A stretch of DNA of 64,000 nt from Xylanibacter rarus. GTDB taxonomy: Bacteria > Bacteroidota > Bacteroidia > Bacteroidales > Bacteroidaceae. Below the pieces are notes generated by a model. That model was not told the origin of the DNA. It saw nothing but the letters and a program-made list of their open reading frames with translations, and did not search any database. Made by a program: the position numbers and the translations under genes. The stretch lies in NCBI RefSeq assembly GCF_001275135.1, contig NZ_LFQU01000004.1, positions 97,099-161,098 of the forward strand. The letters run 5' to 3'. Positions 1-64,000 of this stretch are shown piece after piece (within the stretch, counting starts at the first letter, position 1; each line of letters opens with the position of its first letter).

Positions 1-2548
<2,548 letters not shown>

Positions 2549-2629
2549 CACATAACGCCATACTGGCAGCAATCACACAAGGTACGGCGGCCTACAGCCC
2601 GACCATTGCATAACCCATTGACGCTCAAT

Positions 2630-2712
2630 GCGTTGCAAAAGGTCATCTTTTAGCTCCTGAAAGGTGGCCTTTTAGCGTGCAATATGTGGTCTTTTGCAAT
2701 GCGAAATGGCAC
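2630..2712 (+). repeat. R1 four-unit palindromic repeat, copy a
   Basis: Four consecutive units of 21-22 nt, each a variant of TGCAAAAGGTGGCCTTTTNG, followed by a GGAAAAC-like tail. The joints differ in a fixed order (gcgttgc, ctcc, cgtgc, aatgc), and this order recurs in the other copies. It sits between the DUF6377 gene and the next promoter. Confidence 0.85.
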
Positions 2713-2783
2713 ATATTGGAAAACCTGGGGGAAACACTTAACCATGACAAGGGCTGAAAATACTGAAACATTTGGGATAATCC

Positions 2784-2814
2784 TTTGCCGTTAAGGCTAT
2801 TTTTCTTATTTTTG
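2784..2814 (+). promoter_or_regulatory. Promoter upstream of the GH31 gene
   Basis: TTTG at 2784-2787, a 19-nt spacer and TATTTTTG at 2807-2814 match the Bacteroidetes consensus. The predicted start near 2820 leaves an unusually long leader of about 390 nt before the GH31 start codon. Confidence 0.72.
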
Positions 2815-2820
2815 CAACAT

Positions 2821-3211
2821 AGCTCCTGCACGCCCACTACAGGGCAACGGCTGCAGGACGGGCCGTAAGCAGACCGCACGCGGACACACGGCTACGGCAA
2901 CGGACAACACGATAATACGCAAACAACAATGGACAGAGAGCGACGCTCGAACATTATGCCTTATGGCATAGTACAAAAACAACACCGCTGCGTCATATCT
3001 ACAGCCACGGCAACTCATGCCGCCGCAGGCCGCAACGGCACACCGGCACGCAGCCGGCGCACACAAGCCACACGGCCACAAGACAAAACCTGAAAAGCAT
3101 AATAACAGAAGGCATAATTAGCACAGCCGCGCCCCCGGCCACGAAACACTAACGGCAAGGGGACGGAGGACTGAAAAAGCCGGCAAAAAACATATAAAAA
3201 CAAACAAAAAA
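2821..3211 (+). other. Long T-poor leader before GH31
   Basis: About 390 nt without a convincing gene. The sense strand is poor in T and rich in A, C and G. It contains a small hairpin, TATGCC-ttat-GGCATA at 2955-2970. I see no riboswitch family I recognise. It may be a regulatory 5' untranslated region for the GH31 gene. Confidence 0.4.
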
Positions 3212-5455
3212 ATGAAACCCACAAACTACCATCTTTTCGACTTTCTCGACTTCGACGTCAGCCTTAGCCGCAACGAGTCGCTATGGAAGGCATGCAAACC
3301 CTCAGCCGTGTTCGAGAACGACGGCGACATCTGCGTGCTCGTTCCGTTCCAGAAGCAGATACTGGCCAACGACATGGCAGCCGACACCGGCGTGCCGCGT
3401 GAGGAATATACGCTCATCATCAGGCAGTATGAGCCAAAGATCCTGCGCCTGTTCATAGGCTTCGGCGAGGAGCAGATGACCGACGAGTCGGAGATGTTGC
3501 AGATGAGCGACAGGGTTAAGAAGACGCCGCTGAGCGTAAGCTTCGGCAACGGCCGATGGACCGTCACCGACCCCGAAGGCACCGTCAGGGCCGTTATCAA
3601 CATACAGGAGCCCGAGCTCGACCGCTGGAGCACGCTGCTGCCCGACCCGCAGGAGACGCTCGACATAAGGCTGTATCCCGACGGAAAGCGCGAGATACGC
3701 CTGGCCGCCTACGACCACTTCTCGCCTCCGCGCTACGACGCGCTGCCCATAGGCTTCTGCAAGCTTGACGGACAGAAGGAGCGCGCCACGATGTCGTTCG
3801 AGTGCAAGGCCGACGAATGTTTTGCCGGAACGGGCGAACGCTTCACCAAGATGGACCTCAGCGGACAGACGTTCTTCCTCAAGAACCAGGACGGACAGGG
3901 CGTAAACAACCGCCGCACATATAAGAACATTCCGTTCTACGTGTCGAGCCGCATGTACGGAGCATTCTATCACACCTGCGCCCACAGCAAGCTGTCGCTC
4001 GCCGGAGTGTCAACGCGCTCGGTAGAGTTCCTCAGCGACCAGGCCATGCTCGACGTATTCCTCATCGGAGGCGACTCTATGGAGGAGATTATCCGCGGCT
4101 ACCGCGACCTGACGGGCTACCCCTCGATGCCTCCCTTGTGGAGCTTCGGCGTGTGGATGAGCCGCATGACATACTTCAGTGCCGACGAGGTGAACGAGAT
4201 TTGCGACCGCATGCGCCGCGAACATTATCCCTGCGACGTGATACACTTGGACACCGGCTGGTTTAAGACCGACTGGCTGTGCGAATGGAAGTTCAACGAA
4301 GAGCGCTTCCCCGACCCCGAAGGCTTCATCCGCGGCCTGAAGGACAAGGGCTACCGCGTAACTCTGTGGCAGCTGCCCTACGTGGCTGAGGATGCCGAAC
4401 AGATTGACGAGGCGCGCAAGAACCACTATATCTGCACGCTGACAAAGCAGCAGGAGGGCGAAGGTTCTAACTTCTCGGCCCTCGACTACGCCGGAACAAT
4501 CGACTTCACCGACCCCGCCGCCACCGAGTGGTACAAGGGTTTGCTGCGCCGTCTGCTGAACATGGGCGTGGCAGCGATAAAGACCGACTTCGGCGAAAAC
4601 ATCCACATGGATGCCATCTACAAGAACATGAAGCCCGAACTGCTCAACAATCTCTATGCGCTGCTGTATCAGAAGGCTGCCTATGAGGTTACCAAGGAGG
4701 TTACGGGCGACGGCATAGTATGGGCAAGAGCTGCCTGGGCGGGCTGCCAGCGCTATCCTCTGCACTGGGGAGGCGACTCATGCAGCTCGTGGGACGGCAT
4801 GGCCGGATCGCTCAAGGGCGGACTTCACTTCGGTCTGTCGGGCTTCGCCTTCTGGAGCCACGACGTGCCCGGATTCCACACTCTGCCCAACTTCATGAAC
4901 TCACGTGTACGTGATGACGTCTACGTCCGCTGGACTCAGTTCGGCGTCTTCTCGTCACACATCCGCTATCACGGCACCAACAAGCGCGAGCCTTGGCACT
5001 ACCCTGCCATCGCCCCGATAGTGAAGAGATGGTGGCAGCTGCGCTATAAGCTCATACCTTACATCCTTCAGGAAAGCCGGAAGGCCGTAAGCGGCGGCTC
5101 AACGGTGCTCCAGGCGCTGATATTCCATCACCCGGACGACCCCATGTGCTGGCATATCGACGACGAATATTACTTCGGCGACGACTTCCTCGTGGCTCCC
5201 GTGATGAACAGCGAAGGCCGCCGCGACGTCTATTTGCCTGAAGGCAACTGGGTGAACTTCTTCACCGGCGAGCGCTACAGCGGCGGAAAGTGGCTCAAAG
5301 ACCTCAATGTGCCGCTCGAACTGATGCCCGTCTACGTGCGCGAAGGTGCCGAAATACCTGTTTATCCCGAGCCGGTAGACTGCACAGACGACATGGACCT
5401 GAGCAAGACAGAATATATAAAGATTGACGGAAGGTTTGGAGGGATTGAGTGGTAA
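3212..5455 (+). CDS. yicI: GH31 alpha-xylosidase (YicI-type)
   Basis: A 747-residue family 31 glycoside hydrolase. The nucleophile motif KTDFGE is present (Asp about 459), and the acid/base region GGDSC has its Asp at about 522. That spacing and the following LSGFAFWSHD stretch match YicI-type alpha-xylosidases better than plain alpha-glucosidases. The N-terminal beta-sandwich, the (beta/alpha)8 barrel and the C-terminal beta domains all fit in the length. No signal peptide is seen, so it should act in the cytoplasm or be exported by another route. With the GH3 beta-glucosidase nearby, trimming of xyloglucan oligosaccharides is a reasonable inference. Alpha-glucosidase activity is the main alternative. 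It starts at the ATG at 3212 after an A-rich stretch. Confidence 0.88.
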   Translation: MKPTNYHLFDFLDFDVSLSRNESLWKACKPSAVFENDGDICVLVPFQKQILANDMAADTGVPREEYTLIIRQYEPKILRLFIGFGEEQMTDESEMLQMSDRVKKTPLSVSFGNGRWTVTDPEGTVRAVINIQEPELDRWSTLLPDPQETLDIRLYPDGKREIRLAAYDHFSPPRYDALPIGFCKLDGQKERATMSFECKADECFAGTGERFTKMDLSGQTFFLKNQDGQGVNNRRTYKNIPFYVSSRMYGAFYHTCAHSKLSLAGVSTRSVEFLSDQAMLDVFLIGGDSMEEIIRGYRDLTGYPSMPPLWSFGVWMSRMTYFSADEVNEICDRMRREHYPCDVIHLDTGWFKTDWLCEWKFNEERFPDPEGFIRGLKDKGYRVTLWQLPYVAEDAEQIDEARKNHYICTLTKQQEGEGSNFSALDYAGTIDFTDPAATEWYKGLLRRLLNMGVAAIKTDFGENIHMDAIYKNMKPELLNNLYALLYQKAAYEVTKEVTGDGIVWARAAWAGCQRYPLHWGGDSCSSWDGMAGSLKGGLHFGLSGFAFWSHDVPGFHTLPNFMNSRVRDDVYVRWTQFGVFSSHIRYHGTNKREPWHYPAIAPIVKRWWQLRYKLIPYILQESRKAVSGGSTVLQALIFHHPDDPMCWHIDDEYYFGDDFLVAPVMNSEGRRDVYLPEGNWVNFFTGERYSGGKWLKDLNVPLELMPVYVREGAEIPVYPEPVDCTDDMDLSKTEYIKIDGRFGGIEW

Positions 5456-5465
5456 TAGGTTAAAT

Positions 5466-5857
5466 TGGTAGTTAAAGGAGTTAAAGTAGTTATCGCCGGC
5501 CGTGCCGGCTAGGAGTTAAAGCCATTAGTCTGAACGCTTATCGTCAATCTTACAATAAGTAAACAGACATTTAATACAATAGCTTCTGCCATAAGCAGGA
5601 ACGCAAAGCGATAACTTCTTTAACAACCCTAACCACCTGACAATCAGCAACAAAATAAAAAATATAGAGTCATTTGCCCGCAATGCCAATGGCTTTAGCC
5701 CTTAACCGGCACGGCCGGAGACAACACCTCAGACCTATCTAACCGCCTGACAATCAGCAATTAAATAAAAATATAGAGTCATTTACCAACAAGACAAATG
5801 ACTTTAACTCCTAGCCGGCACGGCCGGCGATAACTCCTTTAACTACTATAACTACTT
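5466..5857. repeat. R2 MITE-like intergenic element 1
   Basis: The whole gap between the GH31 and corrinoid fusion genes. The left arm (about 5468-5525) and right arm (about 5797-5857) are near-perfect inverted repeats of a GTAGTTAAAGGAGTTAAAG motif, each with a GC hairpin (GCCGGC-cgt-GCCGGC at 5496-5510; GCCGGC-acg-GCCGGC at 5814-5828). Inside, a segment of about 90 bp is duplicated in tandem (about 5627-5720 and 5737-5830). It has no coding capacity. Confidence 0.8.
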
Positions 5858-5864
5858 ATTGAAC

Positions 5865-8800
5865 ATGTGGAAAAAGAATCTTGAAGAAACAAAACAGCGA
5901 TACATACAATGGTGGAACCACAAGGGCATTGTGCTGAACATGTGGGAACACTTTCAGGAAGGCGTCAAGCCGCATGCCGATGTGCCTGCGCCGCCAGCCC
6001 CGAAGGACCTCAACCAGAAATGGTTCGACCCGAAATGGCGCGCGGAATATCTCGATTGGTATGTGGCTCACAGCTGTCTGAAGGCCGATATGCTGCCGGT
6101 TGCAAACACACAGCTGGGCCCCGGCTCGCTCGCCGCTATCCTTGGAGGCGTGTTCGAAGGCGGAGAGGACACGATATGGATACACCCCGACCCTGACTTC
6201 ACCGACGACATAAAGTTTAATCCGGAGCATCCCAACTGGCTGCTGCACAAGCAACTGCTGACGGAATGTAAGAAGAAGGCCAAGGGCAACTATTATGTGG
6301 GCATGCCCGACCTCATGGAAGGCATGGACGTTCTGGCGGCTCTGAAGGGCACCGACAAGGTGCTGATGGACACGGTTACGCAGCCTGAGGTGCTGGAACG
6401 GCAGATGCAGCAGATAAACGACATCTACTTCAAGGTGTTCGACGAGCTTTACGACATAATACGCGAGGGCGACGAGATGGCTTTCTGCTACTTCTCTTCG
6501 TGGGCACCGGGCAAGATGAGCAAGCTGCAGAGCGACATATCAACGATGATAAGCGTGGAAGACTACCGCCGCTTTGTGCAGCCTTTCATACGCGAACAGT
6601 GCCAGAAGATTGACTACACGCTGTATCATCTCGACGGAGTTGGCGCCCTTCATCATCTGCCGGCGCTGCTCGAGATTGAGGAACTCAACGCAATACAATG
6701 GACTCCGGGCGTAGGTGAGCCGCAGGGTGGCTCGCCTAAATGGTACGACCTGTACAAGAAGATACTGGCAGGAGGCAAGAGTGTGATGGCATGCTGGGTA
6801 ACGCTCGACGAACTGCGGCCGCTGCTCGACAACATAGGAGGCAACGGAGTGCATATAGAGATGGACTTCCACAACGAGGACGAGGTGGAGAAAGCCATGC
6901 GCATCGTTGAGGAATATCAGGAGGACGAGGCAAAGAAACCGCAGCAGGAGGACAACACCATACGCATAAGCGGCGGCAAGAACGACGCCGATAAGGACGT
7001 GGAGGCAATAATAGAGAGCGCCGAACGCGAGTTTGAGGAGCTTGCCGACAAGGGCGACAAGGTGCCTGCCGACTGGCTCGACGGCTGCCCCATCGTATCG
7101 GCAGGACGCAACCGCATACTCGTTATCGACGGAGCCATGGGCACGATGATACAGAGCCGACGCCTCGGCGAGGCCGACTTCCGCGGCGAAAGGCTTGCAG
7201 GGCATGACGTGAACGTGAAGGGATGCAACGACCTTCTGTGCCTTACGCGCCCCGACGTCATTGAGGACATTCACCGTAAGTATCTCGAAGCCGGAGCCGA
7301 CATCATCGAGACAAACACCTTCAACGCGCAGCGCATATCCATGGCAGACTATCATCTGGAGAACTTCTGCCGCGAGATAAACCTCGAGGCGTGCCGCATA
7401 GCGCGCAAGGCTGCCGACGAATTTACAGCCAAGACACCGCACAAGCCGCGCTTCGTGGCAGGTTCGATGGGTCCGACGAGCAAGACCTGCTCAATAACAT
7501 CAGACACCACACAGCCGGGCTGGCATGCCTTCAGCTACGACACTCTGCGCGACGCCTACGCAGAACAGGCCGAAGCGCTGATTGAAGGCGGCGTCGACGC
7601 CCTGCTGATAGAGACGATATTCGACACAAAGAACGCGCAGGCGGCCATCGAGGCGGCACGCGGAGCAATGCGCAAGACAGGCAAACGTCTGCCGCTGATG
7701 CTGAGCTTCAGCATAGCCACTGCCGACGGACACAACATGCTGGGACAGAGCATCGGGGATTTCCTCGCATCCGTTGCCGGCAGCGACATCATGTCGGTGG
7801 GCGTAAACTGCTGTTCTGACGTAAGCCTTGCCGCCGACATGCTCGTACATCTCGGCAAGACTACGCCCTACATGATAAGCCTTTACCCCAACGCCGGCAT
7901 GCCCGACGCCGAGGGACGCTACAGCCACACGCCCGAGATGCTGCAGCGCGAGCTGTGGCCGCTGATAGAGTGGCACGTGCTCAACATCGTGGGAGGATGC
8001 TGCGGCACAACCGACATGCACATCAGAAAGCTTGCCGAAGCCGTGGTTCCCGCCGAAGGACTTATCCTTTCGCCCCACCCTGCGCAACCATCTGATAATG
8101 AGGGCGTTGCAAAAGGTGGCCTTTTAGGCTCCAATATGCCGTCTTTTAGCGTGCAAAAGGTGGCCTTTCACAATGCAAAAGGTGACCTTTCAGAAAACCA
8201 CGGGCACGACCATGCCGCCGAACCCTGTGAATGCTGCGCGCCGAAGGCCGCAAACGAGCCATCGGCAAGCGACGAGATATTCGACGCCATACTGCAAGGC
8301 AACGCCGACAAGGCAGCCGAAGCGACGCAGAAGGCCGTAGACGCAGGCATGGCTCCGCAGGACATCATCAACAGTCAGATGATACGCGCCATGGGCGAGG
8401 TGGGCCAGCGCTTCCAGGACGGCAAGGCCTTTGTGCCCCAGCTGCTCATGGCAGGACGCGCCATGAAGGCCGCCCTCGTGCTGCTGAAGCCACTCATGGC
8501 AGGCAAGGCCGACGTTACGATAGGCCGCGTGGTCATCGGAACGGTAAAGGGCGACCTGCACGACATAGGCAAAAACCTCGTTGCATCGATGCTCGAGGGC
8601 AGCGGCTTTGAGGTGATAAACATCGGCATCGATGTGCCGAGCGACAAGTTTGTAGAGGCTCTGAAGGACAACCACGCCGACATCCTGTGCATGAGCGCCC
8701 TGCTTACCACGACAATGACCTACATGAAGGATGTAATCAAGGCCGTGGAAGACGCCGGACTGCGCGACAAGGTGAAGATTATGGTGGGCGGAGCGCCCGT

Positions 8801-8900
8801 AAGCCAGGCCTTCGCCGACGAGATAGGAGCCGACGGATACAGCGACAATGCCAACGAAGCAGTGAAGGTGGCAAGGGAGCTGGTGAAGGGAAAAGAATAA
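5865..8900 (+). CDS. URO-D methyltransferase / homocysteine methyltransferase / corrinoid fusion
   Basis: A 1011-residue three-part methyltransfer protein. Residues 1-345 are a uroporphyrinogen-decarboxylase-fold methyltransferase. Its zinc HxC position reads HLD, so it probably handles a methyl donor rather than a thiol. After a charged linker, residues about 415-735 are a MetH-type homocysteine S-methyltransferase (DGAMGTM start; zinc cysteines in GVNC and GGCC). Residues about 800-1005 are a cobalamin-binding module with DxHxxG (Asp897, His899). The methyl-folate domain and the SAM reactivation domain of normal MetH are absent. I infer methyl transfer from an unknown donor to the corrinoid and on to homocysteine, making methionine. 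Residues about 747-777 are encoded by an R1 repeat. ATG 5865 was preferred over TTG 5859. Confidence 0.88.
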   Translation: MWKKNLEETKQRYIQWWNHKGIVLNMWEHFQEGVKPHADVPAPPAPKDLNQKWFDPKWRAEYLDWYVAHSCLKADMLPVANTQLGPGSLAAILGGVFEGGEDTIWIHPDPDFTDDIKFNPEHPNWLLHKQLLTECKKKAKGNYYVGMPDLMEGMDVLAALKGTDKVLMDTVTQPEVLERQMQQINDIYFKVFDELYDIIREGDEMAFCYFSSWAPGKMSKLQSDISTMISVEDYRRFVQPFIREQCQKIDYTLYHLDGVGALHHLPALLEIEELNAIQWTPGVGEPQGGSPKWYDLYKKILAGGKSVMACWVTLDELRPLLDNIGGNGVHIEMDFHNEDEVEKAMRIVEEYQEDEAKKPQQEDNTIRISGGKNDADKDVEAIIESAEREFEELADKGDKVPADWLDGCPIVSAGRNRILVIDGAMGTMIQSRRLGEADFRGERLAGHDVNVKGCNDLLCLTRPDVIEDIHRKYLEAGADIIETNTFNAQRISMADYHLENFCREINLEACRIARKAADEFTAKTPHKPRFVAGSMGPTSKTCSITSDTTQPGWHAFSYDTLRDAYAEQAEALIEGGVDALLIETIFDTKNAQAAIEAARGAMRKTGKRLPLMLSFSIATADGHNMLGQSIGDFLASVAGSDIMSVGVNCCSDVSLAADMLVHLGKTTPYMISLYPNAGMPDAEGRYSHTPEMLQRELWPLIEWHVLNIVGGCCGTTDMHIRKLAEAVVPAEGLILSPHPAQPSDNEGVAKGGLLGSNMPSFSVQKVAFHNAKGDLSENHGHDHAAEPCECCAPKAANEPSASDEIFDAILQGNADKAAEATQKAVDAGMAPQDIINSQMIRAMGEVGQRFQDGKAFVPQLLMAGRAMKAALVLLKPLMAGKADVTIGRVVIGTVKGDLHDIGKNLVASMLEGSGFEVINIGIDVPSDKFVEALKDNHADILCMSALLTTTMTYMKDVIKAVEDAGLRDKVKIMVGGAPVSQAFADEIGADGYSDNANEAVKVARELVKGKE
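8103..8197 (+). repeat. R1 repeat, copy b, inside coding sequence
   Basis: The same four-unit structure as the other R1 copies, ending in a CAGAAAAC tail, but lying in frame within the corrinoid fusion gene. It encodes the linker between the homocysteine methyltransferase and the B12 module (residues about 747-777; begins GVAKGG). Confidence 0.85.
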
Positions 8901-8904
8901 TATT

Positions 8905-9130
8905 TCAAGGAGTTAAAGGAGTTAGAGTAGTTAAAGGAGTTAAAGCCAAATGCCCTGCCGGTTATTAACAAGGCTAAATACGCCGGTCATTACATCATCT
9001 GCAGCGCATCGGTCTCATTACTCCCATAAGTCATACATCCCCCATAAAGCCGCCAACCGGCTGTAAGGCTAATGACTTTAACTACTGAGCGGGCACAGCC
9101 CGCGATAACTCCTTTAACTACTATAACTAC
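8905..9130. repeat. R2 MITE-like intergenic element 2
   Basis: Fills the gap between the corrinoid fusion gene and the symporter. The left arm (8908-8948) carries four AGTTAAAG/AGTTAGAG repeats and ends AAAGCCAAATG. The right arm (about 9072-9130) is its inverted partner, with the hairpin GCGGGC-aca-GCCCGC at 9089-9103. The core also holds a CCCAT-rich tract (9016-9056). Confidence 0.78.
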
Positions 9131-9148
9131 CAAATAAACAACATATCC

Positions 9149-10753
9149 ATGAACTCACAATCATTACATGGCCTCGACTGGGGCATACTAATAGCATACT
9201 TCGTCATCCTGCTTGCCATCGGCATATGGGCAAGCACCAAGCGCAAGAAGGGCAGCAGCCTGTTTCTTGCCGAACATTCTCTGCGCTGGCATCACATAGG
9301 ATTCTCCATGTGGGGCACCAACGTAGGCCCCTCTATGCTCATAGCGTCGGCAAGCGCCGGCTTCACCACGGGCGTCGTGTCGGGCAACTACGCATGGTAC
9401 GCCTTCGTCTTCATAGCCCTGCTCGCCTTCGTCTTCGCCCCGCGCTATCTCGGCAGCAAGGTTTCCACCCTGCCCGAGTTTATGGGCCTGCGCTTCGGAC
9501 AGTCCACACGCAACATGCTGGCGTGGTATACCATCGTCACGATACTCATCTCGTGGCTCGCGCTGACGCTCTTCGCGGGTGGCATAATCATACGCCAGGT
9601 GTTCGGCATACCCATGTGGATGTCGGCATTCCTGCTGCTCGGCATCTCCGCCTTCTTCACAATGCTCGGCGGACTGAAGGCCGTGGCCTACACCAACGTA
9701 TATCAGATGGTGCTGCTCATACTCGTTTCGGCCACGCTGACCTTCGTAGGAATATACCGCCTCGGCGGCGACTCGTTCACAGGAGGCATCGCCGTGCTGG
9801 CCAATCCCGACATTGTGCCGTCTAATTACTGGAACCTCTTTCAGCCCAACAGCGACAAAGACTTCCCCTGGCTGCCCATACTGCTGGGTTATCCTATAAG
9901 CGGACTGTGGTTCTGGTGCACCGACCAGTCGATGGTTCAGCCCGTACTGGCAGCCAAAGACCTCAGCGAAGGACAGAAGGGAGCTAACTTTACGGGCTGG
10001 CTGAAGATACTCGACGTGGCCATATACATCATCCCCGGCATCGTATGCTTCGCCCTCTGGAAGACCGGTTTCTTCGGAGGCATGACCATTGAGGCCGACA
10101 ACGCCTACATGACTCTTGTGTCGAGCCTCTTCCCTGTGGGCATGGTTGGCCTCGTGCTTGCCGTTCTCACCGCCGCGCTCATCAGCACCATAGGCTCTGC
10201 GCTCAACGCCTTGAGCACGGTGTTCACGATGGACATCTACGTGAAGAACATCCGTCCGGAGGCCACACAGAAGGAAATAATGCGCACAGGACGCATAATA
10301 ACCGTCATAGGCGCACTGGTGTCGATAGTCATCACCGTGGCTGTTGACAACATAAAGGGCATGAACCTTTTCAACGTATTCCAGTCGGTGCTCAGCTTCA
10401 TCGCACCACCTATGGCGGCAGTGTTCGTCATGGGCGTGTTCTGGAAGCGCTGCACGACGCTCGCCGCCAACGTAACGCTCACCTTCGGAACCATCTTCAG
10501 CATCGGCTCGGGCATCCTTTACCTGTGGGTTATACCGGGAGCCACGGAGCAGGTGCACTTCATGATGCTGTCGTTCTACATCTTCGTAATCCTCATCATC
10601 AGCATGATTATCGTCAGCCTATGCAACAAGCAGGCAACGGTAAGCCCCGAGATAGTGAAGCTGAGCGAAAGACCAAAGCGCACAGTTGTGGTGGCATGGA
10701 CGCTGCTTGCCGTGGTTATGGTGGCTCTCTACATATTCTTCAACGGACACTGA
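9149..10753 (+). CDS. Sodium:solute symporter, SGLT-like
   Basis: A 534-residue inner-membrane symporter of the SSS family with about 13-14 membrane segments along its whole length. The GGLKAVAYTNVYQ stretch (about residue 172) is the SSS signature, and WFWCTDQSMVQ (about residue 250) resembles the sugar-binding SGLT branch. Sodium-driven uptake of a sugar or related small solute is likely. Its gene follows the corrinoid fusion gene through R2 element 2 and ends at a strong terminator, so it may share that transcript. The substrate could be a sugar released by GH3/GH31 or a methylated compound; the motif favours sugar. Confidence 0.85.
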   Translation: MNSQSLHGLDWGILIAYFVILLAIGIWASTKRKKGSSLFLAEHSLRWHHIGFSMWGTNVGPSMLIASASAGFTTGVVSGNYAWYAFVFIALLAFVFAPRYLGSKVSTLPEFMGLRFGQSTRNMLAWYTIVTILISWLALTLFAGGIIIRQVFGIPMWMSAFLLLGISAFFTMLGGLKAVAYTNVYQMVLLILVSATLTFVGIYRLGGDSFTGGIAVLANPDIVPSNYWNLFQPNSDKDFPWLPILLGYPISGLWFWCTDQSMVQPVLAAKDLSEGQKGANFTGWLKILDVAIYIIPGIVCFALWKTGFFGGMTIEADNAYMTLVSSLFPVGMVGLVLAVLTAALISTIGSALNALSTVFTMDIYVKNIRPEATQKEIMRTGRIITVIGALVSIVITVAVDNIKGMNLFNVFQSVLSFIAPPMAAVFVMGVFWKRCTTLAANVTLTFGTIFSIGSGILYLWVIPGATEQVHFMMLSFYIFVILIISMIIVSLCNKQATVSPEIVKLSERPKRTVVVAWTLLAVVMVALYIFFNGH

Positions 10754-10778
10754 CAACAAAACTGAATTATGATACAGC

Positions 10779-10818
10779 AAAAAGCGCGGCAAGCCCTATG
10801 TGGACTTGCCGCGCTTTT
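10779..10818 (+). terminator. Rho-independent terminator after the symporter
   Basis: Perfect 14-bp stem AAAAGCGCGGCAAG ... CTTGCCGCGCTTTT with a loop of about 12 nt, 26 nt past the symporter stop. Confidence 0.88.
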
Positions 10819-11015
10819 CTATATGTTTCAAGCCATGTCTGACGCGCAATAAAAAGGCAGAAAGGCCCGTTTTAAAGGATTATACGCACGATAATAAAAG
10901 ACTATATGCCAGACTATAAAAGACAACTGAACGCATAATGAAAAGCGACACGGCATATAATGTAAGGCAACGCGACGCGAGATGAATCACGTTATCATGC
11001 CAAACGCACCGCAGA

Positions 11016-11702
11016 CTACTTCTTGCGGCGGCGCTTGTAGCAGTCTTTGAAGTCGCATAGACCGCACGAATATTCGAGCTTGCGCACCGAAGGACCGAGG
11101 CCTATCACGCCGCTCACCGACTTGATGGGCACCATAAGGCTCGAGTCGGTAAGGCTTACGCCGCACGGACGCTCCTCGCCGAACAGGGGGAAGAGCATCT
11201 GCTGCTGAGAGACATGCCACCCGCAGTAGCCCGGACTGAAGCGGTTGGTGTGGCGCCAGCCGCGCTCATCAATGGCTTTCTGCAGTGAAAGCTCCATGCA
11301 GTCGGCCGCCTTCTCGGCTATGACGCTGCCTATTGAGTCGGCAACAAACACCTTCACCATGTCGTCTTCGTCCTTAAGGCGGTGCTGAAGCTGCTCAAAC
11401 TCCTCGCCGGCGGTGGCCACGAAGAAGGCGAAAGCCTGCGAGCCGCGCAGCTGCCGGCTGATGATGCGCCCCACGCTGAAGCTGACTGAGCCTACGGTGA
11501 GCACATGCTGCTCTGCATCGAGCTGTCCGGGAGTGATGAAGAAGCAGAAACGCGGGCGCAGAACGGCCTTTATACGCTCCATGACGGCAGAGGTCTCGGC
11601 CTGCACGGCAGCGTCGGGCACGGCGTCGCCATAGCCCATCTGCTCGTAGACTTCAGACGGAAGGATGTTGAGGTCGTCGAAAATTATTTCCTGTTTTAGC
11701 AT
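11016..11702 (-). CDS. Stand-alone methionine synthase reactivation-domain protein
   Basis: A 228-residue protein resembling the C-terminal SAM-binding activation domain of MetH. The core motif RFSPGY (about residues 152-157) is the SAM-binding signature, followed by the QQQMLFPLF helix. In MetH this domain uses SAM to re-methylate cobalamin that has become oxidised. The neighbouring corrinoid fusion lacks such a domain, so this protein probably serves it in trans. The C-terminus has an unusual cysteine cluster (CGLC then DFKDC) followed by a basic tail, perhaps a metal or Fe-S site. I chose ATG 11702 (MLKQEIIF); the frame extends to 11741, but those residues look non-native. It is the last gene of a minus-strand group with the MtaA-like and nitroreductase genes. 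Confidence 0.82.
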   Translation of the reverse strand: MLKQEIIFDDLNILPSEVYEQMGYGDAVPDAAVQAETSAVMERIKAVLRPRFCFFITPGQLDAEQHVLTVGSVSFSVGRIISRQLRGSQAFAFFVATAGEEFEQLQHRLKDEDDMVKVFVADSIGSVIAEKAADCMELSLQKAIDERGWRHTNRFSPGYCGWHVSQQQMLFPLFGEERPCGVSLTDSSLMVPIKSVSGVIGLGPSVRKLEYSCGLCDFKDCYKRRRKK

Positions 11703-11744
11703 TTTATTCTGATTAAAAAGCGGCACAACGCTGCGCCGCATGAC

Positions 11745-11774
11745 GCCGCTGCGGCCCTCGGAGGGTGCAGCGGC
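11745..11774 (-). promoter_or_regulatory. Compound hairpin upstream of the reactivation gene
   Basis: An outer stem GCCGCTGC / GCAGCGGC encloses an inner CCCTC/GAGGG stem, about 45 nt before the start codon. It could be a leader structure or an intercistronic processing site. It does not carry the cobalamin-riboswitch B12 box. Confidence 0.4.
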
Positions 11775-11879
11775 TTATGTAGTTAAGTATGTCGGGCGGG
11801 GTCTGTCAATATGAATCGAGTCTGACCATGACCTTTACGTCATGCTGCAAGGCCTCTGACGAACTGACAGAACCTGCGC

Positions 11880-12890
11880 TTACAGTTTGCTGTTCCACTC
11901 GCCGACAGCCTCAAAGAAGGCATCGATGTTGGCAAACGGAGTGTGCGGCGGGGTGTCGCATCCGCTTGATATCACAAAGTTTGGATAGTTGCTCATCTTG
12001 CGCAGCAGGTCTGTGGTGGCGCGGCGCATCTCGTCGGGCGTGGCAGACTTGAACAGACTGACGGGGTCGAGGTTGCCCATGGTGAGAGCCGTGGGCGGCA
12101 CCTGACGCGACACCTGCTCCATGTCGCACTTGTTGCCGAAGTGATATGCGGCGGCTCCGGTGGCAGTCATGGCGTTGGTGCACTGCCCGGTGTTGCCGCA
12201 GTTGTGTAGCACGACGGTGAAATAGTCGTCCTGCACGGCCTCGACAATACGCCTGACGTAGACCGAAGAGAAGCGCATGCAGTCGTCGTCAGACATCAGT
12301 CCGGCGGCAGGCTCAGCCATGACAACGCCGTTGGCGCCCGTCTTCTTCAGCGCGATGCAGTATTTCAGGATGAAGTCGGTACACTTGTCGAGCAGCATGG
12401 CGGCAGCCTCGGGGTTCTGATATATCAGAATCATAATCTCCGACATGTCGTAGAGACGGCCTGCAAGCGAGAAAGGTCCGATGCATCCGGCAAGCACGGG
12501 GCGGTCGGTTATGGCACGGGCGGCCAGCAGATTGGCCTTGAGATATGCCGGCACGCGGCCTGCGCTGAGCGACGGCACCTGCAGACGTGCTATGTCGTCG
12601 GCGCTGTTGAGCATGTGCCCCCTGACGGCCGGCACCTCGTCGGGCTCGAAGGCGATGTCGGCGCCGAAGGCTTCAGCCTCAACGGTGAGGTCCATTATCA
12701 CTGTGGCGGCAGCCGTGTCGTAGCGTCCGGCAAGCGCCCTGACGGCGTTGAAGTGCACCTCGCCGTCGCTCACGGCGTCGATCACGCGTCGCCCTATCAT
12801 CTCGATGCCGGGATGTGTCATTATGGGCACAGCCATCACCTTCTTGCTGTCGATGACGGCTTTGGCCCATTCGGTCATGTTTATCTTCAT
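11880..12890 (-). CDS. MtaA/MtbA-like zinc methyltransferase (URO-D family)
   Basis: A 336-residue URO-D-fold methyltransferase of the MtaA/MtbA/CmuA type. It keeps the zinc triad expected for thiol activation: His and Cys in LHNCGNT (about 229-231) and a distal Cys in SSGCDTPP (about 308). Known relatives move methyl groups between a corrinoid protein and a thiol such as coenzyme M. This host would not be expected to use coenzyme M, so the thiol here is unknown. Beside the corrinoid fusion and reactivation genes, a role in the same methyl-transfer chain is likely. It follows the nitroreductase by 20 nt on the same strand, suggesting one transcript. True uroporphyrinogen decarboxylase is unlikely because of the HxC...C pattern. 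Confidence 0.83.
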   Translation of the reverse strand: MKINMTEWAKAVIDSKKVMAVPIMTHPGIEMIGRRVIDAVSDGEVHFNAVRALAGRYDTAAATVIMDLTVEAEAFGADIAFEPDEVPAVRGHMLNSADDIARLQVPSLSAGRVPAYLKANLLAARAITDRPVLAGCIGPFSLAGRLYDMSEIMILIYQNPEAAAMLLDKCTDFILKYCIALKKTGANGVVMAEPAAGLMSDDDCMRFSSVYVRRIVEAVQDDYFTVVLHNCGNTGQCTNAMTATGAAAYHFGNKCDMEQVSRQVPPTALTMGNLDPVSLFKSATPDEMRRATTDLLRKMSNYPNFVISSGCDTPPHTPFANIDAFFEAVGEWNSKL

Positions 12891-12910
12891 CTGTGTGTGT
12901 GCGTTATGTG

Positions 12911-13438
12911 TTATTCAACAAATCTTACGTAGTCATCCTTGCGCGGCGCAGCCTCTCTGACGGCACCCTCGCGCGGGTATCCCAGCACGCAGTGGCCTAT
13001 GCCCTCATAGTCGCCCTCAATGCCCCATGCGCGCAGCATGGCCTTGCCTTCCTCGCTGTCGAACACCTCGCGGGCGCGGTGAATCCAGCAGCTGCCCAGT
13101 CCGAGAGCGTGTGCGGCGTTCATAAGGTTGCCCATTACGAGCGATCCGTCGTAGAGATAAGTGGGGCGTGTGCGGTCGGCCAGCACCACGAGCACCACCG
13201 GCGCGCCGTAGAAGGGGTCGGCCTCGGTGCCCATCACGGCGGCGTTGAGCTCAGAGAGGCGGTCGCGAACGGCCTTTGATGTTACGGCAACGATGAGCGG
13301 CGACTGCGCTCCGCGGCCCGTTGGGGCGTAGGTTCCTGCCTCTGCCACAGCCTCGATAAGGCTGCGCTCCGGCATCCGGTCGGGGTCGAAGGCGCGCACG
13401 CTGCGGCGTGTCTTCATGTTTTCTATAACTGTGTTCAT
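12911..13438 (-). CDS. Nitroreductase family flavoprotein
   Basis: A 175-residue nitroreductase-fold FMN enzyme. The N-terminal TRRSVRAF motif binds FMN phosphate; the middle has APTGRGAQSP and the C-terminal half GLGSCWIH and GIGHCVLGYP, all typical of the family. The length is normal for a single-domain member. It probably reduces quinones or nitro-aromatic compounds with NAD(P)H; the natural substrate is unknown. It is the first gene of the minus-strand run leading into the two corrinoid-related genes, so a role as electron donor for keeping the corrinoid reduced is possible but speculative. Confidence 0.85.
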   Translation of the reverse strand: MNTVIENMKTRRSVRAFDPDRMPERSLIEAVAEAGTYAPTGRGAQSPLIVAVTSKAVRDRLSELNAAVMGTEADPFYGAPVVLVVLADRTRPTYLYDGSLVMGNLMNAAHALGLGSCWIHRAREVFDSEEGKAMLRAWGIEGDYEGIGHCVLGYPREGAVREAAPRKDDYVRFVE

Positions 13439-13524
13439 AATCTTTACTGGTTAAAAAGTTTGTCTTTCACATGCCGCGGAGCGTCAGACTGACTGCCATT
13501 ATGCCGCGGCATGATTGATATGTG

Positions 13525-13532
13525 CAAAGATA
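13525..13532 (-). promoter_or_regulatory. Candidate -7 element for the nitroreductase operon
   Basis: TATCTTTG on the minus strand, about 87 nt upstream of the start codon. No clear TTTG lies at the expected distance. The leader would contain the inverted repeat around GCCGCGG and CCGCGGC (13471-13512). Confidence 0.4.
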
Positions 13533-13689
13533 CTAAAATTATCGTCCGCATGTTCAGGCGCAATGAATAAAAAGCCTTAAAGATACATTGAAAAACGTGC
13601 CGGAGACCCGAAAAAATGACATCGCGGCGCTGATTGCGGCCCGATGATGCGCCGGTTTTATCCGCCGTTGTAACATACTGACATTCAGC

Positions 13690-13783
13690 GCGTTGCAAAA
13701 AGCCATGTTTCAGGCTCTAAAAGATGGCCTTTCGGCGTGCAAAAGGTGGCCTTTTGGAGGCTGAAAGGGCACCTTTCGGAAAA
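13690..13783 (+). repeat. R1 repeat, copy c
   Basis: Four units of 21-22 nt with the standard joints and GGAAAAC tail, in the 569-nt gap between the divergent nitroreductase and acetyltransferase genes. The rest of that gap has no gene. Confidence 0.85.
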
Positions 13784-13966
13784 CAGGCACACGGCAGGCG
13801 CCATCAGGGCGCGCCTCGGCACGGCCACAGACAGGCAGCAAGGACACTGTCTGAAGGCGGCACGGACCATGTGGCAGATGTGCATAAAAAGCTTACATAC
13901 AATGCCCAAAAAGCCTTAAAAAGGCTGATTTAGCGTTATTTATTTTTTTATATGGCGCAAAACTCG

Positions 13967-13974
13967 TATTTTTG
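13967..13974 (+). promoter_or_regulatory. Candidate -7 element for the acetyltransferase-like gene
   Basis: TATTTTTG 33 nt before the start codon; the -33 region is only a T-run, so the match is partial. Confidence 0.45.
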
Positions 13975-14007
13975 CATGTTTAAGTTGTCTAATATAAAGT
14001 AAGACAA

Positions 14008-15156
14008 ATGTCAACTATTAAAATCAAAAAAGTAGAAACAAGGAAAGACCTTGAGCGGTTTATAGACTTTCACTATGACCTCTACAAGGACAATGAGTAT
14101 GACGTTCCCACACTGTTCAGCGACGACCTGAACACCCTGAGCAAGGACAAGAACGCGGCGTTCGAGTTCTCCGAGGCCGAGTATTTCATGGCGTTCGACG
14201 GACGTGGGCGCATGGTGGGCCGCGTGGCAGCCATAATCAACCACCGCGCCAACAAGCGCTGGGGGCGCAAGTGCGTCAGATTCGGATGGATAGACTTCAT
14301 CGACGACATCAACGTGTCTAGGGCCCTGTTCGACGCCGTTGAGAAATACGGCAAGTCGAAAGGCATGGAAGAGATGATAGGTCCGCTCGGATTCACCGAC
14401 CTCGACCCCGAAGGCATGCTCACAATGGGATTCGACCAGCTGGGCACTATGGCCACCATATACAACTATCCGTACTATCCGGAGCACATGGAGAAGCTGG
14501 GCGACTTCGAGAAGGACAACGACTATGTGGAGTTTAAGCTCATGGTGCCCGACAAAGTGCCCGAGAAATACACCAAGATAGCCGAGATGATACAGAAGCG
14601 CTACGACCTGCACATCAGGAAACTGACCAAGAAGGACGTGTTTGAGGGCGGCTACGGCAAGAAGATGTTTGAGCTGATAAACACCTGCTTCAAGGACCTG
14701 TACGGATATTCGGAACTGTCTGAAAGGCAGATCGACCAGTACATCAAGATGTACTTCCCCCTGGCCGACCTCAGCCTCATCACCGTTGTAGAGGACCGCA
14801 GCGCCGGCAACAAGCCCGTGGCCGTGGGCATCACCATCCCGTCGCTGTCGAAGGCGCTGCAGAAGTGCCGCCGCGGAAGGCTCTGGCCCTTCGGATGGTG
14901 GCACGTGCTGAGGGCTCTGAAGGCTCACAAGACCGAGGGCGTAGACCTGCTGCTGCTCGGAGTGCTGCCCGAATACCGCATGAAGGGTGCCAACGCCCTT
15001 ATGTTCTACGACCTCATCCCGCGCTATCAGGCCTACGGATTCAAATGGGGCGAGAGCCAGGTTGAGATGGAGACCAACGAGAACGTGCAGAGCCAGTGGC
15101 AGTATCTCGAGACCATCCTCCACAAGAGAAGACGCTGCTACAAGAAGTGGATATAG
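14008..15156 (+). CDS. GNAT-superfamily acetyltransferase-like protein
   Basis: A 382-residue soluble protein common in Bacteroidetes and annotated there as an N-acetyltransferase (YghO-like). The C-terminal half has the GNAT pattern: a strand LLLLGVLPEYR followed by the acetyl-CoA loop-like RMKGAN (about 324-329) and an aromatic final region. The N-terminal half includes the conserved FGWIDFIDD and IGPLGFTDLDPEGML stretches. No substrate can be assigned. It starts at ATG 14008 after an AT-rich promoter region. It is not evidently in an operon with parE, since the four-helix-bundle gene and AT-rich repeats lie between. Confidence 0.7.
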   Translation: MSTIKIKKVETRKDLERFIDFHYDLYKDNEYDVPTLFSDDLNTLSKDKNAAFEFSEAEYFMAFDGRGRMVGRVAAIINHRANKRWGRKCVRFGWIDFIDDINVSRALFDAVEKYGKSKGMEEMIGPLGFTDLDPEGMLTMGFDQLGTMATIYNYPYYPEHMEKLGDFEKDNDYVEFKLMVPDKVPEKYTKIAEMIQKRYDLHIRKLTKKDVFEGGYGKKMFELINTCFKDLYGYSELSERQIDQYIKMYFPLADLSLITVVEDRSAGNKPVAVGITIPSLSKALQKCRRGRLWPFGWWHVLRALKAHKTEGVDLLLLGVLPEYRMKGANALMFYDLIPRYQAYGFKWGESQVEMETNENVQSQWQYLETILHKRRRCYKKWI

Positions 15157-15180
15157 ATTTTCTGCCGGCAAACGGCAGAA

Positions 15181-15212
15181 AATAATTAAAAATTAAAAGT
15201 AAAAATTAAACA
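15181..15212. repeat. AT-rich inverted repeat, left arm
   Basis: Runs of AATTAAAAATTAAAAGT. It is the inverted partner of 15700-15736 and brackets the four-helix-bundle gene. Confidence 0.55.
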
Positions 15213-15287
15213 GCGAGGGGGATGGCAGGCGGTGATCATATCAACTTAAGCTGGCAGAAGTGTGGTAACAATTAAACAACGTTGATT

Positions 15288-15656
15288 ATGGCTGACGGCA
15301 ATAACATTGTGAAAGAAAAGGCGGAGAAGTTCGCCATACGCATTGTTAAGTGCAGCAGGTTCATAAGGGAAACCAAACGTGAATACTCGCTTGCCGACCA
15401 GCTGCTGCGTTGCGGCACCAGCATAGGTGCCAATCTTTATGAAGCTGAATTTGCACAAAGCAAAGCCGACTTTATAAGCAAGATGAGCATCGCGCTCAAA
15501 GAAGCGTCTGAAACCAAATATTGGCTGTGGCTGCTCCACTCGACAGACATACTGGAAGACAAGATTTACTACTCAATGAACACCGACTTGAAGAACATCA
15601 TAAGTCTTCTTGTCTCAATATTGAGATCATTGAAGGGTGTAGACAGCAAGAAATAG
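15288..15656 (+). CDS. Four-helix-bundle protein (23S rRNA IVP-like)
   Basis: A 122-residue all-helical protein of the four-helix-bundle / S23 family, first known from intervening sequences in 23S rRNA genes and widespread as single genes in Bacteroidetes. Visible hallmarks are the helix ending RFIRETK, the LRCGTSIGANLYEAE motif (about 45-60), and the KADFISKMSIALKEASET helix. The ATG at 15288 is preferred over the TTG at 15282. The molecular role is unknown; relatives such as the Avd protein of diversity-generating retroelements bind nucleic acid. Placement between two housekeeping genes and between AT-rich inverted repeats suggests a cassette-like insertion. Confidence 0.85.
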   Translation: MADGNNIVKEKAEKFAIRIVKCSRFIRETKREYSLADQLLRCGTSIGANLYEAEFAQSKADFISKMSIALKEASETKYWLWLLHSTDILEDKIYYSMNTDLKNIISLLVSILRSLKGVDSKK

Positions 15657-15699
15657 CTGACAACGCCACACCCAGCTGCCACCATATGCCGGCCACGAT

Positions 15700-15736
15700 G
15701 TTTAATTTTTAACTTTTAATTGTTAATTTTGGAATT
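15700..15736. repeat. AT-rich inverted repeat, right arm
   Basis: TTTAATTTTTAACTTTTAATT and following bases mirror 15181-15212. It ends just before the parE start codon and may also form the parE leader. Confidence 0.55.
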
Positions 15737-15738
15737 TT

Positions 15739-17667
15739 ATGAGCGAAGAGAATAAAATTACAACCGAGTATACTGACGACAATATCAGGCACCTGTCTGA
15801 CATGGAGCACGTGCGCACCCGACCGGGAATGTACATCGGCCGACTTGGCGACGGATCCATGCCCGAGGACGGCATCTACGTGTTGCTCAAAGAGGTTATC
15901 GACAACTCTATCGACGAGTTTAAGATGAACGCCGGCAAGCGCATCGAGATCGACATAGACAACAACCTCAGCGTGATGGTGCGCGACTACGGACGAGGCA
16001 TACCGCAGGGCAAGCTCATCGAGGCCGTAAGCGTGCTAAACACCGGAGGTAAATACGACTCCAAGGCGTTCAAGAAGAGCGTCGGACTCAACGGTGTGGG
16101 CATCAAGGCCGTCAACGCGCTAAGCTCCAGGTTCGAGGTGAGGTCTTACCGCGACGGAACGGTGCGCACGGCGACATTCGAACGCGGCGTGCTGAAGAGC
16201 GACACAACCGAGGAGACGCAGGACGAGACGGGTACATACATATACTTCGTGCCCGACGACACGCTCTTCAAGAACTACTCTTTCCACCACGACTTCGTGG
16301 AGACGATGCTGCGCAACTACACCTACCTGAACACAGGACTGACCATCATGTACAACGGACGCAGGATTCTGAGCCGCAACGGACTTGAAGACCTGCTCAA
16401 CGACACGATGACCAACGACGGCATCTACCCCATAATACACCTCAAGGGCGAAGACATCGAGATTGCGTTCACGCACACCAACCAGTATGGCGAGGAGTAT
16501 CACTCGTTCGTAAACGGACAGCACACCACGCAGGGCGGTACTCACCAGAGCGCGTTCAAGGAGCACATAGCCCGCACGATAAAGGAGTTTTTCAACAAAA
16601 ACTTCGAATATACCGACATCCGCAACGGCCTCGTGGCAGCCATAGCCGTCAACGTCGAGGAGCCGATGTTTGAGAGTCAGACCAAGATTAAGCTCGGATC
16701 GCTTACCATGAGCCCCGACGGCGTCAGCGTAAACAAGTACGTGGGCGACTTCATCAAGAACGAGGTGGACAACTATCTGCACAAACACTCCGACGTGGCA
16801 GAGGTTATGCTGCAGAAGATTCAGGCCAGCGAGAAGGAAAGAAAGGAGATGGCAGGAGTGACAAAGCTGGCACGCGAGCGCGCCAAGAAAGCCAACCTGC
16901 ACAACCGGAAGCTGCGCGACTGCCGCATACACTTCTCCGACGTGAAGAACAACCGCAAGGAGGAAAGCTCCATCTTCATCACCGAGGGCGACTCAGCGAG
17001 CGGTTCTATCACCAAGAGCCGCGACGTAAACACGCAGGCTGTGTTCTCTCTCAGGGGCAAGCCGCTCAACTCTTTCGGACTCACCAAAAAGGTGGTGTAC
17101 GAGAACGAGGAGTTTAATCTGCTTCAGGCAGCCCTCGACATTGAGGACGGACTCGACACACTGCGCTACAACAAGGTGATTGTTGCAACCGATGCCGATG
17201 TCGACGGCATGCACATCCGACTGCTCATAATAACCTTCTTCCTGCAGTTCTTCCCCGAACTCATCAAGAAGGGACACGTATACGTGCTGCAGACGCCGCT
17301 CTTCCGCGTCAGAAACCGCCGCACGAAGGTGCGCAACAAGAAGGCGCTCGAAGACGTAAAAGGCAAGAAGGGCGACTTCATCACCCGCTATTGCTACAGC
17401 GACGAGGAGCGCGTAAAGGCCATAGAGGAGCTTGGTCCCGACCCTGAGATAACCCGATTCAAAGGTCTTGGAGAGATAAGTCCCGACGAGTTTGTCAACT
17501 TCATCGGCCCCGACATGCGCCTCGAGCAGGTTACTCTGCACAAGACCGACCAGGTGCAGAAGCTCCTGGAGTACTACATGGGCAAGAATACGCCCGAGCG
17601 ACAGAACTTCATCATAGACAACCTGGTGATAGAGGAAGACCGTCCCGAAGAGGAAGAAAAGTTCTGA
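15739..17667 (+). CDS. parE: DNA topoisomerase IV subunit B
   Basis: A 642-residue type IIA topoisomerase ATPase subunit. It has the GHKL ATP-binding domain ([10 protein letters not shown], then the GRGIP loop and the [14 protein letters not shown] lid), the S5-like transducer domain and a C-terminal TOPRIM domain (EGDSASG at about 417 and DADVDG at about 484, the acidic metal-binding motifs). The length and the lack of a GyrB-type insert favour ParE over GyrB. It decatenates daughter chromosomes together with ParC, whose gene is not downstream in this window. The ATG at 15739 gives the standard N-terminus for the family. Confidence 0.87.
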
Positions 17668-17730
17668 CAAGGGGCAAAAGGAACGTAAAGGAGACGCAGA
17701 ATAAGTCCAACGGCAATGCTGATGAAACAT

Positions 17731-17795
17731 AATGAGCATGCGGAAAGGGCATTAATGATACGTGGAAGGGGCATTAATGATATGCGGAAGAAGGA
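17731..17795. repeat. Short tandem repeat after parE
   Basis: Two to three copies of a unit of about 22-24 nt containing GGGCATTAATGATA. Together with the CCCAT tract it fills most of the 298-nt gap before the protease gene. Confidence 0.5.
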
Positions 17796-17876
17796 TGAAA
17801 GCCATGCAAAGTAAACACAAAAGCCATGCAGAATAAGCATGAAAACAATGCAAGAGTCATTCATCCGCGCATCATC

Positions 17877-17949
17877 AGTCCCATTCCTCCCATCTCTCCC
17901 ACAACATCCGTTCCTCCCATAAGTCCCATCCCCCACAATCATCCCATAA
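17877..17949. repeat. CCCAT-rich tract (R3), copy 2
   Basis: Repeated CCCAT / TCCCATAAGTCCCAT motifs upstream of the protease gene. Similar tracts occur at 9016-9056 and 55105-55157. Confidence 0.5.
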
Positions 17950-17965
17950 AAGAAACATCACAACA

Positions 17966-19594
17966 ATGATAAACACAACCATCAGAAAGATAAAAGCCGC
18001 ACTGGCAAAGACTGCCACCAAGGCCCTCGTTGCCGTCGCACCGGCTGTCATGTCGTGCCTTCCGGCCGGCGCGCAGATGAACATCGACTTCTCTTACGAC
18101 AGTCCGCTGCGCAAGCTGCAGATAGCCGAAATGGCAATAAACAACCTCTACGTCGACTCGGTTGACGAGAAGAAGCTCGTTGAGGACGCTATAAGGGGCA
18201 TGCTGGAGAAGCTCGACCCCCACTCATCTTACTCCGACCCGGAGGAAGTGAAGGCAATGAACGAACCGCTGCAGGGCAACTTCGACGGCATAGGCGTGCA
18301 GTTCAACATGGTTGACGACACGCTGCTCGTCATTCAGCCCGTGTCGAAAGGCCCGTCGGAGAAGGTGGGCATCATGGCAGGCGACCGCATAGTGAACGTG
18401 AACGACACTGCCATTGCGGGCGTGAAGATGAAGAAAGAGGAGATAATGAAGCGTCTGCGCGGACCCCGAGGCACAACGGTGAAGCTGGGAATTGTGCGCC
18501 GCGGCGTGCCCGACGTGATGTATTTCACGGTGAAGAGAGACAAGATTCCGGTGAAGAGCGTGGACGCCGTCTACATGATTCGCCCGCAGATAGGCTACAT
18601 AAGGATAGGAAACTTCGGCGCGACGACATACAAGGAGTTTATGGAAGGCATGGAGAAGCTGAAAGCCGAGGGCATGAAAGACCTGATACTCGACCTTCAG
18701 GACAACGGCGGAGGATATCTGCAGGCTGCCGTGGAGATAGCCAACGAGTTCTTGCCGAAGGACGATCTGATTGTATATACCGACGGACGCCGCATCAGAC
18801 GCATGGACTATAAGGCGCGCGGCAACGGCTCTTTCCTGACAGGACGCGTGTATGTGCTCGTCAACGAGTTCACGGCGTCGGCCGCAGAGATTGTTACCGG
18901 AGCGATACAAGACCACGACCGCGGCATCGTAATCGGCCGCCGCACGTTCGGCAAGGGCCTCGTTCAGCGCCCGATCGACCTGCCCGACGGCTCCATGATA
19001 CGACTAACCATTGCCCACTACTACACTCCTTCGGGACGATGCATACAGAAGCCATACACCAAAGGAGACATAGAGGACTATGCGATGGACTTTGAGAAGC
19101 GCCTGAAACACGGCGAACTGACCAACCGCGACAGCATTCACTTCGCCGATTCGCTGAAGTTCTACACGCTGAAAGAGCACCGCACGGTGTACGGCGGAGG
19201 CGGAATAATGCCCGACACGTTCGTGCCTCTGGACACACTTCAGTACACCAAGTTCCACCGCCAGCTCGTGCTGAAGGGCATAGTGATAAACACCGACCTG
19301 AGATATATCGACAAGAACCGCAAGCAACTCGTAGGCGACTACCCGACGTTCGAGGCGTTCAGAAGCCGTTTTGAGGTGCCGCAGGAACTTATCGACGAGA
19401 TAATGAAGGAGGCGGAGAAGCAGAAGATAAAGCCGAAAGACGACGAAGAACTGCAGCGCACGCTGCCCTATCTGAAATCGCAGCTGAAGGCTCTCGTGGC
19501 GCGCGACCTCTTCGACATGAGCGAATACTTCCAGATTATCAACGAGACAAGCGACATCGTGAAGAAGGGAGTGGAGCTCTCGGCAGGCAAATAA
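17966..19594 (+). CDS. C-terminal processing peptidase, S41 family
   Basis: A 542-residue exported serine protease of the CtpA/Prc type. A signal peptide is visible (long basic start, then ALVAVAPAVM, cut near AGA). A PDZ domain follows (about 95-195, with GIGVQFNM and GDRIVNVND), then the S41 catalytic domain. The Ser/Lys dyad is Ser305 in FTASAAEI and Lys330 in FGKGLVQ; the 25-residue spacing is standard. It trims the C-termini of envelope proteins in the periplasm. It is convergent with ybeY, with a long inverted repeat between them. Confidence 0.9.
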   Translation: MINTTIRKIKAALAKTATKALVAVAPAVMSCLPAGAQMNIDFSYDSPLRKLQIAEMAINNLYVDSVDEKKLVEDAIRGMLEKLDPHSSYSDPEEVKAMNEPLQGNFDGIGVQFNMVDDTLLVIQPVSKGPSEKVGIMAGDRIVNVNDTAIAGVKMKKEEIMKRLRGPRGTTVKLGIVRRGVPDVMYFTVKRDKIPVKSVDAVYMIRPQIGYIRIGNFGATTYKEFMEGMEKLKAEGMKDLILDLQDNGGGYLQAAVEIANEFLPKDDLIVYTDGRRIRRMDYKARGNGSFLTGRVYVLVNEFTASAAEIVTGAIQDHDRGIVIGRRTFGKGLVQRPIDLPDGSMIRLTIAHYYTPSGRCIQKPYTKGDIEDYAMDFEKRLKHGELTNRDSIHFADSLKFYTLKEHRTVYGGGGIMPDTFVPLDTLQYTKFHRQLVLKGIVINTDLRYIDKNRKQLVGDYPTFEAFRSRFEVPQELIDEIMKEAEKQKIKPKDDEELQRTLPYLKSQLKALVARDLFDMSEYFQIINETSDIVKKGVELSAGK

Positions 19595-19604
19595 AGGGCT
19601 GACG

Positions 19605-19697
19605 GGATAAAAGTAATGGGACCAATAAGACTGATATGGCGCCTGTGCTGATATTGTTGCACGGCCATCGGTCTTATTGGTCCCATTACTTTTATCC
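19605..19697. terminator. Long bidirectional hairpin between the protease gene and ybeY
   Basis: Arms of 31 bp at 19605-19635 and 19667-19697 with one mismatch and a 31-nt loop, containing GGGACCAATAAGAC. It sits between convergent genes and would end both transcripts. The stem is far longer than an ordinary terminator. Confidence 0.75.
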
Positions 19698-19709
19698 TCT
19701 CGGGGCTTC

Positions 19710-20126
19710 TCAGAGCTTAATCATGGCAAGCGCCTTGTTCTCGGCAGCCTCCATAATCTCGCGCTCTCCGGGGCCTTTGTCGTTGATGCCGCAGAGATGC
19801 AGTATGCCGTGGATAATCACACGGTGAAGCTCCTCGTTGTAGTCCTTGCCCAGCTGCTCGGCGTTTGAGCGCACGGTGTCGAGCGAGATGACTATGTCGC
19901 CGCTGATTGTGTCGTCCTCGTCATAGTCGAACGTGATGATGTCAGTGTAGTAGTTGTGGCCCAGATACTCGTTGTTAACCTCAAGAATCTTGTCGTCGTT
20001 GACAAACATATATCCTATTTCGCCAACCTTGCGGCCATATTCGGCGGCCACGGCCTTTATCCATGCCGATGTGTCGCGCTTTCTTATTGCCGGCATTTTT
20101 ACGCCGTCGGTGTTGTATGTTATCAT
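19710..20126 (-). CDS. ybeY: Endoribonuclease YbeY (rRNA maturation factor)
   Basis: A 138-residue metal-dependent RNase needed for 16S rRNA 3' maturation and ribosome quality control. The metal motif is HGILHLCGIND near residue 105; the third histidine of the classical HxxxHxxxxxH motif is replaced by Lys, which I believe is common in Bacteroidetes members. The upstream EVNNEYLGHNYYTDIITFDY region is conserved. The start ATG 20126 gives a normal length. The gene lies in a minus-strand run after coaD and ruvB. Confidence 0.9.
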   Translation of the reverse strand: MITYNTDGVKMPAIRKRDTSAWIKAVAAEYGRKVGEIGYMFVNDDKILEVNNEYLGHNYYTDIITFDYDEDDTISGDIVISLDTVRSNAEQLGKDYNEELHRVIIHGILHLCGINDKGPGEREIMEAAENKALAMIKL

Positions 20127-20238
20127 ATTTTGCTGTTTATTTTCGTTCTGAAGGCTTGCCGCACGGCGTGCGGTAAGTTATAGCCAAGATGCGCTTAAGT
20201 GCGTCAGAAGGCGTTATATTGCCCTCTGCGGGCACGTC

Positions 20239-20718
20239 TTAAGGCTCCTTAATCTCTGTCTTGCGTCCCTGCTCAGGTGCGGGCAGAAACTCGGCGGCGT
20301 CCTTGCCGAAGTGGATAAGCTCGCGCACCATGCTCGACGACACGCTCTCATATTCAGGCTCGGCATACAGCAGGATGGTCTCTATGCCGCCTATCTTGCG
20401 GTTGATGTCTGCCTGCTCGCGCTCATACTCAAAGTCCTTGATGCTGCGCACGCCCTTGATGATGAAGCCGGCGCCCTCGCGGCGGGCAAAGTCGACGGTG
20501 AGGTCGCTGTATTCCTTTACCTCCACCTTAGGCTCGTCGGCATACAGGCGTGCAATGGCCTTCACCCTTGTCTGCGCGCTGTACATGTATTTCTTGCGCT
20601 CGTTGAAGCCCACGCCGATGACAATCCGGTCGAACAACGGCAGCGCACGTCTGACAATGGCATGATGACCGGTGGTGAAGGGGTCGAAGCTTCCTACGAA
20701 AATGCCTGTTCTCTGCAT
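20239..20718 (-). CDS. coaD: Phosphopantetheine adenylyltransferase
   Basis: A 159-residue cytoplasmic enzyme that adenylates 4'-phosphopantetheine, the fourth step of coenzyme A synthesis. The N-terminal nucleotidyltransferase motif GSFDPFTTGHH is present, followed by IKGVRSIKDFEYE (substrate binding) and the C-terminal SSSMVREL motif. It has standard length and is co-directional with ruvB upstream and ybeY downstream. Confidence 0.95.
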   Translation of the reverse strand: MQRTGIFVGSFDPFTTGHHAIVRRALPLFDRIVIGVGFNERKKYMYSAQTRVKAIARLYADEPKVEVKEYSDLTVDFARREGAGFIIKGVRSIKDFEYEREQADINRKIGGIETILLYAEPEYESVSSSMVRELIHFGKDAAEFLPAPEQGRKTEIKEP

Positions 20719-20785
20719 TGATTTCTATCTGTTGTTTTGTTGATTTTTATATATACATTCTGTCTGACTGCACCGTCAGCATGGC

Positions 20786-21826
20786 CTATCCCATGCCGAA
20801 GAGGTCGGGCTCCATCACGTTGCCGGCATACGGATTGCGGCCGAAGTGGTTGTAGGCAAGCTCCGTGACCATACGTCCGCGCGGCGTGCGCTTGATGAAT
20901 CCCTCCATGATGAGGTAAGGCTCATACACCTCCTCAACGGTTCCGGCGTCCTCGCCTATTGCCGTGGCTATGGTGGTGATGCCCACGGGGCCGCCCTTGA
21001 ACTTGTCGATGATTGTCAGCAGAATCTTGTTGTCAATCTCGTCGAGGCCATACTGGTCGATGTTCAGCGCCGTCAGCGCCACCTTCGATATGGCTGTGTC
21101 TATGCGTCCCGTGCCCTTCACCTGCGCAAAGTCTCTCACCCTGCGCAGCAGGGCGTTGGCTATACGTGGCGTTCCGCGGCTGCGGCGGGCTATCTCTACG
21201 GCAGCGTCGTCGTCGATGGGCACCTTGAGTATCGATGCCGAGCGCTTCAGAATCTTGGTGAGCGTCTCGGGTTCGTAGTATTCCAGATGCAGGTTGATGC
21301 CGAATCGGGCGCGCAGCGGCGCGGTGAGCAGTCCGCTACGGGTTGTTGCCCCCACGAGAGTGAAGGGGTTGAGGTCAATCTGTATCGAGCGTGCCGACGG
21401 TCCCTTGTCTATCATGATGTCGATGCGGTAGTCCTCCATAGCCGAGTAGAGATACTCCTCAACGACGGGCGACAGGCGGTGAATCTCGTCGATGAACAGC
21501 ACGTCGTTAGGCTCGAGCGACGTCAGTATGCCTGCCAGGTCGCCCGGCTTGTCGAGCACGGGGCCGCTCGTCAGCTTGAAGCCCACGCCCAGCTCGTTGG
21601 CAATGATGTTGCTCAGCGTGGTCTTTCCCAGTCCGGGAGGGCCGTGCAGCAGGGTGTGGTCGAGCGGCTCGCCGCGGTATTTGGCGGCCTCTACGAACAC
21701 CTCGAGGTTCTCCACCACCTTCTGCTGTCCGCTGAAGTCGCCGAAGCGCAGCGGTCTGAGGGCGTTCTCAAACTCCTTCTCGGCCGACGACAGCGACTCT
21801 TTTCTTATATCGAAATTATCGTCCAT
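20786..21826 (-). CDS. ruvB: Holliday junction branch migration helicase RuvB
   Basis: A 346-residue AAA+ motor of the RuvABC complex, driving branch migration of Holliday junctions. The Walker A motif (GPPGLGKTT), Walker B (FIDEIHRL), sensor 1 (GATTRSG), the arginine-finger region (RARFG) and the C-terminal winged helix with TPRGR are all present. The start ATG 21826 gives the usual N-terminal extension. It is probably the first gene of the ruvB-coaD-ybeY run. Confidence 0.96.
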
Positions 21827-21851
21827 TATTCTTTTATCTTTCAGTCGAATG

Positions 21852-21859
21852 CAAAGTTA
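21852..21859 (-). promoter_or_regulatory. Candidate -7 element for ruvB
   Basis: TAACTTTG on the minus strand, 26 nt upstream of the ruvB start. The nearest TTTG is 24 nt further up, slightly too far, so support is partial. Confidence 0.4.
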
Positions 21860-22026
21860 AGCATTTTATTTGTTATAATCACGCAAAACCATAAGAATAT
21901 CTCAGCCGCGGCAGACGGCGGCGTCACTGTTTCCGGCAGGCCGCCCTGCCGCCGCTCAGTCTTGCCTGCGGGGCATGTCGTGCCGGCGCCCGTGCCGTGC
22001 TGAAATGTGCCCGTGCAGCGGCCGTT

Positions 22027-22119
22027 TTCCGATATGTGCCCTTTTGCATTCCGAAAGGGCACCTTTTACACGCCAAAAGGCCGTCTTTTGCAGGCTAAAA
22101 CATGGCCTTTTGCAACGCA
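22027..22119 (-). repeat. R1 repeat, copy d
   Basis: Read on the minus strand it has the four-unit order gcgttgc / cctgc / cgtgt / aatgc and ends in GGAAAAC, as in copies a to c. It lies in the 585-nt gap between divergent ruvB and the TonB receptor gene. The rest of the gap is AT-rich near the receptor gene, with no clear promoter match. Confidence 0.85.
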
Positions 22120-22411
22120 TTGAGCATCAGGGCGTTACGCAGGGGCATACCGACGCATCGCCGCCAAGCCATATACAGCGCCCCCGCCGCCACACGCACG
22201 CCACCCCGTGCGCCACGCCTTAAAACCTGCCCGAAAACCGTCAGAATGTCATATTATGTTAACGCAGAGACTATATAAATAGGTATTTAAACAGATTTTA
22301 ATAAATTGAAATAAATTTGTAACAAGTTGTTAAATACACTATAACCGCAGCGTAACGGCTTTGTAACACAGAATGCAGACCTTTGCAGCGTTAAAATTAT
22401 TTTAGTTTTTT

Positions 22412-25195
22412 ATGAGAAAAAATTACAAAAAATTATCGCTATTTTGCTTATCTGCGATGCTTTCTGTAGCAGCAGTGGCTGTTACTGACTCTAACGAAGC
22501 TAACTTAGGAACCATGCGCGGACGAATCGTCGACAACTCTAATCAGGTGTTGCCCGGCGCAACCGTTATGATCGAGAATCTGCACACAGGTGTTGTTAGC
22601 GACGCTAACGGATTCTACACAATACCCAACCTGAAACCGGGAGTCTACACGGTGAAGGTTTCTTACGTAGGCTACCAGCCGACAACGGCTAAACTGACCA
22701 TATCTGCCGAAAAGACAGAAGTGAAAGACTTCGTGCTGTCAGAGGGAATGGAGCTTAAGGGCGTTGAGGTAAAAGGAGCGTTCCACGGACAGAGCCGTGC
22801 GATAAACACTCAGAAGAATAACTTTAACATAACCAACGTCGTGTCGGCCGACCAGATCGGCAAGTTCCCCGACTCTAACATCGGCGACGCCCTGAAGCGT
22901 ATCAACGGTATCAACGTGCAGTATGACCAGGGCGAGGCACGCTTCGGACAGGTGCGCGGAACATCACCCGACCTCACATCGGTAACCGTCAACGGCAACC
23001 GTCTGCCTTCTGCCGAGGGCGACATACGCAACGTGCAGCTCGACCTCATACCGGCCGACATGATTCAGACCATCGAAGTGAACAAGGTTGTTACGGCCGA
23101 CATGGACGGCGACGCCATCGGCGGATCGATAAACCTCATAACCAAAAACACTCCGTACAAGGAAGTGTTCAACATAACGGCTGGAACGGGCTACAGCTGG
23201 ATAAGCGAAAAGCCGCAGCTTAACCTCGGACTGACCTACGGCAACCGCTTCTTCAACGACAAGCTGGGCTTCATGGCAGCCATTTCTTACCAGAACTCAC
23301 CGGCTGGATCGGACAACACTGAGTTTGAATACGACATCGACGACGACGGCAAGGTGGTGCTCACCGACGCCGAGGTAAGACAATACTACGTTACACGTGA
23401 GCGTCAGAGCTACTCGCTCTCACTCGACTACGTGTTCAACCCCAACCATAAAGTGTTCTTCAACGGTATCTACAACCGCCGCAACGACTGGGAGAACCGC
23501 TACCGCGTGTCATACAAAGACCTGGCAGACGGCGAGGGAGAGATGAAGGCACAGATAGAAACCAAGGGAGGATCTGCCGACAACCGCGGCGCACGACTTG
23601 AGCGCCAGCAGACCATGGACTACACCCTTGGCGGCGAGCACCTGCTCTGGGACAAGCTCTCTGCCGACTGGTCGGCATCGTTCTCAAGAGCTTCTGAGGG
23701 ACGCCCCGACGAGCGCTACATGAGTCTTGAGCAGAAAGACATAACCATCAACATGGCCGACGCCGGACTGCGCCAGCCCTACTCTACAACATACATCAAC
23801 CTCGACGAGGGCGAATGGAAGCTCGACGAGTTTACAAACGCCAACGAGAACATCATAGAGAACGAGTGGAAGTTCAAGCTCGACTTCGAGTTGCCGCTCG
23901 CAAACGGACTCTACGGCAACAAGCTTAAGTTCGGAGGAAAATACACACGCAAGTCGAAGACAAAGGACGTTGTATGCTACGACTACACCGACGGCTACGA
24001 AGCAATGTTCGGCGACGACTATTCTAACTACTACATCAACCGCATACGCGACGGATTCATGCCCGGAAGCCAGTATAAGTCGACAATGTTCATCGACAAG
24101 AACTACCTCGGAGGCATCAGCCACGTTGACCTGGCAGCCATGGGCGGCGAGCAGGTGCTCGAGGAGTCGGCAGGCAACTACGACGCAACAGAGCAGGTTT
24201 CGGCAGGCTATCTGCGCTTTGAGCAGAAGCTCGGAAAGAAACTTGAACTTATGCTCGGACTCAGAATGGAGGCCACAAACCTGAAGACAAGCGGCTTCAA
24301 CTGGATTGTCGACGAGGACGAGAACGAATATCTCGAGCCGACCGGCACCTACAAGAACAACTATATCAACTGGCTGCCGAGCGTGTTGCTGAAATATAAC
24401 GCCACAGACGACCTGAAGGTGCGCGCATCTTACACCAAGACGCTGGCACGTCCTAAATACTCTCACATGATGCCGGGCAGCAGCATCAACCGCACCGAAT
24501 CGCCTGTTGAGGTGTTCGTGGGCAACCCTGACCTGAAGCCGGTTATCTCTAACAACTACGACCTGTCGGCAGAATACTACTTCAAGAGCGTAGGTCTGGT
24601 GTCTGCATCACTCTTCTACAAGCGCATCAACGACTATATGGTTGAGCATGTGTCTAAAGGCAGCTACGGCAACTACGACGACTGCAAGATAACACGACCC
24701 GTAAACGCATTCGACGCAGACCTACTGGGCGTTGAGCTCGGACTGCAGCGCGACTTCGGATTCATACATCCGTCACTCAAGTGCTTCGGCTTCTACGGCA
24801 ACTATACCTACACTCACAGCAACGTGGTCAAGTCTGTATTCGGCAACAAAGACGAGCAGGCTCTGCCCGGTTCGCCGGAGCACATGGCCAACGCGTCGCT
24901 CTACTTCGACAAGGGCGGACTGAACGTGCGTCTCTCTTACAACTTCACTTCTGCCTTCCAGGACGACGAGGAGTATCAGGAAGAGGCACAGCTGCGCCGC
25001 TACTACGACAAGGTTAACTATCTCGACCTGAACGCAAGCTACACATGGGGCAAGGACATCAAGTACACCTTCTATGCCGCTGCCAACAACCTGCTGAACC
25101 AGCCGCTGCGCTACTACCAGGGAGAGAAGGACCGCACAATGCAGGTGGAGTACTACGGAGTGAAACTCCAGGCCGGATTCAAGCTCAGCTTCTAA
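22412..25195 (+). CDS. TonB-dependent outer-membrane receptor
   Basis: A 927-residue outer-membrane transporter. The signal peptide (LSLFCLSAMLSVAAVAV) is followed by a carboxypeptidase-D-like regulatory domain (about 33-115; GRIVDN, NGFYTI), a plug domain (about 125-250; NIGDALKRINGI, then VRG and the GGSIN motif) and a 22-strand-type barrel ending in the aromatic KLSF. The plug and barrel resemble the large TonB receptors listed as TIGR01782 rather than SusC, and no susD follows. The next gene encodes a secreted phosphatase, so the imported ligand may be a phosphate-containing compound. This is inference. Confidence 0.9.
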   Translation: MRKNYKKLSLFCLSAMLSVAAVAVTDSNEANLGTMRGRIVDNSNQVLPGATVMIENLHTGVVSDANGFYTIPNLKPGVYTVKVSYVGYQPTTAKLTISAEKTEVKDFVLSEGMELKGVEVKGAFHGQSRAINTQKNNFNITNVVSADQIGKFPDSNIGDALKRINGINVQYDQGEARFGQVRGTSPDLTSVTVNGNRLPSAEGDIRNVQLDLIPADMIQTIEVNKVVTADMDGDAIGGSINLITKNTPYKEVFNITAGTGYSWISEKPQLNLGLTYGNRFFNDKLGFMAAISYQNSPAGSDNTEFEYDIDDDGKVVLTDAEVRQYYVTRERQSYSLSLDYVFNPNHKVFFNGIYNRRNDWENRYRVSYKDLADGEGEMKAQIETKGGSADNRGARLERQQTMDYTLGGEHLLWDKLSADWSASFSRASEGRPDERYMSLEQKDITINMADAGLRQPYSTTYINLDEGEWKLDEFTNANENIIENEWKFKLDFELPLANGLYGNKLKFGGKYTRKSKTKDVVCYDYTDGYEAMFGDDYSNYYINRIRDGFMPGSQYKSTMFIDKNYLGGISHVDLAAMGGEQVLEESAGNYDATEQVSAGYLRFEQKLGKKLELMLGLRMEATNLKTSGFNWIVDEDENEYLEPTGTYKNNYINWLPSVLLKYNATDDLKVRASYTKTLARPKYSHMMPGSSINRTESPVEVFVGNPDLKPVISNNYDLSAEYYFKSVGLVSASLFYKRINDYMVEHVSKGSYGNYDDCKITRPVNAFDADLLGVELGLQRDFGFIHPSLKCFGFYGNYTYTHSNVVKSVFGNKDEQALPGSPEHMANASLYFDKGGLNVRLSYNFTSAFQDDEEYQEEAQLRRYYDKVNYLDLNASYTWGKDIKYTFYAAANNLLNQPLRYYQGEKDRTMQVEYYGVKLQAGFKLSF

Positions 25196-25400
25196 GCCGG
25201 AAACGACTGAACGGTCATGAGAGTAATGTTTAAGAAGAATAGATTTATAATGAATTCCTGAAACGGATTAGCACAGATGAAACCGGGAAAACAGGCGTGA
25301 GAGAGTACAAAATGACTTACAGCAAGTTATCAGTATGTGCTCGGCCTGCTGTCCCGGCTTTGCTTTCAAAACGAATATAAACAACAAAAACATCACAACA

Positions 25401-26342
25401 ATGAAGAAACTTTCAACAACTCTGATTTTGCTTTTAGTGGCCGTGATGAGCATCATGGCGCAGACTCCCGAGCAGTGGGCCAAGCTGGAGAAGGATGTCA
25501 ACTTCTACGTGGCCAACGACCTGGGACGCAACGGATACTACGACCAGAAGCCTATAGCCGAACTGATGGGACGCATGGCCGAGACCGTGGGCATAGAATG
25601 TGTGGCAGCGCCGGGCGACGTGCACCACTTTGAGGGTGTGCGCAGCACGCAGGACCCCCTCTGGATGACCAACTATGAGCTTATATACAGCCATCCCGAA
25701 CTGATGCTCGACTGGTATCCGACGCTCGGAAACCACGAGTACCGCGGCAACACGCAGGCCGTGCTCGACTACACAAACGTGAGCGCACGCTGGGCCATGC
25801 CGGCAAGATACTACACAAAGGTGATTGAGGACGGCGGAGTGACCGTAAGACTGGTGTTCATAGACACTGCACCGATGATTGACAAATACCGCAACGACAC
25901 AGAGAAATATCCCGACGCAGGCAAGCAGGACTACAACAAGCAGCTCGAATGGCTCGACTCTGTGCTCTCTTCGGCCAAGGAAGACTGGGTTATCGTGCTG
26001 GGCCACCACCCCGTTTATGCCGACACGGGCAAGGACACATCTGAGCGCGGCGACATGCAGGCACGCCTGAACCCGATACTGACCAAGCACAAGAACGTGA
26101 GCATGTATATCTGCGGACACATACACAACTTCCAGCACATACGCAAGCCGGGCTGCAACATCGACTACGTGGTGAACACGAGCGGATCGCTGAGCCGTCC
26201 GAAGGTAAAGGCAGTAGACGGAACACAGTTCTGCAGCGGCGTGACGGGCTTCTCGCTGGTATGTGCCGACAAGACCACCCTGTCGCTCCATCTCATCGAC
26301 AAGGACGGAAAGGTGGTATACACGGTTAACCACAAGAAATAA
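25401..26342 (+). CDS. Secreted purple-acid-phosphatase-like metallophosphoesterase
   Basis: A 313-residue exported calcineurin-like phosphoesterase. The signal peptide is clear (LILLLVAVMSIMAQ). The metal-binding motifs appear in order: GDVHHF (usual GDNFY), GNHEYRG, GHHPVY and GHIHNFQH. This resembles ACP5/tartrate-resistant-type purple acid phosphatases, though the first motif is weaker (NDLGRNG). It probably releases phosphate from an organic ester in the periplasm or at the surface. I chose ATG 25401; the frame opens at 25335 but lacks a signal peptide there. It follows the TonB receptor by 205 nt and is closed by a terminator. Confidence 0.85.
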   Translation: MKKLSTTLILLLVAVMSIMAQTPEQWAKLEKDVNFYVANDLGRNGYYDQKPIAELMGRMAETVGIECVAAPGDVHHFEGVRSTQDPLWMTNYELIYSHPELMLDWYPTLGNHEYRGNTQAVLDYTNVSARWAMPARYYTKVIEDGGVTVRLVFIDTAPMIDKYRNDTEKYPDAGKQDYNKQLEWLDSVLSSAKEDWVIVLGHHPVYADTGKDTSERGDMQARLNPILTKHKNVSMYICGHIHNFQHIRKPGCNIDYVVNTSGSLSRPKVKAVDGTQFCSGVTGFSLVCADKTTLSLHLIDKDGKVVYTVNHKK

Positions 26343-26378
26343 CAAATTCTTCTTTTTTCTTTAAAATTAAGCACTATT

Positions 26379-26412
26379 AAAGGCGGCAAGGACAACATCC
26401 CTGTCGCCTTTT
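26379..26412 (+). terminator. Terminator after the metallophosphoesterase
   Basis: AAAGGCG ... CGCCTTTT stem-loop, 37 nt past the stop codon. Confidence 0.7.
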
Positions 26413-26535
26413 GCTTTTCTTGCGGCATGCTTACACGCCCGGAAAGCGTGCCTCTTCATGTGTATTCGATGTGCAAAAACAGCTGTCGGCAACGTACTTC
26501 ATAACCTTCTGATAATCAGCCACATAAATACAGCC

Positions 26536-26630
26536 ATGCAAAACGTGCCCTTTCAGCCTGCAAAAGATGGCCTTTCGGACGGCGAAACATGGCCTTTTGC
26601 AGCGCAAGACACGGCATTTCGGAAAACGGC
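26536..26630 (+). repeat. R1 repeat, copy e
   Basis: Four units of 21-22 nt ending in GGAAAAC, more diverged than copies a to d. It lies in the 530-nt gap before the methyltransferase gene, with a terminator on one side and a promoter on the other. Confidence 0.8.
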
Positions 26631-26753
26631 ATCGCAGGGCATGCCTAACAGAAGGCATCAGTGCTGAAAATATTTTACATCACGCCGTTACGCCACACCA
26701 CCCTGCCCCGGCAGCACAATCATGCCCGGCAGGCAAAATTTATGGTCTCCTTA

Positions 26754-26785
26754 CTTGTGCGTGAGCCTCAAACGTTGTATATTTG
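26754..26785 (+). promoter_or_regulatory. Promoter of the methyltransferase-esterase unit
   Basis: CTTG at 26754-26757, a 20-nt spacer and TATATTTG at 26778-26785. It supports a start at 26873 or 26882 rather than the open frame from 26783. Confidence 0.6.
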
Positions 26786-26872
26786 TGCCTGACGAAGGGC
26801 TGCACCGCCGCATGGCACGCCGCACGGCATACCGGCCACGGTAACGGCACAATGCGCCCGCAACAAACTTAT

Positions 26873-28120
26873 ATGAAGACAATGAACACTGAAGAATTTA
26901 TAATGCTCCACCGCAACGACGACGTCAGGGCGCTCGCCCTGAAGGCTGCCGGAGCGAAGGACATAGACCTGGGCTACGCGCTCGACCAGATTGCAGGATG
27001 GCAGACGGCACGCAGGAAGCTGCCGCAATGGGCCGCGACAGAGGGCATAAAGTATCCGCCGCACCTGTCGATGGAGCAGTGCTCGTCGGAACAGACGGCC
27101 ATCTACAAGGCAGACGTGGCGCAGAGGCTCGTCAGCGGGCTGCCACGCGAGGCAGAGAGCGTGCTCGTTGACCTGACGGGCGGACTGGGCGTCGACTTCT
27201 CTTACATGGCGCGCCGCTTCAGCCGTGGCGTCTACGTTGAGCGACAGAGCCATTTGTGTGAGCTCTCGCGGCATAACATGGGCGTGCTGGGCATCAGTCA
27301 GGCCGAGGTGGTCTGCACCGATTCTGAGCAATTTATGGGCCAGATGGGGCATGTCACGATGATATTTGCCGACCCGGCACGGCGCGACAGCCATGGCGGA
27401 AGGACTTTTGCCGTGGCTGACTGCACGCCCGACGTGCTGGCCATGCGCGACGAGATGCTGGCCAAGGCCGACTTCGTGATGCTGAAACTGTCGCCCATGC
27501 TCGACTGGCACAAGACGGTGGCCGACTTCGGCAGCTGTGTGGGCGAGGTGCACATCGTGTCGGCAGGCAACGAGTGTAAGGAGCTGCTGCTCGTCATGTC
27601 GGCACGCTTTGACGGACTGACCAGCGTCACGTGCGTCAACGACGGCAGCATATTCAGCTATAATCCGCAGACAGACATACAGAGAAATATAACGGATGAA
27701 GACGGTACGGGCGATGACGCCGGCGGCAACGGCAGCCACGCGCCGCTGAGCCTGCAGCCGGGCATGAGCCTCTATGAGCCTAATCCGTCGGTGATGAAGG
27801 CAGGATGCTTCGGCCGCATAGAGGCAGCCTTCGGCGCAAGACAGATAAGCCGCGACAGCCATCTGTTCGTGTCGGAGCAGAGAGCCGTCGGATTTCCGGG
27901 CCGCGCCTTCGTCATAAAGGCCATAAGCAGCATGAACCGCAAGGAACTGAAGAAGGCGCTCGGCGGCATAGGCAAGGCAAACATAACCACGCGCAACTTT
28001 CCGATGAAGGCCGAAGAACTGAGAAAGCGTCTGAAGCTGGGCGACGGGGGCGACTGCTACATCATGGCCACCACCACGGCCGACGGCTCGCACGTGCTGA
28101 TAATATGCGCCAAGGAGTGA
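26873..28120 (+). CDS. Class I SAM-dependent methyltransferase, PG_1098/THUMP-like
   Basis: A 415-residue predicted RNA methyltransferase of the type found across Bacteroidetes (PG_1098 family). The SAM-binding strand is DLTGGLGVDFSYMARRF (about 100-116), and the catalytic-type motif is FADPARRD (about 163). The C-terminal third is the ferredoxin-like/THUMP-like part, with SRDSHLFVSEQ and NITTRNFPMKAEELRK. The exact RNA target is unknown. ATG 26873 (MKTMNTEEF) was chosen; ATG 26882 is equally possible. The carboxylesterase gene starts 42 nt downstream, so the two are probably co-transcribed. Confidence 0.83.
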   Translation: MKTMNTEEFIMLHRNDDVRALALKAAGAKDIDLGYALDQIAGWQTARRKLPQWAATEGIKYPPHLSMEQCSSEQTAIYKADVAQRLVSGLPREAESVLVDLTGGLGVDFSYMARRFSRGVYVERQSHLCELSRHNMGVLGISQAEVVCTDSEQFMGQMGHVTMIFADPARRDSHGGRTFAVADCTPDVLAMRDEMLAKADFVMLKLSPMLDWHKTVADFGSCVGEVHIVSAGNECKELLLVMSARFDGLTSVTCVNDGSIFSYNPQTDIQRNITDEDGTGDDAGGNGSHAPLSLQPGMSLYEPNPSVMKAGCFGRIEAAFGARQISRDSHLFVSEQRAVGFPGRAFVIKAISSMNRKELKKALGGIGKANITTRNFPMKAEELRKRLKLGDGGDCYIMATTTADGSHVLIICAKE

Positions 28121-28162
28121 GCCGGAACAGATATGACAACATAACAAAAAACATAAACAGCA

Positions 28163-29773
28163 ATGAAAAAATCTATATTATCGCTGGCACTGGCGCTGCT
28201 TGCGGCAGTGGCAACGGCACAAGGACCGCAGGTAAGGACAGCCTGCGGAGTGGTTGAAGGCACCTGCGAGTCGGGCATAAAGGTGTTTAAGGGCATACCC
28301 TTTGCAGCGCCGCCCACAGGCCCACTGCGCTGGAAGGCACCGCAGCCGGCAGCCCGATGGCAGGGCGTGCGCAAGGCAACGGAGTTTGGTCCCAACCCTA
28401 TGCAGCAGCCTATATACGGCGACATGAACTTCGGCACAAAGAAGATGAGCGAAGACTGCCTGTATCTTAACATCTGGACGCCGGCAAAAAGCATGGACGA
28501 GAAGCTGCCCGTGCTGATCTACTTCAACGGCGGCGGACTGATGGCAGGCAGCGGCAGCGAGCCGCGGTATGCCGGAATGAGCATGGCGCGCAAGGGCATC
28601 GTGGCCGTTACGGCAAACTACCGCGAGGGCATATTCGGATTCTTCGCTCATCCTGACCTGTCAAAGGAGACAGCATACAAGGGCTCGGGCAACTACGGCT
28701 TTATGGATCAGGCGGCAGCCATACAGTGGCTCAGGGACAACATAGCGGCATTCGGCGGCGACCCCGACAGGATAACCATTGCCGGCGAGTCGGCAGGCTC
28801 GATGTCGGTGAGCGCGCTCATGGCATCGCCCGTGTCGCGAAACCTCTTCTGCAGAGCAATAGGCTCGAGCGGTTCGGTGATAGCCTTCGGCAAGATTGCC
28901 ACACTGAAGGAGGCCGAAAAGGCAGGAAAGGAGAAGATGAAGCAGATGGGGTGCAAGTCGCTCGAGGAGCTAAGGGCTCTCAGCGCCGACGAACTGATGG
29001 AGCGCGCGGCCGTAAGGAGCAGGCCGGCATACAACATAGACGGCTACTTCTTCACCGAGCAGCCCGAACAGACCTTTGCCGGGGGCAGACAGGCCAGGGT
29101 GCCGCTGCTGGTTGGCGGCAACTCTGAGGAGGCTCAGCCGTCATTCATCCTGCAGGGCAAGCCGGCCACGGTGGCAAACGCCACAGAGGCAGCCAGAGCC
29201 GTGTTCGGCAGCAACGCCGAGAAGGTTGTGCAGCTTTACGGCATCAGCACCGACGCCGACGTTAGCGGAGAGCCGGGCATGAAGCTTGCCTCCGACATGT
29301 TCATAGGCTTCGGCACGTGGAAATGGGCACACATGCACACCATGAGCAGCGGTCAGCCCGTATACAGATACGTCTACTGCCACCCGCGCCCGGCAATGAG
29401 AATAAGCGGAAAGGTGGCAGGACTGGCTGGCGGAGTGAAGGACAAGGACGACGGCGACGACAAGGCGCCCGAGGCAAAGGGAGCCGTACACTCGGCCGAC
29501 ATAGAGTATGCCATGAGCACGCTGCCCACCAACCGCGTGTTCGACTGGCAGCCGGAAGACTTCCTCATGTCGGACATCTTCTCGGGATATTACGCCAACT
29601 TCATAAAGACGGGCAACCCCAACGGACTGGGACTGCCAGACTGGACGCCGGCAAACGGACAAGAGGCAGTGCCCGTGCTGCGGCTCGACGTAAACACGAC
29701 GATGACCACCGACAGGCAGACCGAGGAGCGGTATAAGCTAATTGACACAATGATGTGGGGCACGAAGAAATAA
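28163..29773 (+). CDS. Secreted type-B carboxylesterase
   Basis: A 536-residue alpha/beta-hydrolase of the carboxylesterase/lipase family. The signal peptide (SILSLALALLAAVATAQG) implies export. The nucleophile is Ser210 in GESAGS, the acid is a Glu near 322 (NSEEA) and the base is probably His443 (AVHSAD). The oxyanion loop reads NGGG instead of the usual HGGG. The EDCLYLNIW signature is present. It cleaves carboxylic esters, perhaps acyl groups on dietary glycans. It is followed by a strong terminator. Confidence 0.9.
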   Translation: MKKSILSLALALLAAVATAQGPQVRTACGVVEGTCESGIKVFKGIPFAAPPTGPLRWKAPQPAARWQGVRKATEFGPNPMQQPIYGDMNFGTKKMSEDCLYLNIWTPAKSMDEKLPVLIYFNGGGLMAGSGSEPRYAGMSMARKGIVAVTANYREGIFGFFAHPDLSKETAYKGSGNYGFMDQAAAIQWLRDNIAAFGGDPDRITIAGESAGSMSVSALMASPVSRNLFCRAIGSSGSVIAFGKIATLKEAEKAGKEKMKQMGCKSLEELRALSADELMERAAVRSRPAYNIDGYFFTEQPEQTFAGGRQARVPLLVGGNSEEAQPSFILQGKPATVANATEAARAVFGSNAEKVVQLYGISTDADVSGEPGMKLASDMFIGFGTWKWAHMHTMSSGQPVYRYVYCHPRPAMRISGKVAGLAGGVKDKDDGDDKAPEAKGAVHSADIEYAMSTLPTNRVFDWQPEDFLMSDIFSGYYANFIKTGNPNGLGLPDWTPANGQEAVPVLRLDVNTTMTTDRQTEERYKLIDTMMWGTKK

Positions 29774-29856
29774 CACTGCACGTAAACTGGCGGTAGGATT
29801 TGAAGTAAGCATGCCCTGACAAGAAGCATGCTGATATCGCAATATGATAAAACGAG

Positions 29857-29892
29857 AAAGGGAGACACGCCGACACAGGCATGTCTCCCTTT
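29857..29892 (+). terminator. Terminator after the carboxylesterase
   Basis: AAAGGGAGACA ... TGTCTCCCTTT, a perfect 11-bp stem with a 14-nt loop. It lies between convergent genes and may act both ways. Confidence 0.8.
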
Positions 29893-29981
29893 GATGTTTA
29901 TATCGTTTTATAATGGATTTATCGCCACAAAACATGAGCGCCGCAGGACATACGGCATGAAGAATGGCCGCAGGAGCCATT

Positions 29982-31322
29982 TTAAGGCCGTCTGAGGCGC
30001 CGAATGAAGCAGAGCCAATAAAGTATGCCTGCGCACAGCAAACACACGGGAAACGCGCTCCAAACGCCTACAAGGCCCCAGCCGCTGTGTATGCCGAGGA
30101 ACCAGCCGAGCGGAAGCGACACCACGAAATAGGAGAAAAAGGCTATCCAGATGAGCGGACGCACGCACGAAATGCCGCGCAGGGCGTTGGCAAAGGTGTA
30201 CTGAAGGCCGTCGCCAAACTGATAGACGATGAGCGGTATGACGGTCTGCGACACAAGGACGCACACCTCGGCGCTGTCTGTAAACCAGTAGCTGAACGTG
30301 TTGCGCAGCAGGAACACGGGCACCGAGAGCACGAAGGCTATGAGCATGATGACATGAAAGCCGGCATAGGCAGCGTCGCGCACGGCGGCGGTGTCGCCCT
30401 GTCCGTGGAAATAGCTCACCCTGACGGCTATTGCGGCAGCCATGCCGCTGTTGACCATATAGAGCAGCTGCGAGGCCGTGAGCGTAACCTGATGGGCGGC
30501 AAGGGCCGTTATGCCTATCCAGCCCACGAAGATGGCAGAGAGCGAAAAGGCAGCACACTCCATGCCGAGCTGCATGGCAACGGGCCAGCCAAGGGTGTTG
30601 ATGCGGCGGAAGTCGGCACGGTTGAGCCGTCCGGCGGCATATCCGCGGCGGTAAGGGGCATAGCTGCGGTGAAACACGAACACGGCAACGAAGGCCACGA
30701 ACATAACGATGCGCGACACCATGGTGCTGATGCCGGCGCCGAGAAGGCCCAGCTCGGGCATGCCGAAGGCTCCGTAGATGAGCACATAGTTGCCGAAGAT
30801 GTTGAGCACGTTGCCGCCCAGGATGACGAACATCGGCACGCGCGTGTCGGTTATTCCGTCGTAAAACTGCTTGAAGGCGTTGAACATGCACAGGAATGGC
30901 AGCGACACGATGTTCACCAGAAGATATGAGCGCATGTAGGGCAACAGCTCTACGGGCTGCCCCATGCGGTGCAGGTTGAGATAGAACACCACGGAGACGG
31001 CAAGCAGGATGACGGCCATCAGTCCGTTGGCGGCAAGGCTGTTGCGCAGTATGCCGCCAATCTCTTCCTTCTCGCCGCGGCCGAACATGGCGCCCACGAT
31101 GGGCGTAAGACCATAAGAGAAGCCCATGGCGAAGATAACGATCAGGGTGAACATGGTGGTGACAAAGCTGGCGGCTGCCAGCTCCATCATGCTGTGGTGG
31201 CCTATCATGAGCGTATCGGCAAAGCCGAGTACCACGTTTCCGATCTGTCCCACCACGATGGGCACGCCGAGCGAAACGAGCGCGCGGTAGTGTGTTGTGT
31301 ATCTTTTCAGTGTGAAGTGCAT
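29982..31322 (-). CDS. MATE family efflux transporter
   Basis: A 446-residue inner-membrane multidrug/toxin exporter with twelve membrane segments in two MATE repeats. The N-terminal region shows the family pattern ALVSLGVPIVVGQIG and LGFADTLMIGHHS, and the second half MQLGMECAAFSLS. It should expel cationic compounds in exchange for sodium ions or protons. The chosen start (MHFTLKRY, ATG 31322) lies just downstream of a promoter -7 element; the frame opens at 31361, but that start would be upstream of the transcript. Confidence 0.9.
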   Translation of the reverse strand: MHFTLKRYTTHYRALVSLGVPIVVGQIGNVVLGFADTLMIGHHSMMELAAASFVTTMFTLIVIFAMGFSYGLTPIVGAMFGRGEKEEIGGILRNSLAANGLMAVILLAVSVVFYLNLHRMGQPVELLPYMRSYLLVNIVSLPFLCMFNAFKQFYDGITDTRVPMFVILGGNVLNIFGNYVLIYGAFGMPELGLLGAGISTMVSRIVMFVAFVAVFVFHRSYAPYRRGYAAGRLNRADFRRINTLGWPVAMQLGMECAAFSLSAIFVGWIGITALAAHQVTLTASQLLYMVNSGMAAAIAVRVSYFHGQGDTAAVRDAAYAGFHVIMLIAFVLSVPVFLLRNTFSYWFTDSAEVCVLVSQTVIPLIVYQFGDGLQYTFANALRGISCVRPLIWIAFFSYFVVSLPLGWFLGIHSGWGLVGVWSAFPVCLLCAGILYWLCFIRRLRRP

Positions 31323-31330
31323 AACGGGTG

Positions 31331-31338
31331 CAAAGATA
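31331..31338 (-). promoter_or_regulatory. Candidate -7 element of the MATE gene
   Basis: TATCTTTG on the minus strand, 8 nt before the chosen start codon. No strong -33 partner. If real, the message would be almost leaderless. Confidence 0.4.
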
Positions 31339-31473
31339 GTGCTTTTTTCATAAAAGCCCACCCTTTTGCCCTTCCTTGCACGGCGATGACAAAATATTTA
31401 TCAGAAAACAGCCTGCATACACACCGGCAGTAAACGGACAGGCATGAAAATAAATCTTGTCAGCGCAGAAAAT

Positions 31474-31503
31474 AAGGCGGAGTGACATACACCCCGCCTT
31501 TTA
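31474..31503 (-). terminator. Terminator-like hairpin after the smaller T9SS gene
   Basis: AAGGCGG ... CCGCCTT stem with T-rich flanks on both sides, about 210 nt past the stop codon. Confidence 0.6.
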
Positions 31504-31714
31504 ATGCTCATCAAAAGAATTATGTCCGATTTTCTTCAATGACCTATGCATCCATTAACACATTCAGGCTGCCATAAAGCCACGGAAAGACATATATACT
31601 AACCCATTATTAGATTATTGATTATTACTTTACCTTTATCAACCTCAAGTAAAATCCTTCGACTGTTTTAAAGGCTGTCAGTTGAATATAGAAACCGACA
31701 ACAGAATCAAAAGA

Positions 31715-33427
31715 CTACTGCAGTATGATTTTCTTACGCAGAATCTTGCCTTCTGCTTTCACCTCAACAATGTATACTCCTTTTACAAGTGAAGACACAG
31801 AAATGCGTCCACTGACACCCGAATTATGGAATACACAGCTGCCGTTTACGGCAAATATGCGAACGTCGGCGTTGTCTGCACCCAAGATATCGATGTAGTC
31901 CGATGCCTGACTTACAGATATACTTATATCATTGTCAGATATTTTGTTATCTGATATGCCTGAGGTATAGTCATCATATGCATCAAGATTCATAACCCAT
32001 CCGACATATCTATAGTCTAATCCTTGATTGAAACCTCCAAATGACAATCCTTCAGGGTTGCTTGAATTTACTATTCCAAAATGTCCGTCCGGGAACTGTT
32101 CCATAAGATCATTATAAGCTTTTTCACTTCGCGACCTCACCCAATCGGCAAAATAAGTCACCTTACCGTCAGCATATACATATGGTTCTCTGTCAAGTGG
32201 AGGCATTGGAAGTACTTGTCCCAAGAATACAGTTCCGTCATTAAGTACAGCCGTTGGGAACAGACTTTCGGTATCATTTAAAACGTTGACTTCTTCTGTT
32301 TCAGGATTAATCATCACAACATCATTGTTAACCGTATTGGTAACCATGTACTTTCCATTATCACTCACACTCATAGAAAGAATCTGGAATCTCTTTTCAT
32401 TTATCACATACTTGTCATAACGTTCAAAGTATAAATTTAAAGAGTCATTATATTCAGCTGCTTCACCACTGAACTTATTATAATCATTGGCATATCTGTT
32501 ATATCGTTCAATGCCTTCAGTTGTACTCGTATCAAAGAAGTCTGCCTCATGCTCATTTGGATTATATGTTGGATAAGGCCATCTTTCTTCCGCAGGAATT
32601 GTGAAGTCAGCATGTTCTACAGAGTCGTTATAAAGTTCAAGGGCCTTGTTGAATGCCTCAAGCTCCTCATCTGAATAATATTTCGTGGCATCTGGTTCAA
32701 CAGGCAGATATTGTGGCCATTCAGGACATATCTCGTCCTTATTGAAAAAGTAGTCCTCACACAGAATCTTATAAGTCCAGTCTTTACTCTGTGCAGAACT
32801 CCTCTCCCACATCACCGGCCAATAAATCATACCGAAGGCATCTATCAATCTGCCATAAATCTTAAGTCCGTCACTTGTAATGCCAAGAATCCACACTCCT
32901 TGATTAATACGTTTGTCAAAACCTAACTTCTCATAAGGCAAATCTTCAAACATATCATATTCACCCGATTCGTTGCGATACCATAACACCGGCTTATAAT
33001 AACTCTCCTCAGTGCCTTCAATATGCACAGAAATAGTTCCTACAGCTATGGAACCATCTGAAGAAACCCGCAAACAAGTTCCAGATGTTATATCCTTTGG
33101 CATAGGCAGAGACACAAATCCCTTATCTTCTGTCATATAGCATGGCATTTCTCCCTCAGATGTCGAACGCGATCCGGCAGCAATACCGCAATCAGAAACA
33201 TAATCAAGATAATACGAGATTTCGGGTAACTGATTGTACTCAGTAAGCTTACAGGTACGAGTATTTATAAAATATGAAATACCTTCTAAGGAACCTATTG
33301 CCCAGTTTCCATTTGACGACACATTAGTTATCACAGCCTGATGAGTTTGAAACGGAACAGGCTTTTCTTGTGCCGGAGCTGCACACATACAGCAGACTGC
33401 AAAAGCTGATAATAAAATTTTTTTCAT
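31715..33427 (-). CDS. Secreted T9SS-sorted protein B (paired with regulator B)
   Basis: A 570-residue exported protein of unknown function. A signal peptide (ILLSAFAVCCMCAAPAQ) is followed by repeating WD/Kelch-like short strands (SSNGNWAIGS, SSDGSIAVGT, SDNGKYMVTN) that suggest a beta-propeller. A Tyr/Glu-rich helical insert lies at about 240-325 (EELEAFNKALELYNDS). The C-terminal 75 residues look like a type IX secretion sorting domain (GVYIVEVKAEGKILRKK). Its coding DNA is AT-richer than the flanking genes. It lies directly downstream of regulator B and shares its leader with the larger T9SS gene at 36341-39400. Confidence 0.72.
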   Translation of the reverse strand: MKKILLSAFAVCCMCAAPAQEKPVPFQTHQAVITNVSSNGNWAIGSLEGISYFINTRTCKLTEYNQLPEISYYLDYVSDCGIAAGSRSTSEGEMPCYMTEDKGFVSLPMPKDITSGTCLRVSSDGSIAVGTISVHIEGTEESYYKPVLWYRNESGEYDMFEDLPYEKLGFDKRINQGVWILGITSDGLKIYGRLIDAFGMIYWPVMWERSSAQSKDWTYKILCEDYFFNKDEICPEWPQYLPVEPDATKYYSDEELEAFNKALELYNDSVEHADFTIPAEERWPYPTYNPNEHEADFFDTSTTEGIERYNRYANDYNKFSGEAAEYNDSLNLYFERYDKYVINEKRFQILSMSVSDNGKYMVTNTVNNDVVMINPETEEVNVLNDTESLFPTAVLNDGTVFLGQVLPMPPLDREPYVYADGKVTYFADWVRSRSEKAYNDLMEQFPDGHFGIVNSSNPEGLSFGGFNQGLDYRYVGWVMNLDAYDDYTSGISDNKISDNDISISVSQASDYIDILGADNADVRIFAVNGSCVFHNSGVSGRISVSSLVKGVYIVEVKAEGKILRKKIILQ

Positions 33428-33570
33428 AAGCTAAAAGGTTTAAAGTTTTTAAAACAATATTTCGCATATAAATATTTTCCGTTATCAGATTTAAGCCAAC
33501 CATAACATGGCACAGATTTTATGCTGACACCCTCAAGACGGCATTATGTCCGGCAGACTTTTCTCGCTTG

Positions 33571-33602
33571 CAAATGTATGCATTGCTTTAAACAACTGCA
33601 AA
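33571..33602 (-). promoter_or_regulatory. Promoter of T9SS gene B
   Basis: On the minus strand TTTG, a 20-nt spacer and TACATTTG. The core, spacer and about 100 bp of leader (GCATTATGTCCGGCAGACTT on the plus strand) are conserved at the second T9SS gene (39529-39560), so the segment may also hold the binding site for the neighbouring AraC regulators. Confidence 0.75.
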
Positions 33603-33647
33603 CCGAAGATATCCAATTTCTTGAAATTGGTGATAATTCATACAAAA

Positions 33648-33676
33648 AAGAGGCCTTAAGATAAATAAAGCCTCTT
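33648..33676 (-). terminator. Terminator of regulator B
   Basis: AGAGGC ... GCCTCTT stem with flanking A and T runs, just past the stop of regulator B. Confidence 0.7.
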
Positions 33677-33725
33677 ATATTCCGGGATTTTACTCCCATT
33701 CTGTAATAATTTTAAGCGACAGATG

Positions 33726-35471
33726 TCAGATACAAGCCTTAAGTTTGTCCTTATACATTGACGGAGTGATGCCTACAATTTTGCGGAACAGCTCGACAAA
33801 TGTGGTGTACGACTTGAAACCTACGCTCTCGGCTATGGCGTTCAGCGTATAAGAACCGTAGCCTTCCGTATCAGACATACGCAGACAAGCAAGATGGATG
33901 CGGTATTCATTAACGTAGTTCTTAAAACTCTTGTGGAATGTCTCGTTGATTACGAGCGAGACATACTTACTGTTTGAGCCGACAAGGGCAGCCATACGTG
34001 CAAGCGAAAAGTCGGCGCTGCAGAATTCTGTGGTGTTCTCCATTATGTCGACTACCGAATCGAGCAGCTTTCTGCGCATGTCATCATTGATGCCACCCGA
34101 CTTGGCTTTATGTACCATATTGTCAGACTGCTCTGAGACACCGGCATCCTTGACGACATCATCGGCATCATAGGCTGCCAGCCTACCCCGAAGCTGTTCG
34201 GCCTCGGCCTCCGACTCTTTAAGACGGCTTACCGCATCGTTCAGGCGCTGCCTCATTATCTCCTGATTATTGACAAAGTTGCGGTTGACGACAAACAGAT
34301 TGTTGTAGCTCTTGTCTATACGCTTTTTCTGTCTATATACAACAAGCAAGAGCAGCCCTACGACAAGCGTTACCACAGACACGGCGGCTATGGTGTATCT
34401 TTGCGCCGAGATCGTGAGCACACGCTCCTTCTCGCGCTTGTTGAGCGAGGCTATGTATTTGTCGTACTTGTCCATCTCATAAAGCGTCTGCTCGTTTTTG
34501 ACGGCATCAAACTCGTTAGTGTTGAATATCGAGTCCTTCTCATGCTGATAACGCGCCCTGTATCGGCTTGCAGCCTTGTAATTGCCTACTGAATCATAAA
34601 AGTCTGCATATTTTACAAGGACATCAAGACACGAATGCAGTATTCCGTGCTTTACGGCCGTACTCTCGCACAGACGCAGGTATTTCAACGTAGAGTCACG
34701 GTCGCCCAGGCTAATATAGTTTTGATAAAGCTCTATATAAGCATAACAAATATATCTCGGACTCATTTTATTCTTAACAGCATAATTCAACAAGTCGTTG
34801 CATGTATTAATGGCTTCACGGTAGTTTTTTTCAGTTCTGAGAATCAGTCCGAAATTAAAAATGCTCATGTAGCAGTTTTCCTTGTCGGCAGGATTCTTCA
34901 CCTTCTCGGACATGCGGTGATACTTTCGCGCCTCTTTCGTTTTGCCTATCTGAGTGCTCACTGCGGTCATATTGGCAAGAATCTTGTACTCATTGGCCCT
35001 GTCGCCATATTTATGACAAGATTCATAGCCTTTCTTGTAATACGACAAGCCTTTGGCATAGTCCTCGAACACACAATAGACACTTGCTATGTTGTTATAG
35101 AAGTGCCCTATCTCCCGCCTGTCCTTGCATGCGCTGTAGATGCGCAGTCCGCTGAAATAAGCTGAGAGAGCACCTGCGTAGTTGCCTTTCATATAGAGAA
35201 TATTGCCTTTCTTCAGATATGCCATGGCGCATTGCTGCTTGTCTTTGTCGGAGAGTTTGTCGTTCATTCGGTTGCACGCCACCATATAATACACCAGGGC
35301 GGTGTCAGAATGTCCGGCATTGAGATAATGTTCTGCCTTCTTCATTATATAGTCTATCGAGGCGTCAGATGTCTTTTTGACCAAAGTCATATAGTCTTTG
35401 GCCAGCACGCGGGCACCGGCGCATGAGGGCAGGAGCATCAGCAGCACAAGCAGAAGCGTGCGCAACGCCAT
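33726..35471 (-). CDS. Membrane TPR-AraC regulator B
   Basis: A 581-residue membrane-bound transcription regulator. A signal peptide (LRTLLLVLLMLLPSCAGA) is followed by TPR repeats in the periplasm (about 45-330; YLKKGNILYMKGN, YNNIASVY), one membrane segment (about 360-380; SVVTLVVGLLLLVVY), a coiled coil (about 385-430) and a C-terminal AraC DNA-binding domain (about 485-581; LARMAALVG, LNAIAESVGFKSYTTF). I chose the ATG at 35471 because it starts the signal peptide; an ATG at 35612 is also downstream of the promoter. It is a paralogue of the regulator at 39685-41430, with the same length. It probably controls the adjacent secreted-protein gene. Confidence 0.85.
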   Translation of the reverse strand: MALRTLLLVLLMLLPSCAGARVLAKDYMTLVKKTSDASIDYIMKKAEHYLNAGHSDTALVYYMVACNRMNDKLSDKDKQQCAMAYLKKGNILYMKGNYAGALSAYFSGLRIYSACKDRREIGHFYNNIASVYCVFEDYAKGLSYYKKGYESCHKYGDRANEYKILANMTAVSTQIGKTKEARKYHRMSEKVKNPADKENCYMSIFNFGLILRTEKNYREAINTCNDLLNYAVKNKMSPRYICYAYIELYQNYISLGDRDSTLKYLRLCESTAVKHGILHSCLDVLVKYADFYDSVGNYKAASRYRARYQHEKDSIFNTNEFDAVKNEQTLYEMDKYDKYIASLNKREKERVLTISAQRYTIAAVSVVTLVVGLLLLVVYRQKKRIDKSYNNLFVVNRNFVNNQEIMRQRLNDAVSRLKESEAEAEQLRGRLAAYDADDVVKDAGVSEQSDNMVHKAKSGGINDDMRRKLLDSVVDIMENTTEFCSADFSLARMAALVGSNSKYVSLVINETFHKSFKNYVNEYRIHLACLRMSDTEGYGSYTLNAIAESVGFKSYTTFVELFRKIVGITPSMYKDKLKACI

Positions 35472-35672
35472 GAAGCAAGAATTTAAAACAGAACGAGAGG
35501 CACCGGCCTTATCGTGTGCAGATTCTGCCGTAGAGAGCTGCGAACCAAGGCACGGAGATATCTGTGATGCCGGATTATAGGATGAATTTATAATGCTTAT
35601 GATGTTTTTCATTAGCCGTAAGATTTCTACGTTTATATTCAAGGCTTTCTTTGCAGAAAGCCAAAATATCAG

Positions 35673-35703
35673 CAAAGATAGTGAAAGGTGAGAGCAATAC
35701 AAA
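35673..35703 (-). promoter_or_regulatory. Promoter of regulator B
   Basis: On the minus strand TTTG, a 19-nt spacer and TATCTTTG, a full consensus match. It is duplicated at 41630-41660. A degenerate second copy lies around 35755-35790. Confidence 0.75.
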
Positions 35704-35825
35704 ATGAAAAACGTATTTTTTTATTTTTATTGCCGAACCGATGCCTATATTATCAAAAGATAGTGAAAGGCGAGAGCAATACATATTGCATACCATGACT
35801 AAGGCAAACAAGCAAAATAAGGCAC

Positions 35826-35856
35826 AAAAAGGGCGCGGTTCGTAAGAGCCGCGCCC
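35826..35856 (-). terminator. Duplicated hsp20 terminator
   Basis: GGGCGCGG ... CCGCGCCC followed by Ts on the minus strand. It is a near copy of the hsp20 terminator at 41818-41850 and ends the hsp20 remnant. Confidence 0.8.
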
Positions 35857-35910
35857 TTGGGCTATGGTATATTCATCTTAAAGTTGCCGCAAGCGGCGCT
35901 AAACGGGATG

Positions 35911-36018
35911 TTATTTCACCTCTATCTGACGTGCCGCAGGACACTCGGGCTTAGACATCTTAGGCAGCGTTACGGTGAGCACGCTGTCGTTTACTCTGGC
36001 TGCGATAGCCTCCTTCAT
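35911..36018 (-). pseudogene. Hsp20 C-terminal remnant
   Basis: The last 34 codons of the Hsp20 gene (EAIAARVNDSVLTV to the stop) with one Gly-to-Ser change compared with the intact gene at 41905-42330. The match stops abruptly at 36016. By chance an ATG at 36018 opens a 35-residue frame. It is a relic of a segmental duplication rather than a functional chaperone. Confidence 0.85.
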
Positions 36019-36200
36019 CAAAAAGTACAGGCCAGCTTGCTTTAGCCAAAGAATCTTTATACAGTTCAAGGGCGTGATTATAGACGGCCAGTTCCTCTTC
36101 GGTAAAATACTCTGGGATGTCTGGCTTTTCAGCTCCTGAGGCTATTCGGGACAAATCCCGTCTTTGTTGAATACAAAAGCCTTCTCAAGACCGTTGCTTG
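36019..36200 (-). pseudogene. Broken fragment of a T9SS-type secreted gene
   Basis: On the minus strand this reads FVFNKDGICPE, then a TAG where the paralogue at 31715-33427 has Trp, then after a frame change IPEYFTEEELAVYNHALELY. That matches residues about 230-265 of the paralogue (FNKDEICPEWPQ, YYSDEELEAFNKALELY). It has a nonsense change, a frameshift and no ends, and it is fused directly to the hsp20 remnant. Confidence 0.75.
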
Positions 36201-36213
36201 GGAAGGCTTTTTC
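36175..36213 (-). terminator. Terminator of the larger T9SS gene
   Basis: AAAAGCCTTCTCAAG ... CTTGGGAAGGCTTTT, a 15-bp stem with one mismatch, about 130 nt past the stop of the 36341-39400 gene. Confidence 0.75.
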
Positions 36214-36340
36214 TGTTAACATCTGAAATTAACTTGTCCAGGTTTTATGTATATGTAGTCTGTTGGTTGCTGACATCGTCAATTTCATTTGTTCATCATA
36301 AGTTATAACGTTTTTAAAGGCTATTAATCATGGAAACGTG

Positions 36341-39300
36341 TTATTTGATAATTATCTTTTTCACAACAGCTTTTCCACCCTTGCTTATTTTTAGAACATA
36401 AATACCCGGTGTTACGCCGTTAAGTGATATGGCGTTTGCGGCAGACTGTGATACGCAGATACCGTTTGTGTTAAAGATTTCTGCTTTGTCAAACTCACCG
36501 TTAATATTGATGTTCTTCGTTTCAGAATTGAACGATATGCTAAGGTCGTCGATAGTATATTGGCTGATGTCAGTGCTGCTGTCGAAGATGAAGGCTTCTG
36601 ATGCGTCAGACACAGAACCGTCAGTATAATATGCCATTACGTAATAGCTGTCGCCATCCTTTGCGTCATTGTCGAAGTAGTGGGTCTGAAGTTTGTCGAG
36701 AACAGCTGTAGACAACAACTCTCCGTTGCGGAAGACGCTGTAGTATATGTTCTCTGTTTCTGATGGCTTCAGTTCCGGTTCGTCTGTCACGCAGCCGGTA
36801 ATGTTCCAGCAGCAAGGTGATTTTTCGTTGTTTTCACCGTAAAATTCTGACACTTTTTGCCAAGTTGCTCCGTTGTCCTCAGAGAACAGGTCGCTCTTTC
36901 CTGCAATAAACTTGTCTGAAACGGCGTAGAGCAGAGGTATCTGTTCTGCATCATAGTCGTGTACCTTGATGCCTATTTTAAGCTCTTTGCTTCCGTCAAT
37001 GAGCAGAGGCTCGTCAAGTGCTGTCGTAAAGTATTCATTGTATGGCAGATCTTCTATTTCTTGCTCTCTTACAAGCTTGCCGTCTTCAAATACAACGATT
37101 GCGGCGTGTATGCCTTTGTTTACTTCATACCAGTCGTAGAAATTGATGATGGTTGTTACTCCTGTCAGATACTTTCCTTTGTACGGTGCCAGGTCGTCTT
37201 TGTCGAAGGCGTTGGCTCCGATTACTTCTTTTCCTTCGTTGCCGAGCGTAAACATGCTTTCAACCACGCTGTTGATATGGTTCAGCTGATAAGCACCGAA
37301 ATTGTTCTTCCATATAAGTGAAAGCGGTGTGTCGCTGCTGTTCTTGCAGCCTGTGAGTCCTTCGGGAGCGTCTTTCTTTACTTCGTTGCCCGTTGTTATT
37401 TTCACGTTCTCAATATCCACGTAATATAATGATTTGCCTTGGCCGTGGCTGTGGAAACGGATAGAGAATATCTTGCCTGCAACCTCTTTTGATATGTCCA
37501 CGTTTATCATGTTCCATTTGTGCTGCGGGTTTAATTCTGCAATCGACCAGTCGCCTACAGATTTCCATGTGTCGCCGTTGTCTGTTGTCACTTCGAGGCT
37601 TATCGAGTCGTTGTCAAGAGCTTGGTCTTCAATGTTGATGAATCCGTAGATATTGGCAAATGAAACATTCACTGATTCTTCGTTGGTGGCGTCCATAGGT
37701 CTTGATACAAGACTTGATGAGTGGGGCTTGGCGTTGCTTACGTATATAGCGGCGCATGTTGTCTGAAGCAGTCCGTAACCGTCCAAAATCCATTTAGTGT
37801 CTTCGCCTTCGCCATAGTCAGCCTCAGTAGTCCAATAGTTTGTTTCGAGTGAGCCTGAGTCGAAGTCGTCAAAGAATGGCAGTGCGTAAGTGTCGGGAAC
37901 AGATGCTTTAAAAGGAACTGATTTTTGTGAAAGCATTGTGCCTCCGTCAGCCTTTGCCAGAACTGCCTCTACAGTATATTCGGGGTGTCCGTATATGTCT
38001 TTGTCTCTGAAAGACATTTCCTGCTCTGTTGCTTCTATATTGCCTATAAGTTCACCGTCGCGGTATATGTTATATGATTTCAGTGTAAGAGTCTTATATT
38101 CAGTTTCGTCTTTTGTCCACGACAGTTTTGCCTCTTTCAGTGCGTCAGACTTTGCATTGAGTCCGGTTGGGGTCAATGGTATTTCAGTGTTGCTGATGTC
38201 ATCCACGTTCAACACCCAGAATTTAGGTGTCTGCTGGAGGAATGTGTTGTAGATATCTGCATTTCCTGCAATAGTCTGGCCGTCAGCAGAGATGAATGAT
38301 GGTATCGTCAGTGTTTCCTCATCGAAAGTGAAATCAATGTCAGAATTTACTCCCTCAGCTGCTATTGTCATGTAATAGCTGAAGTCGTAGATTGCATTAC
38401 GCTCGTATGAATACCAGAAAGGATGTGTGTAAGGCATCGGACCTAAGATTGGGTTGCCATAGTCGTATGCTCCGGCAACGTTTCCATTGTTGTCAATGCT
38501 TGCATAGCTGAAGTTGTTCCAGTTGTCATATTCACCAAAAGAAGGCAAAGGTCTGCATTCTTTTGTTTCTGTGTTGTATATATAAGTCTTGAACGTGTTG
38601 CTTTCGCTGAAAATAACGAATTTTCCATTCGGGCTTACATCAATAAGATTCATTACGCATAAATAACGGAATTCTATGCCCAGGTCTTCGTGTGTCAGGA
38701 CGGTTATCTTGTCGTCATCCCAGATGCACAGGTAAGTGCCTTTGTCGTCATCTTCATTGGATGTTATGATGCCGAATATTTTTCCGTCTGATGATATTTT
38801 CATCGCGTATCCGTTTTTCATATTTTCCGGTACGGTAAGGAATTCTATCACGTATTTACCTTCGCTGTTCTTGACCCACTTACACGGAGTAATAAAAGCG
38901 CCTGAACCGATATTGAAGTTTCCTATCACGATGTTACCGTCTTCAGAAATATCTTGACTGAAGGCGCCATCTGCAGAACTTGAAATGGTGGAAATGTCAA
39001 AGTCGCCATATTCTAATAAAGTGCGTTTTCCGTTTTCCCATATAGCGGCAGAAATCGGGTTCTCTTCAGAAGCCAGCTTAATGTCTGTGTTGATGGCGTC
39101 TCCGCAGATAATACCGTTGTTGCTTACGGCCTTAAACCTGCCACACTTTGTGAAGTCGCTCGGGTCAGCCTCTGTGATCCATGAAAGCGTTCCGTCTTTT
39201 ATGTTGTAAATGAAGCTTTTCATGTCCATTCCGTTTATGGAATGTTCAATGGCTACAGATGTACCAACAAAGTACTGTCCGTTGGGGGAGATGCCACTGC

Positions 39301-39400
39301 CGTTGATGTTTTCGCCAATAGTTTTGAATCCTTTCTCTGCATAGGCGTTTCCAGTGAACGCCGTAAAAGCAGCCATTAGAAAAATGAAGATCTTTTTCAT
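36341..39400 (-). CDS. Secreted T9SS-sorted protein A (paired with regulator A)
   Basis: A 1019-residue exported protein of unknown function. The signal peptide (IFIFLMAAFTAFTGNAYA) is followed by propeller-like short repeats (SPNGQYFVGT, SEDGNIVIGN, SPNGKFVIFS; about 25-390), a fibronectin-III-like domain (about 400-490), a jelly-roll/MAM-like domain (about 505-680; FFDDFDSGS) and further beta domains. The last 75 residues match a type IX sorting domain (TPGIYVLKISKGGKAVVKK). I chose ATG 39400 (MKKIFIF) over an upstream TTG. The DNA is AT-rich. It shares its leader and regulator type with the smaller T9SS gene, but the bodies are only distantly similar. Confidence 0.75.
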   Translation of the reverse strand: MKKIFIFLMAAFTAFTGNAYAEKGFKTIGENINGSGISPNGQYFVGTSVAIEHSINGMDMKSFIYNIKDGTLSWITEADPSDFTKCGRFKAVSNNGIICGDAINTDIKLASEENPISAAIWENGKRTLLEYGDFDISTISSSADGAFSQDISEDGNIVIGNFNIGSGAFITPCKWVKNSEGKYVIEFLTVPENMKNGYAMKISSDGKIFGIITSNEDDDKGTYLCIWDDDKITVLTHEDLGIEFRYLCVMNLIDVSPNGKFVIFSESNTFKTYIYNTETKECRPLPSFGEYDNWNNFSYASIDNNGNVAGAYDYGNPILGPMPYTHPFWYSYERNAIYDFSYYMTIAAEGVNSDIDFTFDEETLTIPSFISADGQTIAGNADIYNTFLQQTPKFWVLNVDDISNTEIPLTPTGLNAKSDALKEAKLSWTKDETEYKTLTLKSYNIYRDGELIGNIEATEQEMSFRDKDIYGHPEYTVEAVLAKADGGTMLSQKSVPFKASVPDTYALPFFDDFDSGSLETNYWTTEADYGEGEDTKWILDGYGLLQTTCAAIYVSNAKPHSSSLVSRPMDATNEESVNVSFANIYGFINIEDQALDNDSISLEVTTDNGDTWKSVGDWSIAELNPQHKWNMINVDISKEVAGKIFSIRFHSHGQGKSLYYVDIENVKITTGNEVKKDAPEGLTGCKNSSDTPLSLIWKNNFGAYQLNHINSVVESMFTLGNEGKEVIGANAFDKDDLAPYKGKYLTGVTTIINFYDWYEVNKGIHAAIVVFEDGKLVREQEIEDLPYNEYFTTALDEPLLIDGSKELKIGIKVHDYDAEQIPLLYAVSDKFIAGKSDLFSEDNGATWQKVSEFYGENNEKSPCCWNITGCVTDEPELKPSETENIYYSVFRNGELLSTAVLDKLQTHYFDNDAKDGDSYYVMAYYTDGSVSDASEAFIFDSSTDISQYTIDDLSISFNSETKNININGEFDKAEIFNTNGICVSQSAANAISLNGVTPGIYVLKISKGGKAVVKKIIIK

Positions 39401-39528
39401 AAGCAAAAAGGTTTAAAGTTTTTAAAACAATTATTTCACACAAATATTCATCGTCCGATTTACATCTGCCAGAAAACAGAACAAATATCTTCAAGAAAGC
39501 ATTATGTCCGGCAGACTTTTCTCACTTG

Positions 39529-39560
39529 CAAATGTATGCATTGCTTTAAACAAATGCAAA
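39529..39560 (-). promoter_or_regulatory. Promoter of T9SS gene A
   Basis: TTTG, a 20-nt spacer and TACATTTG on the minus strand, nearly identical to the promoter at 33571-33602, with the same conserved leader. Confidence 0.75.
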
Positions 39561-39605
39561 CCGAAGATATCCAACTTTCTGAAAATCGGTGATAATAAAT
39601 AATAA

Positions 39606-39635
39606 GAAGTCTGATTATATTTACAATCAGACTTC
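39606..39635 (-). terminator. Terminator of regulator A
   Basis: Perfect 11-bp stem GAAGTCTGATT ... AATCAGACTTC, about 50 nt past the regulator stop. Confidence 0.75.
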
Positions 39636-39684
39636 AATTTTCAGGAAATAATCTTAAATGGCATAAAAACCTTACACGCAAATA

Positions 39685-41430
39685 TCAAACAGACTCTTTA
39701 AGTTTGTCTCTATACATGGAAGGTGTTATTCCAACAATCTTGCGAAAAAGTTCAACAAATGTTGTGTACGACTTAAACCCTACACTCTCCGCTATGGCGT
39801 TCAACGTATATGAACCATAGCCTGCTGTGTCGGACATACGCAGACAAGCAAGATGGATGCGGTAATCGTTAACATAATTCTTGAAACTTTTATGGAACGT
39901 GTCGTGTATTACAAGCGAAACATACTTGTTGTTAGAGCCCACTAAAACGGCAAGGCGAGCAAGAGAAAAATCGGGACGGCAAAATTCCGTTGTGTTCTCC
40001 ATTATATCAATCACTGAATCGAGCAGCTTTCTGCGCATGTCATCATTGATGCCACCCGACTTGGCTTTATGTGCCATATCGTCAGACAGCTCTGAGGCAC
40101 CGGTATCCTTGACGACATCATCGGCATCATAGGCTGCCAGCCTACCCCGAAGCTGTTCGGCCTCGGCCTCCGACTCTTTAAGACGGCTTACCGCATCGCT
40201 CAGGCGCTGCCTCATTATCTCCTGATTATTGACAAAGTTGCGGTTGACGACAAACAGATTGTTGTAACTCTTGTCTATACGCTTTTTCTGTCTATATACA
40301 ACAAGCAAGAGCAGCCCTACGACAAGCGTTACCACAGACACGGCGGCTATGGTGTATCTTTGCGCCGAGATTGTGAGCACACGCTCCTTCTCGCGCTCGT
40401 TGAGCGAGGCTATGTATTTGTCATACTTGTCCATCTCATAAAGCGTCTGCTCGTTTTTGACTCTATCGAAATCATGTATATTGTAAACCGAGTCTCTGTC
40501 TTTCTGATAACGGGCACGGTATCTGCTTGCCGACTTGTAGTCGCCTTGGGCATCAAAATAGTCGGCATGGTCCAAAAGAACATCAAGATAGAAATAATGA
40601 ATGCCGTGCTTCACAGCAGTGTTTTCACACAGCTTGAGATATTTAAGCGTAGAGTCGCGCTCGCCAAGCTCCATATAGCTTTTATATAGCTTTTTATAAG
40701 CTGAACAAATAAATCTCGGCTCCATGCCGACATCAAAGCTATATGACAACAAACTCTTGAAATTACTGACGGCCTGGGCGAAATTCTTCTCTGCTATAAG
40801 TATCAAGCCATAATTAAAGCGCCCCATAAAATTGTCAGCCTTGCTGTTCTTGTCCTTCAACTTTTCAGACAAATTAAAACATTTACGGGCTTCGCGTGTC
40901 TTTCCTAACTTTACATTCAATATGGTAAGGTTCGTTAATATTTTATACTCATTTTGATGGTCACGGTATTTACTACAGCACTTGTATCCCGTCTCATAAT
41001 ACGTATAAGCCTTCTCCAACTCATTGAACGCACAGTAAACATTTGCTATATTATTATAAAACCGTCCTATTCCTTTCTGGTCTTCACAAGTCTTTATTAT
41101 CCGCAAGCCGCTGAAATAGGCCTTTAGGGCATCTGCAAATCCTCCTTTCATGTAATAAATGTTGCCTTTCTTCAGGAACGCCATGGCGCAATGATGTTTG
41201 TCTTCGTCGGACAGCTTGTCGTCCATACGGTTACATACAACCATGTAATACACCAGCGCCGTGTCCTGATGACCTGCCTCAAGATAGCGGTCGGCCTGCC
41301 TCATCACACTCTTTATCGACGACTTTGACGTCTTTTTGACCAAGGTCATATAGTCTTTGGCCAGCACGCGGGCACCGGCGCATGAGGGCAGGAGCATCAG
41401 CAGCACAAGCAGAATAGTGCGCAACGCCAT
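39685..41430 (-). CDS. Membrane TPR-AraC regulator A
   Basis: A 581-residue paralogue of regulator B with the same layout: signal peptide, periplasmic TPRs (about 45-330), one membrane segment (about 360-380), coiled coil and C-terminal AraC domain (about 485-581). The signal-peptide DNA and the membrane/coiled-coil DNA are almost identical to copy B, while the TPR part is clearly diverged and the AraC part differs mostly at silent sites. The start at 41430 mirrors the chosen start of copy B; an ATG at 41571 is an alternative after the same promoter. It likely controls the T9SS gene directly downstream, and may cross-regulate the other pair, because both T9SS promoters look alike. Confidence 0.85.
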   Translation of the reverse strand: MALRTILLVLLMLLPSCAGARVLAKDYMTLVKKTSKSSIKSVMRQADRYLEAGHQDTALVYYMVVCNRMDDKLSDEDKHHCAMAFLKKGNIYYMKGGFADALKAYFSGLRIIKTCEDQKGIGRFYNNIANVYCAFNELEKAYTYYETGYKCCSKYRDHQNEYKILTNLTILNVKLGKTREARKCFNLSEKLKDKNSKADNFMGRFNYGLILIAEKNFAQAVSNFKSLLSYSFDVGMEPRFICSAYKKLYKSYMELGERDSTLKYLKLCENTAVKHGIHYFYLDVLLDHADYFDAQGDYKSASRYRARYQKDRDSVYNIHDFDRVKNEQTLYEMDKYDKYIASLNEREKERVLTISAQRYTIAAVSVVTLVVGLLLLVVYRQKKRIDKSYNNLFVVNRNFVNNQEIMRQRLSDAVSRLKESEAEAEQLRGRLAAYDADDVVKDTGASELSDDMAHKAKSGGINDDMRRKLLDSVIDIMENTTEFCRPDFSLARLAVLVGSNNKYVSLVIHDTFHKSFKNYVNDYRIHLACLRMSDTAGYGSYTLNAIAESVGFKSYTTFVELFRKIVGITPSMYRDKLKESV

Positions 41431-41629
41431 GAAGCAAGAATTTAAAACTGTACGAAGGGCACCGGCCTTATCGTGTGCAGGTTCTGCCGTAGAGAGCTGC
41501 GAACCAAGGCACCGAGATATCTGTGATGCCGGATTATAGGATGAATTTATAATACTTATGATGATTTTCATTATCCGTAATGATTTCTACGTTTATATTC
41601 AAGGCCTGGAAAGAAAGCCAAAATATCAG

Positions 41630-41660
41630 CAAAGATAGTGAAAGGTGAGAGCAATACAAA
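41630..41660 (-). promoter_or_regulatory. Promoter of regulator A
   Basis: TTTG, a 19-nt spacer and TATCTTTG on the minus strand, identical in form to the copy at 35673-35703. Confidence 0.75.
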
Positions 41661-41817
41661 ATGAAAAAATACTTTTTTTATTTTTATTGCCGAACCGCAG
41701 CATATCTTATCAGAATATTGCGAAAGGTGAGCAAAAAGACAAATAAGAATGCTGTTTTCAGGTTTGGCATTTACATACGGAAGCACGCCTTATCAAAAGA
41801 TATGCCGGATAAGGCAC

Positions 41818-41850
41818 AAAAAAAGGGCGCGGCTCTTACGGACCGCGCCC
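41818..41850 (-). terminator. Terminator of hsp20
   Basis: On the minus strand GGGCGCGG ... CCGCGCCC followed by seven Ts, 55 nt past the hsp20 stop. Confidence 0.88.
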
Positions 41851-41904
41851 TTGGGCTATGATATATTCATCTTAAAGTTGCCGCAAGCGGCGCTAAACGG
41901 GATG

Positions 41905-42330
41905 TTATTTCACCTCAATCTGACGTGCCGCAGGACACTCGGGCTTAGACATCTTAGGCAGCGTTACGGTGAGCACGCCGTCGTTTACTCTGGCTGCGAT
42001 AGCCTCCTTCTCAACGTCGTCGGGCAGCAGCAGCGTCTGTTCAAACTTGCTGTAGGCAAACTCGCGGCGCAGATAGTGGCTCTTCTTGTCCTCCTCTTTC
42101 TTCTCGGTGTGGGCCTCCATGTGTATGTGCAGGTTGCCGTCCTTGTCGATGTTCACGTTGAAGTCGTCCTTGGTCATTCCCGGGGCAGCCACTTCCACGG
42201 TGTAGTCTTTCTCGGTTTCCTTGACGTTGATGGCCGGTGCCGTAGCCTTAGTTCTTGTCATGAAGTCTGTGTCAAAGAAGTCGTTGAAAACTTCGGGCAT
42301 CCAATTGTTTCTGCTAATTACTGGTAACAT
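41905..42330 (-). CDS. Hsp20/alpha-crystallin small heat-shock protein
   Basis: A 141-residue ATP-independent holdase chaperone. The alpha-crystallin domain covers about 32-125: APAINVKETEKDY, VEVAAPGM, YLRREFAYSKFEQ and the terminal GVLTVTLPK strand are hallmarks. The short N-terminal arm (NNWMPEVFNDFF) is typical of Bacteroidetes members. It carries an unusually strong Shine-Dalgarno sequence, AAGGAGG, 7 nt before the start. A duplicate of its 3' end lies at 35911-36018. Confidence 0.93.
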   Translation of the reverse strand: MLPVISRNNWMPEVFNDFFDTDFMTRTKATAPAINVKETEKDYTVEVAAPGMTKDDFNVNIDKDGNLHIHMEAHTEKKEEDKKSHYLRREFAYSKFEQTLLLPDDVEKEAIAARVNDGVLTVTLPKMSKPECPAARQIEVK

Positions 42331-42337
42331 AATAAAT

Positions 42338-42344
42338 CCTCCTT
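42338..42344 (-). promoter_or_regulatory. Strong Shine-Dalgarno sequence of hsp20
   Basis: AAGGAGG on the minus strand with a 7-nt spacer to the ATG. This stands out in a lineage whose genes mostly lack such sites; other genes here have A-rich leaders instead. Confidence 0.75.
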
Positions 42345-42480
42345 ATAATTTTTTTAATCCTTTCATTTTTCTGCCGCCCTGCCCGCCGGTATCCCGGCCG
42401 CGGCCTTGCGGCTGCCTGAGGCTCCTGAGCCAAAGGCTTTCGCTTACATAAGTGCAACATGCGTGCCACTTACAGATTTA

Positions 42481-42512
42481 GACAAATTGGCATTATTAAT
42501 TGACAATTTGTC
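42481..42512. promoter_or_regulatory. Inverted repeat upstream of hsp20
   Basis: Perfect 9-bp arms GACAAATTG and CAATTTGTC separated by 14 nt; the right half also forms TGACA-att-TGTCA. It lies about 150 nt upstream of hsp20. It may be an operator for stress control. It is not the CIRCE sequence. Confidence 0.45.
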
Positions 42513-42691
42513 AGAAATGATTAATTTATTTAAACATTCGAGCCGAAAACACTAGCATTTTGTCAGAATATGATAGCCTGCCCCACCCTTCGCAGCACCA
42601 AAACATGCACTATCGTTATGCCGTAGCCCTAAATTACGGCACAGGCTTGGCATCATGCAGGCAAAAGCCGCGCAAGCTCCCAATTTCTAAG

Positions 42692-42775
42692 AGGATGCCT
42701 TTTGCATCATAAAAGAATACCTTTTACACGCCAAAAGGCCACCTTTTGCAGGCTGAAACACGGCATTTTGCAGCC
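42692..42775 (-). repeat. R1 repeat, copy f
   Basis: On the minus strand four units (ctgc, cctgc, cgtgt, gatgc joints) in the 715-nt gap between hsp20 and frdB. The third unit is degenerate. The rest of this gap has only the inverted repeat and the frd terminator. Confidence 0.78.
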
Positions 42776-42971
42776 GAACGCCCATAAAACGGATAACCGC
42801 CTGATTATCAATATATTACACAACATGCAAATATTATAACGGAGACAACTGCATGACTTTTACTCAAAATGCCGGCATGGCAGGCTAAATGGTGTTAAGC
42901 GCAAGCATGGAGAACCAACGGGAATGAAACAGACAAAAGCCGCTCATGGCACAAACGAAAGGCAGGGGCAC

Positions 42972-43005
42972 AAAAAAAGGCAGGGCGCACAACGGCGCCC
43001 CGCCC
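42972..43005 (-). terminator. Terminator of the fumarate reductase operon
   Basis: GGGCGC ... GCGCCC stem within GGCGGGG/CCCTGCC flanks, followed by seven Ts on the minus strand, about 40 nt after frdB. Confidence 0.78.
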
Positions 43006-43045
43006 ATGGAGACTATGAAAAAATAAATTTATAGCGTTCTTTCCA

Positions 43046-43798
43046 TTAGTCGTTCAACTTAGCCTTGATGAACTCGCGGTTCAGACGGGCTATGTTGGCG
43101 ATGGTCTCGTTCTTCGGGCACTCAGCCTCGCAGGCGCGGGTGTTGGTGCAGTTACCGAATCCGAGCTCTTCCATCTTCATTATCATTGCCTTGGCACGCT
43201 TAGCAGCCTCGGGACGACCCTGGGGCAGAAGAGCCAGCTGGCTAACCTTAGAGCTTACGAAAAGCATGGCAGAACCGTTCTTGCAGGCAGCAACACAAGC
43301 GCCGCAGCCGATACAAGTAGCGCAGTCCATAGCCTCGTCGGCAGCCTCTTTAGGTATAAGAATGGCGTTAGCGTCCTGGGGCTGTCCGGTGCGTACGGTG
43401 ATATATCCGCCTGCCTGTATGATCTTGTCGAATGCTCCGCGGTCAACCATGCAGTCCTTGATAACAGGGAATGCAGCCGAACGCCACGGCTCAACGGTGA
43501 TAACGTCGCCGTCCTTGAACTTACGCATATACAGCTGGCATGTTGTAGCTCCGGTGTTAGGGCCGTGAGGATGTCCGTTGATGTAGAGCGAGCACATGCC
43601 GCAGATGCCCTCGCGGCAGTCGTGGTCGAACACGAACGGCTCCTTGCCTTCCTCAATGAGCTGCTCGTTCAGAATGTCGAGCATCTCGAGGAAAGATGTA
43701 TCATCGGGGATGTCCTTCATCTCGCGTGTGTCAAAATGGCCCTCGGCTTTCGGTCCGTTCTGACGCCAGAATTTCAGTGTGAATGAAATGTTTGCCAT
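43046..43798 (-). CDS. frdB: Fumarate reductase/succinate dehydrogenase iron-sulfur subunit
   Basis: A 250-residue electron-transfer subunit with three Fe-S clusters. The 2Fe-2S motif is CREGICGMC with a distal Cys (about 62-85). The 4Fe-4S motif is [11 protein letters not shown] (about 150). The third set, [12 protein letters not shown] (about 215), completes the 3Fe-4S site. In Bacteroidales this complex reduces fumarate to succinate as the end of anaerobic respiration from menaquinol. It is the last gene of frdC-frdA-frdB, 4 nt after frdA. Confidence 0.94.
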
Positions 43799-43802
43799 AT
43801 TT

Positions 43803-45785
43803 TTAGTTCTTATAATTTCTGGTTTGTACTTTTATTGCTTCATAGTGCAGAGGCTCCTTGATAAGCTCGGGCGCCTTCTCGTCGCTGCCCTGGTACTCCC
43901 AGCAGCCTACATAGAAGAAGTTTTCGTCGTCGCGCTTAGCCTCGCCTTCCTCTGTCTGGTACTCCTCACGGAAGTGACCGCCGCATGACTCGTTACGAGA
44001 GAGAGCGTCGTAAGCCACGAGCTCGCCCATTGTGATGAAGTCGCGCAGGTGTATAGCCTTGTCAAGCTCGGTGTTAAGACCCTCTTTTGAGCCCGGGATA
44101 AACAGGTTGGTCTCAAACTCCTTGCGTATTTTCTTGATCTTCTCGAGACCTGTCTTCAGGCCCTCGGCTGTGCGGCCCATGCCCACATACTCCCACATTA
44201 CGTGGCCAAGTTCCTTGTGGATAGAGTCGACAGAGCGCTTGCCCTTGATGTTCATCAGGCGGTCGATTTCAGCCTGAACGGCCTTTTCAGCCTCCTCAAA
44301 CTCGGGCAGGTCGGTAGAGATGCGAGGCCAGATAGACTGGTCGGCCAGATAGTTCTGTATGGTGTAAGGCAGAACGAAGTAGCCGTCGGCCAGACCCTGC
44401 ATAAGAGCTGACGCACCCAGACGGTTGGCACCGTGGTCAGAGAAGTTGCACTCGCCGATGGCGAACAGACCTGTGATGCTTGTCATGAGCTCATAGTCAA
44501 CCCAGATACCGCCCATTGTATAGTGGATGGCAGGATAGATCATCATCGGGTTGTAATACTTCACGCCGTTAATCTCGTTAGCAAGCTCGCCCGGATTGAC
44601 GTCTGTGATTTCCTCATACATGTCGAAGAGGTTGCCGTAGCGCTGGCGTACAACGTCGATGCCGAGGCGCTCGATGCTCTCAGAGAAGTCGAGGAACACG
44701 GCCAGACCTGTGTTGTTAACGCCGAAGCCCTTGTCGCAGCGCTCCTTGGCAGCACGCGAAGCAACGTCGCGGGGAACGAGGTTACCGAATGCCGGATAGC
44801 GGCGCTCCAGATAGTAGTCGCGGTCTTCCTCAGGAATGTCGCTTCCCTTCTTTGTTCCGGCCTGCAGAGCCTTGGCGTCCTCAAGCTTCTTGGGCACCCA
44901 GATACGTCCGTCGTTACGCAGAGACTCAGACATAAGCGTAAGCTTCGACTGGTTGTCTCCGTGTACAGGGATACATGTCGGGTGGATCTGAACGTAAGAA
45001 GGATTGGCGAAGTAAGCGCCCTTGCGGTAGCAAGACATGGCAGCTGTACAGTTACAGCCCATGGCGTTGGTTGAAAGGAAGTATGTGTTACCGTATCCGC
45101 CGGTAGCTATAACCACTGCGTTGGCAGAGAAGCGCTCCAGCTTTCCGGTTACGAGATTCTTGGCAATGATACCACGTGCACGGCCGTCAACGAGCACAAC
45201 GTCTTCCATTTCGTAGCGTGTGTAGAGCTTAACGCGGCCTGCGTGTATCTGGCAGCTGAGTGCAGAGTAGGCACCGAGCAGCAGCTGCTGGCCTGTCTGA
45301 CCCTTAGCGTAGAATGTACGTGACACCTGAGCACCGCCGAACGAACGGTTGGCAAGCATGCCGCCGTATTCGCGTGCGAAAGGAACACCCTGTGCAACAC
45401 ACTGGTCGATGATGTTGTTAGACACCTCAGCCAGACGGTAAACGTTAGCCTCGCGTGCACGGTAGTCACCACCCTTCACTGTGTCGTAGAACAGACGGTA
45501 AACAGAGTCGCCGTCGTTCTGATAGTTCTTGGCAGCGTTGATACCGCCCTGAGCAGCGATAGAGTGAGCGCGGCGCGGAGAGTCCTGTATGCAGAAGTTC
45601 AACACGTTGAAGCCCATCTCGCCCAGGCTGGCTGCTGCACTGGCACCTGCCAGACCCGTACCTACGACGATAACGTCGAGCTTCAGCTTGTTCTTAGGGT
45701 TAACCAGGCGCTGATGTGCCTTATAGTTGGTCCATTTTTCAGCTATCGGACCTTCAGGTATTCTGGAATCTATTTGTTTTGCCAT
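43803..45785 (-). CDS. frdA: Fumarate reductase/succinate dehydrogenase flavoprotein subunit
   Basis: A 660-residue catalytic subunit. The N-terminal FAD fold ([15 protein letters not shown]), the covalent-FAD histidine region ([11 protein letters not shown]), the substrate motif (HPTCIP) and the later [14 protein letters not shown] stretch are all present. It interconverts fumarate and succinate at the cytoplasmic face of the membrane. The length and extended C-terminal region fit the Bacteroides/Wolinella-type enzyme. It is 52 nt downstream of frdC and nearly abuts frdB. Confidence 0.95.
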
Positions 45786-45837
45786 AATATTCTTTCTAAA
45801 TAATTATGAATTTTGAGTTACGCATTTTGAACTACAA

Positions 45838-46515
45838 TTACAACAGGCTCGGTGCGCATCCGAAAGCGAAAGCAAGCACTACAACGAGGAAGCCCAGCAT
45901 GAGGAGAGTTGTGTAAACCAGGCCGATGACCTTCCAGCGCTGGAACCAGACCTTGCCGCTCCATCCGAAAGTCTGCATTGCGCTCCAGAATCCGTGTGAG
46001 AGGTGGAACCAGATAGCAGCAAGCCAGATGATGTAAAGCACAACGTAAACCGGGCAAGAGAATGTGTCTACGATGTAGGCAAATCCGTCAGCCGGATGAT
46101 GAGGAACGCTGATGCCTGTCAGTTCGGCAAACATCATGTTGTACCAGAAGTTGAACAAGTGAAGCAGAAGACCGAGCAGAACGATGATGCCGAGCACCAG
46201 CATGTTCTGAGAAGCCCACTCCACCTTAGAGGGACGTGTTGTCACAGCGTAGCGCTCGTTTCCGCGTGCACGGCGGTTCTGCATTGTCAGCAGGAACGCA
46301 TATACGATGTGAATCACCGCAAGAGCCGCAAGAGCCAGAGTTGCAACAAGTGCATACCAGTTGGCTCCGAGGAACTCACAAACCATGTTGTAAGCATCTC
46401 CTGAGAAAAGAGCTACTACGTTCATTGACATGTGGAACGTCAAGAACAGGATAAGCGCAATACCTGTTACGGACATCACGACTTTCCTTCCAATAGATGA
46501 ATTACATAACCACAT
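45838..46515 (-). CDS. frdC: Fumarate reductase/succinate dehydrogenase cytochrome b subunit
   Basis: A 225-residue membrane anchor with five membrane segments and conserved histidines within or near them (TFHMSMN, VIHIVYA, HLFNFWYN, WFHLSHGF) for two b-type hemes. It passes electrons from menaquinol to the iron-sulfur subunit. It is the first gene of the operon and has a full consensus promoter about 130 nt upstream. Confidence 0.93.
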   Translation of the reverse strand: MWLCNSSIGRKVVMSVTGIALILFLTFHMSMNVVALFSGDAYNMVCEFLGANWYALVATLALAALAVIHIVYAFLLTMQNRRARGNERYAVTTRPSKVEWASQNMLVLGIIVLLGLLLHLFNFWYNMMFAELTGISVPHHPADGFAYIVDTFSCPVYVVLYIIWLAAIWFHLSHGFWSAMQTFGWSGKVWFQRWKVIGLVYTTLLMLGFLVVVLAFAFGCAPSLL

Positions 46516-46647
46516 AAATGATTGAAATTTAAGTATTTAACTGTATTAATTAATAATGTTTCTCTACATTTAAGTGTACTGCATAACCCAAGGTCAGCCC
46601 CGCCGCAATACCTTCTTTTAGGTATTTTAGCGTTTATTATGAGGATG

Positions 46648-46678
46648 CAAATATACTCTATTTTAGCGATAAATCAAA
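46648..46678 (-). promoter_or_regulatory. Promoter of frdCAB
   Basis: On the minus strand TTTG, a 19-nt spacer and TATATTTG, a full Bacteroidetes consensus match. The leader is about 125 nt. Confidence 0.78.
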
Positions 46679-46708
46679 CTATTTCATCAAAAATTCAATT
46701 TAATTTCT

Positions 46709-46716
46709 TACTTTTG
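46709..46716 (+). promoter_or_regulatory. Candidate -7 element for mnmG
   Basis: TACTTTTG 38 nt before the mnmG start; the -33 region is poor (TTTC, 23 nt away). Confidence 0.4.
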
Positions 46717-46754
46717 CGCCAAATTGATATTGCTCTAAAAATTATAAGGATAAT

Positions 46755-48626
46755 ATGCTTCTTAAATATGACGTCATCGTGATAGGCGGCGGACACGCCG
46801 GCTGCGAGGCTGCCACGGCCTCGGCCAACATGGGCGCAAGCACCTGCCTTGTGACGATGGACATGAACAAAATTGCGCAGATGAGCTGCAACCCGGCCAT
46901 CGGCGGAATAGCAAAGGGACAGATTGTCAGGGAAATCGACGCGCTGGGCGGACAGACGGCAATAGTGACCGACGCCACAGCCATACAGTTCAGGATGCTC
47001 AACCGCTCAAAAGGCCCGGCCGTGTGGAGCCCGAGGGCACAATGCGACAGAGGCAAGTTTATATGGAAATGGCGCGAGGTGCTCGACACGACGCCCAACC
47101 TCGACATCTGGCAGGACGAGGCCTGCGAGCTCATAGTAGAGAACGGCGAGGCCGCGGGAGTGAAGACCGTGTGGGGCGTTGAGCTGAGAGCCAAGAGCGT
47201 GGTGATAACGGCGGGAACCTTCCTGAACGGACTGCTGCACATTGGACGCAAGCAGCTGCCAGGCGGACGCATAGCCGAGCCGGCCGTGAAAGACCTGACC
47301 GAAAGCATAACACGCCACGGAATAAGAAGCGCAAGGATGAAGACCGGCACGCCGGTGCGCATAGACATGAGGTCGGTGCACTTTGAGGACATGGAGATAC
47401 AGGAGGGCGAAAACGACTTCCACCAGTTCAGCTTCATGGCTCCCCACCGACAGCTCAGGCAGCTGCCGTGCTGGACATGCTATACAAACAAGGAGGTGCA
47501 CGACACGCTGAGAAGCGGACTGGCCGACTCGCCGCTCTACAACGGACAGATACAGAGCATAGGGCCGCGCTACTGCCCCTCGATAGAAACAAAGCTGGTA
47601 ACCTTCCCCGACAAGGAGCAGCACCCGCTCTTCCTCGAGCCTGAAGGCGAAACCACCAACGAGATGTATCTCAACGGATTCTCGTCGAGCATGCCGATGG
47701 AGGTGCAGATTGCAGCACTGAGAAAAATTCCGGCGCTGCGCGACGCCAAGGTCTACCGTCCGGGCTACGCCATCGAGTACGACTTCTTCGACCCTACCCA
47801 GCTCGACCACTCGCTCGAGTCCAAGATAATAAAAGGTCTGTTCCTTGCCGGACAGGTGAACGGAACCACAGGATATGAGGAGGCAGGCGGCCAGGGAACC
47901 ATTGCCGGAATAAACGCGGCAATAAGATGCGGCGGCGGCGAGCCGTTCATCCTTCACCGCGACGAGGCTTACATCGGCGTGCTCATTGACGACCTCGTGA
48001 CGAAAGGCGTCGACGAACCTTACCGGATGTTCACAAGCCGCGCCGAATACAGAATACTGCTCCGACAGGACGACGCCGACGCCCGACTGACCGAGAAGGC
48101 CTACAACCTCGGTCTGGCAAAGCGCGACAGATACGACTGGTGGATGCAGAAGAAGGAAGCGACGGAAAGCATCATAAACTTCTGCGCCACTACTCACGTC
48201 AAGCCGAAGGACATCAACGCGGCGCTCGAGTCGCTCGGCACCACCCCGCTGCGCGAAGGATGCAAGCTGATCGACCTCGTGGCCCGTCCGCAGATCAACC
48301 TGCAGAATCTTTCCGAACTTGTGCCCGAACTGAAGCAGCTCATCGCCTCGCTGCCCAACCGCAACGATGAAACGGCAGAGGCTGCAGAGATAAAAATGAA
48401 ATACAAGGGTTACATCGAACGCGAGCGGATTGTGGCCGACAAAATGCACCGCCTGGAGAACATCAAAATAAAGGGCCATTTCAACTATCTCGAGATGGAA
48501 CAGCTGTCGACCGAGGCCCGTCAAAAGCTTGCAAAAATCAACCCCGACACACTGGCTCAGGCAAGCCGAATTCCGGGTGTCTCGCCGAGCGACATCAACA
48601 TCATGCTGGTGCTGATGAAAAGGTAA
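46755..48626 (+). CDS. mnmG: tRNA modification GTPase partner MnmG (GidA)
   Basis: A 623-residue FAD protein that with MnmE installs the carboxymethylaminomethyl group on wobble uridine of certain tRNAs. The N-terminal FAD motif GGGHAGCEAA, the conserved CNPAIGGIAKG with its catalytic cysteine, the MLNRSKGPAVWSPRAQ stretch and the C-terminal helical domain (YLEMEQLSTEARQKL, IPGVSPSDI) are all present. A standard-length gene. It is followed 11 nt later by a parS-like palindrome, in keeping with the tendency of mnmG to lie near the chromosome origin. Confidence 0.97.
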   Translation: MLLKYDVIVIGGGHAGCEAATASANMGASTCLVTMDMNKIAQMSCNPAIGGIAKGQIVREIDALGGQTAIVTDATAIQFRMLNRSKGPAVWSPRAQCDRGKFIWKWREVLDTTPNLDIWQDEACELIVENGEAAGVKTVWGVELRAKSVVITAGTFLNGLLHIGRKQLPGGRIAEPAVKDLTESITRHGIRSARMKTGTPVRIDMRSVHFEDMEIQEGENDFHQFSFMAPHRQLRQLPCWTCYTNKEVHDTLRSGLADSPLYNGQIQSIGPRYCPSIETKLVTFPDKEQHPLFLEPEGETTNEMYLNGFSSSMPMEVQIAALRKIPALRDAKVYRPGYAIEYDFFDPTQLDHSLESKIIKGLFLAGQVNGTTGYEEAGGQGTIAGINAAIRCGGGEPFILHRDEAYIGVLIDDLVTKGVDEPYRMFTSRAEYRILLRQDDADARLTEKAYNLGLAKRDRYDWWMQKKEATESIINFCATTHVKPKDINAALESLGTTPLREGCKLIDLVARPQINLQNLSELVPELKQLIASLPNRNDETAEAAEIKMKYKGYIERERIVADKMHRLENIKIKGHFNYLEMEQLSTEARQKLAKINPDTLAQASRIPGVSPSDINIMLVLMKR

Positions 48627-48636
48627 AACAGCCATA

Positions 48637-48652
48637 TGTTTCACGTGAAACA
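48637..48652. other. parS-like ParB-binding site 1
   Basis: A perfect 16-bp palindrome TGTTTCACGTGAAACA, matching the conserved bacterial parS centromere sequence. It is intergenic, just past mnmG. Confidence 0.85.
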
Positions 48653-48880
48653 AAATGAGCATTTTTTGTTAAGCGAAAACGTTGGAACCGACTGAAAGAT
48701 AGTAAGATACAAAATCGGGACACAAATTTACTTTAAGGCAAAATTTGATGTTCCTCACGATAAAAAGGAGCAATATTTCAGAACGTCTGACTCCTCTTAT
48801 TATGCCCTCCGGGTGCCCCTGCCGAGGCACGGCTCTGCCCTGCCCCGACGGCTGCCGTGAGGCGATGCCCGAGGCGCCGA

Positions 48881-49002
48881 AAAGCCACTTTCTAAAAGGT
48901 GGCCTTTCAGCGTGCAAAAGGTATCCTTTCGGGCTGCAAAAGACCACCTTTTGCGAGCCAAAAGACGGCCTTTTGGAAAGCCCCGAAAACAGTCCTTTGC
49001 AA
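48881..49002. repeat. R1 repeat, copy g (extended)
   Basis: At least five AAAGG/CCTTT palindromic units of about 21 nt, more than the usual four. It lies in the 719-nt gap between mnmG and apt, where parS site 1 is the only other element. A 197-residue minus-strand frame across it is not convincing as a gene. Confidence 0.75.
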
Positions 49003-49345
49003 CGGCAGCAGTCTGCCGTCGAAGAATGCGGCCACGATTCCGGCAGAAATATCTGACGGCAAAAAAAGCCAAAACGGCATAAGCCGCGGCAGTATCTGTC
49101 CGCAGCAGCAAAATGCAACACAACGGGCGAAAAAGACGGAAGTACGGACGAAAAAAACCACGGCGAGAACATGCGCCGGAAAGGCCGCAAAACGCCGCAG
49201 GCGGAAAAATCATGCGGCAGCGCAGCCGGAAAACAAGGCCGCCGCAACGCCATGCCGCACACATATAATATATATAGCGCACAACGCGCCGAAAACAGCG
49301 AACAAGAGATAATATTAGTATAAAGTACGTAACTAAAAAGAAAAG

Positions 49346-49876
49346 ATGAACAACAAAACGCTATTGGAGAATCTGAGATGTATTCCTGATTTTCCGCAGA
49401 AAGGAGTAAATTTCAGAGACGTAACAACACTGTTTAAGAATCCGAAATGTCTCCAGATAATGGAAGACGAGCTTTACGAGATGTACAAAGACAAGGGCGT
49501 AACCAAGATTGTGGGCATAGAGAGCCGCGGCTTCGTCATGGCCTCTGCACTGGCCATAAAGCTCAACGCCGGCGTTGTTTTGTGCCGTAAGCCCGGCAAG
49601 CTGCCCGGCGAAACCGTACAGGAGAGCTACTCGAAGGAGTACGGCACCGACACTATCGAGATTCATAAGGACGCCATCACCGAGGACGACATCGTGCTGC
49701 TGCACGACGACCTGCTGGCTACAGGCGGCACCATGAAGGCTGCGTACGACCTTGTGAAGAAGTTTAACCCGAAGAAAGTATACGTAAACTTCCTCATCGA
49801 ACTTATACACGAAGACCTCAACGGCCGCAGCAACTTCGAAGAAGGCACAGACATAACAAGCCTGCTGCAGGTATAA
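49346..49876 (+). CDS. apt: Adenine phosphoribosyltransferase
   Basis: A 176-residue purine-salvage enzyme that makes AMP from adenine and PRPP. The PRPP-binding motif is VLLHDDLLATGGTMKAA (about 126-142). The N-terminal IPDFPQKGVNFRDVTTLF and the flexible-loop region GKLPGETVQESYSKEYG fit the Apt family. A standard-length cytoplasmic homodimer. The gene sits between the two parS sites and ends against R2 element 3. Confidence 0.96.
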   Translation: MNNKTLLENLRCIPDFPQKGVNFRDVTTLFKNPKCLQIMEDELYEMYKDKGVTKIVGIESRGFVMASALAIKLNAGVVLCRKPGKLPGETVQESYSKEYGTDTIEIHKDAITEDDIVLLHDDLLATGGTMKAAYDLVKKFNPKKVYVNFLIELIHEDLNGRSNFEEGTDITSLLQV

Positions 49877-49881
49877 ATTTT

Positions 49882-50231
49882 TAGGAGTTAAAGAAGTTAG
49901 AGTAGTTATCGCCCACTGCGCGGGCTAAGGAGTTAAAGCCATTAGCCCGCGCTTTATTACAAAACTTCTTATGTTGCAAGAGCAAAATAACGGGCATTAT
50001 TTATATCTTTAAAAGAGTATTCAGAGATATAAGACTGATACCTTATAGAAGCTACCATTACGTATGCCGACACATTATAGCATTCCGAAACGCTACAGAC
50101 ATAATGCTATAATATTCATCAAGCCAAAGCTCACTACATACAGAATAAGGACACATAGGCAAGGCGTATTCAACCGGCAAGGCAAATGGCTTTAACTACT
50201 CTAACTACCATAACTCCTTTAACTCCTCTAT
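49882..50231. repeat. R2 MITE-like intergenic element 3
   Basis: Fills the apt-uvrC gap. The left arm (49882-49948) has GGAGTTAAAG repeats and a hairpin GCCCAC-tgc-GCGGGC (49911-49925, one mismatch). The right arm (about 50185-50231) is the inverted partner (GGCTTTAACTAC ... CTCCTTTAACTCC). It is followed within 5 nt by parS site 2. Confidence 0.78.
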
Positions 50232-50235
50232 TTAA

Positions 50236-50251
50236 AGTTTCACGTGAAACA
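50236..50251. other. parS-like ParB-binding site 2
   Basis: AGTTTCACGTGAAACA; the inner 14 bp (GTTTCACGTGAAAC) are a perfect palindrome identical to site 1, which lies 1.6 kb upstream. Confidence 0.82.
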
Positions 50252-50291
50252 AATTTTTTCAAAACCATTTTAAATAAGGCACTTACGCGGC

Positions 50292-52166
50292 ATGACTAAA
50301 GAAGAAAACGAGAAGAGGCTGGCACGGCTGAAGGCCATTGTGAGCAACCTGCCCGACAAGCCGGGCAGCTATCAATACTATGACGAGAGCGGCACCATAA
50401 TATATGTTGGCAAGGCCAAGAACCTGAAGAACCGCGTGTCGTCCTACTTTCATAAGGAAGTGGACAGATACAAGACCAAGGTGCTTGTAAGCAAGATTCA
50501 CGACATAACATATACCGTGGTGAACAGCGAAGAAGACGCGCTGCTGCTCGAGAACAGTCTGATAAAGAAATATCAGCCCAAATACAACATTCTGCTCAAA
50601 GACGGCAAGACTTACCCCTCTATCTGCGTAACTAAAGAATATCTGCCGCGCATATTCAAGACGCGCACAATAAACAAGAAATGGGGCTCTTATTACGGCC
50701 CTTACAGCCATCTGCCTTCGATGTATGCCGTGCTCGACCTGATAAAAAAGCTGTATAAGCCGCGCACCTGCCGCTTTCCGATAACGCGCGAAGGCATCGA
50801 ACAGGGCAAATATAAGCCCTGCCTGGAGTATCACATCAAGAACTGCGGCGCGCCGTGCATAGGCAAGCAGAGCTACGAGGAGTATCAGGAGAGCATCGCC
50901 CAGGCGCGCGAAATACTGAAAGGAAACACGCGCGAGCTGTCGAAAATGCTCTTCGCGCAGATGCAGAAACTGGCCGAAGAACTGCGTTTTGAGGAGGCAG
51001 AAGCCATAAAACAGAAGTATCTGCTGCTCGAAAACTTCTGTTCAAAGAGCGAAGTGGTGAGCCACACGATCAATAATGTAGACGTTTTCTCGGTAACAGA
51101 CGACGAAAAAACGGCCTATGTGAACTATATCCACGTGATGAACGGCAGCATAAACCAGGCCTTTACGTTCGAGATGAAGAAGAAGCTGAACGAGAGCGAA
51201 GACGAGATTCTGCAGCTCGGAATACTGCAAATACGCGAGAAAGTGGGCAGTACGTCGCGCGAAATAATAGTGCCTTTTATCCCCGACATGACGCTCGAAG
51301 GCGTTACGTTCACCGTGCCGCAGCGAGGCGATAAGAAGACGCTGCTCGACCTGTCGGTGATGAACGGCAAACAGTATCGTTTCGACCGCCTGAAACAGGC
51401 CGAAAAGCTCAATCCGGAGCAGAAATCAGTGCGCCTGATGAAGGAAATTCAGAACGCCCTGAAGCTGCCCAAGATGCCTTATCAGATAGAGATGTTCGAC
51501 AACTCTAACATCAGCGGAACCGACGCCGTGGCGGCCTGCGTGGTGTTCAAGAAGATGAAACCGAGCAAGAAAGACTACCGGAAATACATAATAAAGACGG
51601 TTACAGGCCCCGACGACTATGCCTCGATGCAGGAGGTTGTAAGGCGCCGCTACACCCGTCTGCGCGACGAAGGACAGCCCCTGCCCGACCTCATAATAAC
51701 CGACGGCGGACAGGGACAGATGAGCGTGGTCAGAGAGATTGTAGAGGGCGAACTTCACCTCGACATTCCTATAGCCGGACTGGCCAAAGACGACCGCCAC
51801 CGCACCAACGAACTGCTCTACGGATGGCCGCCCGTAGTGGTCGGAATGAAGACCGACAGCGAGCTTTTCCACCTGCTAACGCACATGCAGGACGAGGTGC
51901 ACCGCTTTGCCATAACCTTCCACCGCGACAAGCGCAGCAAGCATGCGCTGCACTCGGAACTGGACGACATTAAGGGCATCGGACCCAAGACAAAAGACCT
52001 GCTGCTGAAGGAACTGAAGACCGTGAAGCGCATAAAGGAGACCGACCTTGACAAGCTGACATCGCTGCTCGGAAAAGCCAAGGCATCCATGGTATACAAC
52101 CACTTCAACGGCGGGCAACAGACCGCAGCAGAAGACTGCCCGGAAGAGCAGCAAGACGAGGCGTAA
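50292..52166 (+). CDS. uvrC: Excinuclease ABC subunit C
   Basis: A 624-residue nuclease of nucleotide-excision repair that makes both incisions around a UvrB-bound lesion. The GIY-YIG domain is at the N-terminus (GSYQYYDE, IIYVGKAKNLKNR). The UvrB-binding motif lies near 215-250 (LAEELRFEEAEAIK). The RNase-H-like endonuclease domain (FDNSNISGTDAV, ITDGGQGQ) and a C-terminal helix-hairpin-helix (IKGIGPKT) follow. The start ATG 50292 lies 40 nt past parS site 2. Confidence 0.97.
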   Translation: MTKEENEKRLARLKAIVSNLPDKPGSYQYYDESGTIIYVGKAKNLKNRVSSYFHKEVDRYKTKVLVSKIHDITYTVVNSEEDALLLENSLIKKYQPKYNILLKDGKTYPSICVTKEYLPRIFKTRTINKKWGSYYGPYSHLPSMYAVLDLIKKLYKPRTCRFPITREGIEQGKYKPCLEYHIKNCGAPCIGKQSYEEYQESIAQAREILKGNTRELSKMLFAQMQKLAEELRFEEAEAIKQKYLLLENFCSKSEVVSHTINNVDVFSVTDDEKTAYVNYIHVMNGSINQAFTFEMKKKLNESEDEILQLGILQIREKVGSTSREIIVPFIPDMTLEGVTFTVPQRGDKKTLLDLSVMNGKQYRFDRLKQAEKLNPEQKSVRLMKEIQNALKLPKMPYQIEMFDNSNISGTDAVAACVVFKKMKPSKKDYRKYIIKTVTGPDDYASMQEVVRRRYTRLRDEGQPLPDLIITDGGQGQMSVVREIVEGELHLDIPIAGLAKDDRHRTNELLYGWPPVVVGMKTDSELFHLLTHMQDEVHRFAITFHRDKRSKHALHSELDDIKGIGPKTKDLLLKELKTVKRIKETDLDKLTSLLGKAKASMVYNHFNGGQQTAAEDCPEEQQDEA

Positions 52167-52324
52167 AGAGGCGCCGAAACGTGCCTGACAAGGCTGCAAA
52201 AGACATGCCCTGAGGGCCTCACAGGCGCATTCTGACGGCCACGAAACATGGTAGGCAGCACTGCAAAAAGACACGGAAAAAAGCGGCAGAGACAGGCAAA
52301 AATAACCTTTTTTCATATAAAACA

Positions 52325-52356
52325 TTTGGCAATAAGAAGCAGAAACGCTAACTTTA
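52325..52356 (+). promoter_or_regulatory. Candidate promoter of dtd
   Basis: TTTG at 52325-52328, a 20-nt spacer and TAACTTTA at 52349-52356 (last base differs from consensus). Confidence 0.5.
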
Positions 52357-52369
52357 CAACTAAAAACAA

Positions 52370-52822
52370 ATGAAGATAGTAATACAGCGCGTAAGCCGCG
52401 CGTCGGTAACGATTGACGGACAGGTAAAGTCGGCCATCGGCAAGGGCTACATGATACTGCTCGGAGTGGCAGAAGGCGACACGTCGGAAGATGTCGACTG
52501 GCTGGTAAAGAAGGTGGCATCGCTGCGCGTCTTCGACGACGAACAGGGCGTGATGAACATACCTATAACAGCCATCAACGGCGAGATACTCGTCATCAGC
52601 CAATTCACCCTGCTGGCATCCTACAAGAAAGGCAACCGCCCCTCATGGATTCATGCCGCCAAGCATGAAGTTTCTATTCCGCTATACAACGAGTTCTGCG
52701 ACAAGCTGAGCCGCGAAATAGGCCGCCAGGTAGGCACGGGCGAGTTTGGAGCCGACATGAAGGTTGAGCTGATGAACGATGGTCCCGTAACCATCTGCAT
52801 GGACACCAGACACAAGGAATAG
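52370..52822 (+). CDS. dtd: D-aminoacyl-tRNA deacylase
   Basis: A 150-residue proofreading enzyme that removes D-amino acids (and glycine) wrongly attached to tRNA. Both active-site signatures are present: SQFTLLA (about 80) and NDGPVTI (about 138, with the Gly-cisPro pair). Full length and cytoplasmic. It is part of the co-directional run uvrC-dtd-mazG-deoC. Confidence 0.95.
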   Translation: MKIVIQRVSRASVTIDGQVKSAIGKGYMILLGVAEGDTSEDVDWLVKKVASLRVFDDEQGVMNIPITAINGEILVISQFTLLASYKKGNRPSWIHAAKHEVSIPLYNEFCDKLSREIGRQVGTGEFGADMKVELMNDGPVTICMDTRHKE

Positions 52823-52976
52823 CCGCCACGCCCGGTGCATCAGGCAGGCCAAGACGGCAGCTGAAAGCACAACAAACCGCATTTAAGCCCCTCTGAGGCC
52901 ACAAAACAGCACCGGCGGCATAGTTATAAGCAAAAGGAGAGAAAACGCCTTACAAGCAAAATAAACGCATAAATAT

Positions 52977-53321
52977 ATGGACAACGACATAACAATACGC
53001 GAGGCACAGCAGCTCGTAGACCAATGGATAAAGCAGTATGGTGTGCGCTACTTCAGCGAACTGACCAACATGGCATGCCTCACCGAGGAGGTGGGCGAGC
53101 TGGCGCGCATCATGGCACGCAAGTATGGCGACCAGAGCTTCAAGCAGGGCGAAGAACAAGACCCGGCAGACGAGATGGCCGACGTGCTGTGGGTGCTGAT
53201 GTGCCTGGCAAACCAGACGGGAGTTGACCTCACGGAGGCACTAAGAAAGAACCTCGAAAAGAAGACCAGCCGCGACAAGACGAGGCATATAAACAATGAA
53301 AAATTAAAAAGCAAAAATTAA
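52977..53321 (+). CDS. MazG-like nucleotide pyrophosphohydrolase
   Basis: A 114-residue all-alpha NTP pyrophosphatase of the single-domain MazG-like type. The metal-binding pattern is visible as EEVGELAR (about 38-43) and DEMADVLWVL (about 63-72). It probably clears a non-canonical nucleotide; the substrate is unknown. The C-terminal tail is basic and is encoded by an AT-rich AATTAAAAA tract that also forms the gap to deoC. Confidence 0.9.
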   Translation: MDNDITIREAQQLVDQWIKQYGVRYFSELTNMACLTEEVGELARIMARKYGDQSFKQGEEQDPADEMADVLWVLMCLANQTGVDLTEALRKNLEKKTSRDKTRHINNEKLKSKN

Positions 53322-53334
53322 AAATTATATCATT

Positions 53335-54288
53335 ATGGCAACAGAAAACGACAACAAGAAGCACGAATGCTCACACGAGCACAAGCACGAGACAGAGTTT
53401 CCGAAAATGAGCAAATACGACGAGGCTCTGAGCAAATATAACACCGAGATTGACGACGCTGAAGTGCGCGAGGCAGTAAAGAAGATTATAGCCGAGAAGG
53501 TGCACGAGAACGACACGCCGGAGATAAAGAAATTCCTCTTCGGAAGCATCGAACTGACATCGCTCAAGACCACCGACTCGGAGGAAAGCATACTGGCCTT
53601 CACGGAGAAGGTGAACGAGTTTGACGCCACCTACCCCGACCTGCCCCACGTGGCAACAATCTGCGTATATCCATGCTTTGCCAAGACCGTGAGCGAGTCG
53701 CTCGAAATCGACGGCGTAGAGATAGCCTGTGTTTCAGGCAGTTTCCCGTCTTCACAGGCCGTTATCGAGGTCAAGGTGGCCGAGACAGCGCTTGCCGTTA
53801 AGGACGGTGCAACGGAGATTGACATCGTTATGCCCGTGGGCAAGTTCCTCAGCGGCGACTATGAAGGCGTGGCCGACGACATCAACGAGCTGAAACAGGC
53901 ATGCGGCGAAGCTCCTATGAAGGTTATCCTCGAGACAGGATGCCTCAAGACAGCCTCTAACATAAAGAAGGCTTCAATAATAGCGATGTATGCCGGCGCC
54001 GACTATATCAAGACGTCTACGGGCAAGCTTGAGCCTGCCGCTACGCCGGAGGCTGCTTACGTGATGTGCCAGGCCATCAAGGAATACTACGACGAGACAG
54101 GCATACAGATTGGTTTTAAGCCCGCAGGAGGCATCAATTCGGTGATGGACGCACTTATCTACTACACCATCGTTAAAGAGGTTCTGGGCGAAAAATGGCT
54201 CACCAACAAGTGGTTCCGCCTCGGCACAAGCCGTCTGGCCAACATGCTGCTAAGCGAACTGCTCGGCGAAGAGACAAAATTCTTCTAA
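53335..54288 (+). CDS. deoC: Deoxyribose-phosphate aldolase
   Basis: A 317-residue class I aldolase that splits 2-deoxyribose-5-phosphate into glyceraldehyde-3-phosphate and acetaldehyde in deoxynucleoside breakdown. The Schiff-base lysine is Lys226 in YIKTSTGK. The DIVMPVGKF and GFKPAGGI motifs, which contain the other active-site residues, are present. The N-terminus carries about 60 extra residues, including a His-rich start (KKHECSHEHKHE), longer than minimal DeoC. It is the last gene of the run, closed by a long hairpin. Confidence 0.95.
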   Translation: MATENDNKKHECSHEHKHETEFPKMSKYDEALSKYNTEIDDAEVREAVKKIIAEKVHENDTPEIKKFLFGSIELTSLKTTDSEESILAFTEKVNEFDATYPDLPHVATICVYPCFAKTVSESLEIDGVEIACVSGSFPSSQAVIEVKVAETALAVKDGATEIDIVMPVGKFLSGDYEGVADDINELKQACGEAPMKVILETGCLKTASNIKKASIIAMYAGADYIKTSTGKLEPAATPEAAYVMCQAIKEYYDETGIQIGFKPAGGINSVMDALIYYTIVKEVLGEKWLTNKWFRLGTSRLANMLLSELLGEETKFF

Positions 54289-54327
54289 AAGAGGGATTGT
54301 GAGGGCCCGGAGATGATGGGACCTATA

Positions 54328-54412
54328 AGACTTATGGGGCTGATAAAACATGAGCATAATAGGCTAACTGACAGCTGATTAGCCATGTTTTACAGCCTCA
54401 TAAGTCATTTTT
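54328..54412 (+). terminator. Long hairpin after deoC
   Basis: Arms of about 24 bp (54329-54352 and 54384-54407) with a few mismatches, an inner GGCTAA/TTAGCC stem, and a T-run after it. It contains the same GACTTATGGG core as the R3 tracts. Confidence 0.7.
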
Positions 54413-54463
54413 AACCTTAACAACAAGCCGCAAAACGCGGCATTTAACCTGCAACAAAAACAC

Positions 54464-55018
54464 ATGGAAAACAACTTTATTCAGCAGCGCGGACACTACA
54501 GATAACTTATTGTTCGTCAGAAGGCTGAATGTATTTATGACATCACTTTTTATTTTGCGCATAAATATCCCGACAAGGCCGACAGAACCATCGACCAAAT
54601 GATTCAGGCTGCACGCTCAGGCAAGCAGAATATTGCCTAGGGAAGCGCAGCAAGCAGCACCTGGAGAGAGGCCGAACTGAAGCTTACAAACGTTGCAAAA
54701 GCCAGTCTGCAGGAGCTTTTAATTGATTATGAAGACTATCAGAGAGTAAGAAATCTTGAACAATGGAGCGTCAACAGCACTAAGGCAATGCAGACAAGAA
54801 AAGCATGCAAGAAGCATACAGACAGCGCCTATTTCTGCAAGACCATAACGGTAAGGCCGGACGAGACAATAGCCAACATAGCGATAACTCTTATTCATCA
54901 GACTGACTCGCTGCTGAGAAAGCTCATAGATCATCTGAAAACCGAGTTCTTGACACACGGAGGAATAAAAGGAGAGATGTATGCGGCACGCAAAGAATGG
55001 CGCAGACAGAACCAATAA
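54464..55018 (+). pseudogene. Four-helix-bundle-suffix protein gene with two nonsense mutations
   Basis: One continuous frame of 185 codons reads as a four-helix-bundle-suffix family protein (FIQQRGHYR, TIDQMIQAARSGKQNIA, TNVAKASLQELLIDYEDY, TVRPDETIANIAITLIHQ). It is interrupted by TAA at 54503 and TAG at 54638. Both fit single-base changes from the residues expected in the family (Ser and Glu). There are no frameshifts, so inactivation looks recent. An internal ATG at 54788 leaves a 76-residue open tail. The function of the family is unknown. Confidence 0.78.
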
Positions 55019-55104
55019 TAAGCCAACAAAAAACGCAGAACCTGCCTTTTCAGCAAGCCCTGCGCAATATCTAAAATCTCTGATTTTCAACAAATTACAG
55101 GTCA

Positions 55105-55157
55105 CATAAGTCCCATTACTCCCATAACAGTTCTCATCGCTCCCATCAGAAGACATA
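55105..55157. repeat. CCCAT-rich tract (R3), copy 3
   Basis: CATAAGTCCCATTACTCCCAT and similar repeats in the gap between the pseudogene and the polyprenyl synthase stop. Related to 9016-9056 and 17877-17949. Confidence 0.5.
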
Positions 55158-55189
55158 ATCCCCCAAGAATCTCTCTATCGCTCTCTACT

Positions 55190-56170
55190 TTACTTTGTCC
55201 TCTCAATGACAAAGCTCAGATAGGCCTCGAGACTGCGGCGAAGCGCGTCGTCAGTAACCTCAGTTTCGATAAACTCCATTGCCTCGCGGCGCATTTCCTC
55301 CATGCGTTTCTCGGCATATTCAATGCCCCCGTGCTCCTTGGTATAGTCCACCAGGATGGCTATTTCGTCCTGAGTTATCGTGCGCTCCTTCACCTTATAG
55401 GCCAGCTTGCGTATGCTGTCGGGCGCCGAGTTGTTCACGGCATAAATGGCAGGCAGCGTCAGCTTGCCCTCAGCCATGTCGTTGCCAGTAGGCTTGCCTA
55501 TTTCCGACGAGTCGTAATAGTCGAAGATGTCGTCTCTTATCTGGAAGATTATGCCCAGCGTCTGACCGAATTTCATGGCCTTGCCTATCTCGCTTTCAGG
55601 CATTCCGGCAGATATCGCACCCATTGCGCAGCATGCCTCAAAGAGCGCGGCTGTCTTCTGACGTATCACATTATAGTAGATTTCTTCTGAAATCTGCTCG
55701 TTGGATATGCTCGTAAGCTGCAGTATCTCGCCGTTAGACAGCGTCCTTCCCAGTTCAGCCAAATATTTGATTATCAGTTCGTTGTGCGTCTCAGCCACAT
55801 GCAGCAGCGCCGTAGAAAGGATATAGTCGCCAATGAGCACTGCCACTTTGTTGTCATACAGGGCATTGACCGATGCCTGGCCGCGCCTCTCGGTGCTCTC
55901 GTCAACCACGTCGTCGTGCACCAAGCTGGCCGTATGCAGCAGCTCCAGGCCCACTGCGGCGTGCAGTGTGGCGCTGCTCACCGAGCCATAGTTCTTGGCC
56001 ATGAGCAGTATTAGCATGGGGCGCATGCGCTTTCCGGCGCGCTGGCGTATACGCCTGAAGATTTCTTCCTGCAGGTTGTCCGTATGTGTGAGCGACTTGT
56101 TGAACAGACTGATGAAGTCATCGAGTTCTGCTTTTATGGGCTCCTTAATAAGAGATAAATAATCCATCAT
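55190..56170 (-). CDS. ispB: Trans-polyprenyl diphosphate synthase
   Basis: A 326-residue all-helical prenyltransferase that extends isoprenoid diphosphates with isopentenyl diphosphate. The first Asp-rich motif is HDDVVDE (about 84-90) and the second is RDDIFDYYD (about 215). The residue five places before the first Asp is a small Ala, which fits long-chain products such as the menaquinone side chain used with the fumarate reductase here. Exact chain length is not readable. The start is ATG 56170 or the adjoining ATG 56167. It is divergent from polA. Confidence 0.88.
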   Translation of the reverse strand: MMDYLSLIKEPIKAELDDFISLFNKSLTHTDNLQEEIFRRIRQRAGKRMRPMLILLMAKNYGSVSSATLHAAVGLELLHTASLVHDDVVDESTERRGQASVNALYDNKVAVLIGDYILSTALLHVAETHNELIIKYLAELGRTLSNGEILQLTSISNEQISEEIYYNVIRQKTAALFEACCAMGAISAGMPESEIGKAMKFGQTLGIIFQIRDDIFDYYDSSEIGKPTGNDMAEGKLTLPAIYAVNNSAPDSIRKLAYKVKERTITQDEIAILVDYTKEHGGIEYAEKRMEEMRREAMEFIETEVTDDALRRSLEAYLSFVIERTK

Positions 56171-56185
56171 GCTGCAATTTTAATA

Positions 56186-56193
56186 CAAAAGTA
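56186..56193 (-). promoter_or_regulatory. Candidate -7 element for the polyprenyl synthase
   Basis: TACTTTTG on the minus strand, 15 nt upstream of the start; the -33 partner is weak. Confidence 0.4.
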
Positions 56194-56254
56194 ATTATTT
56201 TATCGGATTAATGCTAAAAAATTAGTAATTTTACACGTAAAAAACTCATATTAC

Positions 56255-59020
56255 ATGGATAAGCTGTTCCTTTTTGACGCCTACGCGCTGATATACCGCT
56301 CGTATTACGCATTTATAAAGAACCCCCGTATCAACTCTAAAGGGCTCAACACGTCGGCCGTGATGGGCTTCTGCAACACGCTGCACGAAGTGCTCACGAA
56401 AGAAAAACCCACATATCTGGGAGTGGCCTTCGACCCCCACGGCCCTACCTTCCGCACCGAGGCCTACGCCGAATATAAGGCACAGAGAGAGGAGACGCCC
56501 GAGGACATACGTCGCGCTGTGCCCATCATTAAGAGCCTGCTCAAGGCCATGCGCATACCGGTGCTCGAAGCCGATGGATACGAGGCCGACGACGTGATAG
56601 GCACACTGGCGCTCAAGGCCGGGGCTGAAGGCGTGATGACATATATGCTTACGCCCGACAAGGACTACGGACAGCTGGTAAGAGAGAACGTCATGATGTA
56701 CCGCCCGCGCCACGGCGGAGGATACGAAACGCTCGATGCCGAGAAGGTGTGCGCCAAGTATGGCATTGCAAACACAAGTCAGGTGATCGACCTCCTTGGA
56801 CTGATGGGCGACTCGGCCGACAACATTCCGGGATGTCCGGGCGTCGGCGAGAAGACTGCCGTGAAACTTATCAACGAGTTTGGCAGCGTGGAGCAGCTGC
56901 TCGAGCAGACCGACAAGCTGAAGGGTGCACTGAAGAAAAAAGTTGAAGAGAATGCCGAGCAGATAAAATTCTCGAAATTCCTCGCGACGATAAAAACCGA
57001 CGTGCCGGTTGAGCTCAACCTCGACGAACTGAAGGTGAGCGAGCCCGACGCCGACGAACTTCGCAAAATCTTCACCGAACTGGAGTTTAAGACGCTCGCA
57101 GACAAGTTTCTTAACAAAGCTGAAAATAATAAAAAAAGCGTTCAAATTCAACTCGATTTATTCGCAGAAAATCCGACCGACGGCCAAGTTTTTTCAAAAA
57201 ACGCTAGTCTGAGAGCGTTAAACGAACTGCCTCACACATACAAACTCATTGATAATGAGGAAGAAATGAAGAAAATCTGTGATTTTTTCATGACAAAAAA
57301 AATTCTCAGTCTAGACACAGAAACCACTTCAACGAGCGCAATCGATGCCGAACTGGTCGGTTTGAGCTTCTCTGTGAAGGAATTTGAGGCGTTCTACGTG
57401 CCTGTTCCTGCCAATCGTGAAGAAGCGCAAAAGATAGTTAACATATTCAAACCGCTATACGAAAACCCCGAAATTCTTAAAGTCGGACAAAACATCAAGT
57501 ACGACATGGAGGTGCTGGCAAGCTACGGTGTGTGCGTGACAGGTCAGCTGTTCGACACGATGATAGCCCACTACCTCATCCAGCCGGAGCTTCGCCACAA
57601 CATGGACTACATGGCTGAGACATGTCTCGGATATCAGACCATACACATAGAGGAGCTTATCGGACCGAAAGGAAAGAAGCAGAAGTCGATGAGAGACCTG
57701 CCGCCCGAGCAGATCGTCGACTATGCTGCCGAGGACGCCGACGTAACGCTGCGACTGAAAAACTATCTTGAACCGAAACTCGAAGAGGTAGGCGTAACCC
57801 AACTCTTCTACGAAATAGAGATGCCGCTGGTACGAGTGCTCGCCGAGATGGAGTTAAACGGAGTGAGGATAGACACGGCGGCGCTGGCCGAAACGTCGGA
57901 GATTCTGACAAAGAGGCTCAGCGACATAGAGAAGCGCATATACGAGCTGGCGGGCGAAGAGTTTAACATAGCGTCGCCCAAGCAGGTTGGCGAAATTTTG
58001 TTCGGCAAGCTGAAGATTGTGGAGAAGCCCAAGAAGACAAAGACGGGACAATATGTAACGTCGGAAGAGGTGCTGCAACAGCTCAGCGGAAAGCACGAGA
58101 TTGTGGGTAAGATACTGGAACACAGAGGATTAAAGAAGCTGTTAGGCACATACGTCGACGCGCTGCCGAAGCTGATAAACCCGCGGACCGGACACATACA
58201 CACATCGTTCAACCAGACCGCCACTGCCACCGGCCGACTCTCTTCGTCTGACCCTAACCTGCAGAACATACCCGTGCGCGGCGAGGACGGCAAGGAGATA
58301 CGCAAGGCGTTCATACCCGAGGAAGGCAGCCTGTTCTTCTCGGCCGACTACAGTCAGATTGAGCTGCGCGTGATGGCTCATCTGAGCGGCGACGAAAACA
58401 TGATAGAGGCCTTCCGTTCTGGCCACGACATACATGCCGCAACGGCAGCAAAGATATACAAAGAGGACATTGCCGACGTGACGCGCGACCAGCGCACCAA
58501 GGCCAAGCGCGCCAACTTCGGCATAATATACGGCATCACGGTGTTCGGTTTGGCAGAGCGTCTGGACATCAGCCGGCAGGAGGCGTCGCAGCTGATAGAC
58601 GGCTACTTCATCACCTTCCCGAAGGTGCACGAATATATGGAGAAGGCCAAGCAGACGGCGCGCGAACAGGGCTACGTAGAGACATTCTTCCGTCGCCGCC
58701 GCTATCTGCCCGACATCAATTCGCACAACGGCACGGTGCGCGGCTTTGCCGAGCGCAACGCCATCAACGCCCCTATACAAGGCTCTGCCGCCGACATAAT
58801 AAAGGTGGCCATGGTGCGCATCTACAAGCGCTTCAAGGACGAAAATCTGCGCTCCAAGATGATTCTGCAGGTGCACGACGAACTAAACTTCAGCGTTGTG
58901 CCTGAGGAGAAAGAGACCGTTGAGCGCATAGTGCTCGAAGAAATGCAGGGCGCATACAAGCTCAACGTACCATTAGTTGCCGACTGCGGCTGGGGCTCCA
59001 ACTGGCTTGAAGCACACTAA
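56255..59020 (+). CDS. polA: DNA polymerase I
   Basis: A 921-residue repair and Okazaki-maturation polymerase. The N-terminal 5'-nuclease domain spans about 1-290 (FDAYALIYRSYYAF, EADDVIGTLA, DSADNIPG). The 3'-5' proofreading domain follows, with an intact acidic motif (SLDTET, about 351-356). The family-A polymerase domain holds motif A (DYSQIELR, about 697), motif B (RRAKRANFGIIYG-like stretch) and motif C (VHDEL, about 872). All three activities look intact. It has an 84-nt divergent gap to the polyprenyl synthase and ends at a clear terminator. Confidence 0.97.
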   Translation: MDKLFLFDAYALIYRSYYAFIKNPRINSKGLNTSAVMGFCNTLHEVLTKEKPTYLGVAFDPHGPTFRTEAYAEYKAQREETPEDIRRAVPIIKSLLKAMRIPVLEADGYEADDVIGTLALKAGAEGVMTYMLTPDKDYGQLVRENVMMYRPRHGGGYETLDAEKVCAKYGIANTSQVIDLLGLMGDSADNIPGCPGVGEKTAVKLINEFGSVEQLLEQTDKLKGALKKKVEENAEQIKFSKFLATIKTDVPVELNLDELKVSEPDADELRKIFTELEFKTLADKFLNKAENNKKSVQIQLDLFAENPTDGQVFSKNASLRALNELPHTYKLIDNEEEMKKICDFFMTKKILSLDTETTSTSAIDAELVGLSFSVKEFEAFYVPVPANREEAQKIVNIFKPLYENPEILKVGQNIKYDMEVLASYGVCVTGQLFDTMIAHYLIQPELRHNMDYMAETCLGYQTIHIEELIGPKGKKQKSMRDLPPEQIVDYAAEDADVTLRLKNYLEPKLEEVGVTQLFYEIEMPLVRVLAEMELNGVRIDTAALAETSEILTKRLSDIEKRIYELAGEEFNIASPKQVGEILFGKLKIVEKPKKTKTGQYVTSEEVLQQLSGKHEIVGKILEHRGLKKLLGTYVDALPKLINPRTGHIHTSFNQTATATGRLSSSDPNLQNIPVRGEDGKEIRKAFIPEEGSLFFSADYSQIELRVMAHLSGDENMIEAFRSGHDIHAATAAKIYKEDIADVTRDQRTKAKRANFGIIYGITVFGLAERLDISRQEASQLIDGYFITFPKVHEYMEKAKQTAREQGYVETFFRRRRYLPDINSHNGTVRGFAERNAINAPIQGSAADIIKVAMVRIYKRFKDENLRSKMILQVHDELNFSVVPEEKETVERIVLEEMQGAYKLNVPLVADCGWGSNWLEAH

Positions 59021-59097
59021 ATTTAAGTGAAAAGTGAAGAGTGAAAAGTAATTTAAACCATGCTTCATACTCCATGATGAACTACATGTCATATAAT

Positions 59098-59134
59098 AAA
59101 GGGCAGTCTTCCGTATTGCGTAAGACTGCCCTTT
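59098..59134 (+). terminator. Terminator after polA
   Basis: Perfect 13-bp stem AAAGGGCAGTCTT ... AAGACTGCCCTTT, 77 nt past the stop. It may also serve the opposing small gene. Confidence 0.85.
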
Positions 59135-59187
59135 ACAAGTTATTGAAAATCTGCTAATTACATAATTATTACCATAAATGACAATAA

Positions 59188-59757
59188 TTACAAATCTTCA
59201 CCATTAGCCATATTATAACGATTTTCATAAAAAAGAGAAATGCAATACTCTCCATATGTTCTATTTATAGTAAACCAAACTAAACGATTTAACATACTAC
59301 TCGGCGTATCACCTTCTACATTCAGTTTTTGACAATACGAAGCTTGATATTGTTTGTTATTAACCGTCATCTCATAACTTATATCTTCGCTCTCTGGTAT
59401 CATCTGATCAGCCATACCAAGATACTTCGAATTATTCTCAAATTGATAGCAAAGATTATTGAAGTTAATTTTTATTTGCGCCTCATCACATTTATTTTTA
59501 TCCATAACAGCTATACGCCAAACCTTCCTGTTATTTGTCTGAACAATAACATAAACATCCTTTCCATTAAATTCACCTTCAAGCATTCCGTCAGTCTCAG
59601 GTACGCTGGTAAACCCTTTGTCTTTGAGTTTACTTATCATCTCTGCTTTTGTGCCATCAATAGGTATTCCAAGAAAACGTGTCACACTAGAGACTTCCTG
59701 CCCATATGACACAACGCATGTTAACAATACAAGAAACAATAAAAACAACTTTTTCAT
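59188..59757 (-). CDS. Small secreted protein of unknown function
   Basis: A 189-residue exported protein. I chose ATG 59757 because it begins a clean signal peptide (LFLLFLVLLTCVVSYGQ); the frame opens 39 nt earlier, without support. The mature part starts with SVTRFLGIPIDGTKAEMISKLKDKGF, a short repeat-like unit seen in several Bacteroidetes envelope proteins, then alternating beta and charged segments. No catalytic motif is recognised. The gene is AT-rich compared with polA and stands alone. Confidence 0.7.
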   Translation of the reverse strand: MKKLFLLFLVLLTCVVSYGQEVSSVTRFLGIPIDGTKAEMISKLKDKGFTSVPETDGMLEGEFNGKDVYVIVQTNNRKVWRIAVMDKNKCDEAQIKINFNNLCYQFENNSKYLGMADQMIPESEDISYEMTVNNKQYQASYCQKLNVEGDTPSSMLNRLVWFTINRTYGEYCISLFYENRYNMANGEDL

Positions 59758-60400
59758 AGTAAAAAATCTCCTGTCCTGCCAGTCCCAACAAGGCACTTTA
59801 ATATACGTTGAAGCGTGAGACTGCTACGCCAACATCTTCAATGTAAATCATGAAAAAATTCTTAAATACAGATGCTATGACAATAGCTCACACCATAAAT
59901 GCGAGTCATCATCCCGCCATTATATCCAATTAGAAATTTCTCAAGTTGCATCAATAAGACAAGCATAACGCTTCTTTATTCCAAAATGTCGTAATGCATT
60001 AGATTCAGATCACATACACAATGCAAATGTAAATATTTTTCTGCAAAAACACAGTATTTCATAGATAAAAACATTGAAAATGACGGGATATAATATAATT
60101 TCAGACCTACAACACTACAACTGATGTAAAACAATGGATATGCAAAAATATTTTGACATAACTGAGAGCATGACAAACCCAATTACCAAAAATGAAATAA
60201 TAAAGTAAAAGCCGATAAAAATGCCATCAAGAATGTCGCATTATGTAAGATTATAAAATAAAACCTAATTAGCGCAACACTAAAAAGCGGCATGAGAGGG
60301 CGAAAACAAAAAAGTATGGAAAACTAAACACCTCAACACTTAATTATTCGCCAAAAAACATTATATTTGCCATACAATAATACCTAATTTCATCTAACCT
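59758..60400. other. AT-rich gap with no gene
   Basis: 643 nt of AT-rich DNA without a convincing open frame, repeat or RNA. The only signal is TATATTTG at 60362-60369, a possible -7 element about 31 nt before the pRiA4b-PAS gene. Confidence 0.5.
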
Positions 60401-61378
60401 ATGGCATACCAATTTAAGATTAAACTGCTGAACGTGAAGAAACCGCCTGTATGGCGAAGAGTCATCATACCAGAGAACTGCACTTTTGAAGAATTTCACC
60501 ATACAATACAGATAAGCTTCGGATGGAACAACGAACACCTGCACAGATTTGGCGATAAGCCCTACGGAGGCAACTTTGAGATAAGCTCAAGATGCTACGA
60601 TGACGACATGTTAAGCAACGTAGACAGCAATATGTACAGAAAAAGCCTTGATGAGCAGGAAACAAAGCTTTGCGACGTGTTCGGCACAGACCGCCAAAAA
60701 CTGCTGTATGTCTACGACTTCGGCGACGACTGGGTGCATGAGATAGTGCTCGAGGACATTCTGACCGTGATTTATCCTCACCCTGTATGCACCGCCGGAA
60801 AGGGCTGCTGCCCGCCCGAAAACTGCGGCGGACCGATGGGCTACGAGATGCTGAAGGAAACGCTCGAGACGAAGCCTAACAGCGCGGAAGCGCGCCGCAT
60901 AAGGGCTGAACTGGGGCTGAAAAAGGGTGAGCGCATTGAAGACTACAAACTTGATCTTGACGTAATTAACATAGAACTTAAAAATCTGAAATTTATAATG
61001 GAAGAAGAAATTGACGACGAGAGCCTCGACCTCTTTGAACCGTTCTACGACGACGAATGGGCCGAGCAGATGCACTGTGCCGTAACAGTGTGCGACACAG
61101 AGGGAAAAATACTGTATATGAACGAGAAATCGCGCGCCACGTTTGCCAGCCACGGCGACCTGATTGGGCACAACATGTTCGAATGTCACAGCCCGCAGTC
61201 GCAGGCCAAGATACGCGAACTGATGGCCACAGACGGCACTAACTCGTACACGATACAGAAGAACGGAGTGAAGAAAATGATATATCAGACAACGTGGAAA
61301 CGCGACGGCAAAGTGGCCGGCCTGGTAGAGATTTCGATGGTGATACCGGAGGAGATGCCGCACTATGTAAGGAGTTAA
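60401..61378 (+). CDS. Plasmid pRiA4b ORF-3-like protein fused to a PAS domain
   Basis: A 325-residue two-part protein. Residues 1-185 belong to the pRiA4b ORF-3 family (YQFKIKLLNVKKPPVWRRV, IQISFGWNNEHLHRF, YDFGDDWVHEI, CPPENCGGPMGY), a family of unknown function often near mobile DNA. After an acidic linker, residues about 218-320 form a PAS domain (AVTVCDTEGKILYMNEKSR, GHNMFECH, TWKRDGKVAGLVEISM). The PAS part could bind a small ligand or cofactor. No output domain is present. The last codons (VRS and the stop) lie inside the left arm of R2 element 4, so the original C-terminus may have been altered. Confidence 0.8.
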   Translation: MAYQFKIKLLNVKKPPVWRRVIIPENCTFEEFHHTIQISFGWNNEHLHRFGDKPYGGNFEISSRCYDDDMLSNVDSNMYRKSLDEQETKLCDVFGTDRQKLLYVYDFGDDWVHEIVLEDILTVIYPHPVCTAGKGCCPPENCGGPMGYEMLKETLETKPNSAEARRIRAELGLKKGERIEDYKLDLDVINIELKNLKFIMEEEIDDESLDLFEPFYDDEWAEQMHCAVTVCDTEGKILYMNEKSRATFASHGDLIGHNMFECHSPQSQAKIRELMATDGTNSYTIQKNGVKKMIYQTTWKRDGKVAGLVEISMVIPEEMPHYVRS

Positions 61379-61665
61379 AGGAGTTAAAGCCAAATGCCTT
61401 TCTTCGTAGGAGTTAAAGGAGTTAAAGCCAAATGCACTAAAAAGGAAAGTGCCGATTAAAAATATCAAATAAATTGAATAGAAAATAAGATATACAACAA
61501 AGATTTATCTTATTTCTTATGATTATGCAAGAAGCATTGTCATAAACAAAAATTAGAGGAGCTAACGTAGCTAAAAGTCTTTAAATAAAGCCTTGACGAC
61601 ATCGTAAACAGCCGCAAGACATTTGACTTTAACTACTTTAACTCCTCTAACTTCTTTAACTACTT
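61369..61665. repeat. R2 MITE-like intergenic element 4
   Basis: The left arm (61369-61436) carries GGAGTTAAAGGAGTTAAAG twice, each followed by GCCAAATG. The right arm (about 61619-61665) is the inverted partner. It starts within the end of the pRiA4b-PAS gene and stops a few bases short of the pectate lyase stop codon. The GC hairpin of the other copies is missing. Confidence 0.75.
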
Positions 61666-61669
61666 TTTA

Positions 61670-63418
61670 TTAGAACAGCTTTGTCTTTCCGGCCAGAGTG
61701 TCGTGGTTGTTCTTCAGGTCAGTCCAGTCAACCTTAACCTTGGTGCTGATGCCGTTGATATACTTCTCGATGTTGGTATATCCGTCGCCTGTGCAGTCGC
61801 CGTTGGCGTCGCTCGGGTCGTTGGGGTTAAGACCGTTGGCAATCTCCCACTCGTCGGGCATACCGTCGCCGTCGGTGTCAACGCGGGGCTCACCCTTATA
61901 TTCGGGATATCCGCCCATCTGAGCCGGGTCTGTTATGATGCCGTACTTGTAAGAGTCTTTGTCCAGACGACGATACTTGAAGAAGCCGTCCTCGTTCTTC
62001 GACTTGTCGCTCAGTCCCCACATGTCGCCATAAGGATTCTCCTTCGGCAGCTTCTTCACATAGTAAGCCTTGCCTGTGCGAACCTCCTCGATGATGCGCT
62101 GGTCAACGATGTCGCGTATAGGCAGCGTTGCACCTACGTTCTCGAGCACGTAGTCGAATGTCTTTTCAGACGGAATGATGGTCATGTGAGCCATAGGGAA
62201 CGGCTCGTTAGACTTCATCAGGGCCATAACGTCCTCAGGAATGCCGCCCTCGCCCTTCAGGTCCTTGTCGGCAATCTGTATACCGCCGTCCCAGTTGTCC
62301 TTTGTAACAGCCTCGTTGCCTTCCATGATGTTGCCGATGGCATAAACGCGGCCAAACTGCTGATACGGGAAGAGGTTCTTGCTGCGGCTCTCAGTCTTTA
62401 CGATACGGTAGCCTATAGGCGAATCTTTCGGAGTGAGAGGTCCGGGCTTATAGTAGTTGTTGATGAAGTTGCTCATTGTAGAGAACTCGCCTCCGTCGGC
62501 AGTACGGTGAACCCAGTTGTATACGATGTTGTTCACGAAGTTGAACACACCGCCCCATCCTATTGACGGGTTACGGCCTGTGTTGTCGGCCCAGAGGTTA
62601 CGCATGAATGTGGTGTTCTCGCCGCCGATGGTAGAGCCGAAGGCGTGGTTGTATGTGTCGAGCGCCTTAGCCGAGATAGTGTTCTGTATTGTAACGTTCA
62701 CTGTAGGCTCCTTGCGCGAAGGCTTGCCGTCGCCCATGTCGAACATGTGGCGGTAGAAAGAGATGTTCTCGTCAAGTCCCCACTCGCAAGAGCAGTGGTC
62801 TATCATGATGTTTCCTACGGGGTTGCCGCCGAAAGAGTCTTCACGGTTCCACACGTGTGTGTTACCGCGGCGGAAGCGCATGTGGCGCACGATAACGTCG
62901 TGAGTGTTCACCTGGAACGACTCGCCTGCAATGCACACGCCGTCGCCGGGAGCTGTCTGTCCTGCTATGGTAACGTAAGGAGCGCGCAGAATGATAGGAG
63001 TCTTCAGGTTGATGATACCGCACACGTTGAACACGATGATGCGCGCACCGCCCTGCTCGCAAGCCCAGCGGAATGAGCCGGGACCGTCGTCGTTGAGGTT
63101 GGTTACGACGAGCACCTTGCCGCCGCGTCCGCCGGCAGTGTACATACCGCCGCCCTCAGCACCGGGGAATGCAGGTATCTTGGCCTGCTTCAGGTCGTAA
63201 GGACGCCATGCCCATGGCACATAGGGGCGACCTTCCATGGCCTCTTTCTTTACGATGGGGAACGCTACCTGCCAAGCAGAGTCTGAATGAGCCTCCCACT
63301 CGGCACGCTGTGCCTCAAACTTAGCCTTTGCTTCGGGCGTAATCTGAGGATACTGAGCCATAGCCTGCTGTGCGCACAGTCCTGTCACAGCGGCCATAAT
63401 TGCCAATGATTTTTTCAT
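61670..63418 (-). CDS. Secreted pectate lyase-like protein (PL1 type)
   Basis: A 582-residue exported polysaccharide lyase. The signal peptide (LAIMAAVTGLCAQQAMA) is followed by a start typical of Bacteroidetes pectate lyases (FPGAEGGGMYTAGGRGG, about 83-100) and a right-handed beta-helix to about 440 (IVFNVCGIINL, IMIDHCSCEWGLDEN). It should cleave polygalacturonate by beta-elimination with calcium, though the exact catalytic Arg was not fixed. Near the C-terminus a calcium-loop segment (DTDGDGMPDEWE, about 515-560) resembles thrombospondin type-3 or dockerin-like repeats. It stands alone, without susC/susD nearby. Confidence 0.83.
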   Translation of the reverse strand: MKKSLAIMAAVTGLCAQQAMAQYPQITPEAKAKFEAQRAEWEAHSDSAWQVAFPIVKKEAMEGRPYVPWAWRPYDLKQAKIPAFPGAEGGGMYTAGGRGGKVLVVTNLNDDGPGSFRWACEQGGARIIVFNVCGIINLKTPIILRAPYVTIAGQTAPGDGVCIAGESFQVNTHDVIVRHMRFRRGNTHVWNREDSFGGNPVGNIMIDHCSCEWGLDENISFYRHMFDMGDGKPSRKEPTVNVTIQNTISAKALDTYNHAFGSTIGGENTTFMRNLWADNTGRNPSIGWGGVFNFVNNIVYNWVHRTADGGEFSTMSNFINNYYKPGPLTPKDSPIGYRIVKTESRSKNLFPYQQFGRVYAIGNIMEGNEAVTKDNWDGGIQIADKDLKGEGGIPEDVMALMKSNEPFPMAHMTIIPSEKTFDYVLENVGATLPIRDIVDQRIIEEVRTGKAYYVKKLPKENPYGDMWGLSDKSKNEDGFFKYRRLDKDSYKYGIITDPAQMGGYPEYKGEPRVDTDGDGMPDEWEIANGLNPNDPSDANGDCTGDGYTNIEKYINGISTKVKVDWTDLKNNHDTLAGKTKLF

Positions 63419-63577
63419 ATATAACGTGTTTAAACCTAATTAAATTTTCAAGTATTTCCGATATTAGACGGAGAATAAGTGTAAAAGTAACATACAATTA
63501 ACATACTTTATTTTTAAAGTTAAATAATTTAAATCAAAAGGTAAAAACAAGATGACGTATATCGAGAAATTAAAGGA

Positions 63578-63632
63578 GTTAAAGCCAACAAATTGACCGG
63601 AAACAACAAAACTATTGTTCTGTCGGATATGC
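63578..63632. repeat. 55-bp direct repeat, copy 1
   Basis: Begins GTTAAAGCCAACA and ends TGTCGGATATGC; about 52 of 55 bases match the copy at 63915-63969. Its end runs into a hairpin TGTCGGATA-tgc-TATCCGACA (63621-63641). Confidence 0.7.
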
Positions 63633-63831
63633 TATCCGACAGCATAGAATATAAGAACCGAAGGTCAGCGCAGCTAATTTGTGATCCGAAAAGCATTCCG
63701 ATTTTTTCCATAATCAGCCTGCACCGAGATCCGAAAAACATTCAGATTTGTTTTCTACACATCAATCTGCATCATGCTATCGTTGAATAATAAAAAGGAA
63801 GACAGCGGATTGAAAATCCTGATACTTATTT

Positions 63832-63854
63832 CCGGCGGAGCGCAGATCCGCCGG
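63832..63854. repeat. GC hairpin between the direct repeats
   Basis: Perfect 8-bp stem CCGGCGGA ... TCCGCCGG with a 7-nt loop. Confidence 0.65.
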
Positions 63855-63914
63855 CACATTTGCATTGTAGATTTATATCGTTGGCTGACAAAGGTGTAGA
63901 AATTGGATGGCTAA

Positions 63915-63969
63915 GTTAAAGCCAACAAGTTGACCGGAAACAACAAGACTATTGTACTGTCGGATATGC
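63915..63969. repeat. 55-bp direct repeat, copy 2
   Basis: Second copy of the repeat at 63578-63632; sequence diverges after the shared TGTCGGATATGC. The 582 nt from 63419 to the window end hold no convincing gene. Confidence 0.7.
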
Positions 63970-64000
63970 ACGAGTTGTTGAGCAAAGCGAAAAATCCGAC

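Follow-up and report, generated by a model that had tools for sequence, protein, structure and literature searches.

Where does a predicted MetH-type methionine synthase obtain its methyl group when it appears to have no site for methyl-tetrahydrofolate? The question is raised by a reading frame of a Prevotella-related bacterium, situated in a stretch of 64,000 nucleotides (the window). The first-pass annotation had described the product as a fusion of a URO-D-fold methyltransferase, a homocysteine methyltransferase and a B12 module, devoid of folate-binding and reactivation domains, and had suggested that a methyl donor other than methyl-tetrahydrofolate feeds it. The features of the locus are given in Table 1. 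No tRNA was found in the 64 kb window, no Rfam riboswitch match at the gathering score was obtained in the window or in eight related loci, and PADLOC gave no defence-system match for the two proteins tested.

Table 1. Features of the fusion locus, in window coordinates
Feature	Position	Strand	Basis
GH31 glycosidase, alpha-xylosidase-like, probably cytosolic (no signal peptide by eye)	3212..5455	+	Pfam GH31 barrel, 288.7 bits
Fusion protein of three parts (methyltransferase-like N domain, homocysteine S-methyltransferase and corrinoid module)	5859..8900	+	1013 aa
N domain, aa 1-385, distantly related to the URO-D superfamily; putative donor:corrinoid methyltransferase	5859..7013	+	
Homocysteine S-methyltransferase domain, aa 421-729	7119..8045	+	PF02574, 297 bits
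Corrinoid module, aa 805-1002, MtgC/MtbC-like	8271..8864	+	PF02607 and PF02310
Sodium:solute symporter, presumed sugar importer	9149..10753	+	PF00474, 201.9 bits
Lone MetH-type reactivation domain	11016..11741	-	PF02965, 52.4 bits, profile positions 120-271 of 273
MtaA/MtbA-like URO-D-family protein	11880..12890	-	PF01208, 201.8 bits; HxC...C

Domain organization of the fusion

The reading frame begins with a TTG codon and has its next in-frame ATG at 5865. In a Pfam search at E<=0.01 the product contains S-methyl_trans, B12-binding_2 (aa 805-876) and B12-binding (aa 889-1002), as the first-pass annotation had claimed. Neither the reactivation domain PF02965 nor the pterin-binding domain PF00809, the presence of which was to count against that annotation, was found in the fusion by this profile search. 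The corrinoid module carries at aa 899-904 the motif DxHxxG, which we take to be the B12-binding motif, and it scores 224.7 bits with the NCBIfam model NF047996 for MtgC (MtgC_2; cut-off 370) and 210.1 bits with TIGR02370 (pyl_corrinoid; cut-off 215.3), below the cut-off in both cases. The score of the fusion with the metH model TIGR02082 is 543.6 bits, likewise below the cut-off (1010.85). The residues C651, C714 and C715 of the homocysteine domain, presumably the three zinc cysteines of the MetH type, do not vary in any of the 35 aligned fusions, and neither do the DxHxxG residues.

As the first-pass annotation would lead one to expect, the same organization recurs in relatives with conserved linkage. 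Among 87 related ORFs from loci L015-L102 (L078, dropped by the ORF filter, is missing from the ORF counts and from the locus tree), 70 combine the N, homocysteine and B12 domains (N+H+B), so the fusion is no accident of assembly; three are N+H forms truncated by a contig end, and 12 are N+B forms that have no homocysteine domain. In a tree of homocysteine domains, for which long-branch warnings were raised, 74 fused rows (one a duplicate, L127 repeating L026) are separated by one branch (SH-aLRT 99.6) from 11 MetH rows. The corrinoid modules of these 11 rows have 30-40% identity to that of the window, and those of the N+H+B relatives 60-86%.

Probable independence of folate

The host genome (99.9% complete) encodes one protein with PF02574, which is the fusion, and one with PF00809, which is the dihydropteroate synthase (DHPS). 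MTHFR was not detectable in it, and a search for MetE, covering the host genome alone, found neither this enzyme nor PF01717; a full-length metH was not found there either. The distribution of MTHFR was followed in 49 loci from 48 genomes (50 of the 80 named loci were chosen and L075 was left out; L042 and L078 share one genome, G220), together with G000, G122, G023 and G049, the 80 named loci being the best 80 of 190 matches. MTHFR is absent from 12 of the 16 genomes that have no PF02574 protein besides the fusion, the four that keep it being G214, G221, G226 and G234, and from one (G233) of the 30 that have another PF02574 protein (46 fusion genomes in total; Fisher p 5e-7, uncorrected for kinship). 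A kinship-aware analysis yielded only three independent contrasts whose branches are well supported; by the sign test they are not significant (median p 0.5). All six N+B genomes of this set without the homocysteine domain keep MTHFR and another PF02574 protein of 915-1253 aa; in G109 (88% complete) the N domain is unfused to a homocysteine domain, yet MTHFR is absent. The co-loss may in part reflect methionine auxotrophy and gaps in metagenome-assembled genomes. Since there is no pterin domain in the fusion, no MTHFR, MetE or other PF02574 protein in the host genome, and co-loss in relatives, the prediction that the fusion works independently of folate is well supported at the level of sequence, and the earlier suggestion of a donor other than methyl-tetrahydrofolate gains support with it.

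Remote relationship of the N domain to the URO-D superfamily

Residues 1-385 have no match at E<=1 in Pfam or among PDB sequences, and no best stretch in NCBIfam. A profile of 41 N-domain rows gave a single chance match in the PDB (E 1.5), while the 41 members gave just weak unrelated matches in Pfam (best E 0.064), and none of them matched PF01208 (URO-D) at E<=10. A bridge is provided by a Subdoligranulum plasmid protein, detected from the N domain by tblastn (E 1e-7), which has 21% identity to the N domain over 286 aa (pairwise E 8e-15) and scores 38.2 bits with PF01208, above the cut-off of 23.9. Through this intermediate sequence alone, the N domain appears to be remotely linked to the URO-D superfamily; the fold named in the first-pass annotation is thus retained solely as a remote homology. 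The residues H257, D259 and H338 are shared by all 41 close relatives in the alignment, and the distant Subdoligranulum relative keeps H257 alone among them. A profile relationship between the N domain and the MtaA-like neighbour was also considered; the hhalign probabilities were 0.5% and 3.5%, and it is not counted as support.

Downstream genes

The lone reactivation domain, previously placed at 11016-11702, was recovered in a somewhat longer ORF. This protein includes RxxPGY, which we take to be the motif of the reactivation domain, and it is the only one with PF02965 found in the host genome. Its neighbour had been called an MtaA/MtbA-like zinc methyltransferase: it matches the URO-D family and has the HxC...C residues, presumably a zinc site, and its scores with the closest NCBIfam models (PRK06252, MtbA, MtaA/CmuA and MtaA) are all below the family cut-offs. 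H229, C231 and C311 are conserved in all 18 sequences aligned, that of the window included, and MtaA-like relatives adjoin the reactivation gene in all 48 loci that hold both. The idea that these two genes are specific to the locus is weakened by the separate reactivation protein known in B. theta, whose split MetH (BT0180 and BT0249) resembles the locus in this respect, according to passages of PMC7311316.

Probable linkage to the degradation of rhamnogalacturonan II

The symporter scores 275 bits with TIGR00813, above the cut-off of 184. The best NCBIfam model for the GH31 protein is the alpha-xylosidase PRK10658 (478 bits, below the cut-off of 606), and its best PDB match is 5f7c (1486 bits). 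The GH31 protein of a B. faecis locus scores 1696 bits with 5f7c, with more than 90% identity by eye. We take 5f7c to be BT_0339 of B. theta, and this species may therefore own at least the GH31 of the locus. Among 47 long-flank loci, i.e., those whose sequence extends beyond the N match by at least 6.5 kb on the left and at least 9 kb on the right, in locus coordinates (L061, on the same contig as L014, was excluded from this count and from the tree), GH31 and the symporter are each present in 37; both occur together with GH141 and the N domain in 35, whereas GH31, GH141 and the symporter are all absent from 10.

Family GH139, which has been described as a feature of degraders of rhamnogalacturonan-II (RG-II), is present in 23 of 201 family genomes, among them all 10 with the N domain, which span three genera (hypergeometric 5e-11, uncorrected for kinship). 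Two strong GH141 matches (E<1e-40) occur in 9 of these 10 and in none of the 13 other GH139 genomes. A GH139-rhamnosidase gene directly abuts the fusion in L044 and L062, and upstream of the fusion in L062 is a protein matching 5mqm, which we take to be the GH106 enzyme BT0986. In the host, contig C24 encodes relatives of the GH106, GH139 and rhamnosidase proteins along with one of the two GH141 genes of the genome; the other lies upstream of the fusion, some 25 kb away, and GH141 is not adjacent to the fusion in the window. The locus-type GH141 is distinct from BT1002, the L023 copy scoring 522.6 bits with 5mqp. According to parts of PMC10154630, BT1002 frees 2-O-methyl-D-xylose-a1,3-L-fucose from RG-II; the family further includes a xylanase and endo-fucanases. 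Wild-type B. theta accumulates 2-O-Me-Xyl-Fuc, as stated in a portion of PMC7939467. In a species that may own the GH31, this speaks against the disaccharide as the source of the methyl group. The linkage of GH31, GH141 and the symporter, together with the co-occurrence of GH139, in part beyond the interval first annotated, suggests an O-methyl sugar of RG-II as donor, and a 2-O-methyl sugar is on this linkage the most likely one. In the degradation of RG-II, B. theta is reported to cleave all but one of 21 linkages.

Proposed pathway and alternatives

We lean towards reading the fusion as a methionine synthase that depends on B12 but not on folate and that is fed by a 2-O-methyl sugar of RG-II. 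GH141 would liberate 2-O-methyl-xylose-alpha1,3-fucose from RG-II, the symporter would bring the disaccharide into the cell, and the cytosolic GH31 would cleave it. The N domain (MT1) would then transfer the methyl group from 2-O-methyl-xylose, or from the disaccharide, to the cob(I)alamin carried by the corrinoid module at the C terminus, leaving usable xylose, and the middle domain would pass it from methylcobalamin to homocysteine to give methionine. Oxidised corrinoid would be re-methylated with AdoMet by the separate PF02965 protein. We infer each catalytic step, the identity of the donor, its transport and the localisation from what was directly observed, namely domains, conserved residues, linkage in relatives, genome absences, co-loss and GH139 co-occurrence.

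The same chemistry could serve mainly to obtain carbon. A methionine auxotroph might use the fusion to strip the methyl group from the imported sugar, in which case homocysteine would just be an acceptor at hand and methionine would arise as a by-product; we regard this as unlikely but the most credible of the alternatives. PF02574 and MTHFR functions are both missing in family genomes without the N domain too (10 of 201), and some of the N+B forms have the same neighbours (e.g., L059, L069 and L094), so that demethylation appears viable even where methionine synthesis is not built in; on the other side, the 12 fusion genomes, among 46, that have neither MTHFR nor another PF02574 protein still hold the fusion open. 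It is rather improbable that the donor is methanol released from the methyl esters of pectin, or some other small methylated molecule, with the glycosidases as neighbours through shared use of pectin. The corrinoid module does score with MtgC, MtbC and MtaC models, and methyl esters belong to RG-II according to part of PMC7939467, but methanol would need neither the symporter nor the GH31 without signal peptide that accompany the N domain, and the MtaB, MtgB and MttB models were not found for the fusion in Pfam and NCBIfam searches.

The role of donor:corrinoid enzyme might really belong to the MtaA-like protein, or this protein might be an alternative thiol methyltransferase, the N domain having a structural or different role. 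The conserved HxC...C of the MtaA-like protein and its constant place beside the reactivation gene would suit this reading, which we nevertheless think very unlikely, the MtaA-like gene being present in just 32 of the 47 long-flank loci and the corrinoid module accompanying the N domain in 47 of 47. We hold it highly improbable that the fusion is a MetH remnant with folate binding lost and little or no activity left, given its invariant cysteines and DxHxxG residues and a corrinoid module with 30-40% identity to that of MetH.

Comparison with known systems

The fusion shares with MetH the homocysteine domain and the B12 cap and binding domains, and differs from it in the corrinoid module, which is closer to MtgC/MtbC models, and in having an unrelated N domain in place of the pterin domain; as to membership of the MetH class, reactivation is supplied in trans, the pterin domain is missing and the TIGR02082 score is below the cut-off. 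In Ruegeria and Phaeobacter, parts of PMC12478193 describe MtgBCDE, in which the corrinoid protein MtgC is common to the demethylase and to methionine synthesis. One corrinoid protein would serve both processes in the fusion as well, but MtgBCDE consists of separate parts, with a pterin-binding MtgD and glycine betaine as substrate, whereas the fusion is one chain and has no pterin part. The core methionine synthases MesA-MesD are folate-independent and some are presumed to be methylated from corrinoid proteins, and 69% of MesD-only proteomes seem to have no MetF (sections of PMC7857596). Their catalytic domain is of the MetE type (PF01717), in contrast to the MetH-type domain of the fusion, which is joined to corrinoid and donor domains.

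CmuA, MtaA and MtbA, methyltransferases of the URO-D superfamily, act together with corrinoid, and in CmuA the methyltransferase and corrinoid domains are joined. The N domain differs from them in having YHLDG and no HxC at the corresponding motif, and no detectable profile match. Relatives of the B. theta RG-II degradome (BT1002, GH141; BT0984, GH139; BT0986, presumably GH106) stand beside the fusion in related loci, which differ from that system in adding a B12 methyltransferase module and the GH31/symporter pair. A targeted search of a limited literature collection found nothing on the locus or on cobalamin-dependent demethylation of sugar methyl ethers.

We give about even chances to the broader proposal that gut and rumen Bacteroidales convert a pectin methyl ether directly to methionine through a fusion of a homocysteine methyltransferase with a B12-dependent O-demethylase that acts on RG-II methyl-ether sugars, and that several lineages thereby dropped 5-methyl-tetrahydrofolate synthesis, their methionine supply becoming tied to pectin and B12. 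If true, this would extend the known methionine synthases by a class that combines a MetH-type catalytic domain with independence of folate, would provide an oxygen-free, anaerobic route to strip O-methyl groups from sugars, and would give a fate for the 2-O-Me-Xyl-Fuc that B. theta accumulates. In gut and rumen communities, the digestion of pectin would become linked with B12 and with methionine supply, and predictions of methionine auxotrophy for MetF-lacking relatives might fail on a suitable diet.

Domain structure of the fusion protein

The first-pass annotation had described the fusion as a MetH-type homocysteine methyltransferase joined to a B12 module without methyl-folate or reactivation domains, and this is borne out by Pfam and NCBIfam. 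Neither a pterin-binding nor a reactivation domain was reported in the fusion by the Pfam search. The whole protein has a sub-threshold match to the NCBIfam MetH model (543.6 bits; cut-off 1010.85), and the best NCBIfam model for its C-terminal part is MtgC (224.7 bits, under its cut-off of 370); TIGR02370 scores 210.1 bits (cut-off 215.3). An alignment of 35 fusions shows no variation at C651, C714, and C715 in the homocysteine domain or at D899, H901, and G904 in the B12 motif; by comparison with MetH, we take these two sets to be zinc and cobalt ligands, respectively.

Features of the corrinoid methyl-transfer locus (window positions in nucleotides; domain positions in residues of the fusion)
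Feature	Position	Strand	Remarks
Fusion ORF	5859-8900	+	1013 residues
S-methyl_trans domain of fusion	aa 421-729		Pfam
B12-binding_2 domain of fusion	aa 805-876		Pfam
B12-binding domain of fusion	aa 889-1002		Pfam
Lone reactivation domain, PF02965	11016-11741	-	
URO-D/MtaA-like protein	11880-12890	-	zinc-type site kept

The N domain had been assigned to the URO-D fold. No significant match to residues 1-385 was found in Pfam, PDB sequences, or NCBIfam, and the best Pfam match of 41 N-domain members was unrelated (E value 0.064). One distant relative, a protein on a Subdoligranulum plasmid (tblastn against plasmids, E value 1e-7), shares 21% identity with N over 286 residues (pairwise E value 8e-15) and scores 38.2 bits against URO-D, over the cut-off of 23.9; by this transitive homology, N appears to be a remote member of the URO-D superfamily. 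H257, D259, and H338 are invariant among the 41 close relatives, and only H257 is conserved in the Subdoligranulum protein. The latter is encoded among three other URO-D proteins, four in all, and a GH38, with neighbours that by eye resemble sugar ABC-transporter genes; this cluster (L128, 1839-14333) is possibly a further methyl-sugar system. An N domain 87% identical to that of the window is also found at 3627-4685 of MT840006.1, a 4.9-kb record labelled Bacteriophage sp. that is possibly a bacterial fragment within a phage collection.

The same fusion recurs in other genomes. Among 87 related ORFs, 70 have all three parts (N+H+B), 12 are N+B, three are N+H truncated by a contig end, and two are N alone, each of these adjoined by a corrinoid gene. 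Phocaeicola vulgatus has an N+B protein. One Prevotella genome (G220) carries two fusion copies (L042 and L078) and three PF02574 matches in total. The three-part label requires three changes on the N-domain tree (88 rows). In the H tree, which is unrooted and carries long-branch warnings, one branch (SH-aLRT 99.6) splits 74 fused rows, one of them a duplicate, from 11 canonical MetH. Identity of these MetH to the window protein is 39-59% for H but no higher than 30-40% for the corrinoid module, while N+H+B relatives share 60-86% with the window's module. In the simplest history suggested by these comparisons, a MetH-type homocysteine domain would have been inserted between the two parts of an N+B demethylase.

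The separate reactivation domain and the neighbouring MtaA-like protein are both real by Pfam and NCBIfam, and their genes adjoin in all 48 loci holding both. A separate reactivation protein has been described in B. theta (PMC7311316). The MtaA-like protein may serve to demethylate a second donor, or its methyl acceptor may be another thiol.

Methionine synthesis and the folate route

The host genome is 99.91% complete. Its single PF02574 is the fusion, its single PF02965 is the gene at 11016, and its single PF00809 is dihydropteroate synthase; neither a full-length MetH nor MetE was found in it, nor was MTHFR. In the family sample, MTHFR is present in 183/201 genomes and PF02574 in 190/201, and most of the PF02574 matches listed lie in open frames of about 890-980 aa, a length that would be too short to hold a reactivation domain.

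PF02574 and MTHFR were compared in 52 genomes, i.e., the host's, three relatives, and the 48 behind 49 loci drawn from 80 named loci (the best 80 of 190 matches). The triple fusion is present in 46 and is the sole PF02574 in 16 of these (a single match, frame 946-1051 aa). MTHFR is absent in 12 of the 16, including Marseilla massiliensis An824 and Xylanibacter caecicola PCHR, both of them named strains, versus one of the 30 with another PF02574 (Fisher p 5e-7). These counts are not independent: the tree requires nine changes per trait, with just three contrasts on starred branches and a non-significant sign test. The six N+B genomes of this set, without the homocysteine domain, all retain another PF02574 (915-1253 aa) and MTHFR. 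Contrary cases are G214, G221, G226, and G234, fusion-only genomes which retain MTHFR; G233, where it is absent although the genome has another PF02574; and, in the family sample, G109 (88% complete), where N is unfused to a homocysteine domain, yet MTHFR is absent. Furthermore, 10/201 family-sample genomes have neither function and no N domain; thus, plain methionine auxotrophy also occurs in the family.

Gene neighbourhood and association with RG-II

The neighbours of the fusion were likewise recovered in relatives. Across 47 related loci flanked by no less than 6.5 kb (left) and 9 kb (right), GH31 and the symporter each occur in 37, GH141 in 35, and the reactivation and MtaA-like genes in 32 each; GH31, GH141, and the symporter are found together in 35 and are all absent in 10. 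The nearest NCBIfam model to the window GH31 is an alpha-xylosidase, with a score under the cut-off, and a signal peptide is not apparent by eye; the relatives' GH141 has an N-terminal one by eye. In the window, GH141 does not adjoin the fusion, and the upstream genes encode a DUF6377 protein (Pfam) and, by eye, an apparent GH3. GH31 and the fusion are separated by 403 bp (5455-5859) in which repeated units are visible by eye, with a CCGGCACGGCCGG-type palindrome and two copies of a CTGACAATCAGCAA...ATATAGAGTCATTT unit; no Rfam match at gathering score was found there. Elsewhere in the window, the product of 36344-39406 has a weak match to a rhamnogalacturonan I lyase beta-sheet domain (44.8 bits) and a secretion-tail match at the cut-off (26.9 bits), and its gene is flanked by AraC-type regulators with TPR matches (33729-35702 and 39688-41571).

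The N domain occurs in 10/201 family genomes, from 3 genera. GH139 occurs in 23/201, including all 10 (hypergeometric 5e-11, uncorrected for kinship), and two strong GH141_M matches (E value <1e-40) are present in 9/10 N-domain genomes versus 0/13 other GH139 genomes. In two related loci (L044 and L062) a GH139-rhamnosidase gene abuts the fusion gene, and upstream in L062 lies a protein matching 5MQM (1244 bits), presumably BT0986, a GH106. Relatives of the GH106, GH139, and rhamnosidase proteins of these loci are encoded on another contig of the host genome, C24, which also carries GH141; another GH141 gene lies some 25 kb upstream of the fusion, on the same contig as the window. The source protein of the GH139 query matched both 9HYQ and 9HMB, the structures deposited with a paper that names GH139 as a feature of bacteria degrading RG-II (PMC12282258).

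Proposed methyl donor

BT1002, the founding GH141, is described as freeing 2-O-methyl-D-xylose-alpha-1,3-L-fucose from RG-II chain A (PMC10154630), and this disaccharide is reported to accumulate in wild-type B. theta (PMC7939467). Because the symporter and the alpha-xylosidase-like GH31 adjoin a B12 demethylase module, we propose that the symporter would import the disaccharide, the GH31 would cleave it, and the demethylase module would remove its methyl group. The 2-O-methyl-fucose of chain B is an alternative donor, with identical chemistry. The solved structure 5f7c, which we take to be BT_0339 of B. theta, is matched by the GH31 from the locus in Bacteroides faecis (1696 bits, >90% identical by eye); the accumulating species may thus own part of the locus, which counts against the disaccharide model. 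So does the breadth of GH141, which is reported to include a xylanase and endo-fucanases as well.

Literature searches aimed at the locus listed no publication on it. The known folate-independent synthases MesA-MesD are described as MetE-type (PMC7857596). The nearest functional analogue that we have seen is MtgBCDE of Ruegeria, in which one corrinoid protein is reported to be common to betaine demethylation and methionine synthesis (PMC12478193), and we rate the fusion as belonging with the modular corrinoid methyltransferases. We lean slightly toward the full model, in which a 2-O-methyl sugar of RG-II would be the donor, and consider folate-free methionine synthesis by the fusion quite probable.
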